DNA of 64,000 nt from positions 124,001 to 188,000 of the forward strand of contig LJSV01000004.1 of the NCBI GenBank assembly GCA_001314715.1, read 5' to 3'. The DNA comes from Rhodobacteraceae bacterium HLUCCA12. Its GTDB lineage: Bacteria; Pseudomonadota; Alphaproteobacteria; Rhodobacterales; Rhodobacteraceae. This document shows positions 1 to 64,000 of the stretch, one piece after another (the first letter of the stretch is position 1; each line of letters begins with the position of its first letter). A program made the position numbers and the translations under genes. Below the pieces are notes generated by a model. It had not been told where the DNA came from. It ran no database searches and was given only the letters and a program-made list of their open reading frames with translations.

Positions 1-2197
1 GCCCCCACCAGCCCCACCGCCAGCCAATAGCCCAGAACCCAGCCGATCGGGATGGCAACGAGGGTCAGCAACATCATCTCGCCGACCAGAACGAATGCCA
101 CCTCGCCGCGGGTGAAGCCCAGAACCCGCAGGCTGGCCAGTTCATAGCTGCGCTCGGCCAACTGGATGCGCGCGGCATTGTAGACAACGCCAATGGCGAT
201 CAGAACGCCGATCAGCGTATAGATCCCGACCATGGTCAAGAGGTTCTCGCTCAGCGTGGCATCGAACTGGCGGCGCACCTCGGCCCAGTCGGAAAGCCCC
301 GCAACCGCCGGCGTGACCTTGACCTGGGCATTGAGCGCGTCCATCGCATCGGCCGCCACCATCAGATGGATCTGATTGACCTGCGGCGCAACGCGCATTG
401 CCGCGAACAGCGCCGGTGCCGCGATATACGCCTCTTGCCCCAGTCCCTGCCGGATCACGGCGGCGACCGGCATCTGCAATACCTCGCGCGGGGGCGCCAA
501 CATCTCTATGCGCAACGATTCGCCGGGTTCGACGTCAAGCGCGCGCGCCAGCATCGCCGGCAGGATCACACCTTCGGGCGGAACGGCGACGACCGCGCCG
601 GAATCGTCGATCAGGCGCACCAGATCGTTGCCGGCAAACTGCGCGGACAATGCGCTCAGCCGGTCGCGGTGACCATTCGTCAGGCGCACCGGCATGGCAA
701 AGCCGCCTTCGGCCGCGCGCACGCCGGGAAGCGTCATTGCGTCCTGCACCGCCGACTGCGGCGCGGCGTTCGTCAGCGTCAACGTGACCTGCTGACGGTT
801 TCCGCGCTCAAAGACATTGTCCACGATCAGGCCGACGGCATCGAACATGAAATACGACATCACCAGCACCCCGACCGAGGCCGACACCCCGAACAGGGTG
901 ATCGCCGCCCTGCCCGGCCAGCGCAGGATCGAGCGAAAGATCATGGTCGTGGTCTGGCGCAACCGCAATGCCGCCAGAAACCGGTCAATGCGCCCTCGGC
1001 TGAAGCTGGGCGGCGCGGGCGGCGACATCGCCTCGGCCGGCGGCAGCCGGACCGAGGCCCAGACCGCGCGCAACCCGCCCGCGATCGCCGTCGCCAGACC
1101 CAGCACCGCCGACAGGACCAGCGCGCTCCAGCCCGGATCGCGCAAGATGAAGGGGAACTTGAAGAAATCGCCGTAAAGCGAGATCATCGCCGCACCGATC
1201 CAGGCGCCGAACACCCAACCGGCCAGAACGCCGATCACCCCGATCAGCATCGCAAGCTTGAGATAGTGCCAGGCAATCTCGCGCGTGGCATACCCCACGG
1301 CCTTCAGAAGCCCGATCTGCGCACGTTCCATGGCGATCAGCCGGCTCAGCACCATGTTCACCAGAAACGCCGACACGATCAGAAAGATCGGCGGCATGTA
1401 GGTGGCCATGACCTCCAGTTGCTGCATCTCGCCGTCCAGAAAGGAATGCGACATCTGGCGGTCGCGGCCATAGGCGCCGGTGCCGCCAAAGGGGTCCAGC
1501 AGGGTGTCCAGCCGGGCGATCACCGCGCGTTCATCGGCACCGCGGGCCAGCCGCAGGCTGATGTCGTTCACCGCCCCGGTCATGTCGTGCACCGCCGCGG
1601 CCGCAGCCTCGTTCATCCAGACCAGGCCATAGCGACGATTGTCGGGCATCAGCGATCCGGGCGCGATCGTATAGATGAACTCGGGCGACAAGACCCAGCC
1701 CGTGACCTCAAGTGTGCGCAACCGGCCGTTGAGAACGCCGCGAAAGCGATCGCCGGGAAACAGCGCGTTCGCCTCGCCAAAGGCCTCGTTGACCACCACC
1801 TCGTCGGGTCGGTCCGGGTCGGGCATCCGGCCGCGCCGCAGCAACGGCACGTTCAGGGTCGCTCCCTCGGGCGGTAGCGACAAGATGCGCGCGCTTGCGG
1901 GTTCGTCCAGCCCATCGATATCCAGAACCGCCGACAGGCTGATACGCCCTTCGGCCTGCGCGACGCCATCGATTTCGGCCGCGGCCGCGACGACCGAGGC
2001 CGGCGCGCGCGTCATGGCCGCGAACACATCGGCAAAGCGATGGCGCTCGTAATAGGCGGCCTGCGTCCCGGCAAGGGTGCGTTGCGTGCTTTGGGCACCG
2101 ACCAGGACCATGATGCCGCATCCCAGGACCAGCGCAATCGCCAATGTCTGCGCCCAGATCCTGCGCAGGTCGCGCAACAGCTTTGTGTCCAGCGTTG

Positions 2198-2201
<4 letters not shown>
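1..2201 (-). CDS. FtsX/MacB-type ABC transporter permease (partial)
   Basis: The inner-membrane permease of an ABC exporter, working with the ATPase encoded immediately upstream. The reading frame runs off the left edge, so the C-terminus is missing; about 733 codons are present. The GTG start overlaps the stop of the ATPase gene (GTGA arrangement), which indicates translational coupling. The translation has an N-terminal membrane segment at about residues 18-38, a long extracytoplasmic region, a central set of membrane segments near residues 270-400, then a second FtsX-like half near residues 440-730. This two-FtsX-domain architecture is typical of lipid or peptide/antibiotic exporters that often work with a HlyD-type adaptor; no adaptor is visible here. 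Substrate unknown. Confidence 0.85.
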
Positions 2202-2920
<719 letters not shown>

Positions 2921-3031
2921 GGCCCATCCCTAGCCCGGCCGATCCCGCGCCGGCCTTGATGTCAATCATATTGCAACTTGCGCGCGCACTCCCATACTGG
3001 CCGCCGGAAATACACGAGGTCGAAGGCGATC

Positions 3032-4906
3032 ATGGAAAAACAGCAACAGTTTCACATCTGGTACTTCGTCGCCGCGTTCGTGGCGCTGATGACCTTTCAA
3101 AACTGGTTTTCCACCGCCTCGGTCACCCAGCGCATTCCCTACAGCACGTTTCTGGAGCATCTGGAATCCGATCGCATCGCCACCGTGACCGTGGAATCCG
3201 AGCGAATCCAGGGCCGATACCGCGATCCGATCGATGGCAACACGCATTTCGTCACCAATATCGTGCCCAACGATCTGACCGCGCGGCTTGAAGACTCGAC
3301 CGCCGAATTTGACGGGACGGTCGAAAATACCGCACTGGGCACGATCCTGTCCTGGGTGGTTCCGGTTCTGCTGATCTTTGCGCTTTGGATGTTCGTGTTC
3401 CGGCGGGTCATCGAAAAGCAGAATTTCGGCGGGATGATGAATGTCGGCAAGTCCAAGGCCAAGGTCTATGTCGAAAAGGACACGGGCGTGACCTTCGACG
3501 ACGTGGCCGGCGTTGACGAGGCCAAGTCCGAGCTCAAGGAGATCGTGGATTTCCTGCAGGAACCCGAAAAGTTCGGCCGTCTCGGCGCGCGTATTCCCAA
3601 GGGCATCCTGCTGACCGGGCCGCCCGGCACCGGCAAGACCCTGTTTGCCCGCGCGGTCGCGGGCGAGGCGGGTGTGCCCTTCTTTTCCATTTCGGGGTCC
3701 GAGTTCGTGGAAATGTTCGTGGGCGTCGGCGCGGCGCGGGTGCGTGATCTGTTTGAACAGGCGCGCAAGGCCGCACCCTGCATCATCTTCATCGACGAGC
3801 TGGACGCGCTGGGCAAGCGCCGCTCGATCGGCGGGTTCGGGGGCGGGACGGATGAAAAGGAGCAGACGCTGAACCAGCTTCTGGCGGAACTCGACGGGTT
3901 CGACCCACGCGAGGGGATCGTGCTGCTGGCCGCGACCAACCGCCCCGAGATCCTGGATCCAGCGCTGATGCGGGCGGGCCGGTTCGACCGGCAGGTGGTG
4001 GTGGACCGCCCCGACAAGCTTGGCCGCGCGGCGATCCTGCGCGTGCATCTGCGCAAGGTTCAGGTTGAACCCGACCTGGATGTCGATGCCATCGCGGGCC
4101 TGACACCGGGGTTCACCGGTGCCGAACTGGCCAATCTGGTGAACGAGGCCGCGATCCACGCGACCCGTCGCGGCGCCGACCGCGTGGCGATGGAGGATGT
4201 CACCTCGGCGCTGGAACGCGTCGTCGCGGGCATGGAACGCAAGGGCCGTCTGCTGAACGCCCGCGAACGCGAAACCGTTGCCTGGCACGAGATGGGCCAT
4301 GCGCTGGCCGCCGCGACCCTGCCCGGCGCGGACCCCGTGCACAAGGTCTCGATCATCCCGCGCACAATCGGCGCGTTGGGCTATACCATGACCCGCCCCA
4401 CCGAGGACCGTTTCCTGATCACGCGCAGCGAGCTGGAGAACCGGATGGTGATGTTGCTGGCCGGCCGCGCCGCCGAACAGATCGCCATGGGCGAGGTATC
4501 GACGGGGGCCGCGGACGATCTGGTGCGCGCGACCGACATCGCCCGGCAGATCGTGACCCGGTTCGGCATGCATGAAACCCTGGGCCAGGCCGTGCTTGAG
4601 CAGGATCGCGGCGGTTTTCTGGGCGAAGACCGTGTCAGCTTTTCCCCGCGCGACCATTCCGAGGCAACCGCGCGCGAGGTCGATCTGGCCGTTCGCGGGT
4701 TGCTTGAGACCGCCTTTGACCGCGCGATTGCCCTGTTGACGGAACGCCACGACGATCTGGAAGCCGGCGCCAAGCTGTTGATGGAGCGCGAAACCATTAC
4801 CCCAGACGACTTTCCGCCCTTGCGACCTGCCGCCCCGGCCACCGATGAGGCCGGCAAGGCGCGGGACGCCCCCCCGGCCAAGACGTCAAAAGGCCGCGCG
4901 CACTAG
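3032..4906 (+). CDS. ftsH: FtsH-type ATP-dependent zinc metalloprotease
   Basis: A 624-residue membrane-anchored AAA+ protease. There is an N-terminal membrane segment at about residues 10-26, a periplasmic domain to about 105, a second membrane segment at 107-123, then the AAA+ domain with Walker A GPPGTGKT (196-203), Walker B IIFIDE (251-256) and a second region of homology ending RAGRFDR (about 314-320). The protease zinc motif is HEMGH (419-423); many FtsH proteins have HEAGH. The ATG at 3032 is preferred over the upstream ATG at 2978 because translation from 3032 starts directly at the normal short FtsH N-terminus and follows a GA-rich ribosome-binding region. It is somewhat diverged and may be an accessory paralogue rather than the essential FtsH. 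Its end overlaps the convergent DMT gene by 4 bases. Confidence 0.9.
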
Positions 4907-5349
4907 ACCCGAGACAGCGCCAGACCGGCCAGCACCAGCGCCATTCCGGCCAGACGGGTCCAGCTGATGTCGTGGACCGGAAGGCCAAAGGCACCATAGC
5001 GATCCAGCAACAAGGCCGCGACCAGCTGGCCCAGCACAATGCCCATGGTCGCGCTGAACGCACCGATCGTGGGAACCGCCCAGATCAGCGCCGACATGTA
5101 AAATGCCCCCATCGCGCCGCCGATCCAGACCCAGGGCGGCGCCGTTGCAACCAACTCGCGCGGCAGTCCGGTGCCCCGCATCGCCCAGACCACGGCCAGA
5201 ACCAGGAAGCCGACCAGAAAATTGATGCAGGCCGCGACGATCGGATCGCCAGCGGCGCGCGCCAGCGCGGCATTGATCGGCGCTTGCGACGACAGAACGC
5301 CGCCGGCCACCACCACGACCGCAAGCGCGAACAGCGTGGCCCCACTCAT
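4903..5349 (-). CDS. DMT-superfamily transporter, YdcZ/DUF606 type
   Basis: A 148-residue very hydrophobic protein with four to five predicted membrane segments and the early [12 protein letters not shown] region typical of the YdcZ (DUF606) branch of the drug/metabolite transporter superfamily. Such proteins are half-size and are thought to function as dimers. The start codon overlaps the stop of the Gfo/Idh/MocA gene upstream (ATGA at 5346-5349), so it is the last gene of the three-gene minus-strand operon CMD - oxidoreductase - transporter. A role in export or import of the compound handled by the island is an inference from position only. Confidence 0.8.
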
Positions 5350-6350
5350 TTTGGGACGGCCACGACGCTGCGGTCGCGGGCCGAGGCGATGATCGCCTCA
5401 TAGACCGAAGCGCCGTGAATCATTTCCTCGGGCGTGATCGGATAGGGCGCGCGCCCGTCCACCGCATCGGCAAAGGCCACAAGTTCCGCGGCAGGGGTAT
5501 CGAAGCCCGCGCAGGTGATCCGCTCGGGCTCGGGCGGGGTTTCACCGGCGGCGACAGGCACGGGATGAAACGCGAATTCGTCCAGCCCCGGCGTGCGGAT
5601 CTCGGCCAGCCCCTTGCTGCCGTAGACACACATCCGATAGCTGGCGGCGGTGGAGATCAGCGCCGACAGATACCCGGTCGCGCCGTTTTCGAAGCGCAGC
5701 AAGATCCCGGTGGTATCCGGCACACCGGACACGGCGGCCCGGTGCGTCGTCTGGCAGATCACATCGGCAATGGGACCGTTCAGATCGATCATCCCATCCA
5801 GCATGTGAATGCCCAGCGGCGCCATGCCGCCGACTGGCGATTGGCTCGGGTCGGCGCGCCAATGCTCGGGCGACATGAACAACCCGCCCGGCCCCGTCAT
5901 CGTGGCCTCGATATGTTCGACGATTCCCAGCCGCCCGTCTCGGATACGTGCGCGCAACTCGGTCATGTTGGGGTGAAAACGCCGGTTATGGCCCAGCACC
6001 AGCGTGACCCCGGCATCCTTGATCGCCTTGACCGCGCGGCGCGCGCTTGCGCCATCCAGGGTAAAGGGTTTTTCGACGAAGACATGCTTTCCGGCACGCG
6101 CCGCGGCGATCATCTGCGCCTCGTGGTCGCGATGCGGCGTAGCCAGAACGACCGCCTGAACCGTGGGGTCGGCCAGCACCTGTTCATAGCTCTCATGCAG
6201 CCGAAATCCCTGCCGCGCGGCATAGTCACGAACCTTGTCGGGCGTGCGCGTGGCGCCGGCGACGAAACGGATTCGGTCGCTCTTGCCCTGCACCGCATCG
6301 ACCAGCACCTGACCCCACCAGCCGATCCCAACAATCGCTGCATCCAGCAT
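5346..6350 (-). CDS. Gfo/Idh/MocA family oxidoreductase
   Basis: A 334-residue NAD(P)-dependent dehydrogenase or isomerase. The Rossmann motif GIGWWG lies at the N-terminus, the family EKP motif (KHVFVEKPF) follows at about residue 95, and the HNRRFHP segment and C-terminal GFO/IDH domain come after. The ATG at 6350 follows a strong AGGAGGGG ribosome-binding site; an in-frame ATG at 6392 would lie inside the upstream gene. It starts 10 bases after the CMD-like gene and overlaps the transporter gene, so the three are co-transcribed. It shares the unusual GWWG dinucleotide-binding loop with the other Gfo/Idh/MocA protein of the island at 8357, suggesting an old duplication within the pathway. 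Substrate unknown. Confidence 0.9.
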   Translation of the reverse strand: MLDAAIVGIGWWGQVLVDAVQGKSDRIRFVAGATRTPDKVRDYAARQGFRLHESYEQVLADPTVQAVVLATPHRDHEAQMIAAARAGKHVFVEKPFTLDGASARRAVKAIKDAGVTLVLGHNRRFHPNMTELRARIRDGRLGIVEHIEATMTGPGGLFMSPEHWRADPSQSPVGGMAPLGIHMLDGMIDLNGPIADVICQTTHRAAVSGVPDTTGILLRFENGATGYLSALISTAASYRMCVYGSKGLAEIRTPGLDEFAFHPVPVAAGETPPEPERITCAGFDTPAAELVAFADAVDGRAPYPITPEEMIHGASVYEAIIASARDRSVVAVPK

Positions 6351-6360
6351 CGAACCCCTC

Positions 6361-6930
6361 CTATTCCGGTCCCGCGAACGGGTCCACCGCACCTTCGGGC
6401 AACGGCACCTCGAAAGCGTTGATCGTCATCGATATCAACGTGTAGTAGCCAAGGATGCCGACAAGTTCCACCGTTCCGGGCACGCCCAGACAGACGACTG
6501 CGCGCGCATAAGTCGTATCGTCCACTCGGTGTTGGCGGTGCAGCCGGTCGCTGAAGGCATGCACGGCGGCCTCGTCCTCGCGCTCGAAGGCCGGGACACG
6601 CCCGGTTCGAATCGCTTCGATCACGGTCTCCGACACCCCGGCGCGCGCGGCTATCGGCGCATGCACGGCCCATTCGAACCCGGACTTCCAGAAAGCGCCG
6701 GTGGTGAGGATCGCCAGTTCCGACAGGCGCGGCGGCAGACTGGTGCCGAACCGACAGAACGCACCCAGATCCTGCGCCTTGTCGGCCAGCCCCGGACTTT
6801 GCAGCCAGACCCGCAACGGCCCCTCGACGATCCCGCGGGGGCCGGACTGGATGGCATCGAAGATCCGCTGCTGTTCGGGCGAAAGGGCCGCTTCGTCAAG
6901 TATCACGGGGCGCCGGGTATGGTCGGACAT
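6361..6930 (-). CDS. Carboxymuconolactone decarboxylase-like (CMD/AhpD fold) protein
   Basis: A 189-residue protein of the CMD family. The segment around residues 80-125 (LSELAILTTGAFWKSGFEW, then HAPIAARAGVSE) is the characteristic helix pair. The CxxC pair of AhpD peroxidases is absent, so it belongs with the pathway-associated CMD proteins rather than the AhpD reductases. The ATG at 6930 is chosen because the upstream extension of the frame runs through the promoter region. First gene of a minus-strand operon. A perfect TTTATC-N4-GATAAA palindrome lies 50-65 bases upstream of the start, suggesting control by the island's TetR regulator. Confidence 0.85.
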   Translation of the reverse strand: MSDHTRRPVILDEAALSPEQQRIFDAIQSGPRGIVEGPLRVWLQSPGLADKAQDLGAFCRFGTSLPPRLSELAILTTGAFWKSGFEWAVHAPIAARAGVSETVIEAIRTGRVPAFEREDEAAVHAFSDRLHRQHRVDDTTYARAVVCLGVPGTVELVGILGYYTLISMTINAFEVPLPEGAVDPFAGPE

Positions 6931-6979
6931 GGCATTTTCCTTTGGGGCGACGATCGGCCCGTTGCAGGCCAAACACCAT

Positions 6980-6995
6980 TTTATCGGATGATAAA
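6980..6995. promoter_or_regulatory. Palindromic operator, site 1 (TTTATC-GGAT-GATAAA)
   Basis: A perfect 6-base inverted repeat with a 4-base spacer, lying between the dctP terminator and the start of the CMD-like gene. It matches the palindrome in front of the cyclase gene (12316-12331) in both arms and, in degenerate form, three other divergent promoter regions of the island. Proposed binding site for the TetR-family regulator encoded at 11493-12164. Confidence 0.6.
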
Positions 6996-7039
6996 TAGTG
7001 CGGGACACCCGGTCAATCGCGCCCCGCGCCTGCCGCACG

Positions 7040-7066
7040 AAAAAGGGCCGGGCAACCGCCCGGCCC
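7040..7066 (-). terminator. Rho-independent terminator of dctP
   Basis: A perfect 9-bp stem (GGGCCGGGC / GCCCGGCCC) with a 4-base loop, followed on the minus strand by five T residues. It lies 34 bases beyond the dctP stop and separates that transcript from the CMD operon. Confidence 0.85.
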
Positions 7067-7099
7067 CCTGTCGCCCGAACGGGCGTTCGATGCGTCCGA

Positions 7100-8185
7100 T
7101 CAGTCCAGCGAATACTCGGTCGGCCACTCATAGCCGCTTTCGGCGACCAGATCGAGATAGGTCTGCATCACCTCGGTTCCCGGCATGCCGCGGTCATCGG
7201 CTTCCTGTGCCTGAACCCGCGGGAAATCGGCCAGCGACGCGGCCCAGTCGGCGCGCGCCTCGTCGCTGATTTCGGCAACCGTCGCGCCTTCCTCTTCCAG
7301 CCCGGTGAGGCCGCGTTCCTGCGCCTCGTCCAGGGCCTCGCCGCTGCGCTGCTCGTATTCGGCGCCGACTTCGAGAATGATCTGCTGAACATCTTCCGGC
7401 AGCCGCGCGAGGCTGTCCATGTTCATGGTCAGCCCGTTCACGATCATCGGGCCAAAGCCGATCAGGGTGTAGTAGGGCGCCGGTTCATAATAGCGGAAAC
7501 CCAGGTAGGCGGACGGGAACATCAGCCAGCCGTTATAGACGCCAGTCTGAAGGTTCATATAGCCATCGGGCAGGGTCGATTGCACCGGCACGGCACCGGC
7601 ATATTCCAGCCAAGGCAGGTTCGGACCGGCCCCACCGATGCGCACACCCTCAAGATCCTGCGGCGTCTCCCACGGATCGGTGGTGCCAAGGTGGTAGTTG
7701 TCCCAGCCGCTCAACCCCAGAAGGGTCTGGTTGTATTCCGCTTCGAATTGCTCGGTCAGCCAAGAATGCTCGTCATACACTCCACGCACGATTTCGGCCG
7801 CATCGGCCGAGCTTTGCGGCCCGAACGGTGCGTAGTAAGGGAAATTGTGCAAGAACAGCTTGGACGGCTCGAAGCAGAAGCAATAGGCGCCGACATCAAG
7901 AAGTCCTGACTCGACCGCTTCCAGCGTATCCGCGACGCCCGCGATCGAACCGCCATACCCTTCGATGAAGGTGATGGTGTGATCGGTCTCTTCGGCCACG
8001 CGGCGGGTCACTTCGGGGACGAAGTGGTTTTCGACCAGATTGACATAGACCGACGGTCCCGACGGATGGCCTGCACCGACGCGCAGTGTAAAGCTCTCGG
8101 CAGCCGCTGCCTGCGGCAATGCGAACAGCGCGGCCAGCGCGACGCCCGAAAGCGCCTTTGACGAAATACGTGTCACAGGTTTCAT
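7100..8185 (-). CDS. dctP: TRAP transporter substrate-binding protein DctP
   Basis: A 361-residue periplasmic solute-binding protein. The ATG at 8185 follows GGGAGGAAAG and is followed by a clear signal peptide (MKPVTRIS then a hydrophobic run ending near AAAAES, about residues 1-27). The mature part begins FTLRVGAGHPSG, as in DctP/TRAP binding proteins, and has an LP-x-GYMNLQTGVYNGW segment at about residues 205-225 of the type that lines the ligand site. It is transcribed away from the matching membrane genes dctQ and dctM (9528-11398), with a Gfo/Idh/MocA gene between. Candidate operator site 2 lies in the shared upstream region. The ligand is not predictable from sequence; the family binds organic acids and related anions. 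Confidence 0.88.
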   Translation of the reverse strand: MKPVTRISSKALSGVALAALFALPQAAAAESFTLRVGAGHPSGPSVYVNLVENHFVPEVTRRVAEETDHTITFIEGYGGSIAGVADTLEAVESGLLDVGAYCFCFEPSKLFLHNFPYYAPFGPQSSADAAEIVRGVYDEHSWLTEQFEAEYNQTLLGLSGWDNYHLGTTDPWETPQDLEGVRIGGAGPNLPWLEYAGAVPVQSTLPDGYMNLQTGVYNGWLMFPSAYLGFRYYEPAPYYTLIGFGPMIVNGLTMNMDSLARLPEDVQQIILEVGAEYEQRSGEALDEAQERGLTGLEEEGATVAEISDEARADWAASLADFPRVQAQEADDRGMPGTEVMQTYLDLVAESGYEWPTEYSLD

Positions 8186-8262
8186 TCCAGACTTTCCTCC
8201 CGTTTCTGGATCTCCCTTGCAACTCACGGCGGCAGGACCGCTTGCCCCGTCGCCGCGAATTG

Positions 8263-8278
8263 TTTATCACTCGCTAAT
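8263..8278. promoter_or_regulatory. Degenerate palindromic operator, site 2
   Basis: TTTATC-ACTC-GCTAAT: the left arm is perfect and the right arm matches GATAAA at four of six positions. It sits almost exactly midway between the divergent starts of dctP (8185) and the Gfo/Idh/MocA gene (8357). Supported mainly by the better copies elsewhere in the island. Confidence 0.4.
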
Positions 8279-8356
8279 CATTATCCGAACGGCGGGTTGC
8301 GTCAATCGTTTTCCGAAACGGCCAGCGCCACCGGCGGATTGGAGGGAGGGGGAATC

Positions 8357-9349
8357 GTGCTGAACATCGGCATCGCCGGTTTTGGCTGGTGGGGGCGCCA
8401 TATCGCCACGCGCTTGCAGGACCACCCGCGCTTTCGTCTTGCCGCGATCGCAGAACCCGACACGGCGCTGCATGGCGATATCTCGGCACTGGGCGCGCGC
8501 GCCCTGCCCGGTTTCGACGCCCTGCTGGAGGATGCCGATGTCGAGGCCGTGATCCTGACGACGCCACATATGCTGCATGAAGAGCAGGTCACTGCCGCCG
8601 CGCGCGCGGGCAAGCATGTGTTTTGCGAAAAACCCCTTGGCCTGAGCGCCGCAAGCGCGCGCCGTTCCGTCGATGCCTGCCGCCAGGCGAATGTGATCCT
8701 GGGCATCGGCCACGAACGCCGGTTCGAGCCGGCGATGCAACGGCTGAAGGCGATGCTGGATGCGGGCGCGCTGGGCACCGTGATGCATGCCGAGGCGGCC
8801 TTTTCGCACAACAAGCTGACCGGCATTGCGCCCGGCGGGTGGCGCACGTCGCGCGAACTGTCACCCGGCGCGGGCATGACCGGCATGGGGATTCATCTGA
8901 CCGACCTGTTCCTATGGATGTTCGGCCCCGTCGCCACCGTCCAGGCGCAGGTGCGCGATCGCTCGCTGGGCTGGCCCACGGGCGACATGGTGGTAGCCCA
9001 GCTTGGGTTTCAGGCGGGCATGACGGCGCATATGCAGGCGATCCTGAACACGCCGCATTTCATGCGCTTTCACGTCTTCGGCACCGATGGCTGGGTGGAA
9101 ATCCGCAACGCCACCCACCCCGACACGCCGGGCGGCGTAACCGACTGGCTGCATTGCCCGGCCAGCGGCAACCCGCAGGCCGAACAGATCGCCTGGACCG
9201 ACAGCGTGGTCAGCAACCTTGAGGCCTTTGCCGATGCCGTCGCGGGCACCGCGCCCTATCCATGGTCCGACGACGAACTGATCGGCAACATCGCCGTCTT
9301 CGAGGCGATCTGCGCCGCATCCGACAGCGGCGAAACGGTGCGGCCATGA
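8357..9349 (+). CDS. Gfo/Idh/MocA family oxidoreductase
   Basis: A 330-residue NAD(P)-dependent oxidoreductase. The GTG at 8357 is chosen because it follows a strong GGAGGGAGGGGG ribosome-binding tract and opens directly into the Rossmann strand (LNIGIAGFGWWG); the upstream ATG at 8297 would place the purine tract inside the gene. The EKP motif is in KHVFCEKPLGL at about residue 95, and the GHERRFEP segment follows. It is related to the oxidoreductase at 5346-6350. It is divergent from dctP and followed after 178 bases by dctQM on the same strand, so it probably belongs to the same inducible unit. Likely acts on a sugar, cyclitol or other hydroxylated intermediate; the substrate is unknown. 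Confidence 0.9.
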   Translation: MLNIGIAGFGWWGRHIATRLQDHPRFRLAAIAEPDTALHGDISALGARALPGFDALLEDADVEAVILTTPHMLHEEQVTAAARAGKHVFCEKPLGLSAASARRSVDACRQANVILGIGHERRFEPAMQRLKAMLDAGALGTVMHAEAAFSHNKLTGIAPGGWRTSRELSPGAGMTGMGIHLTDLFLWMFGPVATVQAQVRDRSLGWPTGDMVVAQLGFQAGMTAHMQAILNTPHFMRFHVFGTDGWVEIRNATHPDTPGGVTDWLHCPASGNPQAEQIAWTDSVVSNLEAFADAVAGTAPYPWSDDELIGNIAVFEAICAASDSGETVRP

Positions 9350-9527
9350 GGCGGGCGCGGCAATGTTTTGCACGGCCGTTCGTGCGGGGGCTATCAGCGG
9401 CCTCGGCAACAGGTAGCAGAACTTATCATAGGCCTGGGCGGTTGCCACCCGCGCGATCGGCCACCTACAACAACCAAACCGACGGTGCGGCATCAACCTG
9501 TGCCCATCGCGGCCGGGAGGTTCGACA

Positions 9528-10088
9528 ATGATCATACGCTTTCTGGGAGGCTTTGCGCGCACGATCCATGTCATTTCGGCATTCTGGGTTCTGATCCTGG
9601 GCTTTGCCATCATGGCCGATGTGTTGTCGCGCAATCTCTTCTCCTATCCCATTCGCGGCACGACCGAGGTGATCAAGAACTCGGTCGTCGCCATCACGTT
9701 CCTGCAACTGCCGCTGGCGGTGGCCTCGGGCTCGATGCTGCGCACCGAACTGGTGAGCGACGCACTCGGGCCGCATGGCCGCCGGGCCTTGCGCACAATC
9801 GGTTATGTGCTGGGTGCGGCGCTGTTCACCATGATCGCGGTCAGCGCATGGGGCGATGCAATCTACGCTTGGCGGATCGGTGAATACGAGGGCGAGGGCG
9901 CGTTGCGGGTGCCCACATGGCCGGTGCGGTTCGTGATGATCGGCACCGCGATCCTGTCGGCCATCACCTATCTGTCGATGATCTGGCTCGACTGGACCGG
10001 CCAGCTTGAACAGGAAAACGCGTATCCCGGCATCCTCAGCTTCGATGCCAAGGCTTCACAGGTTATGACCGGCGAGAGGAAGCACTGA
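9528..10088 (+). CDS. dctQ: TRAP transporter small permease DctQ
   Basis: A 186-residue membrane protein with four predicted membrane segments (about residues 13-35, 45-65, 85-107 and 128-150), the DctQ topology. The ATG follows GGGAGG. Its stop overlaps the dctM start (TGATG at 10086-10090). It forms the membrane complex with DctM and is presumably served by the DctP encoded in the opposite direction at 7100-8185. The 178-base gap upstream contains no recognisable operator, only a lone TTATC half-site near 9423. Confidence 0.9.
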   Translation: MIIRFLGGFARTIHVISAFWVLILGFAIMADVLSRNLFSYPIRGTTEVIKNSVVAITFLQLPLAVASGSMLRTELVSDALGPHGRRALRTIGYVLGAALFTMIAVSAWGDAIYAWRIGEYEGEGALRVPTWPVRFVMIGTAILSAITYLSMIWLDWTGQLEQENAYPGILSFDAKASQVMTGERKH

Positions 10089-11398
10089 TGCCCACCGATA
10101 TCGTTCTCTACATGATCGGCCTTCTGATCATCCTGGTTCTGCTGGGCTTTCATATCGCCGTGGTGCTGGCACTGACGTCGATGCTGGGCCTTTGGCTGAT
10201 GCTGGGCAGTTTCGACATCGCGGTGTCGATGCTGGGATCGACTGCCTATGAGGCAATTCGCAGCCATGTGTTCATCGTGATTCCGCTGTTCGTCCTGATG
10301 GGGGATCTGGTGTCGAAATCGGGTGCGGCGGGCGATCTCTATCGCGTCTGCAACCGCGCGCTCAAGCATCTGCCCGGACGGCTGGCCGTGGCGACCGTCG
10401 CCGGCAACGCGATCTTTGCGGCGGTGACGGGGGTATCTGTGGCCTCGGCGGCGGCGTTTTCGCGCATCGCGTATCCGGAAATGCGCGCACTGGGCTACAA
10501 GAAGGAATTCGCCGTGGGCTCGGTCGCGGGCAGCGCCTGTCTGGGCATGCTGATCCCGCCCTCGGTGCTGTTGATCGTCTGGGCCATCCTGACCGAGATG
10601 TCGGTGGGCGCGCTGTTCATTGCCGGGGTCATACCCGGCATCCTGCTGGCGCTGCTGTTCGCCGGCTGGTGCATCGTCGCGGCGATCATGAACCCCTCGA
10701 TCGCTCCGGCCGCCGAGATCCGCACCGATCTGGAACCCACCGACCGCAGGGAAATCTTTGGCGCGCTGGGCATTCTGGCGCTGGTGGTCCTGGTGATCGG
10801 CGGCATCTGGGGGGGCGCCTTCAACCCGACCGAGGCTGCCGGCTTCGGCGCGGTCGGTGCGCTGGTGCTGGGCGTTGCCAAGGGCATGCGCTTTCGTCAT
10901 GTGATGCAGGCGATCTATTCGGCCGGCCGCACCACGGCACCGATCATGTTCCTGCTGATCGCAGCGATGATGTATTCGCGCCTTCTGGCGATGGGCGGTG
11001 CCGTCAATTATATTCAGTCGCTGTTCCTGGGCCTGGGCGGCGGCGTGGTCGTGGTGGTTCTGGTCATGGTGCTGATCTGGCTCTTGCTGGGTATGCTGAT
11101 CGATTCGGTGTCGATCATCCTGTTGACCGTGCCGATCTTTGCGCCGCTGGCCATGTCGATGGGCGTGAACCCGATCGCCTTCGCCATCTTCGGCATCCTT
11201 GTGATCGAGGCCGGGCTTTTGACACCGCCGTTCGGCCTGCTGGTCTATACGGTCAAGGGCGCGATCCCCGACAAGGACGTGCGGCTGGGTCATATCTTTC
11301 GCGGCTCGGTGCCCTACTGGATCATGATCCTGATCGCGGCCTTTGCGGTGATCGCCTTTCCCGGTCTCGCGACCTGGTTGCCGTCTATCGCTTTCTGA
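10088..11398 (+). CDS. dctM: TRAP transporter large permease DctM
   Basis: A 436-residue protein with about 12 hydrophobic segments and typical DctM landmarks: the GVSVASAAAFSRIAYPEM segment near residue 120, GSACLGMLIPPSVLL near 155-165 and a C-terminal TPPFGLLVYTVKG. It is the sodium-coupled transport subunit of the TRAP system. It is translationally coupled to dctQ by a one-base stop/start overlap. A strong hairpin lies 28 bases downstream. Confidence 0.93.
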   Translation: MPTDIVLYMIGLLIILVLLGFHIAVVLALTSMLGLWLMLGSFDIAVSMLGSTAYEAIRSHVFIVIPLFVLMGDLVSKSGAAGDLYRVCNRALKHLPGRLAVATVAGNAIFAAVTGVSVASAAAFSRIAYPEMRALGYKKEFAVGSVAGSACLGMLIPPSVLLIVWAILTEMSVGALFIAGVIPGILLALLFAGWCIVAAIMNPSIAPAAEIRTDLEPTDRREIFGALGILALVVLVIGGIWGGAFNPTEAAGFGAVGALVLGVAKGMRFRHVMQAIYSAGRTTAPIMFLLIAAMMYSRLLAMGGAVNYIQSLFLGLGGGVVVVVLVMVLIWLLLGMLIDSVSIILLTVPIFAPLAMSMGVNPIAFAIFGILVIEAGLLTPPFGLLVYTVKGAIPDKDVRLGHIFRGSVPYWIMILIAAFAVIAFPGLATWLPSIAF

Positions 11399-11425
11399 TT
11401 GCGCCGGGCCGTCGTCGCAGTGTCA

Positions 11426-11454
11426 AAGGCCTCTGGCAGCACGCCGGGGGCCTT
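11426..11454 (+). terminator. Probable terminator of dctQM
   Basis: Stem AAGGCC-t-CTGGC / GCCGG-g-GGCCTT with a 5-base loop, located between the convergent dctM and tetR genes and followed by a T-rich stretch (CGGTTATTT). There is no clean T-run, so efficiency is uncertain; it could serve both directions. Confidence 0.5.
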
Positions 11455-11492
11455 CGGTTATTTCGGGGTGGTCGCCATGGCCCGCCCCACAC

Positions 11493-12164
11493 TCAGTCAG
11501 GACGCTTGCGCACGGCGCGGGCCAGCACCTCGGGCGCGACGCGCAGATACATGTCCACCGCCGTCCGAACGGCGAAGTCGTAGTTCACGGCCTCGACCGA
11601 GCGATAGATCTTTTCGCGAACGCCCTGGTAAAAGACCGTCCCGTGCATCAGCCAGACCAGTTCCAGTTCATCCTCGGTGATCGGAACATCGGTCTTGTAA
11701 CCCAGTTCGGCGCGCATCTCGTGGCAGATCGGTGTCAGCAGAAGATCGGCCACCCGCTGGATATACCGGCTGTTGATGTCCAGCCCCTTGAGCCCGGCAA
11801 AGAAGAAGATCCGCATCCAGCGTTCGTTGAATACGACCGGGCAATAGGCGGCATAGAAATCCAGCAGCCGGCCGCGCAGCGGGCGCGTGCGATCGGTCAG
11901 CGTCTCGGCCCAGCTGTCTTGCCACTGGCTGACATAGACATGGCGATAGACCTCGTTGATCAGATCGTCCTTGCTGTCGAAATAGCGATAGATCAGCGGC
12001 TGGGTGATTCCCATCTGTTCCGCCAGAACGCGCGTGCCGGCGTCGAACCCTTCCTTCGAAAAGAAATCCGCCGCCTTCTGCACCAGCATCTGCTTGCGTT
12101 CCTCGGGCGGAAGGCGTGTGGTGCGCCTGGTTTTGGCGGCGGCTTTCGGTTCGCTGTCTGTCAC
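11493..12164 (-). CDS. TetR/AcrR family transcriptional regulator
   Basis: A 223-residue one-component regulator. The N-terminal DNA-binding domain has the helix-turn-helix at about residues 44-63 (TRVLAEQMGITQPLIYRYFD), followed by an all-alpha ligand-binding domain of TetR length. The GTG at 12164 is preferred because it follows AGGACGG and opens the protein; the ATG at 12296 lies upstream and would prepend a low-complexity tail. It is the only regulator gene in the 4.9-22.4 kb island and is divergent from the cyclase gene, with a perfect palindrome (site 3) between them, so autoregulation is likely. As for most TetR proteins, repression relieved by a pathway compound is the expected mode; the ligand is unknown. 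Confidence 0.9.
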   Translation of the reverse strand: MTDSEPKAAAKTRRTTRLPPEERKQMLVQKAADFFSKEGFDAGTRVLAEQMGITQPLIYRYFDSKDDLINEVYRHVYVSQWQDSWAETLTDRTRPLRGRLLDFYAAYCPVVFNERWMRIFFFAGLKGLDINSRYIQRVADLLLTPICHEMRAELGYKTDVPITEDELELVWLMHGTVFYQGVREKIYRSVEAVNYDFAVRTAVDMYLRVAPEVLARAVRKRPD

Positions 12165-12315
12165 GCTGTCCGTCCTGTGAAATCCGACTCCTGGCCTTTG
12201 GTATAGGCCCTTGGGGGCCTGCAATGCCAGCCCGGAAGCCCCCCGCAATCGGGCATGAGCTTTGCCGGTGGCACTGGCAGGGACGGCTTGCATCATGGAA
12301 AGCCGATGTTATTGT

Positions 12316-12331
12316 TTTATCGGTCGATAAA
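12316..12331. promoter_or_regulatory. Palindromic operator, site 3 (TTTATC-GGTC-GATAAA)
   Basis: A perfect inverted repeat 36 bases upstream of the cyclase start and about 150 bases upstream of the divergent tetR start. Same arms and same spacer length as site 1. Its AT-rich right half could overlap a -10 element of the cyclase promoter. Best candidate for the autoregulatory TetR operator. Confidence 0.62.
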
Positions 12332-12366
12332 TATTTCCGCAACGGAAAACACCCAGGAGAAGCACG

Positions 12367-13323
12367 ATGCCGATGAAGGTCAACCGCGCCGCGATCTACG
12401 AAGCCGCCGAAAAACTGTCGAACTGGGGGCGCTGGGGGCCGGACGACCAGCTGGGCACCCTCAATCTTGTTACCTCGCAGGACGTGGTCGATGCCTCGGG
12501 CCTGATCCGCAAGGGCAAGACCTTTGCCCTGGGCCTGCCGCTGGACGAAAAGATCCAGTCGGGCCTTTTCGGCGGGCGCTGGAATCCGATTCACACCATG
12601 CTGGCCACCGGCACCGACGCCGCCGCCGGCAACCAGGATGAGGGCGACGCCTTTCTGCGCTATGCCGATGACGCGCTGAACATGCCCTGCCAGGCATCGA
12701 CGCAATGGGATGCGCTGGCGCATATCTTTCTCGACGACAAGATGTGGAATGGTTACCCGGCGACGCTGGTCGATGCCCGCGGCGCCCGCAAGAACGGGAT
12801 CGAACATTACCGCGACAAATGCGTCGGCCGGGGCGTTCTGCTGGATGTGGCGCGCCACAAGGGGGTCGATGCGCTGGAGGATGGTTATGCCATCACCAAC
12901 GACGATCTGGACGCCACCGCCAAGGCCCAGGGCGTCGAGATTCGGCGCAGCGATTTCGTGATTGTGCGCACCGGGCAGCAGGAAGCGTGCCTGAAGTCTG
13001 GCGAATGGGGCGGGTATGCCGGGGGCGATGCGCCGGGCCTGGCGTTCGAGACCTGCTACTGGATCCGCGAACATGACATCGCCGCGATCGCTACCGATAC
13101 ATGGGGCTGCGAAGTGCGGCCGAACGAAACGACCGAGGCCAACCAGCCGTGGCACTGGGTCGTCATTCCCGCCATCGGCATCGCCATGGGCGAGATCTAT
13201 TACCTCAAGGAACTGGCCGAGGATTGCGCGGCAGATGGCGTTTACGAATTCTTCTTCTGCGCGCCGCCGCTGCATCTTCCGGGTGGGTGCGGCTCGCCCG
13301 TCAACCCGCAGGCGATCAAGTGA
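12367..13323 (+). CDS. Cyclase-family (kynurenine formamidase-like) metal hydrolase
   Basis: A 318-residue protein of the cyclase family, the group of metal-dependent hydrolases that includes kynurenine formamidase and isatin hydrolase. The ATG follows AGGAGAAGCACG. The usual HxGTHxDxP metal motif is represented by STQWDALAH at about residues 111-119, the variant of the longer GTQWDA-type subfamily, so the first metal-binding histidine is replaced while Asp115 and His119 remain. A PWHWVVIP segment near residue 262 supplies a second histidine pair. The stop overlaps the GTG start of the GST gene. Expected to hydrolyse an amide, lactone or ring-opened intermediate; the actual substrate is unknown. 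Confidence 0.85.
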   Translation: MPMKVNRAAIYEAAEKLSNWGRWGPDDQLGTLNLVTSQDVVDASGLIRKGKTFALGLPLDEKIQSGLFGGRWNPIHTMLATGTDAAAGNQDEGDAFLRYADDALNMPCQASTQWDALAHIFLDDKMWNGYPATLVDARGARKNGIEHYRDKCVGRGVLLDVARHKGVDALEDGYAITNDDLDATAKAQGVEIRRSDFVIVRTGQQEACLKSGEWGGYAGGDAPGLAFETCYWIREHDIAAIATDTWGCEVRPNETTEANQPWHWVVIPAIGIAMGEIYYLKELAEDCAADGVYEFFFCAPPLHLPGGCGSPVNPQAIK

Positions 13324-13952
13324 CACTGACGCTGTGGGGGCGCGCCAGCTCGGTCAATGTGCAAAAGGTGCTTTGGGCGCTGGATGAGCTGGGTGCGCCG
13401 TACAACCGTCACGATGCCGGGGGAAAGTATGGCCGGACCGACACGGCCGAATTCGCCGCGATGAACCCGAACCGGCGCGTGCCGGTATTGCAAGACGGCA
13501 ACTTTTGCCTGTGGGAATCGCAGGCCATCCTGCGGTATCTGGCGCGGCGGCATACCGGCCTTTACCCCGCCGATCCCGAGGGACGAGCCAGGGCCGACCA
13601 GTGGATGGCGTATTGCGATACGACCCTGCAACCGCCCTTCATCACGCTGTTCTGGCAGTATGTGAGGCTGCCCCAAACCCAGCGCGACCCGGCCGCGACC
13701 GATGCGGCACGCTCAAACCTGGGTGCGGCGCTGGCCGTGTTGGACGGGCATTTGCGCCACCACGACTGGCTGACCGGCGCGGAATTCGGCATCGCCGATA
13801 TTCCCGCGGGAAGCCTGATGCACCGCATTCACGCGCTGGACCTCATGCCCGCCGGCCTGGCCGGCGTCGAACGCTGGGCAGCGGTTCTGGCCGAACGGCC
13901 GGCGTATCAGGCGCATGTCGCGACCAGCTTCGACGAATTACGCGGCAACTGA
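13320..13952 (+). CDS. Glutathione S-transferase family protein
   Basis: A 210-residue two-domain GST. The GTG at 13320 overlaps the preceding stop (GTGA), indicating translational coupling with the cyclase gene. The N-terminal thioredoxin-like domain has LTLWGRASSVNVQKVLWAL with the Ser-Ser pair near residues 9-10 in the catalytic loop, then RVPVLQDG and the glutathione-binding WESQAILRYLA at about residues 62-72. The C-terminal helical domain follows from about residue 90 and carries the GAEFGIADIPAG segment. It resembles the theta/NuaA-like bacterial GSTs often found in aromatic catabolism, where they act as isomerases, dehalogenases or ether-cleaving enzymes. Role here is inferred only from context. 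Confidence 0.88.
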   Translation: MTLTLWGRASSVNVQKVLWALDELGAPYNRHDAGGKYGRTDTAEFAAMNPNRRVPVLQDGNFCLWESQAILRYLARRHTGLYPADPEGRARADQWMAYCDTTLQPPFITLFWQYVRLPQTQRDPAATDAARSNLGAALAVLDGHLRHHDWLTGAEFGIADIPAGSLMHRIHALDLMPAGLAGVERWAAVLAERPAYQAHVATSFDELRGN

Positions 13953-13965
13953 GCGCCGCGCGCGT

Positions 13966-15174
13966 TCACACCACGGCAAGCGGGGGCGGCACGACCGCAG
14001 TTTCGGACACGATCGTTGCCAGGTTCGGATTGTTCCGCCCGTCCGAATTGCCCCCATCCGGCGCCTGAAAGATCATCGCACCCAGATCGCGCGCCACCTG
14101 CCGCGCCAACGCGCCGGCCGGCTGACGCTCGGCTGAATAGGCGGCCAATGCCTCGGGCACCGCCGCCGCGCCATCGAGATGGCGGGCCAGCGCCTCGGCA
14201 TCGCAGGCGGCCTTGGTCACCCCCATTCCGACATGCGGGCGGGCAACCGAGGCCGCATCCCCCGACAAGGCGACCCGTCCATGCCAGTAACGCGGCGCCA
14301 GATGGTCGTAGATCGGCGTAAAGAACGGCATCTCGGATTTGCCCAGAACCTCGACGAAGGGGGGCGGCAACATCCGTTCGGCCAGCGCAACCCCGGCGCG
14401 GATCACGTCGGGGCGCACCCGTGGCGGCGGTATCGAAATCGCATGCCGGTGTCCATCCGCGTCGGTCAGCATGTCGGCCAGATCGCCCTCGGGCACGGGC
14501 ACATACCAGACGAAGTTGTAGCGCCGATGGCCCGGCCGCAGATCGTTGCCCGGCCCCGCGATCGGATAGCCCACGATCTGCGTGCCGGTCGGCAGATAGA
14601 GCCCGAAATGCGGAAAAACCTCGGATCTGACCGCCTCGCTCAGATCCGCTTCATGGGCGAGGGCGCGCCAGACCACATAACCGGAATAGACGGGTTGCAC
14701 CTCGGGCAGCATCTGCGCGCGCACCGCCGACCGAAACCCGTCAGCCCCGACCAGCAAATCCGCCTCGGGGCCGGGTTGGCCGTCAATGCGCACGCTGACG
14801 CTGTCGCCGTGATCGTCATAGCCGGTGACGTTGACCCCCAGCCGATAGCTGCCATGCGGCACCTGTGCGCGCAGCAGCGAATGCACCCGGTCCCATGAGG
14901 TGACAACCTGCGGCAGATCGCGGCGCGCGACGACGGCACCCGAGCGGTCGAACACCACGCGTTCTTGCACCGCGACCCCCAGATCGTCAGTCGTGGCCCC
15001 GGTCGCGCGAATCAGGCGGTTGAGGATGTCATGCGTGACGATGCCCGCCCCGCGCCCCGAAAGCTCGATATCCGAGCGTTCCAGCACCGTCACCTCCCAC
15101 CCGGCACGACACAGAAGATTGGCCGCGAACAGCCCCCCGATTGAGCCCCCGGCAACAATGGCGTGACGCGGCAT
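13966..15174 (-). CDS. FAD-dependent aromatic monooxygenase, 2,6-dihydroxypyridine 3-monooxygenase-like
   Basis: A 402-residue group A flavin monooxygenase. Residues 6-20 hold the FAD-binding AGGSIGGLFAANL fold, the DG motif VGADGFRS is at about 142-149, and the GD motif VALSGDAASVARPH is at 301-314. The mid-region (YSGYVVWRAL, then YPIAGPGN..., YNFVWYVPV and DLADMLTD) resembles, as I remember it, 2,6-dihydroxypyridine 3-monooxygenase of nicotine-degrading Arthrobacter more than salicylate or p-hydroxybenzoate hydroxylases. The ATG at 15174 follows CAGGAGGAAA. It is divergent from the cupin gene with palindrome site 4 between. Together with the Mo hydroxylase this suggests hydroxylation of an aromatic, perhaps pyridine-type, ring. 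No membrane segment; cytoplasmic. Confidence 0.83.
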   Translation of the reverse strand: MPRHAIVAGGSIGGLFAANLLCRAGWEVTVLERSDIELSGRGAGIVTHDILNRLIRATGATTDDLGVAVQERVVFDRSGAVVARRDLPQVVTSWDRVHSLLRAQVPHGSYRLGVNVTGYDDHGDSVSVRIDGQPGPEADLLVGADGFRSAVRAQMLPEVQPVYSGYVVWRALAHEADLSEAVRSEVFPHFGLYLPTGTQIVGYPIAGPGNDLRPGHRRYNFVWYVPVPEGDLADMLTDADGHRHAISIPPPRVRPDVIRAGVALAERMLPPPFVEVLGKSEMPFFTPIYDHLAPRYWHGRVALSGDAASVARPHVGMGVTKAACDAEALARHLDGAAAVPEALAAYSAERQPAGALARQVARDLGAMIFQAPDGGNSDGRNNPNLATIVSETAVVPPPLAVV

Positions 15175-15215
15175 GCAATTTCCTCCTGATGCGAACGGGA
15201 CTCGACCCGTGTTTG

Positions 15216-15231
15216 TTTATCAGTATATAAA
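15216..15231. promoter_or_regulatory. Palindromic operator, site 4 (TTTATC-AGTA-TATAAA)
   Basis: The left arm is perfect and the right arm matches five of six positions. It is centred between the divergent starts of the FAD monooxygenase (15174, 42 bases away) and the cupin (15286, 55 bases away). The TATAAA half could also be part of a -10 element. Confidence 0.55.
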
Positions 15232-15285
15232 TTAGATCGACGTGAGGCAAATCCCTTGCCTGCGGCATAACGCTACGGAGGAGCC

Positions 15286-15705
15286 ATGCTGGACGATGCA
15301 ACCAAGCAGGAACTGGCCGGCAAACAACACTGGTCGCCCGAGCTGGTCGAGGAACTGGCGCAGGCCCATACAAACGGCCGCGTCGGCAGCCGACTTGTGT
15401 CCGAGACCGACGAATACCGGATCTGGCTGATCACGATGCCGCCGGGCGCACGGCTGCCGTTTCATACGCATGTGCTGAATTATTTCTGGACCGCCACCAG
15501 CGAAGGTCGGGCGCTTTCGCGCTACGCCGACGGAACCGTGCGCGAGATGGATTACACGGTCGGATTGACCCAGCACATGCATTTCGCGGCGGGCGAGTCC
15601 ATGACCCATGACCTGGAGAATATCGGCGATACGGTGCTGTGCTTTACCACGGTCGAGGACAAGCGCAGCGCCAATGCGCCCTTGCCATTGGACAAATCCG
15701 CCTGA
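15286..15705 (+). CDS. Small cupin-domain protein
   Basis: A 139-residue single-domain protein. The core MPPGARLPFHTHVLNYFWTA at about residues 59-78 is a cupin motif 1 with two histidines. Motif 2 is weaker, with HMHFAAGE and MTHDLENIG at about residues 98-117. The ATG follows CGGAGGAG. It stands alone on the plus strand, divergent from the FAD monooxygenase and convergent with the peroxiredoxin gene, and lies under palindrome site 4. It could be a small metal enzyme (isomerase, dioxygenase or lyase) or a ligand-binding protein of the pathway. The sequence does not decide between these. Confidence 0.8.
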   Translation: MLDDATKQELAGKQHWSPELVEELAQAHTNGRVGSRLVSETDEYRIWLITMPPGARLPFHTHVLNYFWTATSEGRALSRYADGTVREMDYTVGLTQHMHFAAGESMTHDLENIGDTVLCFTTVEDKRSANAPLPLDKSA

Positions 15706-15801
15706 CTTCAGACGAAGGGCGGGAAACAGGGCTTTTCGCCCCGCGCCCCGCTCCTTTGTCGGCAAATCCAGCGCGCCGCGCCCGTCGCGGCGCGTCGGGC
15801 A

Positions 15802-16317
15802 TCAGGCGTGCGTGCCGCGCGCGGGGTAGCCGTTGGCAACGGCAAAGGTGATCTTGGCGGGCAAACCGGCGATGTCGGGCCGCGCGAAGGGCATGTTCGA
15901 GACATTGATCAGATAGAGCTTGCCGCTTTTGTCGATCAGAAACAGGCCCGGTTCACTGAACACGGCCGGTTCGGCATCCTTGATGGACGATGTCAGATAA
16001 AGCCCCCAGTCACGCGCCTGCGCCTCGGTCAGACCATAGCCGAGTTTCAGCGAAGCCAGCCCCCAGTCCGCCGCGGACTTCTCGGCGCGCTCGCGCGTAT
16101 CCATCGACACCGCGACGACCTCGGTTCCGGCCTCGGCATAGGCAGGCAAGAGCGCTTCAAGTTCACCCAGGAAGCCCTTGCAGACCGGGCAGTGCAGACC
16201 GCGATAAAAGACGACCATGGTAAAGTTTTGCGGCGCGCTGTCGGCCAGCGACCATGGGCCGGACAGGGTCTCGATCTCAAGGGCGGGGGCCGAGGTTGCG
16301 GGCATCAAATGTGTCAT
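15802..16317 (-). CDS. Peroxiredoxin-like (AhpC/TSA family) protein
   Basis: A 171-residue thioredoxin-fold protein. The motif YRGLHCPVCKGFL (about residues 38-50) carries Cys43 and Cys46 in a CPVC arrangement after the predicted strand FTMVVFYRG, the signature of the peroxiredoxin-like subfamily that differs from canonical PxxxTxxC peroxiredoxins. VVAVSMDTRERAEK and the GLFLIDKSGKLYLINVS strand follow. The ATG follows CAGGAGAG. It is divergent from the Mo-hydroxylase operon, with palindrome site 5 between. It may remove peroxide made by flavin or Mo oxidation, or act as a reductase for an intermediate; both are inferences. Confidence 0.85.
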   Translation of the reverse strand: MTHLMPATSAPALEIETLSGPWSLADSAPQNFTMVVFYRGLHCPVCKGFLGELEALLPAYAEAGTEVVAVSMDTRERAEKSAADWGLASLKLGYGLTEAQARDWGLYLTSSIKDAEPAVFSEPGLFLIDKSGKLYLINVSNMPFARPDIAGLPAKITFAVANGYPARGTHA

Positions 16318-16371
16318 GCTGCTCTCCTGTTTCGGGCGGCGGCAGATTGCACCGCGGTTTCATCCTTGCTA

Positions 16372-16387
16372 ATTATCGAGCGATAGA
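16372..16387. promoter_or_regulatory. Palindromic operator, site 5 (ATTATC-GAGC-GATAGA)
   Basis: A variant of the island palindrome: TTATC / GATAG arms with the same 4-base spacer. It is also embedded in a longer AATTATC...GATAATT inverted repeat. It lies between the peroxiredoxin start (16317) and the Mo-hydroxylase operon start (16451). Confidence 0.5.
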
Positions 16388-16450
16388 TAATTCTGTGCAG
16401 GCGTGCAAGGGACGTAATTGCACCTCACCGTCAGGCAAGGGAGGGTCCGG

Positions 16451-17311
16451 GTGAAAACCAACGCTTTCGGCTACAGACGCGTCACATCGGCCCGGCAGGC
16501 CGTGGAGCTGGCGCAGGAACTTGGCGAGGATGCGCGGTTCATCGCCGGCGGGCAAAGCCTGCTGGCGTCGTTGAACTTTCGGCTGGACGAGCCCGGTGTT
16601 CTGATTGATCTGGGCGCGATCGACGCCCTGCGCGGGATCGCTTGCATGGCAGAGGCCATCACGATCGGTGCGCTGACCCGTCACGCCGATGTGCTGCGAA
16701 GCCCTAAGATCGCGCGGGATCTGCCCCTGATCGCGCGGGCGATCCGTGAGGTCGCGCATCCGGCGATCCGAAACCGCGGCACGTTTGGTGGCTCATTGGC
16801 ACTGGCCGACCCGGCGGCCGAGATGCCCGCCTGTGCGCTGGCGCTGGATGCCCGGATGTCCATTCTTGGCCCCAGCGGCGAACGCGTCGTGCCAGCGGAC
16901 GACTTCTTTCTGGGTCTCTATGAGACCGCGCTTCAGCCGGGAGAGTTGCTGACCGGCGCCACCATCCCGTTACCCGAGGCCGGGTCACGTTTCGGCTTTG
17001 GCGAGCTGGCGCGCAGAAAGGGCGATTACGCCATGTGCGGCCTGGCGATGATGCTGGGCCCCGATCGGGCCGGCGCTCCGCAGTGGGCGCGCGTGGTCTT
17101 TTTCGGCCTCTCCGACCGTCCGGTGCGCAGCACAGCCGCCGAGGCCGCGATCCTGGCCGGTGCATCCCCTGCCGACAGCGCCGCCGTGGCCGCTGATGGC
17201 ATCGAGATCTATGGCGATCTGAACGCTGGCGAGACCACCAAGCGCCACTATGCCGGCGTCTTGCTGCGACGCGAGCTGGAACGCCTGACACAAGAGGTCA
17301 CCGCACCATGA
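16451..17311 (+). CDS. Molybdenum hydroxylase, FAD-binding (CoxM/CutM-type) subunit
   Basis: A 286-residue medium subunit of a xanthine-oxidase-family enzyme. The FAD/pyrophosphate loop FIAGGQSLLASLNFRL lies at about residues 32-47 and the second FAD motif RNRGTFGGSLALADPAAE at about 106-123, followed by the C-terminal CO-dehydrogenase flavoprotein domain. The GTG at 16451 follows GGGAGGG; an ATG at 16418 is in frame but would put that purine tract inside the gene. It opens a tightly coupled plus-strand operon: its stop overlaps the start of the [2Fe-2S] subunit (ATGA). It passes electrons from the Fe-S subunit to an external acceptor. Confidence 0.92.
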   Translation: MKTNAFGYRRVTSARQAVELAQELGEDARFIAGGQSLLASLNFRLDEPGVLIDLGAIDALRGIACMAEAITIGALTRHADVLRSPKIARDLPLIARAIREVAHPAIRNRGTFGGSLALADPAAEMPACALALDARMSILGPSGERVVPADDFFLGLYETALQPGELLTGATIPLPEAGSRFGFGELARRKGDYAMCGLAMMLGPDRAGAPQWARVVFFGLSDRPVRSTAAEAAILAGASPADSAAVAADGIEIYGDLNAGETTKRHYAGVLLRRELERLTQEVTAP

Positions 17312-17811
17312 GCGACACCCTTTCCATTACCCTGACCGTCAATGGCGAACGGATCAGCACGCAGGTGCCGCCGCGCCTTCCGCTGATCGACCTGTTGCGC
17401 GAAACGCTGGGTCTGACCGGAACGCATCTGGGATGCGCGCAAGGCGTCTGCGGCGCCTGCACCGTTCGGGTTGACGGGGAAACCGCGCGCAGTTGCCTGA
17501 TGCTGGCCGCACAGGCCGACGGCTGCCAGATCGACACGGTCGAGGGGCTGACCGACAGCGGCGCGCTGGCCGCGTTGCAGGACGCCTTTCACCGCCACAA
17601 CGCGGTGCAGTGCGGGTATTGCACGCCGGGCATATTGCTGGCGGCGGCCGAATTGCTGGACCAGGCCGAAAACCCGCCGACCCGCGACGAAATCCGCGAC
17701 CATATCTCGGGGAATTATTGCCGCTGCACCGGCTACCAGTCCGTGGTCGATGCGATTGCCGAAGTCGCAGGCAGCCGCGCGGCCCGCCCCAAGCCGGAGA
17801 CCGCGCCATGA
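17308..17811 (+). CDS. Molybdenum hydroxylase, [2Fe-2S] (CoxS/CutS-type) subunit
   Basis: A 167-residue iron-sulfur subunit. The N-terminal plant-ferredoxin-type cluster ligands are Cys43, Cys48, Cys51 (CAQGVCGAC) and Cys63. The C-terminal helical domain holds Cys102 and Cys105 (CGYC) and Cys138 and Cys140 (CRC). All eight ligands are present, so both clusters should form. It overlaps both the FAD subunit upstream and the large subunit downstream by 4 bases (ATGA each side), a classic coupled three-subunit arrangement. Confidence 0.95.
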   Translation: MSDTLSITLTVNGERISTQVPPRLPLIDLLRETLGLTGTHLGCAQGVCGACTVRVDGETARSCLMLAAQADGCQIDTVEGLTDSGALAALQDAFHRHNAVQCGYCTPGILLAAAELLDQAENPPTRDEIRDHISGNYCRCTGYQSVVDAIAEVAGSRAARPKPETAP

Positions 17812-20180
17812 GCCTGACCGATGCCGACCGCCCCAACAGCTATATCGGCCGCTCGGTCCCGCGGCCGAATGCACGGCGGCTGCTGCAGGGCCGGGGCCGG
17901 TTCGTCGATGACCTGGTGTTGCCACGCATGCTGCACGCTGCCTTCCTGCGATCTCAGCACGCGCATGCGCGCATTCTGTCCATCGACACAACGTCCGCAC
18001 GCGCCCTGCCGGGCGTCGTGGCGATCTATGATGGCGATGACATGGCCGCACATGTCACCCCCTGGCAGGGGGTTCTGACGCATCTTTCGGGCATGCGCTC
18101 GCCGCCGCAGCCGGTGATGGCGCGCGGCGTGACGCACTGGCAGGGTGAACCGGTGGTCATGGTCGTCGCCGAAAGCCGTGCCGTGGCCGAGGATGCCCTG
18201 GCGCTGATCGAGGTCGATTACCAGCCCCTCGACGCCGTGTGCGACATGGAGGCGGCACTCGCCCCCAAGGCCGCGCTGATCCATCCCGATCTCGGCAGCA
18301 ACCTGTGCTGGGAACGCCGGATCGACGAAGGCGACGTGGATGGCGCATTCGCGGCCCCCGGCGCGATCGTGGTCGAGCGCCAGTTCACTTTCGGGCGCCA
18401 TACCGGCGTCACGCTGGAGCCGCGCGCCTGTATCGGCGACTATGACCCGGCCGAGGACCGCTTGACGATGCATTACTCGGGGCAGGCACCCCATATGATG
18501 CAATCGGTGATCGCGCGCCACCTCGGCCTGCCCGAGGCCCGCGTGCGCATCGTGGCGCAGGATGTCGGCGGCTCATACGGGATCAAGATCCATACCTATG
18601 GCGACGAGATCGCCACCCTCGCCGCTGCGCGCCTTCTGCGTCGCCCGGTGAAGTTCGTCGCCGACCGGCTGGAAAGCTTTCAGTCCGATATTCATGCCCG
18701 CGATCACAGGATCACCGCGCGTGCTGCCATCGACAGCACTGGGCGGCTTCTGGCGGTGGATGTCGATGACACCACCGGCATCGGCCCCTACAGCGTCTAT
18801 CCGCGCTCATCGGGGATCGAGGGCAATCAGGTCATCAACCTGATCGGCGCCCCCTATCGGCTTGAGAACTACCGTGCCAGGCTGCGGGTCGTGTTCCAGA
18901 ACAAGGTGCCGATGTGCCAGTATCGCGCGGTCGGCCATCCCATCGCCATGGCGGTGATGGAGGGGTTGATGGACGACCTGGCCGAGGCCAGCGGGCGCGA
19001 CCCCGCGGACCTGCGCCAGATGAACCTGCGCGCCGATGACAGCTATCCGGCCAACTCGCCCCAGGGCTTGCGCTTTGCCGATCTGTCGCATGAACAATGC
19101 CTGCCCAAGCTGTTGACAAACATGGATTACAGGCGCCTGCGCGCCGAACAGGCGGCGCTGCGCGACCAGGGCATTCACCGGGGCATCGGGCTGGTGACGA
19201 TGGTCGAGGTCACGAACCCCTCGCCCATGTTCTATGGCGTCGGCGGCGCCCCGATCGCGGCCCAGGACGGGGCAAGCGCCCGGCTCGATGCCTCTGGCGC
19301 GGTGCATGTGTCGAATTCGGTCACCGAGCAGGGCCAGGGCACCGAAACCGTCCTTGCCCAGATCGCCGCGCAAGTAATGGGCGTCGACATCGCCGATGTT
19401 CATGTCACCACGGGCGACACCGCAACCACGCCCTATGGCGGCGGCACCTGGGCCTCGCGCGGGGCCGGAATCGGGGGCGAGGCGATGCTGCAAGCGGCCA
19501 AGGCGCTGCGCGAACAGGTCTTGCAGGTGGCGGCCGCCATCTTGCAGACGGAATCCGACGCGCTGGACATTCGCGATGGACACGTCGTCGATACCGCCTC
19601 GGGGCAAGGCCGGATCAGCCTGCGCGACCTTGCGCAGATGGTCTATTACCGTGGCAACGAATTGCCCGAGGGGCTGAAACCCGAACTGATCGCCACGCGC
19701 CACTTCAAGGTCTCGGATTATCCCTTCGTCTTTACCAACGGCGCCATGGCCGCGCATGTCGAAGTCGATACCGAAACGGGCCTCGTTCGCCTGTTGGATT
19801 TCTGGGTGGTCGAGGATGTCGGCACCATCCTGAACGAGAAACTGGTGGATGAGCAGATCCGCGGCGGCGTGGTGCAGGGCATCGGTGGCGCGCTGTTCGA
19901 GGAATGCATCTATTCCGACGACGGACAGTTGCAGAATGCCACGATGGCCGACTATCTGGTGCCCATGGCCGCCGAGATGCCCGACATCCACATCGACCAT
20001 GTCTGCACCCCCACGCGAACCTCGGAACTCGGCGCCAAGGGCGCGGGCGAGGCCGGCACCGCAGGGGCGCCGGGTGCGGTGATGAACGCGATCAACGATG
20101 CGCTGCGCCCCTTTGGCACGCGGCTGTCGCAAATGCCCATGACGCCCGAGCGCATCCTCAAGGCGCTGGGCCACGTCTGA
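17808..20180 (+). CDS. Molybdenum hydroxylase, molybdopterin-binding (CoxL/CutL-like) large subunit
   Basis: The 790-residue catalytic subunit, which hydroxylates a carbon centre of the substrate with water-derived oxygen. Landmarks are the [10 protein letters not shown] cofactor loop near residues 250-260, a [14 protein letters not shown] segment, [17 protein letters not shown], and the C-terminal [17 protein letters not shown] with the presumed catalytic Glu748. The AYRCSFR loop of form I CO dehydrogenase is absent, replaced by CQYRAVGHP, so this is not a CO dehydrogenase. It belongs with the broad group acting on N-heterocycles or aldehydes. The ATG at 17808 overlaps the preceding stop. 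Followed after 17 bases by the histidinol-dehydrogenase paralogue in the same operon. Confidence 0.92.
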
Positions 20181-20197
20181 AATTTCCGGAGAGGCCA

Positions 20198-21508
20198 ATG
20201 ACCGTCACCTATCTGAAATCCGCCAAACCCGATGCCGAACGCGCCGAGGACGACGCCCGCGTACGCGCCACGGTCGAGGCGACCCTTGCCGATATCGAAT
20301 CGCGTGGCGATGCCGCGGTGCGCGAGCTCAGCGAGAAATTCGACGGCTTTTCGCGCCCCTCGTTCCGGTTGACCGATTCCGAGATCGAGGCGGCGATGCA
20401 AAAGGTCTCGACCCGCGACATGGCCGATATCCGCTTTGCCCAGACCCAGATCCGCCGCTTTGCCGAGGCCCAGCGCGCCACCATGACCGATCTCGAGGTC
20501 GAAACCCTGCCCGGCATCGTGCTGGGTCATCGCAACATCCCGGTGCAATCGGTGGGCTGCTATGTGCCCGGCGGCAAATTTCCGATGGTCGCATCCGCGC
20601 ATATGTCGGTGCTCACCGCTTCGGTCGCCGGGGTGCCTCGCATCGTCGCCTCGGCCCCGCCGGTCAAGGGCGAGCCGCATCCGGCCATCGTCGCCGCCAT
20701 GAAGGAGGGCGGCGCACACGAGATCTATGTCCTGGGCGGAATCCAGGCCGTGGGCGCCATGGCGCTGGGCACCGAAACCATCGAGCCGGTGCACATGCTG
20801 GTGGGGCCGGGCAATGCCTTCGTCGCCGAGGCCAAGCGCCAGCTTTACGGCCGCGTCGGCATCGACCTATTTGCCGGCCCCACCGAAACCATGGTCATCG
20901 CCGACGAAACCGTCGATGCCGAGCTGTGCGCCACCGACCTGCTGGGCCAGGCCGAACACGGATACAATTCGCCCGCCTGCATGATCACCAACTCCCGCCC
21001 CCTGGCCGAGGCCACGCTGGCCGAGATTGATCGCCTGCTGGCGATCCTGCCCACTGCCGAAACGGCGGCGGCAAGCTGGCGCGACTATGGCGAGATGATC
21101 CTGTGCGACGACCATGACGCGATGCTGCGCGTGGCCAACGAAAAGGCCTATGAGCATGTCCAGGTCATGACCGACCGCGACGACTGGTATCTGGAAAACA
21201 TGCACAGCTACGGCGCGCTGTTCCTGGGTCCACGCACCAATGTCGCCAACGGCGACAAGGTGATCGGCACCAACCATACCCTTCCGACGAAAAAGGCCGG
21301 GCGCTATACCGGCGGCTTGTGGGTGGGAAAGTTCCTCAAGACCCACAGCTACCAGCGCATCACCTCGGATGCCGCCGCCGCCGACATGGCCGCCTATGGC
21401 TCGCGGCTTTGCATGCTCGAAGGGTTCGTCGGCCATGCCGAGCAATGCAACATCCGCCTGCGTCGCTATGGCGGTCGCAACGTGCCCTTCGGCACCGCCG
21501 CCGACTGA
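20198..21508 (+). CDS. Histidinol dehydrogenase-family catabolic dehydrogenase
   Basis: A 436-residue zinc- and NAD-dependent alcohol dehydrogenase of the HisD family, placed in a catabolic operon rather than a histidine operon. The residues that in HisD bind zinc and do catalysis are all present: Gln251 and His254 (QAEHGYNS), Glu319 and His320 (YEHVQ), Asp353 (GDKVIGTNH) and His413 (FVGHAEQ). It is therefore expected to oxidise a primary alcohol, possibly to the acid through the aldehyde. The closest catabolic family member I recognise is HpsN (sulfopropanediol 3-dehydrogenase), but similarity is only at family level. The ATG at 20198 follows GGAGAGG and lies 17 bases after the Mo large subunit. 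Confidence 0.88.
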
Positions 21509-21514
21509 TCGCCG

Positions 21515-21590
21515 CTTCATCTTGCCTGAAATACGCCGGGGGGAGGGCCGCAGGCCCGTGGGGGGCAGCGCCCCCCTTCCCGGCCACCAC
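21515..21590. repeat. Rhodobacterales-type GC-rich palindromic repeat, copy A (intergenic)
   Basis: This stretch contains two adjacent hairpins, GGGCC-GCA-GGCCC at 21545-21557 and GGGGGGC-AGC-GCCCCCC at 21560-21576, preceded by a CATCTTGCCTGAAATA-like leader. The reverse complement of 29402-29466 has the same order: leader, CGGGGGGAGG, GCCGCAGGCC, then GTGGGGGGCAG and a C-run. So this is one repeat family present twice in the window, in opposite orientations. Here it fills most of the 97-base gap between the HisD-family and SDR genes. Confidence 0.8.
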
Positions 21591-21605
21591 CGAAAGGCCC
21601 GCCCG

Positions 21606-22385
21606 ATGTCCGACACCATGCCCCGGATACCGCAGACCCCCTCGTTCCGGCTTGACGGCAGGCGCGCGCTGGTAACCGGCGCATCCTCGGGGATCGGGCT
21701 GGGTGCGGCGGCTGCGCTGGCGCGCGCCGGGGCGCAGGTGACCATGGCCGCGCGCGGCGCCGAACGTCTGCAACAGGCGGTTACCGCGCTTGCGGCCGAC
21801 GACGCGGATGTCGCCGCCCTGCCCCTCGACATTTCCGATGTCGCCGCCACGCAGGCCGCCGTGGCCGAACAGGGCCCGTTCGACATTCTGGTGAACTGCG
21901 CGGGCATCGCGCGACACGGCCCGGCACTGGACACAACGCCCGATGATTTCGACGCCGTCGCCGACATCAACATCAAGGGGGCCTATTTCATCGCGCAGGC
22001 GGTCGCGCGTGGCCTGATCGCCGCGCGACGGCCCGGAACGATCATCCAGATGTCCAGCCAGATGGGCCATGTCGGCGGGATCGACCGGGCGGTCTATTGC
22101 GCGACGAAATGGGCGGTCGAAGGCATGACCAAGGCCATGGCGATGGAGTGGGGGCCGCACCGGATCCGGGTGAACACCATATGCCCGACCTTCGTTCTGA
22201 CGCCGCTGACGCAATCGACCTTCGACAACCCCGATCGCCGGGCCTGGATCGAATCCAAGATCAAGCTGGGTCGCGTCGGCCAGATCGACGACATCATGGG
22301 CGCGGTTCTGTATCTGGCCTCTGATGCCTCGGCGCTGGTCACCGGCAGCGCACTGATGATCGATGGGGGCTGGACGGCAGGATAG
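21606..22385 (+). CDS. SDR-family dehydrogenase (3-oxoacyl-ACP reductase-like)
   Basis: A 259-residue short-chain dehydrogenase. The cofactor motif TGASSGIG is at residues 24-31, NCAG at about 97-100, and the catalytic Ser150/151, Tyr164 and Lys168 (SSQMG..., YCATK). The C-terminal GSALMIDGG motif is near the end. The ATG at 21606 is preceded by GAAAGG. It is downstream of the HisD-family gene in the same direction, with repeat copy A filling the gap, so it is probably the last gene of the Mo-hydroxylase operon. Together with the HisD-family enzyme it could oxidise the two hydroxyls of an intermediate; this is inference. Confidence 0.9.
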   Translation: MSDTMPRIPQTPSFRLDGRRALVTGASSGIGLGAAAALARAGAQVTMAARGAERLQQAVTALAADDADVAALPLDISDVAATQAAVAEQGPFDILVNCAGIARHGPALDTTPDDFDAVADINIKGAYFIAQAVARGLIAARRPGTIIQMSSQMGHVGGIDRAVYCATKWAVEGMTKAMAMEWGPHRIRVNTICPTFVLTPLTQSTFDNPDRRAWIESKIKLGRVGQIDDIMGAVLYLASDASALVTGSALMIDGGWTAG

Positions 22386-22401
22386 ATAGGTTGTCCGCGC
22401 C

Positions 22402-23202
22402 CTAAAGCGCGTCGAACGTCCCCCCGCGTCCGGCACCGGCGGCAAAGCGTGCCGCGCCCGCGACGCCTTCGGCCATCACCATCCCGGCGCTGCGCCATTC
22501 GCGCCGCAACCGCGCCGCAAGCTCGGCGCCCGGCAGCCGCGCCGAACGGTGATCGGCGCGCAGGCACCCTTGCGGAAAGCGGGTGAGGCTTGCCGCCAGT
22601 TCCAGCGCCGCGCGCAGCGCCTGGCCCGGAGGCACGACGCGGTCGGCCAGGCCAATCGCCGCGGCCTCACCCGAGGCGACAGCGCGGCCCGTCAGGATCA
22701 GATCGTTCGCCCGCCCCTGCCCCACCACCAACGGCAGACGCACGGTTCCGCCGTCGATCAGCGGCACCCCCCAGCGGCGGCAAAAGACGCCGAACTGCGC
22801 GTCGTCGGCCATCACCCGCATGTCGCACCACAGCGCAAGCTCCATCCCCCCGGCGACTGCCGAACCTTCGATGGCAGCAATCACGGGCTTGGACAGCATC
22901 AGCCGTGATGGTCCCATCGGCGCGGGCAAGGGGTGTCCGGCCGGATCGGTCCAGTCCTCTGGGATGTCCAGCCCGCTGATCCAGTCCGCGCCGACACCAA
23001 CTGCCGCCGACTTCAGATCAAACCCCGCGCAAAACGCCCCATCGGCGCCCGTCAGGACGGCGACATCGACCATGTCATCGACCTCGAAATCCAGCATCAC
23101 CGCATAAAGCCGTCGCGCCAACTCGGGATCGACCGCATTGCGCGCCTGGGGCCGGTCCAGCGTGATCACCCGCACCCGATCACGGGTTTCGATCTGCAGC
23201 AT
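22402..23202 (-). CDS. Enoyl-CoA hydratase/isomerase (crotonase) family protein
   Basis: A 266-residue crotonase-fold protein. The first oxyanion-hole segment is GADGAFCAGFDLKSA (about residues 56-70) and the second is AIEGSAVAGGMELAL (about 112-126). The segment that normally carries the two catalytic glutamates of hydratases reads FGVFCRRWGVPLIDGGT, with neither Glu, so it probably catalyses another reaction of the superfamily. The ATG at 23202 lies one base after the dnaE stop and follows GAGGAAA, implying co-transcription with dnaE; an in-frame ATG at 23217 would overlap dnaE. The convergent SDR gene ends 16 bases away. Confidence 0.87.
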   Translation of the reverse strand: MLQIETRDRVRVITLDRPQARNAVDPELARRLYAVMLDFEVDDMVDVAVLTGADGAFCAGFDLKSAAVGVGADWISGLDIPEDWTDPAGHPLPAPMGPSRLMLSKPVIAAIEGSAVAGGMELALWCDMRVMADDAQFGVFCRRWGVPLIDGGTVRLPLVVGQGRANDLILTGRAVASGEAAAIGLADRVVPPGQALRAALELAASLTRFPQGCLRADHRSARLPGAELAARLRREWRSAGMVMAEGVAGAARFAAGAGRGGTFDAL

Positions 23203-23203
23203 G

Positions 23204-26200
23204 TCAGATTTCCTCAACCTCCAGGACGCCGTCCAGACTGCGCATTTCGCTGCGCAGCATCGGTGTCACCGGAACCGGCTTGCCGATCTCGATCTCGATC
23301 TCGCCGCCGGTTTCCAGGTCGGGCACGCAAAAGATCAGCGGCCCCAGCGCCTTGCGCGGGGCCTTGTCCGCCGGGTGGCGTTGCAGCAAGTCGGCCACTG
23401 TCGGCACGGCCTGCGCATCCGAAAGCCGCACCTTCAAACCGGCCGCACCGGCATCGGCCACCACCGCGTCGATCGGCTGGGCCGCGCGCGCCAGCAGCTT
23501 CAGCGTATCGGCCTCCAGCGTGGCCTCGACGGTCAGCACGACGTTCTGCCCCGCCTCAAGAAGCGGGCGCGCAGCCTCCAGCGTGTCGGAAAACACCGTC
23601 ACCTCGTAAAGCCCGGTCGGGTCCGACAACTGGACAAAGGCAAAGCGGTTGCCGCGCGCCGATTTGCGCTCTTGCCGGCTGGCCACGGCCCCGGCGATCT
23701 TGGCCACCACCGGGCCGCGCTCGGCCCGGCGCGTGATCTCGGCCAATGTCAGAACCTCCTTGCGCTTCAGCGGCCCGGCATAGTCATCCAGGGGGTGCCC
23801 GGACAGATAGAAGCCCACAGCCTGATGTTCGGCTGCCAGACGATCCATCGGCAGCCAGTCGCTTCCGGCGGCCAGCCGCGGTGGCGGCAGATCGTCACCG
23901 CCCGCGCCGAACAGCGACACCTGCCCAGATGCCGCCTGTTCATGCACCGCCGTCGACCAGGCAACCAGCGCATCCAGGCTGTCGAACACCCGCTTGCGAT
24001 TGCGCTCGACCAGATCGAACGCGCCGGCGCGCGCCAGCATTTCCAGGGGCCGCTTGCCGACCCGTTTCAGATCGACGCGGCGGGCAAAGTCGAACAGGTC
24101 CGCAAACGGGGTCTCGCCGCGTGCGGCCACGATCAGCTTCATCGCTTCGCCCCCCACGTTCTTGAGGGCGCCCAGCGCATAGACCAGCGCCCCGTCGCGC
24201 ACCGTGAAGGTCGCATCCGAGCGGTTGATGCATGGCGGGACGACCTCGATCCCCAGGCGATCGACCTCGCGCTTGTAGACATTCAGCTTGTCGGTCAGGT
24301 GAATATCGCAGTTCATGACGCCGGCCATGAACTCGACGGCGTAATTGGCCTTCAGATAGGCGGTCTGATAGCTGACCACCGCATAGGCCGCCGCGTGTGA
24401 CTTGTTGAAGCCGTAATTGGCGAACTTTTCCAGCAGGTCGAACACTTCGCCCGCTTTCTTCTTGTCCACGCCGTTGTTGACAGCGCCGTCAATAAACTTG
24501 GGGCGTTCCTTGGCCATTTCCTCGGCGATCTTCTTGCCCATGGCGCGGCGCAGCAGGTCGGCACCGCCAAGGCTGTAGCCGGCCATGACCTGCGCGATTT
24601 CCATCACCTGCTCCTGATAGACGATGATGCCCTGCGTCTCTTTCAGGATATGGTCGATGGACGGATGAATCGATTCCAGCTCTTTCTGGCCGTTCTTCAC
24701 CTCGCAATAGGTGGGAATGTTCTCCATCGGGCCGGGGCGATACAGGGCGACCAGCGCGACGATATCCTCGATGCAGGTGGGCTTCATGCGCCTGAGCGCA
24801 TCCATCATGCCCGAGCTTTCGACCTGGAACACGGCGACCGTGCGGGCGCTGGCGTAAAGCTCGTATGTCTTGGGGTCGTCCAGCGGTATGCGCTCGATGT
24901 TCAGGTCGATCCCGCGAAGCTTGAGAAGGTCAATCGCGTTCTGGATCACCGTCAGTGTCTTGAGGCCCAGAAAGTCGAACTTGACCAGACCGGCCTGCTC
25001 GACCCATTTCATGTTGAACTGCGTCGCCGGCATGTCGGACCGCGGGTCACGATAAAGCGGCACCAACTCATCCAGCGGGCGGTCACCGATCACGACGCCG
25101 GCCGCATGGGTCGAGGCGTTGCGCAACAGCCCTTCGATCTTCTGGGCATAGTCCAGAAGCCGGGCCACCACCTCCTCGCGGGCCGCTTCGCGCAGGCGCG
25201 GCTCATCGGCCAGCGCCTTGGTGATGGAAACCGGCTTGACCCCTTCGACCGGGATCATCTTGGACAGCTTGTCCACCTGCCCGTAAGACATCTGCAAGAC
25301 GCGCCCCACGTCGCGCACGGCTGCCTTGGACAAGAGCGCGCCGAAGGTGATGATCTGGCCCACCTTGTCGCGCCCATACTTTTCCTGAACGTATTGAATG
25401 ACCTCTTCGCGCCGGTCCATGCAGAAGTCGATGTCGAAATCCGGCATCGATACGCGCTCGGGGTTCAGGAAGCGTTCGAAAAGCAGCGAATAGCGCAAGG
25501 GGTCCAGATCTGTGATCGTCAGCGCATAGGCGACCAGCGACCCCGCACCCGACCCCCGCCCCGGACCGACCGGGATGTCATGGTCCTTGGCCCATTTGAT
25601 GAAATCGGCAACAATCAGGAAATAGCCGGGGAAACCCATCTGTTCGATGATCCCCAGTTCGAAATCCAGCCGCTTTTCATACTCTTCGACCGGGGCCGCA
25701 TGCGGGATGACCGACAACCGCGCCGCAAGCCCCTCGCGTGCCTGGCGTCGCAACTCCTGCACCTCGTCCTCGGCGAAACGCGGCAGGATCGGGGCACGCT
25801 TTTCCGCCTTGAAGGCGCAGCGGCGGGCGATCTCGACGGTATTTTCCAGCGCCTCGGGCAGGTCGGCGAACAGCGCGGCCATTTCGGCCTCGGACTTGAA
25901 ATGGTGCTGGGGCGTCAGGCGCCGCCGCGGCTCTGCCTGATCGACATAGGTTCCGTCGCGGATACACAAGAGCGCATCATGCGCCTCATAGACATCGGGT
26001 TTGGGAAAGTGGACGTCGTTGGTCGCGACCAGCGGCAGATCCATCGCATAGGCCATTTCCACGAACGGACGCTCGGTCGCAAGCTCGGCCTCGGTCAGCG
26101 CGCCGCCCTCGCCGGGATGGCGCTGAAGCTCGACATAGAACCGGCCAGGGAAAACGCCGGCCAGATGCCGCATCATTGCCTCGGCCCGCGCCGACTGGCC

Positions 26201-26647
26201 GTCACGGATCAACTGGCCGATCAGCCCGTCCGGCCCGCCCGACAGGCAGATCAGACCCTGCGCATGCGCTTCCAGCTCATCCGGGGTGACATGGACCAGC
26301 GCGCTGCCCTCGCGCAGATAGAGGCACGAATTGAGCTTCATCAGGTTCATGTAGCCGGTTTCATCCTGCGCCAGCAGGACCACCGGCGCCGGCGGGCGCG
26401 GCTTGTCGCCCGGCTGCGCAGGAGGCAAGACCACGTCGATCTGGCAGCCCAATATCGGCTGGATACCGGCGCCTGCGGCAAGCGTTGAAAACTCCAGCGC
26501 GGCAAACAGGTTGTTGGTGTCGGTCACTGCCACGGCCGGAATCGCCTGCGCTTCGCACAGTTTGACCAATCCCTTCAGCGGCAAGGCGCCTTCCAGCAGG
26601 GAGTATTCGGTATGGACCCGTAAGTGGATGAATCGCGCCTCGCTCAT
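23204..26647 (-). CDS. dnaE: DNA polymerase III subunit alpha
   Basis: The replicative polymerase catalytic subunit, 1147 residues, the normal length for DnaE1. It has an N-terminal PHP domain (HLRVHTEYSLLEGA at about residues 8-21), the palm active site with the acidic MPDFDIDFC motif near residue 402, then the tandem helix-hairpin-helix and OB-fold domains (PVVAKIAGAVASRQERKSARGN near residue 985) and the tail ending VLEVEEI. The ATG at 26647 starts the protein directly at its conserved N-terminus. Divergent from xdhA and followed one base later by a crotonase-family gene. A housekeeping marker that anchors this region as chromosomal. Confidence 0.97.
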   Translation of the reverse strand: MSEARFIHLRVHTEYSLLEGALPLKGLVKLCEAQAIPAVAVTDTNNLFAALEFSTLAAGAGIQPILGCQIDVVLPPAQPGDKPRPPAPVVLLAQDETGYMNLMKLNSCLYLREGSALVHVTPDELEAHAQGLICLSGGPDGLIGQLIRDGQSARAEAMMRHLAGVFPGRFYVELQRHPGEGGALTEAELATERPFVEMAYAMDLPLVATNDVHFPKPDVYEAHDALLCIRDGTYVDQAEPRRRLTPQHHFKSEAEMAALFADLPEALENTVEIARRCAFKAEKRAPILPRFAEDEVQELRRQAREGLAARLSVIPHAAPVEEYEKRLDFELGIIEQMGFPGYFLIVADFIKWAKDHDIPVGPGRGSGAGSLVAYALTITDLDPLRYSLLFERFLNPERVSMPDFDIDFCMDRREEVIQYVQEKYGRDKVGQIITFGALLSKAAVRDVGRVLQMSYGQVDKLSKMIPVEGVKPVSITKALADEPRLREAAREEVVARLLDYAQKIEGLLRNASTHAAGVVIGDRPLDELVPLYRDPRSDMPATQFNMKWVEQAGLVKFDFLGLKTLTVIQNAIDLLKLRGIDLNIERIPLDDPKTYELYASARTVAVFQVESSGMMDALRRMKPTCIEDIVALVALYRPGPMENIPTYCEVKNGQKELESIHPSIDHILKETQGIIVYQEQVMEIAQVMAGYSLGGADLLRRAMGKKIAEEMAKERPKFIDGAVNNGVDKKKAGEVFDLLEKFANYGFNKSHAAAYAVVSYQTAYLKANYAVEFMAGVMNCDIHLTDKLNVYKREVDRLGIEVVPPCINRSDATFTVRDGALVYALGALKNVGGEAMKLIVAARGETPFADLFDFARRVDLKRVGKRPLEMLARAGAFDLVERNRKRVFDSLDALVAWSTAVHEQAASGQVSLFGAGGDDLPPPRLAAGSDWLPMDRLAAEHQAVGFYLSGHPLDDYAGPLKRKEVLTLAEITRRAERGPVVAKIAGAVASRQERKSARGNRFAFVQLSDPTGLYEVTVFSDTLEAARPLLEAGQNVVLTVEATLEADTLKLLARAAQPIDAVVADAGAAGLKVRLSDAQAVPTVADLLQRHPADKAPRKALGPLIFCVPDLETGGEIEIEIGKPVPVTPMLRSEMRSLDGVLEVEEI

Positions 26648-26822
26648 GACCGCATGATTACCCGTGGAACTGGCAGGCGCAAGCGCGGGTTATTTTCAAG
26701 GAAATCCCGAAAATGCTTGCGCCACAGCCGAAGAGTTACCGCTTGCCAGATGCCGCCGGTGACTGTTCACTGGTCCTTCGCGATGGCGCGACCCAGCCAA
26801 CAAAAGGTGACTTCTTACCCCC

Positions 26823-28247
26823 ATGACGGACATCGCCTTTCTCATCAACGGCCATCCGGTCAGACTGACCGACGCCGCACCGACCACCACGCTGCTGGAC
26901 TGGCTGCGCGAATCGCGCGCTCTTCCCGGCACCAAGGAAGGCTGCAACGAAGGCGATTGCGGCGCCTGCACGGTGATGGTGTCGGACGATCGCGGCACCC
27001 GCGCGCTGAACGCCTGCATCCTGTTCCTGCCGCAACTGCACGGCAAGGCCGTGCGAACGGTCGAAGGACTGGAAGCGCCCGATGGCAGCCTGCACCCGGT
27101 GCAACAGGCGATGATCGAGCAGCACGGCAGCCAATGCGGGTTCTGCACGCCCGGTTTCATCATGGCGATGGCAACGAACCACCTGAACGGCGAAACCGAC
27201 CACGATACCGCGCTTGCCGGCAATCTGTGTCGCTGCACCGGCTATGCGCCAATCTTGCGTGCCGCACAACGCGCCGCCGACCAGCCGGTGCCCGACTGGC
27301 TGCGCCGCGAAACGGATCCGGGCTTCGTCCGTTCGAGACTATCCCCGGTCGCGGGGCCGGGCGGGGCAAGCACGCCCCCGCCCGCGGACACAGATGTCGC
27401 CCTGCCGCAGACCGCCGATGCGCTGGCCGAATGGTGCCTGCGCTATCCCGAGGGCCGGCTTGTCGCCGGGGCGACCGATGTCGGGCTTTGGGTGACAAAG
27501 CAGTTGCGCACCCTGGGTCCGGTGGCCTTCATCGCCGGCATTGACGCCCTGCGCGGTGTCAGCGTCGGTGACACCGAGATCCACATCGGTGCCACCACGA
27601 CGCTGGCCGAGCTGATGCCCGCCATCGCCCCGCACCACCCCGATTTCGCCGAGCTGATCCGCCGCTACGGCTCTGCCCAGGTGCGCGCGGCGGCGACCAT
27701 CGGCGGCAATATCGCCAACGGCTCGCCCATCGGCGACGGCCCGCCCGCGCTGATCGCGCTGGGCGCCGTGCTTCATCTGCGCCGGGGCGACGACCGGCGG
27801 CGGCTGGCGCTTGAGGATTTCTTTCTGGACTACGGCAAGCAGGACCGCCTGCCCGGCGAATTCGTCGAGGGTGTCTCGTTTCCGCGACAGCCCGATCGGC
27901 TGAAATGCTACAAGCTGTCCAAACGGTTCGATCAGGACATTTCCGCCCTGTGCGGCTGTTTCAACATCACGGTTCAGGACGGGCACGTGACTGGCGCCCG
28001 GATCGCCTTTGGCGGCATGGCCGGCATCCCGGCCCGCGCCCGCCCGGTCGAGGCCGCGCTTGTCGGGCAGCCCTGGACGGCCGAGACCGTGGCGGCGGCA
28101 ATTCCGGCTTTTGCCGAAAGCTTCACGCCGCTTTCGGACATGCGCGCCTCCTCCCGCTATCGGCTTGACGCCGCCAGTAACCTGCTGTGGCGATATTTCC
28201 ACGAGGACCGGGGCATCCCGACGCGCGTGCTGGAGGTCGAGCCATGA
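26823..28247 (+). CDS. xdhA: Xanthine dehydrogenase small subunit (Fe-S/FAD)
   Basis: A 474-residue subunit oxidising hypoxanthine/xanthine together with XdhB. The [2Fe-2S] ligands are Cys41, Cys46, Cys49 (CNEGDCGAC), Cys65, Cys105, Cys108 (CGFC), Cys136 and Cys138 (CRC). The FAD domain starts near residue 195, with GRLVAGATDVGLWVTKQLR as the flavin loop and AAATIGGNIANGSPIGDGPPALIAL as the second FAD motif. The fusion of Fe-S and FAD domains in one chain is typical of bacterial XdhA and distinguishes it from the three-subunit Mo hydroxylase at 16451-20180. The ATG follows AAAAGGTGA. It overlaps xdhB by 4 bases. Confidence 0.96.
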   Translation: MTDIAFLINGHPVRLTDAAPTTTLLDWLRESRALPGTKEGCNEGDCGACTVMVSDDRGTRALNACILFLPQLHGKAVRTVEGLEAPDGSLHPVQQAMIEQHGSQCGFCTPGFIMAMATNHLNGETDHDTALAGNLCRCTGYAPILRAAQRAADQPVPDWLRRETDPGFVRSRLSPVAGPGGASTPPPADTDVALPQTADALAEWCLRYPEGRLVAGATDVGLWVTKQLRTLGPVAFIAGIDALRGVSVGDTEIHIGATTTLAELMPAIAPHHPDFAELIRRYGSAQVRAAATIGGNIANGSPIGDGPPALIALGAVLHLRRGDDRRRLALEDFFLDYGKQDRLPGEFVEGVSFPRQPDRLKCYKLSKRFDQDISALCGCFNITVQDGHVTGARIAFGGMAGIPARARPVEAALVGQPWTAETVAAAIPAFAESFTPLSDMRASSRYRLDAASNLLWRYFHEDRGIPTRVLEVEP

Positions 28248-30613
28248 GCGTTCACAAACCGCTGCCGCATGATGCCGCGCGGCTTCACGTGACAGGCCAG
28301 GCCCGATATGTCGATGACATCCCGGCACCGGCGGGCACGCTGCACCTGGCGTTCGGCCTGTCCGGGATCGCCCATGGCGACATCCGCGCAATCGATCTGG
28401 AGGCCGTGCGCGCAGCCCCCGGCGTGGTCGCGGTCCTGACCGCCGACGACCTGCCCCGACCCGCCGATTGCAGTCCGTCGAACCATGACGAGCCGTTGCT
28501 GGCCGAGGGCACGGTGCAATACCTGGGCCAGCCGGTCTTCCTGGTGATCGCCGACAGTCACCTGCGCGCGCGAAAAGCCGCGCGGCTGGGCCGGATCGAC
28601 TATGACCGCAAGCCCGCAATCCTGAGCATCGACGACGCGATCGCCGCCGACAGCCGGTTCGAGGACGGACCACGCATCTGGGCACGGGGCGACGCGACAA
28701 AGGCGATCGCCCGCGCGACCCATGTCATCGACGGCGTGATCGAGATGGGCGGGCAAGAGCATTTCTATCTCGAAGGCCAGGCCGCGATGGCGCTGCCGCA
28801 AGAAGGCGGCGACATGATCGTCCAGTCCTCGACCCAGCATCCGACCGAGATCCAGCACAAGGTGGCCGATGCCCTGGGCGTGCCGATGCACGCCGTGCGC
28901 ATCGAGGTGCGGCGCATGGGCGGCGGCTTTGGCGGCAAGGAAAGCCAGGGCAACGCGCTGGCGATCGCCTGCGCGCTGGCCGCGCATCTGACCGGCCGGG
29001 CCTGCAAGATGCGCTATGACCGCGACGACGATTTCATGATCACCGGCAAGCGCCACGACTTCCGCATCGCCTATCGCGCCGGGGTCGATGCGGCCGGGCG
29101 CATCCAGGGGATCGAATTCGTCCAGTACGCGCGCTGCGGCTGGGCGCAGGATCTGTCGCTGCCGGTGGCCGACCGTGCCATGCTGCATGCCGACAATGCC
29201 TATTTCCTGCCCGAAGTCCGCATCGAGAGCCATCGCCTGCGCACCAACACCCAGTCGGCGACGGCCTTTCGCGGATTCGGCGGACCCCAGGGCATGCTGG
29301 GGATCGAGCGGGTGATGGACCATATCGCCCACGCGATGCGCATGGATCCGCTGGACCTGCGGCGAATGAACTACTACCCGGAGTGCGCAGCGGAGAGGTC
29401 GGACGGGGGGCTGTCTGCCCCCCACGGCCTGCGGCCTCCCCCCGAGGATATTTCCGGACAGAAAATGGGGCGCGAGACGCCCTATGGCATGGTGGTTGAG
29501 GATTTCATCCTGCACGCGATGACAGAAAAGCTGGAGGCCGCGTGCGATTACCGGGCACGGCGCGCGGCAATCGCTGCGTGGAACGCCCAAAGCCCGGTTC
29601 TGAAACGCGGGATCGCCCTGACGCCGGTGAAATTCGGCATCTCGTTCACGCTGACCCATCTGAACCAGGCCGGGGCGTTGGTGCATGTCTATCAGGACGG
29701 ATCGATACACCTGAATCATGGCGGCACCGAAATGGGTCAGGGCCTGTTCCAGAAGGTGGCGCAGGTGGCGGCAGGGGTTTTCGGGCTGGATCTGGGGGCG
29801 GTCAAGATCACCGCCACGGACACCGCAAAGGTGCCCAACACCTCGGCCACGGCGGCCAGTTCGGGATCGGACCTGAACGGCATGGCAGTCAGGGTCGCCT
29901 GCGAGACCTTGCGCGACCGGATCGCAGGCGTGATCGCCGAGAGGCATCAATGCCCGGCCGGACAGGTCGTCTTTGCCGAAGGCAAGGTCAGCGTTCCGGG
30001 ATACGACTACGGTTTCGCCGAGGCAGCCGCGCTGACCTATGCCGCGCGGGTCAGCCTGTCGGCGACGGGGTATTACCGTACGCCCAAGCTGGAATGGGAC
30101 AGGATCGCGGGCAAGGGCCGCCCATTTTTCTATTTCGCCTATGGCGTCGCCTGTTCCGAGGTTGTGGTCGATACCCTGACCGGCGAGAACCGCATCCTGC
30201 GCACCGACATCGTGCATGATTGCGGCAAGAGCCTGAATCCGGCGCTGGATACCGGCCAGATCGAGGGCGGGTTCGTGCAGGGCGCGGGCTGGCTGACCAC
30301 CGAGGAACTGGTCTGGGATGACGACGGGCGGCTGCGCACGCATGCCCCCTCGACCTACAAGATCCCGGCTTTCGGGGACCGCCCGCGCGCGTTCAATGTC
30401 ATGTTATGGGACGGACAGAACCGTGAAGAGACGATCCATCGCTCGAAGGCGGTGGGCGAGCCGCCTTTCATGCTGGGAATATCGGTCCTGATGGCGCTGT
30501 CGGATGCGGTTGCGGCCTGCGGCGACGGCAGCCTGTATCCGGCGCTGGACGCCCCGGCCACCCCCGAGCGCCTTCTGGCCGCGATCGCCCGCCAAAAGGA
30601 GACTGCGCGATGA
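28244..30613 (+). CDS. xdhB: Xanthine dehydrogenase large (molybdopterin) subunit with repeat-encoded insertion
   Basis: The 789-residue catalytic subunit. Typical XDH residues are present: GGQEHFYLEGQ carrying the substrate-binding Glu, the GGGFGGKESQ cofactor loop, TAFRGFGGPQGM with the substrate Arg, HGGTEMGQGL, and GEPPFMLG with catalytic Glu739. Between MNYYPE and ETPYGMVVEDF there are about 28 extra residues (about 381-409: a stretch containing SDGGLSAPHGLRPPPEDISG). They are encoded by a palindromic genomic repeat (29402-29466) that keeps the frame open. Orthologues, as I recall them, have a short loop there. The ATG overlaps the xdhA stop. The enzyme is likely functional if the loop is surface-exposed. 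Confidence 0.94.
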   Translation: MSVHKPLPHDAARLHVTGQARYVDDIPAPAGTLHLAFGLSGIAHGDIRAIDLEAVRAAPGVVAVLTADDLPRPADCSPSNHDEPLLAEGTVQYLGQPVFLVIADSHLRARKAARLGRIDYDRKPAILSIDDAIAADSRFEDGPRIWARGDATKAIARATHVIDGVIEMGGQEHFYLEGQAAMALPQEGGDMIVQSSTQHPTEIQHKVADALGVPMHAVRIEVRRMGGGFGGKESQGNALAIACALAAHLTGRACKMRYDRDDDFMITGKRHDFRIAYRAGVDAAGRIQGIEFVQYARCGWAQDLSLPVADRAMLHADNAYFLPEVRIESHRLRTNTQSATAFRGFGGPQGMLGIERVMDHIAHAMRMDPLDLRRMNYYPECAAERSDGGLSAPHGLRPPPEDISGQKMGRETPYGMVVEDFILHAMTEKLEAACDYRARRAAIAAWNAQSPVLKRGIALTPVKFGISFTLTHLNQAGALVHVYQDGSIHLNHGGTEMGQGLFQKVAQVAAGVFGLDLGAVKITATDTAKVPNTSATAASSGSDLNGMAVRVACETLRDRIAGVIAERHQCPAGQVVFAEGKVSVPGYDYGFAEAAALTYAARVSLSATGYYRTPKLEWDRIAGKGRPFFYFAYGVACSEVVVDTLTGENRILRTDIVHDCGKSLNPALDTGQIEGGFVQGAGWLTTEELVWDDDGRLRTHAPSTYKIPAFGDRPRAFNVMLWDGQNREETIHRSKAVGEPPFMLGISVLMALSDAVAACGDGSLYPALDAPATPERLLAAIARQKETAR
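29402..29466. repeat. Palindromic repeat, copy B (inside xdhB, in frame)
   Basis: The repeat holds hairpins GGGGGGC-TGTCT-GCCCCCC (29405-29423) and GGCC-TGC-GGCC (29426-29436), then CCCCCCGAGGATATTTCCGGACAG. Its reverse complement lines up with copy A at 21515-21590. It is translated as part of XdhB without a stop or frameshift, like the Rickettsia palindromic elements known to insert into protein genes. Confidence 0.78.
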
Positions 30614-31560
30614 TCGACCGAGCCGCCATCGAACGCATTCTGCGGCGGGAACCCGCGCTGGTGCGGGTGGCGATCGCCTCGCACAGGGGATCGAGCCCGC
30701 GCGAGGCCGGGGCGTCGATGCTGATCTGGGAAACCGGCCAGAGCGGCACGATCGGCGGCGGCGCGCTCGAACATGCGGCCACGCAGCGCGCGCGCGATCT
30801 CTTGGCGGGTGGCGGCCCGGTGGCCGAGCGCGTTCCGCTGGGCCCGGCGCTGGGTCAGTGCTGTGGCGGCGCGGTGACGCTGGTCTATGAGCGTCTGGAC
30901 CCCGACGCGCTTGCGGCTCTGCCGGCGACCGGAGTGTACATCCGACGGATCGAGGGCAGCGCCGAGATGCCGCTGGCGCTGGCGCGGATGCAACGCGCGC
31001 GCCGCGACGGGCGTGACGCCGAACCTGCACGAACGGTGTGGAAAGCCGGGTGGCTGGCCGAGCCGGTCACAGCGCCCGCGCGCGCGTTGTGGATATGGGG
31101 GGCAGGGCATGTCGGGCGGGCGCTGGTCGATGTCATCCATCCGCTGCCAGGCTTCTCCATCACCTGGATCGACACCGCCACGGGCCGGTTTCCCGCCGAT
31201 TGCCCGCCCGGCGTGCAATCGCGCGCGGCGCAAGATCCGGCCGAACGGGTCGCATCGGCCCCGTCGCAGGCCGACCATCTGATCGTGACCTACAGCCATG
31301 CCCTGGACCTTGAGTTGTGCCATCGGCTGCTGCTGCATGGGTTCGGCAGCGCCGGCCTGATCGGATCGGCCAGCAAATGGGCGCGGTTTCGCACCCGGTT
31401 GCGGACTCTGGGGCACAGTGATGCCCGGATTTCGCGCATTCGATGCCCGATCGGTACGCCCGCGCTTGGCAAACACCCGCAAGCCATTGCCGTGGGGGTG
31501 GCGGCCGCGCTACTGAGCCAGGGTAGCACCATGGCGCACAGACAAGAGGCCGCCGGATGA
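30610..31560 (+). CDS. xdhC: Xanthine dehydrogenase accessory protein XdhC
   Basis: A 316-residue maturation factor that binds molybdenum cofactor, promotes its sulfuration and inserts it into XdhB. Characteristic features are the RGSSPREAGASMLIW N-terminal motif, TIGGGALEHAA at about residues 47-57, LGQCCGGAV at about 80-88 and a C-terminal Rossmann-like half starting LWIWGAGHVGRALVDV at about residue 160, with GLIGSASKWARFRTRL further on. The ATG overlaps the xdhB stop by 4 bases and its own stop overlaps the ABC ATPase gene, making xdhABC and the importer a single operon. Confidence 0.94.
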   Translation: MIDRAAIERILRREPALVRVAIASHRGSSPREAGASMLIWETGQSGTIGGGALEHAATQRARDLLAGGGPVAERVPLGPALGQCCGGAVTLVYERLDPDALAALPATGVYIRRIEGSAEMPLALARMQRARRDGRDAEPARTVWKAGWLAEPVTAPARALWIWGAGHVGRALVDVIHPLPGFSITWIDTATGRFPADCPPGVQSRAAQDPAERVASAPSQADHLIVTYSHALDLELCHRLLLHGFGSAGLIGSASKWARFRTRLRTLGHSDARISRIRCPIGTPALGKHPQAIAVGVAAALLSQGSTMAHRQEAAG

Positions 31561-33074
31561 CCGAACCGCTGCTGTCCATCGAAGGTCTGACCAAGGCCTA
31601 TCCCGGCGTGATCGCCAACAGCGATGTCAGTTTTTCGATCGGCAAGGGTGAAATCCATGCCCTGCTGGGCGAGAACGGGGCGGGCAAGTCGACGTTGGTC
31701 AAGGCCGTCTATGGCCTGCTTCGGCCCGATTCGGGGCAAATGCTCTGGCGCGGGCAGCCTTATGCGCCGGCCGCGCCCACACAGGCGCGCCAGGCCGGGG
31801 TGGCCATGGTCTTTCAACACTTCAGCCTGTTCGATGCACTCGACGTGGCCGAAAACGTGGCGCTGGGCATGGACCGGCCGCCCCCGATCCGCAAACTTGC
31901 CGCGCGAATCCGCGAGGTTTCGACCGCCTATGGCCTGCCGTTGGACCCGTCGCGGCTGGTCGGCGAACTGTCGGCGGGCGAGCGTCAGCGTGTCGAGATC
32001 GTGCGCTGCCTGTTGCAGGACCCGCATCTTCTGATCATGGACGAGCCGACATCGGTTCTGACCCCGCAGGAGGTGGACATCCTGTTTCGCACCCTGCGCC
32101 AACTCAGGTCCGAGGGCCGATCGATCCTCTATATCTCGCACAAGCTGGAAGAGATCCGCGCCCTGTGCGAGACCGCGACCGTTCTCAGGCATGGCGAGGT
32201 CGTCGCCCGCTGCGATCCGCGCGAACAGACCGCGCGCGCGCTGGCCGAGATGATGGTGGGCACAGCCCTGCACCGGCCAGAGCGCCCGGCCCACAAGCCT
32301 GGTCGGGTCTTGCTGGAGGTCCGCGACCTGAACCTGCGTTCGCCCTATGCATTCGGAACAAGCCTCAAGGATGTGTCTCTCACGGTGCAAGCCGGCGAGA
32401 TCCTGGGGATCGGCGGCGTTGCGGGCAATGGGCAGGACGAGTTGCTGGCCGGACTTTCGGGCGAATTGCGCAGCCGGGCGGACGCCGTCCGGGTCAAGGG
32501 CGATCCGGCGGGCGACAAGGGTCCGACGGCGCGCCGGGCGCTGGGGCTTCTGTGCGCCCCCGAAGAGCGCCTTGGCCATGCCGCCGCGCCCGACATGAAC
32601 CTGACGGAAAATGCGCTTCTGACCGGGGCCTGGCGCGAGAAGCTGGTGCGCCGCGGCTTCATCGACGCAGGGCGCGCACGCGCCTTTGCCGAGCGCATCA
32701 TCCGCCGGTTCGACGTGCGCACACCCGGCCCGCATGTCGCGGCCCGCGCGCTGTCAGGCGGCAATCTGCAGAAGTTCGTCATTGGTCGTGAAATCCTGCA
32801 ACGGCCCGAGGTGCTGGTGGTGAACCAACCGACCTGGGGTGTCGATGCCTCGGCCGCGGCGGCGATCCGCCAGGCGCTGATGGACCTTGCGCAAAACGGT
32901 GCCGCGGTGGTCGTGATCAGCCAGGACCTGGATGAGATCCTGGAAGTGGCCGACACTTTCGCAGCCCTGAACGGCGGCCGGCTCAGCGCCGCGCGCCCGG
33001 TCAAGGGCCTGACAATGGAGGCGATCGGCCTGATGCTGGGCGGCGCAGAGGGAGACAGCGATGCTGCGGCTTGA
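31557..33074 (+). CDS. ABC transporter ATP-binding protein, BMP-type nucleoside/purine importer
   Basis: A 505-residue ATPase with two fused nucleotide-binding domains, as in the YufO/NupO and sugar (RbsA-like) group. The first domain has Walker A GENGAGKST (about 38-46), signature LSAGERQRVE and Walker B LLIMDEPTS. The second has a degenerate P-loop (GVAGNGQDELL, about 287-297) with LSGGNLQKFV, typical of this family. It is translationally coupled to xdhC (overlap) and overlaps the next permease gene by 14 bases. Context with xdhABC suggests import of a purine base, nucleoside or oxopurine. Confidence 0.92.
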   Translation: MTEPLLSIEGLTKAYPGVIANSDVSFSIGKGEIHALLGENGAGKSTLVKAVYGLLRPDSGQMLWRGQPYAPAAPTQARQAGVAMVFQHFSLFDALDVAENVALGMDRPPPIRKLAARIREVSTAYGLPLDPSRLVGELSAGERQRVEIVRCLLQDPHLLIMDEPTSVLTPQEVDILFRTLRQLRSEGRSILYISHKLEEIRALCETATVLRHGEVVARCDPREQTARALAEMMVGTALHRPERPAHKPGRVLLEVRDLNLRSPYAFGTSLKDVSLTVQAGEILGIGGVAGNGQDELLAGLSGELRSRADAVRVKGDPAGDKGPTARRALGLLCAPEERLGHAAAPDMNLTENALLTGAWREKLVRRGFIDAGRARAFAERIIRRFDVRTPGPHVAARALSGGNLQKFVIGREILQRPEVLVVNQPTWGVDASAAAAIRQALMDLAQNGAAVVVISQDLDEILEVADTFAALNGGRLSAARPVKGLTMEAIGLMLGGAEGDSDAAA

Positions 33075-34146
33075 CAAGCGCCCCCAGCCGTCGAAGCGGT
33101 GGAACTGGGCAACCCCCTTCCTGGCGGTACTGCTAACCATGATTGCGGGCGGGTTCCTTTTCATGGCCTTGGGCAAGGATCCGTTCATTGCGATCAAGCT
33201 GATCTTCTGGGATCCGCTGTTCAACCCGCAGGTCGCGGATTATTCGCGCCCGCAGCTGCTGGTCAAGGCAGGCCCCCTGATCCTGATCGCGGTGGGGCTT
33301 TCGGTGGGGTTTCGCGCCGGCATCTGGAATATCGGCGCCGAGGGGCAATACATCATCGGCGCGCTCTGCGGCGCGGCGGTCGCGCTGGCGTTCTGGCCGG
33401 CCGAAGGGTGGTACATCTTTCCGTTGATGGTGCTGGCCGGGGCCTTTGGCGGCTGGGCCTGGGCGATGATCCCGGCCATCCTGAAAACGCGGTTCAACAC
33501 CAACGAGATCCTGGTGTCGCTGCTGCTGGTCTATGTCGCCGAAAAGATCCTGGCGGCCATGTCGGTGGGCCTGATGCGCAACCCGGATGGCGCGGGATTT
33601 CCCGGTTCGCGCAATATCGCGCAATATCCCGCCGCCGCCAACAACGAGCTGATCGCCGACACCGGCATGCACTGGGGGGTGGTCGCGGCCTTCATCGCCG
33701 TGATCTTCACCTATATCATGCTGCACCGTCACATCCTGGGTTTTCAGGTCCAGCTGGCCGGGCAAGCCCCGCGCGCGGCGAAATTCGCCGGTGTCGCGCC
33801 CGCGCGGCTGGTGGTTCTGTGCCTTGGTTTTTCGGGCGCGATGGCGGGGCTGGCCGGGATGTTCGAGGTCTCGGGCCCGGCGCGTCTGGTCTCGATCGAT
33901 TTCAACGCCTACTACGGCTTTACCGCGATCATCGTGGCGTTTCTCGGCCGGTTGCACCCGGTCGGCATCGCCCTGGCGGGGCTGTTGATGGCGCTGACCT
34001 ATATCGGCGGCGAACTCGCGCAATTCACCCTGGGTCTGCCATCAGCCGCGATCCAGGTGTTTCAGGGAATGCTCTTGTTCTTCCTGCTGGCGGTCGACGT
34101 GCTGTCGAATTACCGTATTCGCCTGAAAACGCACGAGGCCGCGTGA
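33061..34146 (+). CDS. ABC transporter permease, BMP-type importer (first permease)
   Basis: A 361-residue integral membrane protein with about eight to ten hydrophobic segments, of the YufP/BPD_transp_2 type. The segment LILIAVGLSVGFRAGIWNIGAEGQYIIGAL (in parts) is the family hallmark near residues 75-100, and FSGAMAGLAGMFEVSGP marks the C-terminal half. It overlaps the ATPase gene and is joined to the second permease by a one-base stop/start overlap (TGATG at 34144). Likely purine uptake, from context. Confidence 0.93.
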   Translation: MLRLDKRPQPSKRWNWATPFLAVLLTMIAGGFLFMALGKDPFIAIKLIFWDPLFNPQVADYSRPQLLVKAGPLILIAVGLSVGFRAGIWNIGAEGQYIIGALCGAAVALAFWPAEGWYIFPLMVLAGAFGGWAWAMIPAILKTRFNTNEILVSLLLVYVAEKILAAMSVGLMRNPDGAGFPGSRNIAQYPAAANNELIADTGMHWGVVAAFIAVIFTYIMLHRHILGFQVQLAGQAPRAAKFAGVAPARLVVLCLGFSGAMAGLAGMFEVSGPARLVSIDFNAYYGFTAIIVAFLGRLHPVGIALAGLLMALTYIGGELAQFTLGLPSAAIQVFQGMLLFFLLAVDVLSNYRIRLKTHEAA

Positions 34147-35078
34147 TGGATTTTTCTTCGTTCAACCCGATGGTCCTGGCGGCGGCGCTGATGGTGGCGG
34201 CAACGCCGATCCTGCTGGCAGCCATCGGCGAGTTGGTGGTCGAGCGTTCGGGTGTGCTGAATCTGGGGGTCGAGGGCATGATGATCACCGGCGCCGTGGT
34301 CGGTTTCACCGCCGCCGTGACGACCGGCAACCCCTATCTGGGCATGCTGGCGGCGATGGCGGGCGGCGCGGCGTTGTCGCTGATCTTCGGTGTCCTGACC
34401 CAGCTTCTCAAGGCCAATCAGGTCGCATCCGGGCTGGCGCTGACCCTGTTCGGGCTCGGTTTCTCGGCCCTTCTGGGGCAAGGATACGCCGGGGTGGTGC
34501 CGCCGCGCACCGCCAAGCTGGATCTTGGCCTTCTCAGCGATATCCCGGTTCTGGGCCCGATCCTGTTTCGGCATGATCCGATGGTCTATGTCTCGGTCGC
34601 GATCGTGGTCGCGGTCTGGTTCTGGCTGACCTATACGCGCAGCGGGCGCATCCTGCGCGCTGTGGGCGAAAACCACGATGCCGCGCATGCCCTGGGCTAC
34701 CGGGTTCTGCGCGTGCGGATACTGGCGATCATGTTCGGCGGCGCCTGTGCGGGCATGGGTGGCGCCTATCTCAGCCTGATTCGCGTTCCGCAATGGACCG
34801 AGGGCATGACCGCAGGCATCGGATGGATCGCGCTGGCACTGGTGGTGTTCGCATCCTGGCGGCCCGTTCGCGCGATGCTGGGCGCCTATCTGTTTGGCGG
34901 CATCCTTGTGCTGCAATTGAATCTTCAGGCAGCAGGCATTCGAATTCCTGCCGAATATCTTGCCATGTCGCCCTATCTGATCACTATTCTGGTTCTGGTG
35001 ATCATGTCATCGGGCCGGGCGCGCAAATCGCTTGCCGCGCCGGGGTCGCTGGGCAAACCATTCCACGCAGCCGGCTGA
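34146..35078 (+). CDS. ABC transporter permease, BMP-type importer (second permease)
   Basis: A 310-residue integral membrane protein of the YufQ/BPD_transp_2 type, partner of the preceding permease. The early segment LAAIGELVVERSGVLNLGVEGMM (in parts, about residues 19-42) is the family signature, and GENHDAAHALGYRVLRVR is the cytoplasmic loop that contacts the ATPase. The start overlaps the upstream stop. The substrate-binding protein gene begins 55 bases downstream. Confidence 0.93.
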   Translation: MDFSSFNPMVLAAALMVAATPILLAAIGELVVERSGVLNLGVEGMMITGAVVGFTAAVTTGNPYLGMLAAMAGGAALSLIFGVLTQLLKANQVASGLALTLFGLGFSALLGQGYAGVVPPRTAKLDLGLLSDIPVLGPILFRHDPMVYVSVAIVVAVWFWLTYTRSGRILRAVGENHDAAHALGYRVLRVRILAIMFGGACAGMGGAYLSLIRVPQWTEGMTAGIGWIALALVVFASWRPVRAMLGAYLFGGILVLQLNLQAAGIRIPAEYLAMSPYLITILVLVIMSSGRARKSLAAPGSLGKPFHAAG

Positions 35079-35133
35079 TGCCGGCGCCTCAACCCGCGGA
35101 CACAGACCCGCACTGCAACACGGAGCATCCTCG

Positions 35134-36219
35134 ATGAAACGCAGAACCCTAATTGCCACCTCGGCCCTGGCGTTGGGCCTGTCCGCGCTGGGCGGCGCGG
35201 CCATGGCCCAGGACGACCCGCTCAAGGTCGGCTTCATCTATATCGGACCGCCGGGCGATTTCGGCTGGACCTATGCGCATGACCAGGCCCGGCTTGCCGC
35301 GCAGGAACATTTCGGCGACGCGGTCGAGACCTCTTATGTGGAAAACGTCCCCGAAGGCCCCGATGCCGAACGCATCCTGACCCAGATGGCGCTGTCGGGC
35401 ACAGACATGATCTTTGCGACCTCGTTCGGGTATGGCCCGGCCGTCAATGCCGTGGCCGAGCGTTTCCCCGATGTCGCCTTTGAACACGCGACCGGCTATC
35501 AGCAGGAATCGCCGAATGTGTCGCTTTACAACGCACGCTTTTACGAAGGGCGCGCAGTGATCGGCCATATTGCCGGCCGTATGACCGAAACCGACACGAT
35601 CGGCTATATCGCCTCGTTCCCGATCCCCGAGGTGATCATGGGCATCAACTCGGCCTATCTGCACGCACGCGCCGTCAACCCGGATGTACGGTTCCGCGTG
35701 GTCTGGGCGTATTCGTGGTTCGATCCCGCGCAAGAGGCCGCGGCGGCCGAAGCCCTGATCGACCAGGGCGCAGACATCCTGATGCAGCACACCGATTCAA
35801 CCGCGCCGCTTCAAGTGGCGCAGGATCGCGGCGCGTTGGCATTCGGGCAGGCATCCGACATGACGGAATTCGCGCCCGACGTGCACCTGACCGCGATCAT
35901 CGACAACTGGACCCCCTATTACATCGAGCGGATCCAGGCCCGGCTTGACGGTGAATGGGAGGCACAGAACGTCTGGCACGGCATCCCCGAGGACGAAGTG
36001 ACCTTTGCGCCGTTCAACGACCGCATCCCCGACGACGTGCAGGCCGAGGCCGAAGAAATGATCGAGTCGATCCGCACGGGCGAGTATCACCCGTTCACCG
36101 GGCCGATCAATCGTCAGGACGGCTCGGCCTGGCTGGAAGATGGTGAAGTGGCGCCCGACAGCGACCTGCTGGGCATGAACTTCTATGTCGAGGGCATGTC
36201 CGGCGAAATCCCGGAATGA
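35134..36219 (+). CDS. BMP family ABC transporter substrate-binding protein
   Basis: A 361-residue secreted binding protein of the basic membrane protein (BMP/Med) family. Residues 1-26 form a signal peptide ending AAMAQ; there is no lipobox cysteine. The mature chain starts DPLKVGFIYIGPPGDFGWTYAHDQ, and DMIFATSFGYGPA with FEHATGY are the usual BMP core. Known relatives bind nucleosides or purines, which fits the adjacent xdhABC and two-permease importer genes. It closes the 26.8-36.2 kb purine operon. No guanine deaminase or uricase gene is adjacent. Confidence 0.93.
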   Translation: MKRRTLIATSALALGLSALGGAAMAQDDPLKVGFIYIGPPGDFGWTYAHDQARLAAQEHFGDAVETSYVENVPEGPDAERILTQMALSGTDMIFATSFGYGPAVNAVAERFPDVAFEHATGYQQESPNVSLYNARFYEGRAVIGHIAGRMTETDTIGYIASFPIPEVIMGINSAYLHARAVNPDVRFRVVWAYSWFDPAQEAAAAEALIDQGADILMQHTDSTAPLQVAQDRGALAFGQASDMTEFAPDVHLTAIIDNWTPYYIERIQARLDGEWEAQNVWHGIPEDEVTFAPFNDRIPDDVQAEAEEMIESIRTGEYHPFTGPINRQDGSAWLEDGEVAPDSDLLGMNFYVEGMSGEIPE

Positions 36220-36227
36220 TCAAGACC

Positions 36228-36252
36228 GCGCCCCGGCGAAAGCGCGGGGCGC
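36228..36252. terminator. Possible bidirectional terminator hairpin
   Basis: Perfect 8-bp stem GCGCCCCG / CGGGGCGC with a 9-base loop, in the 48-base gap between the convergent BMP gene and FMN reductase gene. There is no T-run on either side, so function is uncertain. Confidence 0.4.
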
Positions 36253-36267
36253 GCGCGCATACGCATA

Positions 36268-36807
36268 CTACCGCGACGCCTGCTGCGCGGCTTGCGCAAG
36301 CCGCGCCATCAGGGCATCGATCGCCTTGCGATAACGTTCTGACAACAGCACTCCGTCGGCGTCGAACGCATCCGCCGCGTGGCCGACCAGAACCTCGGGG
36401 TGCGTCAGAACCTCGGCGCGCAGCGGGTGCAGCATCCAGCGCATGATCGATTGCGAACGCTCGCCACCGGCCCGCCCGGCCGCAGCCGACACCAGGGCGA
36501 CGGGCTTGCCCTCCAGCACATGTCCCGGTGCGCGGCTGATCCAGTCCAGCGCATTCTTGAGCAGGCCAGGCGGCGCCTTGTTGTATTCCGGACAGGCGAT
36601 CAACAGCGCATCCGCCACCTTGATCTGCTCGACCAGGTGCTGGACTTCAGGCGGCAGACCGATCTCATCCTGCACATCGACATCCAGAAGCGGCAGGCGC
36701 AGATCACCCTCCTCGAAACGCCCGCCAAAGCTGGCCGCCGCAAGCATCATCAGCTTGCGATTGTGCGAATCCCTGCGCAACGAGCCACACAAACCCAATA
36801 GCCCCAT
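36268..36807 (-). CDS. NADPH-dependent FMN reductase family protein
   Basis: A 179-residue flavodoxin-like reductase. The FMN phosphate loop is LCGSLRRDSHNRKLM (about residues 6-20) and the second flavin segment is CPEYNKAPPGLLKNALDWIS (about 73-92), as in chromate/azo-reductase-like FMN reductases. The ATG at 36807 is chosen over the upstream ATG at 36939 because translation from 36807 begins at the Rossmann strand and follows AAAGGCG. It is divergent from the ThDP-enzyme gene. Physiological electron acceptor unknown; quinone or nitro compounds are typical for the family. Confidence 0.88.
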   Translation of the reverse strand: MGLLGLCGSLRRDSHNRKLMMLAAASFGGRFEEGDLRLPLLDVDVQDEIGLPPEVQHLVEQIKVADALLIACPEYNKAPPGLLKNALDWISRAPGHVLEGKPVALVSAAAGRAGGERSQSIMRWMLHPLRAEVLTHPEVLVGHAADAFDADGVLLSERYRKAIDALMARLAQAAQQASR

Positions 36808-36925
36808 CTTACGCCTTTCCCTTCCCGGCCATCCTGTCTGACCTAGTTCCGCCAGTAACAGGGGCAAGCTTGCGCCTGCCGCGCCGATGCGCGATCTTGC
36901 CCGGCGCAAAAGCAAGGAGCACGGA

Positions 36926-38602
36926 ATGCAAGGCAACATGCGCCATGGCGGGCAGATACTGGTCGATCAACTCAAGGCGCAGGGCGTGCGGCGGGTCTTT
37001 TCCGTGCCGGGCGAAAGCTTTCTTGCCGCGCTCGACGGCCTGCACGACAGCGGGATCGAAAACATCGTCTGCCGCCATGAGGGCGGCGCATGCATGATGG
37101 CCGAGGCCCATGCCAAGCTGACGGGCCAGCCCGGCATCGTCTTCGTCACCCGCGGGCCGGGCGCCACGAACGCATCCAGCGGTATTCATGTCGCGCGCCA
37201 GGATTCGACGCCGCTGATCATGTTCGTGGGCCAGATCGACAACACCCACCGCGACCGCGAAGCGTTTCAAGAGGTCGATTACCGCGCCTTTTTCACCCCG
37301 CTTGCCAAATGGGCCGCCGAGATCGACCAGACCGACCGTATCCCCGAATACGTCAGCCGCGCGTTTCACACCGCGCTTTCCGGGCGTCCCGGCCCGGTGG
37401 TTCTGGCGCTGCCGGAAAACATGTTGTCGGCGCGCGCGGACGTGCCGGATATTCCACCCGTTGCGACAATGCCGGCCTCGGTCTGCGCGGAACAGATCGA
37501 CGCGGTGCTGGAGACGTTGTGCAAGGCGCAGCGTCCGCTTGTCGTCGCTGGCGGGTCGGTCTGGTCGGCCCAGACGGCGCGCGATCTGGCCGATTTCGCC
37601 CAGGCCTTCGATCTGCCGGTTGTCGCCACCTTCCGACGCATGGACCGGATGGACAACCGCCACCCCCATTACGCCGGCGATCTGGGCGTCGGCATGAACC
37701 CGGCCCTTGCGCAACGCCTGAAGGATGCCGATTGCCTGCTGATCCTGGGCGCGCGCTTTGGCGACATCGCGACGGGCGGGTATGAGCTGGTAAAACCCGG
37801 CAACCCCGGCAAGACGCTGATCCATGTCCACCCCGACCCCGACGAACTGGGCCGGGTGTTCCGCCCCGATCTGGCCCTGCCCGCGCCCGCCGTCGATGTG
37901 ATCGCGCGCCTGGCTCGGCGCAACGCGCCCGCCCATCCGGATTGGGCCGAATGGACACGCCAGGCGCGCGCCGATTACCAGGCCTGGATCACCCCGCGCG
38001 AGACGCCAGGCGCGGTCAAGCTGGAACAGGTGATGAAGCATCTGTCCGACACGCTGCCCGACAATGCGATCATCACCAATGGCGCCGGTAATTTCGCGGC
38101 GTGGTTGCATCGCTATTTCCGGGCCCGCGCCTTTCCCGGCCATCTGGCGCCGACCTCGGGCAGCATGGGCTACGGCTTTCCCGCAGCGGTGTCGGCCAAG
38201 CTGGAACATCCCGACCGCCCGGTCATCTGCGTGGCGGGAGACGGCGATTTCCAGATGACCCTGAACGAACTGTCCACCGCCCGCCAATACGGTGCCGCGG
38301 TTGTCACCATCGTGTGCAACAACGGCCGCTATGGCACGATCCGCATGCATCAGGAACGCAGCTATCCCGGCCGGGTCAGCGGCACCGATCTGTTCAATCC
38401 CGATTACGCCGCGCTGGCGCGCGCCTACGGGGCACATGGCGAAACCGTCGAACGGACCGAGGATTTCGCACCGGCGCTGGAGCGGGCGCAATCTTGCGGG
38501 CTGCCCGCCGTGATCGAGCTGCGCCTCGACCCCCAGGCGCTTGCCCCCGGACAGGATCTTGCCGCCGCGCGCGCGCAGGGCGAGGCGGCCGGGCCATCAT
38601 GA
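36926..38602 (+). CDS. Thiamine diphosphate-dependent enzyme, acetolactate-synthase-like
   Basis: A 558-residue three-domain ThDP enzyme. The PYR domain has the cofactor-activating Glu in CRHEGGACMMAEAHAKL (about residues 48-64), the central domain binds FAD-like or ADP ligands, and the PP domain has AGDGDFQMTLNEL then NNGRYGTI as the GDG-NN motif. It lacks a neighbouring regulatory small subunit gene (ilvH/N), so it is probably not the biosynthetic IlvB; glyoxylate carboligase, sulfoacetaldehyde acetyltransferase-like or other 2-oxoacid chemistry are alternatives. The ATG at 36926 follows AAGGAG. Confidence 0.88.
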   Translation: MQGNMRHGGQILVDQLKAQGVRRVFSVPGESFLAALDGLHDSGIENIVCRHEGGACMMAEAHAKLTGQPGIVFVTRGPGATNASSGIHVARQDSTPLIMFVGQIDNTHRDREAFQEVDYRAFFTPLAKWAAEIDQTDRIPEYVSRAFHTALSGRPGPVVLALPENMLSARADVPDIPPVATMPASVCAEQIDAVLETLCKAQRPLVVAGGSVWSAQTARDLADFAQAFDLPVVATFRRMDRMDNRHPHYAGDLGVGMNPALAQRLKDADCLLILGARFGDIATGGYELVKPGNPGKTLIHVHPDPDELGRVFRPDLALPAPAVDVIARLARRNAPAHPDWAEWTRQARADYQAWITPRETPGAVKLEQVMKHLSDTLPDNAIITNGAGNFAAWLHRYFRARAFPGHLAPTSGSMGYGFPAAVSAKLEHPDRPVICVAGDGDFQMTLNELSTARQYGAAVVTIVCNNGRYGTIRMHQERSYPGRVSGTDLFNPDYAALARAYGAHGETVERTEDFAPALERAQSCGLPAVIELRLDPQALAPGQDLAAARAQGEAAGPS

Positions 38603-38773
38603 CCGCAAGCCGCGCACGCGCCTTGCCGCCCCGCAGCAAAGTGACCGGACATGCAGCTGTCGCCCAGCGCGATGTCACTCGCGCAGAGGACGATTCGTTT
38701 GATTTTTGCACATCTGACGTGTAGTTTCTGGGAATTCGGCCTGCGCAATTCTCCCGAGGGCGTCTCGACCCAC

Positions 38774-41700
38774 ATGAACGGCGACCAATCCGACGACGGC
38801 GGCCTAATATCGAGGATTTCCTCGAACCCTGAAATGTCCGAAAAGATCCCCAGGCATCTACGCGAAAATCCTTTTGCGCTCAGGAACTTCGTTCAGCAGG
38901 CGCCAATCGCCCTGGCCATGTTCGACCGGCAGATGCGCTATGTCGCGGTCAGCCGCAGCTGGACCGAGCTTTTCGAAACCGGCGACAGCGAGTCGCCCGG
39001 CCGCTCGCATTATGATGTCTTCCCGGACCTTCCCGATTTCTGGCGCGACGCCCATCAACGCGGGCTGAAGGGCGAACACCTCAGCCAGGCCGAAGCCCGC
39101 TGGGTCGATTCCAGCGGCACGGTCTCTTGGCATCGCTGGGAACTGGGGCCATGGCGCGATGAGAACGACGAAATCGGCGGCATCGTCCTGTTCATGGAGA
39201 ACATCACCGGCCCCAAGACCATCGACGCGATCCTGCGGTTGATTTCCGTTGATGCCGTAGGGCAGGAGTTTCCGGTTTTCGCGCGGCATGCCACCCGCCG
39301 GCTGAGCGAGATCCTCGGTGCCGAGATCGTGCAACTGGCCGTTCCCGACGAGGCAGCACCGGACTGGCTTGAAACGGTCGCGGTGTTTGCCGATGGCCGC
39401 GCGGTACCGAATTACAGCTACCGGCTGGCCGGAACGCCGTGCAAGGTCACCATGGCGCGCGGCACATGCCTCTACAATGCACGCGTGCGTGCCTCCTACG
39501 GCGATGTCGGCGGCCTTGGCCTGGACGAGATCGACGCCTATGCCGGCACCACATTGCTGGACAGCAAGGGCGAAGTTCTCGGTGTCCTGTCGATCATGCG
39601 GCGCAGCCCGTTTCGCAACGTGAAGATGGTGCGCGGGGCGCTTTCGCTGGCCGGTGTCGGCATTGGCGGGCTCTTGGAAAGCCATCGCGCCATGGACACG
39701 ATCCGCGCCAGCGAACAGTTCAGCCGCTCACTGCTGGATACGATGAATTCGCATGTGGCGGTGCTGGACCGAAGCGGCGAGATCATCTTTGCCAATAGTG
39801 CATGGTTCGATTTCGCGCGCATCAATGGCGCCAGCGAACAATCGGTCAGCATCGGCACCAACTATCTGGACGTCTGCGATAGCGCGGCCTCTGCCAGCAC
39901 CGAGGCCGCACAGGCCGCCCGGCTTCTGCGCGAGGTTCTGTCCGGGCAACGCTCCGAAGGGAGCTTTGAGTATTCCTGCCCCACGCCGAAGGGCGTGACG
40001 TGGTATGTTTGCACCGTCAAGAGCTTTTCAAATGCCGCGCGACCACTTTTTCTGATCGTGCATGAGAACGTGACCACCATCAAACAGGCGCACCGGCAAC
40101 GGGAACAGGTCGAGCTGAAGTTCCGCCGCCTGTTCGAAAGCGCACCCGACGCCGCGCTGATCGCCGATTGCAAGGGCGCGGTCGTTCTGGCCAACCGGCA
40201 GGCGGCGCAGATGTTCGGCCATGAGATCGATTCCATGGAGGGGCTGGCGCTGCGCACGCTGATCCATGAGGAAGGCGCCGACGCCGACGGCATCATGGAC
40301 CGTCTCATGGATCAGCTCAGGCGTTCGGCGGACGGCACGGCCTGGGGGACGGTGCTGGCGACACGCCGCGACGGCGACCACTTCCCCGCCGAAATCTCGG
40401 TCAGCCAGTTCACCGAGGACGACGAGACGCGGTTCATCGTGTCGTTGCGGGACATTTCCCTGCGCCTCGCCGCCGAGGCCGACCGGCTGGCGCGCACATC
40501 GGCCGAGCAGGCGAACCAGGCAAAATCGATATTCCTGGCAACCATGAGCCATGAAATCCGCACGCCCCTGAACGCGGTTCTGGGCTTTGCCGAGGTGTTG
40601 TCACACAGTCGACTGGACAGCGATCAGGCGGGCCTCTTGCAGCATATGCGATCCTCGGCGCAGCATCTTCTGGGTCTGATCGACAATGTTCTGGACCTGT
40701 CAAAGATCGAGGCGAACGAGCTGACGATCGAGCGCGAGCGCTTCGATTTGCCGGCGCTGATCCTGGACAACGCGCGCGTGCTGGGTGGGTTTGCGTTGCA
40801 GCGCAATGTGCGCATCAGCCTGTTCATTGATCCGGCCCTGCCCCGCCTTGTCGTCGGCGATCCGTCGCGGTTGCGCCAGGTCGTCTACAACCTGCTGGGC
40901 AATGCCATCAAGTTCAGCGCCGGCCATGACGGTCAGGGGCATGTGAAGTTGCGTGCCCGCATGACCGGGGCGACCACCCCCACCCTGGACCTGTCGTTCG
41001 AGGACAACGGGATCGGCATGACCGAGGCCGTGCGCGCGCGCATCTTCCAGCCCTTCGTTCAGGGCGAAGAGTCCATCACCCGGCGTTTCGGGGGAACCGG
41101 GCTTGGCCTGACAATCACCAGGCGCATCGTCGAAAAGATGGAGGGCGCAATCACCCTGGACAGTGCGCCGGGGCGCGGATCGACTTTTCGGGTCAGCCTG
41201 CCCCTGGAAGGTACGTCCGAACCGGCCGAAGCCCGACCACCGCGCCTGTCCGGCCTTCATTGCCTGATCGTCGAAAGCACGGTTTATCCGTCCGACGACC
41301 TGGCCCTATATCTGCATCACGAAGGCGCACGGGTCACGCGCCTGCCCTCGGCCGGAAGCGGCGCATCGCCGCCGGTGTTCACCGACGCCGATGTCGTGAT
41401 CGCCGCGCCGGATGGCACGGATCATCCTGCGCTGCCATCCGACGTGCCGGAAGTTCTGATCTGCGATCCGCGCCACACGGAAACCGATGCCGCGCAGGGC
41501 ACCTGCCTGCGCCCCGATCTGCTGACCTGCGATTCTCTGGTCAAGGCCGTGAACAGGGCCTGCGGGCTTGGCCTGCGCGCGACCCAAGACAGCCAGCGGC
41601 CGGCCACAACCGACGCCGGCACCCGGTTCGATGCCCGCTGCTATCAACCGATCCTTGTGGTCGAGGACGACCCGATGAACCAGAAGGTCATCTTGCGCCA

Positions 41701-42037
41701 GCTGGATCTTCTGGGTCTGAGTGCGGATCTGGCAAAGAACGGGGCCGAGGCCCTGAGCATGCTGGAAAAAGCCCGATACGGTCTGATCCTGGCGGATCTG
41801 CACATGCCGGTGATGGACGGATACGCCATGACCGCCGCCATTCGCAGCCGGGAGGCCATCGACGCGGTCGAACTGGCGCGATCGATCTCGATCGTCGCGC
41901 TGACCGCGAATGTCCTCAGCGACGAAATCGGGCGCACGCGCAAGGCCGGTTTCGACGGTTTCCTGACCAAGCCCACGACCCTTGTACAGCTGGCCGAAAC
42001 GATCGCGGCCTTTCTGCCAAGGGTGGACGCAGCCTGA
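38774..42037 (+). CDS. Soluble multi-PAS hybrid sensor histidine kinase
   Basis: A 1087-residue signalling protein with no membrane segment. It begins with a PAS domain (about residues 30-150, VQQAPIALAMFDRQMRYVAVS), then a GAF-like domain (about 160-300), two further PAS domains (about 320-450 and 455-575), a HisKA domain with phospho-acceptor His593 (MSHEIRTPLNAVLGF), a HATPase domain (NAIKFS, DNGIGM, FGGTGLGL) and a C-terminal receiver domain with Asp1008 (LILADLHMPVMDGYAM). A degenerate receiver-like stretch may lie at about 815-920. The ATG at 38774 is chosen; 38651 and 38834 are in-frame alternatives. No response regulator or HPt gene is adjacent, so its partner is encoded elsewhere. 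Confidence 0.88.
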   Translation: MNGDQSDDGGLISRISSNPEMSEKIPRHLRENPFALRNFVQQAPIALAMFDRQMRYVAVSRSWTELFETGDSESPGRSHYDVFPDLPDFWRDAHQRGLKGEHLSQAEARWVDSSGTVSWHRWELGPWRDENDEIGGIVLFMENITGPKTIDAILRLISVDAVGQEFPVFARHATRRLSEILGAEIVQLAVPDEAAPDWLETVAVFADGRAVPNYSYRLAGTPCKVTMARGTCLYNARVRASYGDVGGLGLDEIDAYAGTTLLDSKGEVLGVLSIMRRSPFRNVKMVRGALSLAGVGIGGLLESHRAMDTIRASEQFSRSLLDTMNSHVAVLDRSGEIIFANSAWFDFARINGASEQSVSIGTNYLDVCDSAASASTEAAQAARLLREVLSGQRSEGSFEYSCPTPKGVTWYVCTVKSFSNAARPLFLIVHENVTTIKQAHRQREQVELKFRRLFESAPDAALIADCKGAVVLANRQAAQMFGHEIDSMEGLALRTLIHEEGADADGIMDRLMDQLRRSADGTAWGTVLATRRDGDHFPAEISVSQFTEDDETRFIVSLRDISLRLAAEADRLARTSAEQANQAKSIFLATMSHEIRTPLNAVLGFAEVLSHSRLDSDQAGLLQHMRSSAQHLLGLIDNVLDLSKIEANELTIERERFDLPALILDNARVLGGFALQRNVRISLFIDPALPRLVVGDPSRLRQVVYNLLGNAIKFSAGHDGQGHVKLRARMTGATTPTLDLSFEDNGIGMTEAVRARIFQPFVQGEESITRRFGGTGLGLTITRRIVEKMEGAITLDSAPGRGSTFRVSLPLEGTSEPAEARPPRLSGLHCLIVESTVYPSDDLALYLHHEGARVTRLPSAGSGASPPVFTDADVVIAAPDGTDHPALPSDVPEVLICDPRHTETDAAQGTCLRPDLLTCDSLVKAVNRACGLGLRATQDSQRPATTDAGTRFDARCYQPILVVEDDPMNQKVILRQLDLLGLSADLAKNGAEALSMLEKARYGLILADLHMPVMDGYAMTAAIRSREAIDAVELARSISIVALTANVLSDEIGRTRKAGFDGFLTKPTTLVQLAETIAAFLPRVDAA

Positions 42038-42095
42038 CGCACTGTTCGTGCCATGGCCGGCGCAGGCGGGCCATGGCACAGCCATGAGCGCCGGT

Positions 42096-42587
42096 TCAGC
42101 GCGTCATCACCAGGCCGATCTCGGCCATGCATCCTTCCAGAACGCCGAAATTGCGCACCCTGAGGCGCATCTGGATTTCACCGGTCGTGTCAGAGATGTT
42201 TTGCGGGTTCTGTGCGATCACACGAACCCGCGGCCTGGGTATGATGCGGCCACCACCGGACCAGACGAAACTTCCCTGCACACCGCGGAAATTTCGCCCG
42301 AAACTCCCCCGCCGCGAATAGTTCTCGGCCCCCATGGGCAGATAGACCGAGAGCGAGGTCCGGTTGTCGTTGGCGGCAAGTTCGCCAGGGCTGTAGCGGG
42401 CGCGGATCATCATGTTCGTATCGGCGTTCCAGCCATAGTCCTCGCAGCCGCTGAAATTCGATACATACCCACCGCCGCGAAACTGGACCTGGTTCTGTGC
42501 CTGCGCCATGGTAACAGCTCCGCCGCCGACAAGCGCCGCGAACGCGGCAATGCGCGCAATGGGCGCTGTGAATCTGGAAAGAATCAT
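42096..42587 (-). CDS. Small secreted protein, family unknown (paralogue 1)
   Basis: A 163-residue protein with a signal peptide (about residues 1-30, ending MAQAQ). The mature N-terminus is NQVQFRGGGYVSNFSGCEDYG and two cysteines (about residues 48 and 153) could form a disulfide. I do not recognise a known family. The neighbouring protein at 42668-43159 has the same length, the same VQFRGGG motif after the signal peptide and the same two cysteines, so the two are tandem duplicates. No catalytic motif is visible; a mainly beta-strand secreted fold is plausible. It could be an exported substrate or envelope factor. Confidence 0.8.
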   Translation of the reverse strand: MILSRFTAPIARIAAFAALVGGGAVTMAQAQNQVQFRGGGYVSNFSGCEDYGWNADTNMMIRARYSPGELAANDNRTSLSVYLPMGAENYSRRGSFGRNFRGVQGSFVWSGGGRIIPRPRVRVIAQNPQNISDTTGEIQMRLRVRNFGVLEGCMAEIGLVMTR

Positions 42588-42667
42588 CGGTTCATCCTTT
42601 GATGCATGCCCGTTGATCGTCGATCTGCCGATTCCGGGCGTGAAAGTCCTTGCTGGTTGCGGCGCGC

Positions 42668-43159
42668 TTACACGCGGCGCATGTAAAGACGAAGGCGGAA
42701 CGAACAGTCCTCGATCTGCGCGAAGTGGTTCACCTCACCGATCAGCGCCACGAAGGTCGAGTCGCCGTTCAAACTAAAGGTGGTGCCGGGCAGAAGCTGC
42801 ACCTGCGGCTGCGGGCTGATCAGTGGCCAGACGCTGCTGTATAATGCGACAGCCTCAACCGGCGCGAAGCTCCGCTGGAAACGCCCCTGGGTGTTGAAAT
42901 TGACCGCACCCGGTTCGTGCATCACGGTCAACCACGACCGCGGGCCATTCCCCGACAGGCCCGAAGGGCGATAGCGCGATGTCACCATGATGGTCCCACC
43001 GAATCCGCCGGTCGCGCATTCGGGCGAGAAGTCGGTCATGAAACCGCCGCCGCGAAACTGGACCATCGCATCTGCCGGGGCCGCCGCCGACACGCCCATG
43101 AAAAGAACGGTGGCACTCAAAACTCTGGCCACCGCACGAAATGAAAATCGATTTGTCAC
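42668..43159 (-). CDS. Small secreted protein, family unknown (paralogue 2)
   Basis: A 163-residue protein. The GTG at 43159, after GAGGGACAA, gives a signal peptide (about residues 1-31, ending PADA) followed by MVQFRGGGFMTDFSPECATGG; a longer frame from 43240 would have no signal at its start. The paralogue at 42096-42587 shares length, the VQFRGGG motif, the spacing of the two cysteines and the SRYRPSGLS/ARYSPGELA segment. Same strand, 80 bases apart, probably co-transcribed. Function not recognised. Confidence 0.8.
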   Translation of the reverse strand: MTNRFSFRAVARVLSATVLFMGVSAAAPADAMVQFRGGGFMTDFSPECATGGFGGTIMVTSRYRPSGLSGNGPRSWLTVMHEPGAVNFNTQGRFQRSFAPVEAVALYSSVWPLISPQPQVQLLPGTTFSLNGDSTFVALIGEVNHFAQIEDCSFRLRLYMRRV

Positions 43160-43317
43160 GTGATTTGTCCCTCGTAAAAGCGGCCGGTTTGCCCGCACCG
43201 CAATCCAAGGGGTGCGATATCGTGCCGCACCCACGACCATTATTAGGCGAAAAACCGCTCAAGGGTTAGAAAAAAGTGCGCGAACCGGCATTTTTTGCAC
43301 ACAGTGCGCGTCACCGC

Positions 43318-43839
43318 TCAGCCCAGGCTGCGCAGGTCCGCCGCAATCAGTTCGGTGCGTGCGCGCATGCTGCCCGCCGCGTCGAGCGCGGCGTTGTCAT
43401 CCAGAAATCGGTCCAGATCGGCGCGCGCCGCCTCAAGCAGCGCGCGGGCCTCGTCGCTTTCACCGCGTTCGATGAATTCGCGCGCGGCTTCATGGCGGGC
43501 GGTTCCACGCACGGCCAGGGCCGATGCCTGAATGGAATCGGGATTGCGCTCGGCCAGCGATGCCGTGGCCTGGATCGCATCGTCATACCGGCTGGCACGC
43601 AGCAGGCTGTGGGCATATTCCAGTTGCAGCCGTGCACTCGCGCCCGGACCCACTCGGTCGATCAGGGTCTCATACCGACGAATGGCCAGCGGGTAATTGC
43701 CGTTTTCCAGAGCCGTGCGCGCGACCAGATAATCGCTGCGCGGCCCCCCGCCGGCGAGCGTGCCGGCATTCTCGCAACCGACCAGGGCCCCGGCCAGAAC
43801 GGCGAGCAACAGAGCCTTCGGAAAACGAACGAAAGGCAT
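43318..43839 (-). CDS. TPR-containing lipoprotein
   Basis: A 173-residue lipoprotein. The N-terminus MPFVRFPKALLLAVLAGALVGC ends in the lipobox LVGC (in parts), giving a lipidated Cys22. The rest is helical, with at least two TPR-like repeats (ARTALENGNYPLAIRRYETLI and LEYAHSLLRASRYDDAIQATASL). It is divergent from the GspC-like gene, so it may be a periplasmic or outer-membrane partner (pilotin-like or TadD-like scaffold) of the type II secretion system. That is inference from position; no pilotin motif is recognised. Confidence 0.82.
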   Translation of the reverse strand: MPFVRFPKALLLAVLAGALVGCENAGTLAGGGPRSDYLVARTALENGNYPLAIRRYETLIDRVGPGASARLQLEYAHSLLRASRYDDAIQATASLAERNPDSIQASALAVRGTARHEAAREFIERGESDEARALLEAARADLDRFLDDNAALDAAGSMRARTELIAADLRSLG

Positions 43840-43932
43840 GGCCGGACCCGATGATGAATTGCCGATTGAAAGCTAAAGGCGCGGGCCGCTATTGTCCAGC
43901 AGGGGATTGTCCGACCGAGGCCAAGGTACATT

Positions 43933-44529
43933 GTGAGCGTTGACCACTCTTTCACCGTGCAAATCCGCCCGCGCGCCCATCCGCTGGCCTTGCTGGCGGG
44001 CGGGCTGGTCGCGGGTTTCGGGCTGGCGTCGCTTGCGCTGGCGCTGTTGTTGCCCGCACCGCAGGCCGCCCCGCTTGCGCCTGCACCCAGCGGTCAGGCG
44101 CAGCAAGACCCGCAGGCACAGGTGCCCGAACCCTGGCCCGCCGCGTTCGGCGTCGAACCGGCGCCGGAAACGCCAGCAGCCGAGCCGCAGGTTGAGGCCC
44201 CAGCCCCCGAGGATGAGGAAGACGATTATCAGCCCTATGACTACAGCGACTACAGCCTGCGCGGCATGGTTACCCAGCCAGAAGGAGGCTGGGCGCTGGT
44301 CGAAAGCACGCAAGGTGTTGAGGTTGTTCGCGTGGGATCACAGCTTTCCGGCGGCGAACGCGTGGTCGAGATCACGCCCGATGGGGTGGTGCTTCAGGGT
44401 TTCGGGCCGGCATATCTGCTGTCGTTTTCCGATGACGACATATTCGAGGATGTCGAACCCACCGACGCCGACGATCCAGAGCCCGACATGCGGGCCGGCG
44501 ACGACAGCCGCTGGCGCGATGGACCCTAG
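43933..44529 (+). CDS. Type II secretion GspC-like inner-membrane protein
   Basis: A 198-residue bitopic protein. It has one membrane segment (about residues 18-43), a Pro/Ala/Glu-rich linker to about residue 100, then an HR-like domain (YSLRGMVTQPEGGWALVES..., VVRVGSQLSGGERVVEITPDGVVL) that is the GspC homology region contacting the secretin N0 domain. No PDZ domain follows, so it is shorter than classical GspC; the acidic tail is a feature of its own. The GTG at 43933 is the only sensible start. Position directly before gspD supports the assignment. Confidence 0.78.
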   Translation: MSVDHSFTVQIRPRAHPLALLAGGLVAGFGLASLALALLLPAPQAAPLAPAPSGQAQQDPQAQVPEPWPAAFGVEPAPETPAAEPQVEAPAPEDEEDDYQPYDYSDYSLRGMVTQPEGGWALVESTQGVEVVRVGSQLSGGERVVEITPDGVVLQGFGPAYLLSFSDDDIFEDVEPTDADDPEPDMRAGDDSRWRDGP

Positions 44530-44606
44530 ATCGGCGCCGGTCACAGCTTGAGCGCAAGACACGTTCCACGGTTGACCTTGACCCCGAAAAAGCAACAATC
44601 GCCTGC

Positions 44607-46526
44607 ATGACTCGTATCGCCCCCTTCCTGTGTGTTTTTCTTGCGTTTCTGGCGGCGATGCCGCGTGCGGGCGATGCCCAGATCCGGCTGGATCTGCGCG
44701 ACGTCGATCTGCGCAGTTTCGTTCAACTGGTCTCTGAAGAGACCGAGCGCAATTTCCTGGTCGATCCATCCGTCACCGGCACGGTGACGGTCTTTGCCCC
44801 CACCCCGGTCGAGCCCGCGACCGTCTATGAAATCTTTCTCAACATTCTTGAGCTGAACGACCTGACCATCGTCGAGGGCGACGGAATCGACCGTATCGTG
44901 CCGCTGGGTTCCGCGCGGCAGTTGTCCCCCGGCAGCGACCGCGGTCGCGGGGGCGCCTTCGAAACCCGTGCCATCCAGGTCGACGCCTCGGACATAGTCG
45001 AGATCATGGATGTAGTCGAACCGCTGATTCCGCCCGATGCGATGCTGACGCCGATCCCGTCAGCGGGCCTGCTGGTGCTGTCGGACCGGCGCGAGAACAT
45101 CGCGCGGATCGAGGCGCTGATCACCCGGCTGGGCGAATCGCGCGACCGCTCGGTCGAGGCGATACGCCTGACCCACGGGCGCGCCGAAGAATTGTTGCCG
45201 GTGCTTCAGGCCGTGGCCAACACGCCGGCAGGCGCCAGCATCTCGGCCGATTCGCGGGCGAACACGATCGTCGTATCGGGTCCGTCCGAGTTTCGCACAC
45301 GGATGCGCAATGTGGTCAGCCAGCTGGACCTGCCGCAACAGCGATCCGTCTCAAGGGTGGTGCGGCTCAACTATGCCGATGCGCGCGAATTGTCGGAAGT
45401 GGTGCGCCAGTCCATCGGCACCTCGGATGGCGAGGGCCCCGCGGCCATCACCGTCGTGGCCGAGCCGCAAAGCAATGCGCTGCTGATCGTCGCGCCCAGC
45501 GACCGGATCGATAGCATCACGCAATCGGTCCGTGAACTGGACGTGCGCCCATCGCAGGTCTTGATCGAGGCGGTCATTTTCGAAGTTTCGGCCGAGAATT
45601 TTTCCGACCTGTCGGTGCAGTTCGGCGGCGTCCTCAACGATGTGATCGGCGGCGGCACCTCGTTCCAGCTCGATGGGCGCAGCTCGCTCATCACGCTGAT
45701 CAGCGCCGCGATGGACGGCGAGGCGCCCAATCCCGGCGGCGGCGGTTTTCTGGGTGCCAGCGACCGGCGCAGTTTCGCAGCCCTTCTGACCGCGATCGCG
45801 CGCGAACGCAGCACCCGGCTTCTGTCCACGCCGGCGGTTCTGACGCTCAACAATCAGGAAGCCGAGATCATCGTGGCGCAGAACGTGCCCTTTGTCACCG
45901 GAACCTTCGCAACCGTCGGCGACAGCCCCGTGCCCGAACGCCCCTTTCAGACGATCGAACGCCAGGACGTGGGCCTGACCCTGCGTGTGCGTCCGCAGAT
46001 CACCCAGGATGAAACCGTTCGCCTGCAGATCGAACAGGAAGTGTCGAACCTGACCGGCACCACCTCGGCGGCCGGGGGCGAGGTCACGGCCCGGCGCCGG
46101 TTGTCCACCAACGCGCTGGTCGGCGACGGCCATGTGATCATTCTGGGCGGTCTGATCGAGGACAGCTCGCGCACCAACAACGAACGCGTGCCGGGCCTGT
46201 CGAACCTGCCGATCCTGGGCGCCCTGTTTCGCGGCAACGCGGTGCAAGAGGGGCAGCGCGTCCTTCTGATCATGCTGCGCCCGCGCACGGTGGCCAACGA
46301 TCGCGAGGCCACGCAGATCACGCGCGAAATCGCCCGCCGCAGCGAGGACCTCAGCCGCCAGATCAACCCGCGAAACGACTCGGTCTATCCGCAGGTCGAA
46401 CGGTCGGGATTTCCCTTTGACGGCGTCGATCTGAACCAGCCCTTCGACGAAACCTATGTCGACCGTGCCGTGCGCGATCGCCTTTTCCCGGCGCTGCCGC
46501 CCCGCCTTTTGGTGGACGGGCAATAG
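44607..46526 (+). CDS. gspD: Type II secretion secretin GspD
   Basis: A 639-residue outer-membrane secretin. Signal peptide residues 1-25 (ending GDAQ) are followed by the N0 domain (LRDVDLRSFVQLVSEETERNFLVDP), the N1 and N2 KH-like repeats (AIRLTHGRAEELLPVL, VVRLNYADARELSEVV) and the secretin domain with QVLIEAVIFEVS and the C-terminal VPGLSNLPILGALFRG motif. Forms the export channel of a type II secretion system. It lies 77 bases after the GspC-like gene and 11 bases before gspE. Confidence 0.94.
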   Translation: MTRIAPFLCVFLAFLAAMPRAGDAQIRLDLRDVDLRSFVQLVSEETERNFLVDPSVTGTVTVFAPTPVEPATVYEIFLNILELNDLTIVEGDGIDRIVPLGSARQLSPGSDRGRGGAFETRAIQVDASDIVEIMDVVEPLIPPDAMLTPIPSAGLLVLSDRRENIARIEALITRLGESRDRSVEAIRLTHGRAEELLPVLQAVANTPAGASISADSRANTIVVSGPSEFRTRMRNVVSQLDLPQQRSVSRVVRLNYADARELSEVVRQSIGTSDGEGPAAITVVAEPQSNALLIVAPSDRIDSITQSVRELDVRPSQVLIEAVIFEVSAENFSDLSVQFGGVLNDVIGGGTSFQLDGRSSLITLISAAMDGEAPNPGGGGFLGASDRRSFAALLTAIARERSTRLLSTPAVLTLNNQEAEIIVAQNVPFVTGTFATVGDSPVPERPFQTIERQDVGLTLRVRPQITQDETVRLQIEQEVSNLTGTTSAAGGEVTARRRLSTNALVGDGHVIILGGLIEDSSRTNNERVPGLSNLPILGALFRGNAVQEGQRVLLIMLRPRTVANDREATQITREIARRSEDLSRQINPRNDSVYPQVERSGFPFDGVDLNQPFDETYVDRAVRDRLFPALPPRLLVDGQ

Positions 46527-46537
46527 GGGGGCGGGCA

Positions 46538-47986
46538 ATGGCCGATACGCGCCTGCCCTTTGCCTTTGCCCGCGACAACCAGGTCGCCCTGGACGGCGCG
46601 ACCCTGTTCCTTGGCCCCGAGGCGACGACGAACGGGCTGCGCGAAGCGCGCCGGCGTGCCGGCGCCGCGCTGACCCCGACACCGTTGGACGCCACCGCGT
46701 TTCAGAACGCGCTGGCGCGGCTCTATGACGCCGAGCCGAAATCGGCGGCCGATCCCGACGTCGCCTTTGACCTCGAAGACCCCGATCGCCCCGGCGCCAC
46801 GCGCGATCTGCTGGAGGATTCGGCCGACGCACCGGTAATCCGTCTGGTGAACCAGCTATTGCGCCAGGCGGTGCGTGCCGATGCCTCGGACCTGCATCTG
46901 GAATCGCACGAGGACGGGTTGCGTGCCCGGATGCGCGTTGACGGCACGATGCAGACCATTTTCGACCGCCGCGACGTTCCGGCCCGCCGCGTCGTGTCCC
47001 GGCTGAAGGTCATGGCGCGGCTCGACATTGCCGAAACCCGCCTGCCCCAGGACGGGCGGATCGCGCTGCGGATGGGCGGGCGCGCGATCGACCTGCGCCT
47101 GTCGACCCTGCCGGGCCATTACGGCGAGCGGGTGGTGATGCGCCTTCTGGATCGCAGCACCGGGCTGATGACGCTGGACCGGCTGGGCCTGGCCGACCCG
47201 CAAGCCGCGTTGTTGCAACGCCTTGCCGCACTGCCCAACGGCATCATCCTGGCGACGGGCCCCACCGGCAGCGGCAAGACCACCACGCTTTATTCGCTGC
47301 TGCAACTGGCCGACCGGGCCGAGCGCAACATCCTGACGGTCGAGGACCCGGTCGAATACGACCTGCCCGGCATTTCCCAAACCCAGGTCAATGCCGACAT
47401 CGGCCTGACCTTTGCGCGCGGGCTGCGGTCGATCCTGCGTCAGGATCCCGATGTGATCCTGGTGGGCGAGATCCGTGATTCCGAAACCGCGCTCGTGGCC
47501 GCCGAAGCGGCCCTGACCGGGCATCTGGTGTTTTCGTCGCTGCACGCCAACAACGCCCTGTCGGCGGTGGTGCGGCTGCGGGAACTGGGTGTCGACAATT
47601 ACCTGATCTCGGCAACGCTGCGCGGGGTGATCGCGCAACGGCTGGTGCGCAGGCTTTGTGCCGCGTGCCACGCCTTTCGCCTGCCCGAGGCATCCGAGGC
47701 CCGGATATTCGCCGACAACGGTCTGGACGCCCCGCCCCGTCTGGCCATCGCCGAGGGTTGCACACAATGCGACGGCACCGGGTTCGACGGTCGAATCGGC
47801 ATCTTCGACATCCTTGAGGTGGACGACGCGCTGTGCGAGGCGATCGACGCCGGCGCGCCCGAAAGCCGGCTGCGCGCCCTGACCGGGCGGCATGGCTCGG
47901 CCCTGTTCGCGGCGGCCCTTGCGCGCGTCGCCACGGGTGAGACCACGCTGGACGAGGTTCGCCGCGTGATCGGTGAAAGCGCGTGA
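46538..47986 (+). CDS. gspE: Type II secretion ATPase GspE
   Basis: A 482-residue cytoplasmic hexameric ATPase. The Walker A GPTGSGKT is at about residues 241-248, the Asp box follows (TVEDPVEYDLPGISQTQVN), Walker B is LRQDPDVILVGEIRD, and the His box is GHLVFSSLHANNA. The zinc-binding C-terminal element has CAAC and CTQC pairs, characteristic of GspE/PilB. It is joined to gspF by a 4-base overlap. Confidence 0.95.
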   Translation: MADTRLPFAFARDNQVALDGATLFLGPEATTNGLREARRRAGAALTPTPLDATAFQNALARLYDAEPKSAADPDVAFDLEDPDRPGATRDLLEDSADAPVIRLVNQLLRQAVRADASDLHLESHEDGLRARMRVDGTMQTIFDRRDVPARRVVSRLKVMARLDIAETRLPQDGRIALRMGGRAIDLRLSTLPGHYGERVVMRLLDRSTGLMTLDRLGLADPQAALLQRLAALPNGIILATGPTGSGKTTTLYSLLQLADRAERNILTVEDPVEYDLPGISQTQVNADIGLTFARGLRSILRQDPDVILVGEIRDSETALVAAEAALTGHLVFSSLHANNALSAVVRLRELGVDNYLISATLRGVIAQRLVRRLCAACHAFRLPEASEARIFADNGLDAPPRLAIAEGCTQCDGTGFDGRIGIFDILEVDDALCEAIDAGAPESRLRALTGRHGSALFAAALARVATGETTLDEVRRVIGESA

Positions 47987-49194
47987 AGACCTTTGCCTAT
48001 ACCGCCTTCACCGCCGACGGAAAACGGCGTCGCGGCGTGGTCGTGGCCGAGGATGAAACCGACGCCTCGGCCCGGATACAGGCGCAGGGGCTTCTGCCCA
48101 GCGAAATCACCTCGCGCACCGGACCGGCGCGCGCGGCATCGCGCGGGCGCGCGCGGCGCGTCGATACCGACATGCTGTCGGTCTTCACCCGGCAGATGGC
48201 GGTCCTGCTGAGCGCCGGAATGGCAGCCGATGCGGCACTTGAAGCGGTTCAAACAGCCGCAGCCGCGAACCGGATCGCCCGCCTGGCCGCCGAGGCCCGC
48301 GCCGGGCTCATGGCGGGCGAGCCGCTGTCGCAGGCGCTGGAAAACGCCGGCGGTACGCTGCCGCCGTGGTTCACAGCCGCGATCCGCGCGGGCGAACATT
48401 CGGGCGATCTGGATGCCGTGTTCCTGACCCTGGCCGATCATCTTGAAAGCACCGCCAGCGACCGTGCGGCGATCACGTCGGCGCTGATCTATCCGGCCTT
48501 CGTGGCCAGCGTGGCGGTGCTTGTCTGCGCGGTTCTGATGGTCACTGTCGCGCCGGAAATCGTCGCCATGTTCGCGGCAACCGGGCAGGAACTGCCCCCG
48601 CTTACGGTGGCGGTGCTGGGCGTGGTCGATGCCATCGCCGCGCATTGGCCTTGGCTGGTCGCAGCCTTTGCGGGGCTCGTGGGGCTGGGTATCGCCTCGG
48701 GCCGGGTGCCCGCGCTGAAGAACCGGCGCGACCGGCTGGTCCTGCGGCTGCCCCTGGCCGGGCGGTTCCTGCGCATGGCGCAGGCCGCGTCCTATCTGCG
48801 CACGCTTGCGCTGGTCATCAACAGCCGGCTGCCCCTGACCGAGGCGCTGCGCTTTGCCGCGGGCGTTCTGGGGGTCGAGGGGTTCCGGCACGAAGCCGAC
48901 GAGGCCGGCGAGGCCCTGCACCGCGGCGAGTCGCTGTCATCGGCCCTGTCGCGCCTGAGCTTTCTGCATCCCGTCGCGCGCCAGTTGATCCAGGCTGGCG
49001 AGGCCTCGGCCCGGCTGGGGCCGATGACCGATCGCGCGGCGGTCCTGGCCGAAACCTGGTTGCGCACCGAAAGAAAGCGCGTCGCGGTCGTGCTGGAACC
49101 GCTGTCGATGATCGTGGTCGGCGCGGCGGTTCTGGTGATCGTTCTGGCCGTGCTGCTGCCGATCTTTGACATGCAGGCGATGGTCGGGCCGTAA
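47983..49194 (+). CDS. gspF: Type II secretion inner-membrane platform protein GspF
   Basis: A 403-residue polytopic platform protein with two homologous GspF domains (about residues 60-185 and 265-390) and three membrane segments near 165-190, 210-235 and 370-398. The segments FTRQMAVLLSAGMAADAALEAV and GEPLSQALENAGGTLPPWFTAAIRAGEHSGDLDAVF (in parts) are typical. The GTG start overlaps gspE. It is the last secretion gene here: the next genes are an unrelated TRAP operon on the other strand, with no gspG-gspM downstream. Confidence 0.94.
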   Translation: MKTFAYTAFTADGKRRRGVVVAEDETDASARIQAQGLLPSEITSRTGPARAASRGRARRVDTDMLSVFTRQMAVLLSAGMAADAALEAVQTAAAANRIARLAAEARAGLMAGEPLSQALENAGGTLPPWFTAAIRAGEHSGDLDAVFLTLADHLESTASDRAAITSALIYPAFVASVAVLVCAVLMVTVAPEIVAMFAATGQELPPLTVAVLGVVDAIAAHWPWLVAAFAGLVGLGIASGRVPALKNRRDRLVLRLPLAGRFLRMAQAASYLRTLALVINSRLPLTEALRFAAGVLGVEGFRHEADEAGEALHRGESLSSALSRLSFLHPVARQLIQAGEASARLGPMTDRAAVLAETWLRTERKRVAVVLEPLSMIVVGAAVLVIVLAVLLPIFDMQAMVGP

Positions 49195-49245
49195 CGGCGC
49201 TTACCGCCCGACCTTGGCGGGGTCCGACGACGAAACCCGCATATG

Positions 49246-49270
49246 AAAAGGGGGGCAGAATGCCCCCCTT
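49246..49270. terminator. Bidirectional Rho-independent terminator (gspF / TRAP operon)
   Basis: A perfect 8-bp stem GGGGGGCA / TGCCCCCC with a 3-base loop between convergent gspF and dctP. On the minus strand it is followed by TTTT, on the plus strand by TT, so it mainly ends the TRAP operon. Confidence 0.82.
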
Positions 49271-49304
49271 AGCCGCACGTTTGATCCTGAACGGCGTGGA
49301 CCGG

Positions 49305-50366
49305 TCAGCGCCGCGCGGCCAGGTAGCGTTCGCCGAAGGCCCGGCTGTAGGGGAACGCCTTTTCGGTGAAGGCTTCGATGCTTTCCAGCACGCGGGCGGC
49401 GTCCTCGCTTTCTTCGCGCTGTTCCTCGCGCACCTCGTCCCAGGCATCGCGCATTGCAGACACCACATCGTCGGGGAAGGACAGGAACTCGACACCTTCC
49501 TCGCTGAGCTGGGCCATGGCCTGGGCGTTGTGATAGTCGAACTGACCCAGTGTCTCCATCGCCGCCTGCATCGCCGCGGCCTCGACAATGGCCTTGAGGT
49601 CGGCCGACAACTCGTCCCAGGCGTCCGTGTTGATCACCACTTCCAGCGCCGCCGAAGGTTCGGCATAGGCGGGCGTATAGCACAGGTTGGTGATGCGTTG
49701 CAGCCCGAACGCCTGATCCAGAAGTGGCCCGACCCATTCGGCCGCGTCGATCGCACCCGATTGCAGCGCCTGGAAGATCTCGGTCGCCGGCATCAGGGTC
49801 GCGTTCACGCCCAGCTTGCGCATCATCTCGCCGCCAAGGCCGGCAATGCGCATGTTCAGCCCGTCAAGATCGGACAGGCTTTCGATCCGGTTCTTGAACC
49901 AGCCGCCGGCCTGCACGCCCGAGTTGCCCGAATAGATCGGTTTGAGGTCGCGCTCGGCATAGATCTCGTTCCAGATTTCCTGTCCGCCGCCCCATTTCAG
50001 CCAGGCGAAATGCTCGGTCGCGATCATGCCAAAGGGCACGCCGGTGAACCAATGCGCCGCAGCGGTTTTCGAGGCCGCATAATACGGCGTGGAATGCCCG
50101 ATGGGCACGTTGCCCTGCTGCACGGCATCCTCGACGCCGAAGGGTGGCACCAGCTCGCCCGCGCCATAGACGGTCAGCACCATCCGGCCATCCGACATGG
50201 CCTCGACCAGTTCGGCAAAGCGGCTGGAATTGGTGCCCACCCCCGGCGCAGCCTTGGGAAAGCTGGACGGCATGTTCCATTCGATCACGCCTTGCGCGAC
50301 GGCCGGGGCGGCCAGGGTGGCGGCGGTCAGGCCGGCACCCGAGGCCAGAAAGGTTCTGCGTTTCAT
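49305..50366 (-). CDS. TRAP transporter substrate-binding protein, TakP-like
   Basis: A 353-residue periplasmic binding protein. The N-terminus KRRTFLASGAGLTAATLAAP (residues 2-21) is a twin-arginine-type signal peptide, cleaved after AVAQ. The mature chain (WNMPSSFPKAAPGVG..., YGAGELVPPFGVEDAVQQG, SGNSGVQAGGWFKNRI, AAEWVGP) resembles, as I remember it, TakP of Rhodobacter sphaeroides, which binds 2-oxoacids such as pyruvate. Ligand assignment is at subfamily level only. It is the last gene of the minus-strand operon dctQ-dctM-dctP. Confidence 0.9.
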   Translation of the reverse strand: MKRRTFLASGAGLTAATLAAPAVAQGVIEWNMPSSFPKAAPGVGTNSSRFAELVEAMSDGRMVLTVYGAGELVPPFGVEDAVQQGNVPIGHSTPYYAASKTAAAHWFTGVPFGMIATEHFAWLKWGGGQEIWNEIYAERDLKPIYSGNSGVQAGGWFKNRIESLSDLDGLNMRIAGLGGEMMRKLGVNATLMPATEIFQALQSGAIDAAEWVGPLLDQAFGLQRITNLCYTPAYAEPSAALEVVINTDAWDELSADLKAIVEAAAMQAAMETLGQFDYHNAQAMAQLSEEGVEFLSFPDDVVSAMRDAWDEVREEQREESEDAARVLESIEAFTEKAFPYSRAFGERYLAARR

Positions 50367-50384
50367 TGATCTCCTCCTTGATAG

Positions 50385-51938
50385 TCAGTTGAAAATGCGG
50401 TCCGGCAACCAGGTCACCAGCGCAGGGACGGCAATCAGTAGCGCCAGTGCCAGAAGTTGAAGCAAGACAAAGGGTATCACACCCCGATAGACATCGATCG
50501 TGCTGATTGATGCAGGCGCAACCGAGCGAAAATAAAACAGCGCAAACCCGAAAGGGGGGGTCAGGAAGCTGGTTTGCAGGTTCATTGCCAGAAGCACTGC
50601 GAACCAGACCGGAGAAATATCGCCCGACAGGACCGCCGGGCCCAGCAGTGGAACCACGATATAGATGATCTCGACCGCCTCAAGGATGAACCCCAGAACG
50701 AACACGATGCCCATCACGATAAGAAGCGCGCCCCATTCGCCACCCGGCAGCGCCGCCATCATGTCGCTGACCGTGTGATCGCCGCCAAGGCCACGAAAGA
50801 CCAGCGCCAGCATCGACGCGGCGATGACGATGCCAAACACCATGCCGGAAATGCGGATGGTATCGACCATCGCCAGTTGCAACATGCGCGCGCCCCACAA
50901 CCGTGCCGCCCCGACAAGGACACCCAGCGCGATCAGCGCCGCGGCCGCCACCGCCAGAAGCCCCGCCGCACTGTCCAGACCCGCGCGCCCGAAACCCGCC
51001 ATGCGCAACATCACCAGCACAAAAGCCGCCAGGCCCGCCGCGGCGATGATCGACCGCTCGCCCCGCGCCTGGGCGCGTGCGAAAGCCGCCATCAACAGCG
51101 CGCCGACCGCGCCAAGCCCGGCGGCCTCGGTCGCGGTGGCGATCCCGCCGAGGATAGACCCCAGAACCGCCAGGATCAGCAGCACCGGCGGCAGAAACGT
51201 GAACAGGATGTCCGTCAGCGGCACCTTGCCTTTCGGCATCGGCGCGACAGCGGTGGACGTGCTTGCGGCGGGGCGCAACGTGACCAGAAGCCACACGCCG
51301 TAAAGCCCCACCAGCACCAACCCCGGCACCAGCGCCCCGGCAAAGAGATCGGCCACCGATACCGGCTGCGGTGCAAAGTTTCCGGCCTGTTGCTGGGCCT
51401 CAAGATAGGTATTGCCGATCTGGTCGCCCAGCAACACCAGCAGGATCGACGGTGGAATGATCTGCCCCAGCGTTCCCGCCGCGCAAATCAGCCCACTGGC
51501 CTGGCGCTTGTGGACACCGGCCTCCAGCATTGGCCGCAGGCTGATCAGAACCAGCATGACGACTGTCGCGCCGATGATCCCGGTCGAGGCCGCGATCAGC
51601 GCCGAAAAGGCCAGCACCGACAGCGCCATGCCACGCGGGCTTCCGCCCAGCATTCGCGCCAGGATCTTCAGCATCGACTCGGCCAGGCGCGAGCGTTCCA
51701 GAAAGACCCCCATCAGCACGAAGAGCGGCACCGCCATCAACAGCGTGTTGGTCATCACCCCCCAGACCCGCGCCGGAAACAGGCTGAGGAACGACAGATC
51801 GAACAGACCGGCCAGCGCGGCAATCACGGCCGTTGCCAACGGCACCCCGGCAATCGCCAGCATCGCGGGAATGCCACTGAGGATGCCCATGAACAGCGCC
51901 ACGAACATCGCGACAAGAATCCACTCTTGCGGGCTCAA
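50385..51938 (-). CDS. TRAP transporter large permease DctM
   Basis: A 517-residue permease with about 14 hydrophobic segments, longer than the island's DctM (436 residues), as is common for the TakM-type branch. The segments STGIIGATVVMLVLISL, CAAGTLGQIIPPSILLVLLG and the C-terminal TSFLTPPFGFALFYFRSVAP are diagnostic. The start is an unusual TTG at 51938, overlapping the dctQ stop (TTGA); the first ATG would be 10 codons further in. It is upstream of dctP by 18 bases. Confidence 0.9.
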   Translation of the reverse strand: MSPQEWILVAMFVALFMGILSGIPAMLAIAGVPLATAVIAALAGLFDLSFLSLFPARVWGVMTNTLLMAVPLFVLMGVFLERSRLAESMLKILARMLGGSPRGMALSVLAFSALIAASTGIIGATVVMLVLISLRPMLEAGVHKRQASGLICAAGTLGQIIPPSILLVLLGDQIGNTYLEAQQQAGNFAPQPVSVADLFAGALVPGLVLVGLYGVWLLVTLRPAASTSTAVAPMPKGKVPLTDILFTFLPPVLLILAVLGSILGGIATATEAAGLGAVGALLMAAFARAQARGERSIIAAAGLAAFVLVMLRMAGFGRAGLDSAAGLLAVAAAALIALGVLVGAARLWGARMLQLAMVDTIRISGMVFGIVIAASMLALVFRGLGGDHTVSDMMAALPGGEWGALLIVMGIVFVLGFILEAVEIIYIVVPLLGPAVLSGDISPVWFAVLLAMNLQTSFLTPPFGFALFYFRSVAPASISTIDVYRGVIPFVLLQLLALALLIAVPALVTWLPDRIFN

Positions 51939-52438
51939 AGCGTGCTCTCCACGCGTGGTTGCGGGGCGATTACGGCGGCGACGCCCTGAACGATCATCAG
52001 CCCGGCCGCCAGCGGCAGGATGGACTTGACCAGGTATTGCCCGCCCAGCCCACCCGGCGTGGACGACCCTTCCGACACACGCCAGCTGTAGACCAGATCA
52101 GCCCATCCGGCCCATATGATCAACGCGAACATGGGGATCAGAAACACCACCAGCGCCACCGCATCGGCAACGCGCAGATAGACCGGTGACAGGCGTTCGG
52201 ACAGCACCTCGACACGGACATGCCCGCCCCGCGCCAGGCAGACCGGCAGACTGGTGATCAGGAACACCGCGAAGGCGTAACTTGCCAGATCCTGAAGCTT
52301 GATCGACCCGGTGCCAAAGCCGTATCGCAGCACGACATTGACCAGAACCATGGCGACCAGCACGAACCCCGAGGTCGCGCAGATCACCAGCGTTGCGCGG
52401 TCAAGGGCGCGGCTGACCCTCAGGAATGTGGCTTTCAA
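51935..52438 (-). CDS. TRAP transporter small permease DctQ
   Basis: A 167-residue, four-segment membrane protein with the NVVLRYGFGTGSIKLQDLASYAF region typical of DctQ. The chosen start is TTG at 52438, 6 bases after GGGAGAAG; an ATG at 52498 is in frame but gives an unlikely Cys/Trp-rich extension and lies before the ribosome-binding site. First gene of the TRAP operon. Downstream of the DUF454 gene on the same strand with a gap of about 56 bases. Confidence 0.85.
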   Translation of the reverse strand: MKATFLRVSRALDRATLVICATSGFVLVAMVLVNVVLRYGFGTGSIKLQDLASYAFAVFLITSLPVCLARGGHVRVEVLSERLSPVYLRVADAVALVVFLIPMFALIIWAGWADLVYSWRVSEGSSTPGGLGGQYLVKSILPLAAGLMIVQGVAAVIAPQPRVESTL

Positions 52439-52494
52439 CGTAGCTTCTCCCGGCCCGGTTGCGGCGCCATGCAAACAAGGCCAGCGACATCGTG

Positions 52495-52866
52495 TCAAGG
52501 CCGCGCTTGTACCGGGGCGGACGGGCGGGTCAGGATGAACAGACTGACCATGGACAACACCGCCCCCTGCGCAACCAGAACCGCCATGGGCAGCCCCATG
52601 ACGAAACTGAGCGCAAAGGTCAGCGTGATCGCGCCGATCGCCATGATCTTGGCCCTGCGCGAGATCGCGCGATGGGCGCGCCAGTCGGAAATCGCGGGTC
52701 CAAAGCGCGGGTGCTCAACCAGCCAGGCTTCCAGGGCGGGCGACGAACGCGCAAAGCAATAGGCCGCCAGCAGCATGAACGGCGTGGTCGGCAGCAGGGG
52801 CAGCACGACACCGGCGGCGCCCAGACCCACCGAAAGACCGCCAAGACTGCCCCAGAACACGCGCAT
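52495..52866 (-). CDS. DUF454 (YbaN-like) membrane protein
   Basis: A 123-residue small inner-membrane protein with hydrophobic segments at about residues 5-38 and 75-112. The conserved LPLLPTTPFMLLAAYCFARSSP followed by HPRFGPAISDWRAHRAISRRAK (in parts) is the YbaN/DUF454 signature. Its function is not known in the family. Same strand as the TRAP operon downstream, but probably independent. Confidence 0.9.
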   Translation of the reverse strand: MRVFWGSLGGLSVGLGAAGVVLPLLPTTPFMLLAAYCFARSSPALEAWLVEHPRFGPAISDWRAHRAISRRAKIMAIGAITLTFALSFVMGLPMAVLVAQGAVLSMVSLFILTRPSAPVQARP

Positions 52867-52981
52867 GACCCCTCCAATCCGTCACCAGGCCATATAACCT
52901 TTGCGCCAGTCCCCGGCCAGAGCTTGCGCGCATGATCGCCGCGTGTCAGCCTGTCGCAGACACGCAGCCGCAGGAATTCCG

Positions 52982-54049
52982 ATGTCCCGCCCGCTCGACC
53001 GTGCGCGCAGCTTTTGCAAGCGATACGCGCTTGACTGTCCGATCCTGATGGCGCCCATGGCCGGAAGCTCGCCCCCGGCGCTGGCCAGCGCGGTCGCCAA
53101 CGCCGGGGGCATGGGGGCCTGCGGCGCGCTGCCGTTGTCGGCCGAGGCGATCACGGGCTGGGCGGACCGGTTTCGTCAGCAATCGCCGGGGCCATTCCAG
53201 ATCAACCTGTGGGTGCCCGATGATCCACCCCGGCGCGACGCCAAGCGCGAGGCCGAACAGGCCGCGTTCCTGACGCGCTTTGGCCCGCCACCAACGGTGC
53301 CTGACGGACCGCTGATCCAGGATTTCGACGCCCAGTTCGCAGCAATCCTGAAAGTCGGGCCACCCGTGGCATCGACCATCATGGGCCTGCTGCGCCCCGA
53401 ACAGGTGCGCGCGCTGAAAGAACGCGGGATCGCCTGGTTTGCCACCGCGACAACCCTGTCCGAGGCCCGCGCCGCCGAAGCGGCCGGCGCCGATGCCGTC
53501 ATCGCCCAGGGGGCCGAGGCCGGGGGGCATCGCGGCGCTTTCGCCCCGCAAGACGCGATGCACGGCCTCGTGGGAACGATGGCGCTGGTGCCCGCCGTGG
53601 CCGACGCGCTGTCGATCCCCGTCATCGCCGCAGGCGGCATCGGCGACGGGCGTGGCGTTGCCGCCGCGCTGGCGCTGGGGGCGTCGGCGGCAATGGTCGG
53701 CACCGCACTCTTGCGCAGCCCCGAGGCCGCGATCACCCCGGTCTGGGACCGCGCCCTTGCAACGGCCCGCCCCGAGGATACAACCCTAACCCATGCCTTT
53801 ACAGGCCGGGCCGCGCGCAGCCTGCAAAACGCCTTCACCCGTGCCGCCGCCGCCACTGACGCGCCCGACCCCGCGCCCTATCCGGTGCAGCGCCATCTGA
53901 CCGACGCGATGCGCCGCCAGGCGATCGAGGCGCAGGAGTCAGACCATCTCTATGCCTTGGCCGGGCAGTCCGCCGGACTGGCCCGGCAGCAACCGGCGGG
54001 TGAAATCGTTCACATATTGTGGCGGGATGCGCGGGCCCTTCTGGCCTGA
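52982..54049 (+). CDS. Nitronate monooxygenase family flavoprotein
   Basis: A 355-residue FMN-dependent TIM-barrel enzyme that oxidises alkyl nitronates such as propionate 3-nitronate. The start APMAGSSPP (about residues 21-29), the catalytic-His segment [12 protein letters not shown] (about 176-187), and the FMN phosphate site [21 protein letters not shown] (in parts, about 218-238) are present. The ATG at 52982 follows AGGAATTCCG; an ATG 27 codons earlier is not preceded by a good site. It stands alone between DUF454 (divergent) and the lytic transglycosylase (convergent). Confidence 0.9.
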
Positions 54050-54060
54050 GCGACGGACCT

Positions 54061-55242
54061 TCAGAGCTGGCCGAGCAGGTCCGATGTCGGCCATCCATCG
54101 GCTGGCAGCCCCAGCTCGGCCTGCAAATCCTGAACCGCGGCGCGCGTCATCGCCCCCAGAATGCCGGTCGTGCCGCCGGTGTCGTAGCCGCGCGCCTGAA
54201 GGCGGCGCTGCAACTCGCGCATCTGGTCACGGCTGAGGCCGGGATCGGGATCGCCCGCGTCATAGATCGGCGCCCCGTCCAGACGCGTCGCGAAATAGGC
54301 GGCCGTGACGACATAGGTAAAGCTTTGGTTCCATTCGAACAGAACCCGGAAATTTGGAAAGATCATGAAGGCCGGGCCATTGTGCCCCTGTGGCAGAATG
54401 ACCGAGGCCTGCATGCTGCCCTGCGGCAAGGTGCCATGACGCGCGGCGACGCCCAGTCGCTGCCACTCGGCCACGCTCATTTCGGTGCGCAAGCCGGTTT
54501 GCGTCAGGTCCAGCCCCTGCGGAATGCGCACCTCGTGCATCCAGGGTTCGTTCGCGCGCCAGCCGTGGTGGCGCAGCACCGCCGCACCTGTCAGAACCGC
54601 ATCCGTCAGCGAATTGCGCAGGTCGATACGCCCGTCCCCGTCGCCATCGACACCGCGCCGCAGAATGTCGCCCGGCAGCATCTGAACCATGCCGATCTCG
54701 CCGGCCCAGGCGCCGGTTGTGTTCGCCGGGTCGATCATGCCGCGACGATAAAGCTCGATCATGGCCAGAACATGCGGGCGAAACAGTTCGGGGCGGCGGC
54801 AGTCATGGGCAAGCGTGACCAGCGCATCGGCGGTGTTGAAATCGCCCTGAAAGCTGCCGTAATCGGTCTCGAACGCCAGAAACGACAGCATCATCGACGG
54901 CGCAACCCCGTATTCGCGCTGCGCGCGTTCGAACACGCCGGCGTTGTCGCGGGCCATCTGCCGGCCGCGGTCCAGTCGGTTCTGGCTGATCAACTGGCGC
55001 GAGAACTCGATGAACGGGCGCGTGAAGAAGCCCTGCGCGCGGTCGCGTTGCAGGACCGACTGATCCTGCCGGACCGTGCGAAAGAAGCTGTCGGCAACGT
55101 CGCGCGGAATGCCGTCTGCCACCGCCTCGGCCTTCACCCCTTCGACGAAGTCAGAAAAACCGCCGCCGCAGGGCGTTTGGGCGGCGACGGTTCCAGAAAG
55201 GCCAAGGGCCAGTACAATGGCAGGCAGGACGGACCGGGACAT
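54061..55242 (-). CDS. Lytic murein transglycosylase (MltB family) with peptidoglycan-binding domain
   Basis: A 393-residue secreted enzyme that cleaves the glycan backbone of peptidoglycan. The ATG at 55242 follows GGAGTTACC and gives a signal peptide (residues 1-22, ending VAAQ). The catalytic Glu lies in SFLAFETDYGSFQGDFNT (about residue 131), and WAGEIGMVQMLPGDIL is the second MltB-family landmark. The C-terminal 60 residues (LSRDQMRELQRRLQARGYD...) form a PG_binding_1 domain. Two upstream in-frame ATGs give longer proteins without improving the signal. Confidence 0.92.
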   Translation of the reverse strand: MSRSVLPAIVLALGLSGTVAAQTPCGGGFSDFVEGVKAEAVADGIPRDVADSFFRTVRQDQSVLQRDRAQGFFTRPFIEFSRQLISQNRLDRGRQMARDNAGVFERAQREYGVAPSMMLSFLAFETDYGSFQGDFNTADALVTLAHDCRRPELFRPHVLAMIELYRRGMIDPANTTGAWAGEIGMVQMLPGDILRRGVDGDGDGRIDLRNSLTDAVLTGAAVLRHHGWRANEPWMHEVRIPQGLDLTQTGLRTEMSVAEWQRLGVAARHGTLPQGSMQASVILPQGHNGPAFMIFPNFRVLFEWNQSFTYVVTAAYFATRLDGAPIYDAGDPDPGLSRDQMRELQRRLQARGYDTGGTTGILGAMTRAAVQDLQAELGLPADGWPTSDLLGQL

Positions 55243-55312
55243 GGGTAACTCCATTGCATCTCGGTCAGAGCCTAGCAAGCGGCGCACCCGTGGCCAAGCC
55301 CGCCCTTTATCG

Positions 55313-56284
55313 TCATCGCCCGTGCGGAGCCATGAAATCCAGTTCCGGGTTGATCGGGATGATCCGGTTCGGATTGATGCTGTCGTGGCTGTAGTGATAG
55401 TGGCGCACGATATGATCCAGGCGCACGGTGCCGGCCACCCCCGGATGCTGGAACAACGCGCGTGTATAGGCCCAAAGGTTGGGGTAATCGACCAGGCGCC
55501 GCCGGTTACACTTGAAGTGCAGGTGATAGACGCTGTCGAAACGCACCAGGGTCGTGAACAGCCGCCAGTCGGCTTCGGTCAGACGTTCGCCCATCAGGAA
55601 CCGGTTGTCGCCAAGGTGGACCTCAAGCCAGTCGAGCGAGTCGAAAAGCGGGTAAACCGCCTCTTCGTAGGCTTCTTGCGTCGTGGCAAAACCGGATTTG
55701 TAGACACCGTTGTTCACCGTGTCATAGATCCGGGCATTGATCGGCTCGATCGCGTCGCGCAGATCCGCGGGCCAATAGTCATCGTCATTGCCGGTAATGG
55801 CATCAAAAGCGCCGTTGAACATGCGGATGATTTCGCTGCTTTCGTTCGAGACGATCGTGCCGCGCTCGGTGTCCCAAAGGATCGGCACCGTGGCCCGGCC
55901 CGAGACCTTGGGGTCGGCGCGGGTATAGACCTCGCGCAGGTAGCGCGCGCCATGCAGCCTGTCGCCGGTCGCGCCATCGAAATCGGTGCGGAATTCCCAG
56001 CCCTCGTCCAGCATGTCGGGGTGCACGGCGGAGACATCGATATGATCGTCAAGCCCCTTGAGCGCGCGAAAGATCAGCGCCCGGTGCGCCCAGGGACAGG
56101 CATACGATACATAAAGATGATACCGCCCGCTTTCGGCCTTGAACCCGCCTTCACCCGACGGACCCGGCGCGCCGTCGGCGGTTACCCAGTTGCGAAAGCG
56201 CGACGTGTCACGCTGAAAGGCGCCGCCCGTGCTTTTGGTATCGTACCATTCCTTGACCCATTCGCCGTCAATCAGCTTGCCCAT
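55313..56284 (-). CDS. Glutathionyl-hydroquinone reductase (YqjG/PcpF-like)
   Basis: A 323-residue GST-superfamily enzyme (xi/omega class) that removes glutathione from glutathionyl-hydroquinones. The catalytic cysteine is Cys63 in YVSYACPWAHRAL. VSNESSEIIRMFN at about residue 165 binds glutathione, and the C-terminal helical domain (NNGVYKSGFATTQEAYEEAV, HLHFKCNRRRLVDYPNLW) matches the family. The ATG at 56284 follows AAAGGAGG. It acts in the cytoplasm. A link to quinone detoxification from the catabolic island is possible but unproven, since the genes are 35 kb apart. Confidence 0.94.
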   Translation of the reverse strand: MGKLIDGEWVKEWYDTKSTGGAFQRDTSRFRNWVTADGAPGPSGEGGFKAESGRYHLYVSYACPWAHRALIFRALKGLDDHIDVSAVHPDMLDEGWEFRTDFDGATGDRLHGARYLREVYTRADPKVSGRATVPILWDTERGTIVSNESSEIIRMFNGAFDAITGNDDDYWPADLRDAIEPINARIYDTVNNGVYKSGFATTQEAYEEAVYPLFDSLDWLEVHLGDNRFLMGERLTEADWRLFTTLVRFDSVYHLHFKCNRRRLVDYPNLWAYTRALFQHPGVAGTVRLDHIVRHYHYSHDSINPNRIIPINPELDFMAPHGR

Positions 56285-56462
56285 AGCGGCCTCCTTTCGA
56301 TTGCAAGACACATCAGGCCATCGCGCCCGTTGCGCAACCTTCGGACGCGCGCAGGCCCTGTGCGGATCGGAACACCCGGAAAACCGCGCATGGTTACAAA
56401 AGGGTAACTTGTTTTTGCCACGATTGCCCCCATCATTGAACCTGAACAGAATCGGGGCCGCC

Positions 56463-56816
56463 ATGCTGGAACATCTGCCGGAAGACATCCGCCACGGGCT
56501 GGAAACGGCGCGCCTGCGCGCCCAGCGCCGCAGCACGCGCTTGTGCGTTCATGTGGACGGGGCGGTGTTTCCGATTCTACGGCTGTGGGATACCGGCTTT
56601 GCCGTCGAGATCGCGCGCGCCCCGCAACTGCGTGGCCTGGTCGATATCTATGACGGCCCGCGCCACCTGATCGAATGCCTGATCATGGCATCCGACAGTG
56701 AAAGCGGCGAAATGCATTATGAGTTCAAGCGCGCAACCGTGGTCAGCGATACGCCTGTGCGCGACTATGCCGACGACCGCACCCCGCCCTTTGCCTATCT
56801 GCCCGGCCGGGCCTGA
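56463..56816 (+). CDS. Hypothetical protein, 117 residues
   Basis: A small soluble protein with no signal or membrane segment. Residues 1-25 are helical (MLEHLPEDIRHGLETARLRAQRRSTRL, in parts) and the rest is strand-rich (LCVHVDGAVFPILRLWDTGFAV..., LVDIYDGPRHLIECLIMA, MHYEFKRATVV). The strand pattern is reminiscent of PilZ-like or small beta-barrel proteins, but the RxxxR and D/NxSxxG motifs of PilZ are not present. The ATG at 56463 is preferred over the longer frame from 56229, which runs into the divergent gene's promoter region. Coding bias supports a real gene. Confidence 0.7.
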   Translation: MLEHLPEDIRHGLETARLRAQRRSTRLCVHVDGAVFPILRLWDTGFAVEIARAPQLRGLVDIYDGPRHLIECLIMASDSESGEMHYEFKRATVVSDTPVRDYADDRTPPFAYLPGRA

Positions 56817-56855
56817 TGACGTAGCGGCCGGGCGACGGTCGGGATATGCCCAACG

Positions 56856-56884
56856 CGTGCCGGGACGGGCCCGACGCCGGCACG
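56856..56884. terminator. Convergent hairpin between hypothetical gene and moeB-like gene
   Basis: Perfect 8-bp stem CGTGCCGG / CCGGCACG around a 13-base loop in the 72-base convergent gap. No T-run; a weak or Rho-dependent end is possible. Confidence 0.4.
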
Positions 56885-56888
56885 GGGG

Positions 56889-57953
56889 TCACGCCGATGC
56901 CGCCGCGCCGCCATGACACGCGGCGCAGTCAGGGCGCGGACGGGTTGCGATTGTCCTGGTTTCAGCGAAAAGTGCGTCGTAGATCAGCAGACGCCCACGC
57001 AACCCCTCGCCCGCGCCCGTGATCGCCTTGATCGCCTCGACCGCCATCATGGAGCCCAGCACGCCGGGCAGCGGGCCGATCACGCCCGCTTCGGCGCAGG
57101 ATGGCACGAGACCCGGCGCAGGGGGATGCGGAAACACGCATTCATAGCACGCCCCGCCCCGCGCCGGATCGTAAAGGCCGATCTGCCCCTCCCATTGCGT
57201 GATCGCGGCCGACACCAGCGGCTTTTGCAACCGCACCGCGACCCGGTTGACCAGGTAACGGGTGTCCATATTGTCGGTGCCATCCAGGATCAGGTCATAT
57301 TCAGAAAACAGCGCCTCGGCATCGCTCTCGGTCAGGCGGCGATGATAGGGCCGCACGGTGACGAACGGGTTCAGCGCCAGCATCTGCTCTTGCGCCGAAA
57401 AGACCTTGGGCAGGCCGATCCGGGCATCGGTATGAATGATCTGGCGCTGAAGGTTCGAGCCTTCGACGGTATCGTCGTCAATCACGCCGATCGTGCCGAC
57501 ACCGGCGCCGGCCAGATACAAAAGCACGGGCGCCCCCAGGCCACCCGCGCCGATGACCAGCACCCGCGCATCCTTGAGCTTGCGTTGTCCCGGTCCGCCG
57601 ACCTCGCGCAAGATGATATGGCGGGCATAGCGATTGAGCTCGACCTCTGAGAACGGCGCGCCACCGGAGTCGGGCGCATCGGCCGCCGGTGCCTGCGGCC
57701 GGACGCGGCGACGCAGGGCACCCAGCCCCGCACGATACGCCAGCACCAGCGCGGCAGCGCCTGCCAGAACCAGCCACGGCCGGGCATCATTGCCCGTGGC
57801 GGTGCGCAGCGGCGATCCCGCAGGCAGTGTCAGGTTGATCAGCACGACCACCGCCCACAGGACGCCCACCAGCGCCAGACGTATCCGCAACGGCACGCGC
57901 AGGACGGTGGCCAGCGCCCAGATCGCCACCCCAAGGGCGATGACCCCGAACAT
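56889..57953 (-). CDS. MoeB/ThiF-family adenylyltransferase with N-terminal membrane anchor
   Basis: A 354-residue protein. Residues 1-85 contain two to three hydrophobic segments (FGVIALGVAIWALATVL, RLALVGVLWAVVVLINLTL, LVLAGAAALVLAYRAGL), then the ThiF domain with RYARHIILREVGGPGQ, the ATP loop VIGAGGLGAP (about 132-141), and SNLQRQIIHTDARIG. The zinc ligands are two Cys pairs: CYECVFP and CAACHG near the C-terminus. It activates the C-terminus of MoaD- or ThiS-like sulfur carriers by adenylation. The membrane-anchored N-terminus is unusual for MoeB but appears in some alphaproteobacteria. Next gene upstream is dut, with no gap between them (57953/57954). Confidence 0.87.
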   Translation of the reverse strand: MFGVIALGVAIWALATVLRVPLRIRLALVGVLWAVVVLINLTLPAGSPLRTATGNDARPWLVLAGAAALVLAYRAGLGALRRRVRPQAPAADAPDSGGAPFSEVELNRYARHIILREVGGPGQRKLKDARVLVIGAGGLGAPVLLYLAGAGVGTIGVIDDDTVEGSNLQRQIIHTDARIGLPKVFSAQEQMLALNPFVTVRPYHRRLTESDAEALFSEYDLILDGTDNMDTRYLVNRVAVRLQKPLVSAAITQWEGQIGLYDPARGGACYECVFPHPPAPGLVPSCAEAGVIGPLPGVLGSMMAVEAIKAITGAGEGLRGRLLIYDALFAETRTIATRPRPDCAACHGGAAASA

Positions 57954-58421
57954 TCAGCGCCGCCCCGTCGAACCGAAACCGCCTGAGCCGCGTGCCGTCT
58001 CGTCCAGCGTGGCGACCGGCACAAGGCGCACCTGTAGCACCGGCGCGATCACCATCTGCGCGATCCGGTCGCCATGGGCCACGGTATAGGGCGCATCGCC
58101 CAGGTTGATCAACGCAACACCCAGCGGCCCGCGATAATCGCTGTCGATCGTCCCCGGCGTATTCGGCAGGGTGATTCCGTGGCGCAGCGCGAGGCCCGAA
58201 CGCGGGCGGATCTGCATCTCGTACCCCGCCGGAACCGCCACACGCAGCCCGGTCGGCACAAGGATGCGCTGCATCGGGTTCAGGGTCAGCCCGGATCGGC
58301 GCTGCCCGTCGGGCAGGTTCGCGCGCAGATCGGCACCCGCGGCACCCGGCGTCGCGTAGCCGGGCAGCGCGATGGCCGGATCGGCCCAATCCTCGCGCAT
58401 CACGTGCAGGGTGATCGTCAT
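57954..58421 (-). CDS. dut: dUTP diphosphatase
   Basis: A 155-residue trimeric dUTPase, hydrolysing dUTP to dUMP and pyrophosphate. The five motifs are visible: [40 protein letters not shown] (catalytic Asp), GDRIAQMVI and C-terminal GSGGFGSTG. The ATG overlaps the coaBC stop by 4 bases, and the ThiF gene follows directly, giving the order coaBC-dut-moeB-like as one operon. Confidence 0.97.
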
Positions 58422-59620
58422 GCGGGTTTCCCGTTCAGGTGATCCGCGATCCGCCCGGCAAGACGCGCCGCCACCTCGGACTTGGGCAGGCGCGGCCAGG
58501 CCTCGGCGCCATCGGCGGTGATCAGGTGCACGGCATTCTCGGCGCCGCCCATGATTCCGGTCGCCGGCGACACGTCATTGGCGACGATCCAGTCACAGCC
58601 CTTGCGCAGACGCTTTTGCGTGGCATGGTCGACCACGTTCTCGGTTTCGGCGGCGAACCCGACCACAAGCGGGGGGCGCTGCGCGTGACGCGACAGCGTG
58701 GCCAGGATGTCGGGGTTTTCGGCAAATTCCAGAACCGGAAGCCCCCCGGCGCCCTTCTTCATCTTCTGCGACGCCTCATGGGCAACGCGCCAGTCCGCCA
58801 CCGCAGCGGCACAGACCGCAGCATCGGCAGGCAGCGCGGCCTCGACGGCGGCCAGCATCTGGCGCGCCGTTTCGACCGCCACGACCGCGACGCCTTGTGG
58901 TGGCGCGACGGTGGCCGGCCCGGTGACAAACGTCACCCGCGCGCCCAGGTCGCGCAAGGCCGCCGCCAGCGCCGTGCCCTGCGCGCCCGAGGATCGATTG
59001 GCGATATAGCGTACCGGGTCGATCGGTTCATGCGTCGGCCCCGATGTCACCAGAACATGCCGACCCCGCAGCGGCCCGCCGCCCAGCGCGGCCTCGATCG
59101 CCGCCAGGATCGTGGCGGGTTCGGAAAGCCGGCCGGGACCGTGTTCACCGCAAGCCATATCCCCCCGTGCAGGCCCGACCACCTGCACGCCATCGGCCTG
59201 CAACATGGCCAGATTGCGCCTAGTAGCGGGGTGTTGCCACATCCGGACGTTCATTGCCGGGGCGATCAACACCCGCTTGTCGGTGGCCATCAGCAGGGTC
59301 GATGCCAGATCGTCGGCATGGCCACCGGCCATCTTTGCCATCAGATCGGCGGTGCAGGGTGCGACCACCACCAGATCGGCGGCCCGCGACAACTGGATAT
59401 GGCCCATCTCGGCCTCGGTCGTCAGATCGAAGAGATCCTGATGCACCGGGTGCCCGGCCAGCGCCGCCACCGACAACGGTGTCACGAATTGCGCGCCCCC
59501 CGCCGTCAGGACCGGCACCACCCCGGCCCCGGCCGCCCGCAACAGACGGATCAGTTCCAGCGCCTTGTAGGCCGCGATGCCTCCGCCAATGATCAGCAGG
59601 ATACGTTTGTCGGCCAGCAT
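58418..59620 (-). CDS. coaBC: Bifunctional phosphopantothenoylcysteine decarboxylase/phosphopantothenate-cysteine ligase
   Basis: A 400-residue fused CoaBC (Dfp) enzyme of coenzyme A synthesis. The N-terminal flavoprotein decarboxylase has [16 protein letters not shown] (about residues 12-27), [16 protein letters not shown] and the PAMNVRMW motif (about 121-128). The C-terminal ligase half starts near residue 185 with [24 protein letters not shown] and ends with the HxxK-type segment around [17 protein letters not shown]. First gene of the coaBC-dut-moeB-like operon. Confidence 0.96.
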
Positions 59621-59760
59621 CGACGGCTCCTATCGGTTTGGCGCAAGGTTAGAAGCGCCGCCGCGCAAGTTCAACACCCCGCGATGGCAGCCGCCGCTTT
59701 GCAAAACGCATCATGGCTGTCACAATGACTTTCGTGGGCTTTGGCGACATGGAGGCAGCC

Positions 59761-60684
59761 ATGACGGGCATCGCTGCGTTTTCGCATGCGCGGGTCGATC
59801 TGGGGGCACTGACGCTGTCGGTGTGCCGGGGCGGTCATGGAACACCGCTGATCCTGCTGCATGGCTTTCCGCAAAACCACATGTGCTGGGAGACCGTCGC
59901 GCCGGTCCTTGCACGCCATTTCGACGTCATCGTTCCCGATCTGCGCGGCTATGGCGAAAGCGATGCGCCTGCCGACGACCCCGGTCACACCGTCTATTCC
60001 AAGCGCACGATGGCGGCCGATGTCGTGGGCCTGATGGATGCCCTGGGCCTGGAGCGCGCGCATATCCTTGGTCATGACCGGGGCGCACGCGTGGCCTATC
60101 GGCTGGCACTGGATCATCCTCATCGGGTCGATCGTCTGGGCATCATCGAGATCTTGCCGACACTGGAATACTGGGAGGCGTTCGACGCCGAACTGGGCAT
60201 GGCGATCTATCACTGGACATTCCTCGCCCAGCCGGCCCCCTTGCCCGAACGGCTGATCGGGCATGACCCCCATTTCTTCATCGACCATTGCCTGCGCAAC
60301 TGGACATATCACAAGACCCTGGACCTGTTTTCGCCAGCGGCGCTGGGATCGTATCGCCGCCAGGCCAGCGATCCGCTGCGGCTGGCGGCGATGTGTGCCG
60401 ATTACCGCGCCGGGGCCACCACCGACCGCACGCTGGATGCCGCCGATCAAAAGGCCGGGCGGCTGATCGACGCGCCGCTGCATTTCCTGTGGGCCGAGAC
60501 CGGCTTTCCGGCGCGCGCCGCCCGTTCGGCGCAGGCCGCGGGGGGCGCGTTCGACCCGGCGGCGACCTGGCGGCGCTGGGCACGGAATGTGACCGCATCG
60601 TCCTGCGTCAGCGGCCATTTCGTGATGGAGGAAAACCCCGAAGCCGTCTTGCGCGCCTTTCTGCCGCATTTCGGCGTGGTCTGA
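59761..60684 (+). CDS. Alpha/beta hydrolase, fluoroacetate-dehalogenase-like
   Basis: A 307-residue haloalkane-dehalogenase-superfamily hydrolase. The oxyanion motif HGFPQNHMCW is at about residues 34-43. The nucleophile elbow is HDRGAR with Asp106, Arg107 and Arg110, the arginines that bind the carboxylate in fluoroacetate dehalogenase. The fluoride-stabilising trio is present as His151-Trp152 (IYHWTFLAQPAPLPE) and Tyr215 (ADYRAG), and the general base is His286 (SGHFVMEE). The catalytic acid position reads Glu130 (IIEILPT) where, as I recall, characterised enzymes have Asp. The ATG at 59761 follows GGAGGCAGCC; 59713 is an in-frame alternative. Confidence 0.88.
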   Translation: MTGIAAFSHARVDLGALTLSVCRGGHGTPLILLHGFPQNHMCWETVAPVLARHFDVIVPDLRGYGESDAPADDPGHTVYSKRTMAADVVGLMDALGLERAHILGHDRGARVAYRLALDHPHRVDRLGIIEILPTLEYWEAFDAELGMAIYHWTFLAQPAPLPERLIGHDPHFFIDHCLRNWTYHKTLDLFSPAALGSYRRQASDPLRLAAMCADYRAGATTDRTLDAADQKAGRLIDAPLHFLWAETGFPARAARSAQAAGGAFDPAATWRRWARNVTASSCVSGHFVMEENPEAVLRAFLPHFGVV

Positions 60685-60704
60685 GGCGCAGGCGCCGGAT
60701 CGGC

Positions 60705-61295
60705 CTATTCCAGCGCGCTTGAGGGGATGATCGGCCAGAAGACGCCGCCGGACCAGACGCCGAACCATTGCGCGCCCGCATGTTCGGCATGGGCGCCCAG
60801 ATCGACCATGCGGTAAAAGCTCTTGCGGTCGATCAGCGCCTCCAGCCCCGCGCGGATCATCACATAGGGCGCGGGTTCGCCGGTTTCGCCGTCGCGTTCG
60901 ACGCGAATCGGATGTTCCGACCCGGCGGCGGCATGATCGCCGACATTGGTTTCAAAGGTCAGCACCTGGTCGCGGCCGGTTCCGGACGCGGTGAAATCGA
61001 CGGCGACAAAGGGTGCGTCATCGACGGTGATGCCGACCTTTTCGACCGGCGTGACCAGGAAATAGCGATCGCCCTCGCGCTTGAGGATGGTCGAGAACAG
61101 CCGCACCAGCGGCGCCCGCCCAATGGGCGTGCCAAGGTAATACCAGGTGCCGTCACGGGCGATACGAATGTCCAGATCGCCGCAAAACGGCGGATCCCAC
61201 AGATGAACCGGCGGCAGCCCGCCCGAACCCGCGGCCTTGCTGGCCGCGCTGGCCAGGCTTTCGGCGGATGGTGTCACATTGTCTTGTTGGCGCAT
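60705..61295 (-). CDS. DUF1285 family protein
   Basis: A 196-residue cytoplasmic protein. The segment VHLWDPPFCGDLDIRIARDGTWYYLGTPIGRAPLVRLFSTIL (in parts, about residues 29-70) and YFLVTPVEKVGITVDDAPF are the DUF1285 hallmark; the C-terminus has the SFYRMVDLG segment. The ATG at 61295 follows AAGGAAAA; the longer frame from 61460 would overlap the moxR start region. It is divergent from moxR. Function in the family is not established. Confidence 0.9.
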   Translation of the reverse strand: MRQQDNVTPSAESLASAASKAAGSGGLPPVHLWDPPFCGDLDIRIARDGTWYYLGTPIGRAPLVRLFSTILKREGDRYFLVTPVEKVGITVDDAPFVAVDFTASGTGRDQVLTFETNVGDHAAAGSEHPIRVERDGETGEPAPYVMIRAGLEALIDRKSFYRMVDLGAHAEHAGAQWFGVWSGGVFWPIIPSSALE

Positions 61296-61387
61296 GGAAA
61301 TTTTCCTTCTTGGTCTGGGCGAAGGGGGCATGGGTGACATATAATCCTGCAAGCACCACAGGTCACGCGCAGCAGCAGGAGACCCCG

Positions 61388-62392
61388 ATGAGCGATACCC
61401 TGATCCCGGAGATCGAATCTCTGGCCGAGCGCCTGAAGTCGGCGCGTGACGCCATCGCACCGCGTTTCATCGGGCAGGACGAAGTCGTCGATCTGTCGCT
61501 GATCGCGCTTTTGTCGGGCGGACATGCGCTGCTGGTCGGACTGCCCGGACTGGGCAAGACGCGGCTGGTCGATACCCTTTCGACGGTGATGGGGCTAGAT
61601 TCGAACCGGATTCAGTTCACGCCCGATCTGATGCCTGCCGACATCCTGGGATCCGAAGTGCTGGAAACCGGTGCCGACGGCAGGCGCAGCTTTCGTTTCA
61701 TCGAGGGGCCGGTGTTCTGCCAACTGCTGATGGCCGATGAGATCAACCGCGCCTCGCCGCGCACGCAATCGGCGCTGTTGCAGGCGATGCAGGAACACGA
61801 GGTCACGATCGCCGGCGAACATCGGCCGCTGGGGGCGCCGTTCCATGTGCTGGCAACGCAAAACCCGATCGAGCAGGAAGGCACCTATCCCCTGCCCGAG
61901 GCACAGCTTGACCGCTTTCTGGTGCAGATCGACATCGACTATCCCGACCGCGACACCGAACGCGCCATCCTGCTGGCGACAACCGGCAGCGACGAGGCCG
62001 CCGCAAGCCCGGTATTCACCGCCGGCGACCTGATCGCCGCGCAGGCGCTGATCCGGCGCATGCCGGTGGGCGAAAGCGTGGTGGCCGCGATCCTGGATCT
62101 GGTGCGCGCCTGCCGTCCCGGCACCGATGACACCGACCCCGCCTTGGGCGACAGTCTCAGCTGGGGGCCAGGGCCGCGCGCGGCGCAGGCCCTGATGCTG
62201 GCGGTTCGCGCGCGAGCGCTGATCCAGGGCAGGCTGGCCCCATCGGCCGAGGATGTGGCGGCACTGGCCCGCCCGGTCCTGATCCATCGCATGGCCCTGA
62301 GCTTTGCGGCGCGGGCGCGAGGCGAAGCCCTTGGCACGATCATCGACCGCGTTGCGGGCCGCGTGACCGGCAGTATCGAGGCCGCGGCCTGA
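61388..62392 (+). CDS. MoxR-family AAA+ ATPase
   Basis: A 334-residue AAA+ ATPase. Walker A is GLPGLGKT (about residues 54-61), Walker B and the following segment read LLMADEINRASPRTQSALLQAMQEHEVTI (about 115-143, in parts), and the sensor 1 and NPIEQEGTYPLPEAQLDRF segment at about 160-178 is the MoxR signature. MoxR proteins act as chaperones maturing von Willebrand-domain (VWA) or BatA-like complexes. The ATG at 61388 follows CAGGAGACCCC. First gene of a unit continuing with DUF58 and a BatA-like gene. Confidence 0.95.
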   Translation: MSDTLIPEIESLAERLKSARDAIAPRFIGQDEVVDLSLIALLSGGHALLVGLPGLGKTRLVDTLSTVMGLDSNRIQFTPDLMPADILGSEVLETGADGRRSFRFIEGPVFCQLLMADEINRASPRTQSALLQAMQEHEVTIAGEHRPLGAPFHVLATQNPIEQEGTYPLPEAQLDRFLVQIDIDYPDRDTERAILLATTGSDEAAASPVFTAGDLIAAQALIRRMPVGESVVAAILDLVRACRPGTDDTDPALGDSLSWGPGPRAAQALMLAVRARALIQGRLAPSAEDVAALARPVLIHRMALSFAARARGEALGTIIDRVAGRVTGSIEAAA

Positions 62393-62471
62393 TGACCGTC
62401 CCACGCGCCCATGCCGACCGCTTTGCGAACGCGCCGGCTACGCGCGGTGCGCTTGACGCGGAGGGCTGCGC

Positions 62472-63356
62472 GTGAGTTCGGTGGCAACGCGACTGCGCGC
62501 CGAGGCCGAGGCGCTGACAGGCGGGCTGGCCCCGCTGCTGGTCGCTGCCGAACATCTGGCCAACAGCGCCCTGCCCGGCGCGCACGGGCGCAGGCGGTCG
62601 GGGTCGGGCGCCGAGTTCTGGCAGTTTCGCCCGGCCGAGGCGAACGACGCGGTGGCGCGGATCGACTGGCGTCGCTCGGGTCGCGGGGACGATGTCTTTG
62701 TGCGCGAGACCGAATGGCAGGCGGTGCGTGCCGTATCGCTCTGGGTCGATGACGGCGTGGCGATGACCTATTCCGGCGGCAGGGACCGCCCGACCAAGGC
62801 CGCGCGCGCCCGCCTTCTGGCGATGGCGCTGGCCCTGGTACTGTTGCGCGGCGGGGAACGCGTGGGCCTGGCACTGCCCGACTTCGCACCCCGAAGCGGG
62901 CGCGGGCAGGCCGAACGGCTGGCGCAGGCACTGACTGCAACCGCAGGAACGCAAGAACACGTGGCACCCGACCTCGATTCAACACCGTCCGGGGGCCACG
63001 CCGTTCTGTTCTCGGACTTTCTGGGCGATCCGGACATGGTGCATTCGGCCTTGCGCGTGGCTGCCGGCCGGAACCTGCGCGGCATCCTTGTGCAGGTTCT
63101 GGACCCGGTCGAAGAGGCTTTCCCCTTCGACGGCCGCACCCGCTTTGAAAGCATGAGCGGGCATCTGAGTTTCGAAACCCTGCGCGCGGGAGATCTGCGC
63201 GCGGCCTATCGCGACCGGCTTGCCGCGCGCAAGGATCTGCTGGCCGAACTGGCGCGGCAGGCCGGATGGCGCTTTACCACGCTGCACACCGACCGCCCCG
63301 CCGCCGCCGGGCTGTCATGGCTCTATCATGCGTTGGCCGAAGGCCGGAGGCGCTGA
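62472..63356 (+). CDS. DUF58 domain-containing protein
   Basis: A 294-residue protein of the DUF58 family that regularly follows moxR. The core signature DAVARIDWRRSGRGDDVFVRETEWQ (about residues 57-81, in parts) is followed by a VWA-like fold: SLWVDDGVAMTYS and AVLFSDFLGDPD. No signal peptide or membrane segment, so it acts in the cytoplasm. The GTG at 62472 follows GGAGGGCTGC and is 80 bases after moxR. Its stop overlaps the next start (TGATG). Confidence 0.9.
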   Translation: MSSVATRLRAEAEALTGGLAPLLVAAEHLANSALPGAHGRRRSGSGAEFWQFRPAEANDAVARIDWRRSGRGDDVFVRETEWQAVRAVSLWVDDGVAMTYSGGRDRPTKAARARLLAMALALVLLRGGERVGLALPDFAPRSGRGQAERLAQALTATAGTQEHVAPDLDSTPSGGHAVLFSDFLGDPDMVHSALRVAAGRNLRGILVQVLDPVEEAFPFDGRTRFESMSGHLSFETLRAGDLRAAYRDRLAARKDLLAELARQAGWRFTTLHTDRPAAAGLSWLYHALAEGRRR

Positions 63357-64000
63357 TGCTGACGTTCGGCGCCCTTGGCTTTGTCAGCCCGGCGATCCTG
63401 ATCGCCCTGGTGGCCTTGCCGGTCTTGTGGTGGATGTTGCGCGCCGTGCCGCCCGCGCCGGTGCGCCGCCGTTTTCCCGGCATTGCGCTGCTGCTGGGGT
63501 TGCACGAACGCGACCCCGAAAGCCAGCGCACGCCCTGGTGGTTGCTGTTGCTGCGCATCGGGGCGCTGGCCGCGCTGATCCTGGCATTGGCCGGTCCGGT
63601 GCTGAACCCCCAGCCATCCGAGCCGGGCAGCGGCCCGCTGCTGGTGGTGATGGATGCAAGCTGGGCCAGCGCCGCGAACTGGCCGCAGCACATCGAACGT
63701 GCGGGGCAGGCGCTGGCCGAGGCCCGGCGCGAGGGGCGCACGGTGGCGGTTGTCACGCTGACCGCACCGCCCGCCGACCCGCTGGCCTTTCGCGGGGCCG
63801 AGCATTGGCAGGAACGTCTTGCCGCGCTGGCGCCGCAACCCGTTGCGCCGCACCCCGATCTGCCGGACTGGGTATCCGCGCTTCCCGCGCAGGTCGATAC
63901 GCTGTGGTTGTCCGATGGCCTTGCGCATGAGGGGCGCGGGACCCTGCATGACGCCCTCTCCCAGCGCGGCCGGGTCCGGGTATTCGAGCCGCGCCGCGGC
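63356..64000 (+). CDS. BatA-like/DUF4159-type membrane protein (partial, cut by right edge)
   Basis: The frame is open to the window end (215 codons present). Residues 1-90 have two membrane segments (FVSPAILIALVALPVLWWMLR and WWLLLLRIGALAALILALAGPVL) separated by a charged cytoplasmic loop, the BatA N-terminal domain. A VWA-type extracytoplasmic region follows (LLVVMDASWASAANWPQH). In Rhodobacterales the third gene after moxR and DUF58 commonly encodes a very long protein of this type. The ATG overlaps the DUF58 stop (TGATG). It is probably inner-membrane and envelope-related; the C-terminus lies outside the window. Confidence 0.85.
   Translation, partial: MLTFGALGFVSPAILIALVALPVLWWMLRAVPPAPVRRRFPGIALLLGLHERDPESQRTPWWLLLLRIGALAALILALAGPVLNPQPSEPGSGPLLVVMDASWASAANWPQHIERAGQALAEARREGRTVAVVTLTAPPADPLAFRGAEHWQERLAALAPQPVAPHPDLPDWVSALPAQVDTLWLSDGLAHEGRGTLHDALSQRGRVRVFEPRRG

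Follow-up and report, generated by a model that had tools for sequence, protein, structure and literature searches.

TetR-type regulators of local catabolic clusters are usually repressors, and in such systems a single tetR gene generally adjoins the operons that it controls, with sites upstream of these. RutR, which exerts pyrimidine-responsive control of pyrimidine use, has the box TTGACC-N4-GGTCAA, while LuxR has the consensus TATTGATA-AATT-TATCAATA plus one base. This consensus fits all ten consensus letters given in the accessible part of PMC2628434. According to the same part of that source, the LuxR operator spans 21 bp with dyad arms around a 4-bp non-specific centre, Vibrio harveyi LuxR both activates and represses, the change G5T is among the five predicted to be most harmful to the LuxR site, and a natural G-to-T change at arm position 5 abolishes control of aphA by HapR.

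The locus studied here, which lies in a 64-kb window (the whole stretch of DNA that was analysed), likewise has one tetR gene beside operons with upstream sites, and by fold and operator layout the nearest known relatives of its regulator are LuxR/HapR/SmcR from Vibrio. The encoded protein contains a TetR_N helix-turn-helix (PF00440, 41.2 bits against a cut-off of 24), and its predicted structure is an all-helical TetR/AcrR fold of 10 helices with a mean pLDDT of 88.6. Wherever the titles of the 50 Foldseek matches listed are informative, they name TetR-type regulators; 12 of the first 13 are Vibrio/Photobacterium LuxR/HapR/SmcR (the exception is 3bhq), at a modest TM of ~0.6 and 20-22% identity, and the entries 7amt and 7amn are LuxR with DNA. 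As is typical of TetR/AcrR regulators, a palindromic operator adjoins tetR itself as well as target operons. The window's TATTTATC-N4-GATAAATA has 6 of 8 arm bases in common with the LuxR consensus, and it shares the 6-N4-6 layout of the RutR box, from which it differs in arms and target genes. Several features nevertheless set this regulator apart from the Vibrio proteins. The NCBIfam LuxR/HapR model NF040929 gives it 30.3 bits against a cut-off of 350; by sequence alone, its helix-turn-helix is no nearer to LuxR/HapR/SmcR than to Mce3R or RamR; and its regulon is local and catabolic, whereas those quorum-sensing master regulators act globally. Furthermore, arm position 5 is T in the window's operator and G in the LuxR/HapR sites, as far as these are described in the accessible part of PMC2628434.

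The cluster comprises the following genes.
5346-6392, minus strand: second gene of the CMD operon, Gfo/Idh/MocA-type oxidoreductase
6361-6930, minus strand: CMD, carboxymuconolactone decarboxylase family protein (PF02627, 26.5 bits, cut-off 23)
7100-8185, minus strand: dctP, TRAP solute-binding protein
8357-9349, plus strand: gfo, Gfo/Idh/MocA-type oxidoreductase
9528-10088, plus strand: dctQ, TRAP small membrane subunit
10088-11398, plus strand: dctM, TRAP large membrane subunit
11493-12164, minus strand: tetR, regulator with recognition helix ITQPLIYRYF (GTG start inferred)
12367-13326, plus strand: cyclase-family (PF04199) protein, probable metal-dependent hydrolase
13320-13952, plus strand: glutathione S-transferase (GST)-like protein (start inferred)
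13966-15174, minus strand: fmo, FAD monooxygenase, nearest in the PDB to 2,6-dihydroxypyridine hydroxylase
15286-15705, plus strand: cupin-like protein, without a Pfam match
15802-16317, minus strand: AhpC/TSA-type peroxiredoxin-like protein (ahpC)
16451-20180, plus strand: Mo-hydroxylase of three subunits (FAD 16451-17311, 2Fe-2S 17308-17811, Mo 17808-20180)
20198-21508, plus strand: histidinol-dehydrogenase-like (HisD) dehydrogenase (TIGR00069, 416.9 bits, cut-off 243.8)
21606-22385, plus strand: short-chain dehydrogenase (SDR)

The cluster probably breaks down a ring-shaped nitrogen compound, and its substrate probably belongs to the (N-hetero)aromatic class; among the titles listed for homarine, dihydroxypyridine, isatin hydrolase and this set of genes, none describes such a cluster. 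The preliminary description placed the Mo-hydroxylase operon in the regulon but left unmentioned the HisD-like and SDR genes that follow on the same strand (to ~22385), and its count of eight transcripts is at odds with the nine that it listed itself.

The central finding of this study is a set of five palindromes of the form TTTATC-N4-GATAAA, which lie exactly where they were first reported and with the mismatches given below.
Operator 1, 6977-6998 (core 6980-6995, perfect): upstream of the CMD-Gfo operon, with a minus-strand promoter-like -10, TATCAT, inside
Operator 2, 8260-8281 (core 8263-8278, 2 mismatches, TTAGC-type half): between dctP and gfo
Operator 3, 12313-12334 (core 12316-12331, perfect): between tetR and the cyclase gene
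Operator 4, 15213-15234 (core 15216-15231, 1 mismatch): between fmo and the cupin gene, with a minus-strand promoter-like -10, TATACT, inside
Operator 5, 16369-16390 (core 16372-16387, 2 mismatches): between the peroxiredoxin gene and the Mo-hydroxylase operon

All five are intergenic with respect to the genes assigned here. The perfect site ascribed to tetR is present, but the cyclase operon, which diverges from tetR, shares it, and ~150 bp separate it from the tetR start. If up to 2 mismatches are allowed, the window holds five matches against 0.19 expected, a number reached in none of 100 dinucleotide shuffles of the window; with up to 3, there are nine against 3.1 expected, namely these five and four others. 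The 3.73-Mb genome contains only two perfect copies, both in this span, which also holds 3 of the 6 matches with at most 1 mismatch (reversed-pattern control, 1) and 5 of the 22 with at most 2 (control, 14), an enrichment with binomial p values of 6e-6, 3e-7 and 3e-9 at 0, up to 1 and up to 2 mismatches, respectively. As for the confinement to this locus that was originally proposed, both perfect copies lie here, and the 17 off-locus matches at up to 2 mismatches are close to the control of 14.

The full operator is longer than the palindrome first described, whose core stands but which falls three bases short on each side: it spans ~22 bp and reads TTATTTATC-RNNY-GATAAATAA, with T at a frequency of 0.99 among 138 half-sites at column 6 of the 22-mer, the column that corresponds to arm position 5 of the LuxR operator. 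A 22-bp matrix built on 69 sites from 18 related loci, with the window excluded, ranks exactly the five palindromes as the window's top five (26.5-30.9 bits), the next independent match scoring 6.2. Operator 4 scores highest (30.9) and operator 5 reaches 29.7, so that the original mismatch grades hold but the 'looser' site at 16372 and the site at 15216 with 1 mismatch score as well as the perfect ones. The lowest of the five, operator 2 (26.5 bits), is a copy of the TTAGC variant known from the dctP promoters of relatives. Locus L055 was omitted as a duplicate of L035 from the identity, promoter-conservation, motif-extent, covariation, promoter-scan and matrix sets; L044 was counted in the promoter-conservation and helix-covariation sets, and the motif-extent, promoter-scan and matrix sets were compiled without it.

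Judging from sequence, we consider it very probable that the five palindromes are operators of the TetR encoded at 11493-12164, and that this protein is a local, ligand-released repressor of the catabolic cluster. A TetR dimer would bind the 22-bp sequence at the operon heads for TRAP uptake, CMD/Gfo, cyclase-GST, FAD monooxygenase, cupin, peroxiredoxin and Mo-hydroxylase with HisD and SDR, and would also occupy the site in the tetR-cyclase intergenic region. It would most likely repress, by masking the -10 and the start region, until the substrate or an intermediate of the pathway, probably an N-heteroaromatic acid or a related one, binds and releases it. As a type of control, this is solid but of an ordinary kind for bacteria.

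An activating or dual role of the bound TetR, in place of plain repression, is unlikely but is the alternative that survives best. The layout of the window's promoters speaks against it: four promoter-like pairs were found in 6300-16800 against 2.2 expected by chance, and their -10 elements lie inside operators 1, 4 and 5 and overlap the edge of operator 2, so that four of the five operators overlap a promoter-like -10. The setting, a local catabolic cluster, is also one in which TetR proteins typically repress. A scan of 80 promoters in relatives, 7 of them without any match, was only mildly informative: in 27 of the other 73, the best promoter-like match overlaps the operator, where uniform placement would give 18%, and AT-richness confounds the comparison. 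On the other side, in 8 of 9 loci the dctQ operator immediately precedes a conserved TTGAC -35, a position that would fit activation or looping too, and among the nearest folds (HapR, SmcR and LuxR) is the V. harveyi protein credited with both activities in the accessible part of PMC2628434.

The assignment of the palindromes to this TetR is based on covariation of operator and recognition helix between TetR groups. The genome has 18 TetR_N matches, and the helix [ST]QPL[IL]YRYF occurs in one gene only. Across a sample of 63 loci, a window-type site with at most 1 mismatch was found in 27 of the 30 loci with this helix and in 1 of the 33 others. Three helix-bearing loci deviate: L044, where several cluster genes accompany this helix, has no site at up to 2 mismatches; L093 has no site; and the sole site of L091 has 2 mismatches. 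Twelve further loci (L045, L047, L048, L049, L051, L052, L054, L089, L106, L108, L109 and L112) form a sister clade, with 38-42% identity to the window's TetR and the helix TQSLLFxYF, beside a Mo-hydroxylase and another TRAP transporter whose genes are 29-45% identical to the window's in seven loci compared. The window-type palindrome is found in 0/12 of these loci, and their operator, TTGATC-N4-GATCAA, has the same 6-N4-6 geometry; with up to 2 mismatches and within 400 bp upstream of tetR, it occurs in 12/12 of them against 9/51 others. Fisher p-values overstate independence here, since the split of the two operator types may be a single evolutionary event. This covariation, with a helix present in no other gene of the genome, supports the original attribution and makes it highly improbable that the sites belong to another DNA-binding protein encoded elsewhere, with TetR a bystander. 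That idea would account for the similar TTTACC-N4-GATAAA palindromes that precede preT-like genes both in this genome and in G104, and for perfect sites in family genomes without a TetR match (e.g., G033, G037 and G086). Perfect sites are nevertheless uncommon in the family (14 sites in 11 of 100 genomes, own genome included), and in L086 and L087 sites accompany the TetR while no other cluster query has a match there. Within the window's genus, the TetR is found in its own genome only, among 18 genomes.

The sites are also conserved at the same promoters, another prediction of the preliminary description that held. With up to 2 mismatches, a site is present in 85 of 123 orthologous promoter regions in 20 loci (these 123 are not independent, as divergent promoters share sites), while each of 29 other arrangements of the half-site letters occurs in at most 4/123. 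The site is found at the cyclase promoter in 19/19 loci, at the Mo-hydroxylase promoter in 13/13, at dctP in 11/11 and at the cupin promoter in 10/12; at fmo it is present in 10 and absent in 6 of 16 upstream regions, and 7 of 12 ahpC upstream regions lack it. Promoter-specific variants are kept across relatives, namely TTTATA at fmo and TTAGC at dctP. Genome G284 has cupin and fmo on a separate contig (L125), with a site between the two, and neither occurs within 19.9 kb around tetR in its tetR locus (L038); in L123, on the contig of tetR locus L043, sites adjoin fmo/CMD and cupin. The palindromes' overlap with promoter-like hexamers and their local G+C of 56-64% in a 66% G+C window might suggest AT-rich promoter elements that arose by chance and have no specific regulator. 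This reading is ruled out for practical purposes, because conservation across related loci extends to both arms and to the 4-base spacing, the permuted half-sites are so rare and a matrix trained without the window ranks the five sites first.

The regulation proposed here places within one regulon genes that annotation handles separately, and the TRAP transporter, Mo-hydroxylase, FAD monooxygenase, cyclase, HisD/SDR and cupin are therefore predicted to serve one pathway. We see it as an evenly balanced possibility that the protein represents an undescribed alphaproteobacterial TetR group, structurally a cousin of Vibrio LuxR/HapR, whose operator specificity was re-coded in the course of its phylogeny by a few recognition-helix changes (QPL[IL]YRY reading TTTATC, QSLLF[KNR]Y reading TTGATC) while operator geometry stayed fixed, each clade controlling a different Mo-hydroxylase/TRAP catabolic route for heteroaromatic acids. 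The two clades with their matched operators offer a test case for how recognition helices encode DNA specificity. Among the titles listed for the motif itself, none is about such a regulon, and the accessible part of PMC12369385 has the motif strings in primers only; an earlier listing of the regulon, e.g., in RegPrecise, may exist. The operator also provides a handle for further regulon members in other genomes. Off-locus sites were examined in 20 stretches, with flanking genes read for 14, and a lactonase-like and DASS pair already emerges as such a member in two genomes.

The five palindromes TTTATC-N4-GATAAA on which the preliminary description had based a local TetR regulon were all recovered in the 64-kb window at ≤2 mismatches, where 0.19 matches are expected. 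Both perfect copies in the 3.73-Mb genome lie at this locus, as do three of the six matches at ≤1 mismatch and five of the 22 at ≤2 mismatches; the 17 off-locus matches are close to the level of a reversed-pattern control (14), in keeping with the proposed confinement to the locus. Alignment of the promoters extends the palindrome to TTATTTATC-RNNY-GATAAATAA, and a symmetric matrix built from 69 sites (≤2 mismatches) of 18 loci, with the window left out, places the same five sites at the top of the window. They are followed by an overlapping register of 16372 at 12.7 bits, and then by 6.2 bits.

Predicted operators (start of core, matrix score) and regulator gene of the window
6980, operator 1: 28.9 bits, rank 4
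8263, operator 2: 26.5 bits, rank 5
11493-12164, minus strand: tetR, helix ITQPLIYRYF
12316, operator 3: 29.7 bits, among the top five
15216, operator 4: 30.9 bits, rank 1
16372, operator 5: 29.7 bits, among the top five

TetR homologues occur in 30/295 genomes of the family (E ≤ 1e-30), and in 19/385 of the class and 1/18 of the genus (both E ≤ 1e-25), own genome included each time; a scan of genome contigs gave nine named loci, including those of Alkalilacustris brevis and Aquamicrobium sp. LC103. Near the closer TetRs the palindrome precedes the same genes as in the window. Taken together, the window, the loci of its TetR relatives and L044 number 20; 85 of 123 of their upstream regions hold a site, compared with at most 4 of 123 for each of 29 permuted versions of the half-site, which bears out the expected conservation at orthologous promoters.

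Loci with a site (≤2 mismatches) ≤350 bp upstream of the gene
cyclase: 19/19
moM (Mo-hydroxylase): 13/13
dctP (TRAP transporter): 11/11
dctQ (TRAP transporter): 9/11
cupin: 10/12
fmo (FAD monooxygenase): 10/16
ahpC (peroxiredoxin-like): 5/12
tetR: 5/20
gfo: 2/7
CMD: 1/2

The low count for tetR arises partly because, in locus L037, an OsmC-like gene, overlapping tetR by 4 bases, separates it from the site; OsmC-like genes are present in other loci as well. Paired sites ~30-96 bp apart occur in the dctP/dctQ and tetR/cyclase regions of many relatives. Asymmetric operator variants are specific to the promoter and found again in relatives: TTTATA at fmo/cupin, TTAGC at dctP/dctQ, and TTTATA or ATTATC..GATAGA at moM. 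In the metagenome-derived locus L063, the tetR frame (10001-10615) has an internal stop codon; the cyclase and fmo/cupin operators are retained.

Comparison of helix and operator in 63 TetR loci ties the palindrome to this regulator. A window-type site (≤1 mismatch) is found in 27/30 loci with the helix [ST]QPL[IL]YRYF, the exceptions being L044, L091 and L093, and in none of the 12 with TQSLLFxYF. The latter have TTGATC-N4-GATCAA ≤400 bp upstream of tetR in 12/12 cases (≤2 mismatches), and somewhere in the locus at ≤1 mismatch in 9/12. At ≤2 mismatches the patterns overlap, 4/12 TQSLLFxYF and 7/30 [ST]QPL[IL]YRYF loci also matching the other one. Among 21 loci with other helices, a window-type site occurs in one, L090 (TQPLLFRYF). 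The Fisher p-values for the associations (2e-13 and 1e-7) are too small because the loci share ancestry. In the structure model the recognition helix comprises residues 54-60, and one gene in the own genome, which has 18 TetR_N matches, encodes such a helix. L044 has the same helix and relatives of CMD, fmo, gfo and cupin, without a window-type operator at ≤2 mismatches; L086 and L087, from other families and matching no other cluster query, have the site too. A related palindrome, TTTACC-N4-GATAAA, is present in 10 of 11 TetR-bearing genomes and lies upstream of preT-like (GltD-type) genes in the two where the neighbour was read, the own genome (L128:7927-7942, contig C3) and G104 (L133:7684-7699), suggesting that another regulator uses an operator of similar form.

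The putative regulator would work like a local TetR repressor. Four promoter-like pairs were found in 6300-16800 (2.2 expected), and the -10 of all four lies inside, or overlaps the edge of, operators 1, 2, 4 and 5, an arrangement that fits steric repression; the TTTATA variant at fmo in the window is consistent with a -10 box (TATACT) within the operator. Across relatives the overlap is mixed: a promoter-like match overlaps the operator in 27/73 cases, versus 18% by uniform placement, and there is no match in 7/80. In 8/9 loci the operator at dctQ immediately precedes the -35, so that a looping or activating role is possible there. By structure comparison the closest folds are HapR, SmcR and LuxR; Mce3R and RamR, however, match equally well when only sequence is compared, and by score the protein falls outside the LuxR/HapR family. 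The LuxR operator is 21 bp long with a free 4-bp centre, a layout like that seen here, but its most critical base is not the one found at that position of the arms here (PMC2628434). Judged by title, the open-access papers searched yielded no account of this TetR regulon.

The regulon probably has members elsewhere. In genome G284, fmo and cupin are absent from 19.9 kb around tetR (L038) and found on another contig (L125), with a site between them; in L123, which shares its contig with the tetR locus L043, sites adjoin fmo/CMD and cupin. Perfect sites at L120:9985-10000 and L122:9703-9718 are flanked on one side by an adjacent gene for an AidB-like MBL-fold lactonase and on the other by a DASS-type transporter gene (in L120 beyond a cupin gene), both names being under their NCBIfam cut-offs; these two genes, in genomes that have the TetR, are probable further members.

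Our gene assignments agree with the earlier ones; HisD-like and SDR genes come after the Mo-hydroxylase genes. Quinoline 2-oxidoreductase is the nearest match of the Mo-hydroxylase large subunit, and 2,6-dihydroxypyridine hydroxylase that of the FAD monooxygenase; for the cyclase it is a single uncharacterised structure. Further enzymes are encoded in related loci: a PcaD-like lactonase that exceeds its NCBIfam cut-off, a luciferase-like monooxygenase with flavin reductase, a beta-keto acid cleavage enzyme, and an allantoinase-like deacetylase that scores below its cut-off. The likeliest substrate would be an N-heteroaromatic or related acid. Outside the regulon, at 26823-30613, lies a second molybdenum-hydroxylase-like gene pair, by eye like xanthine dehydrogenase subunits.
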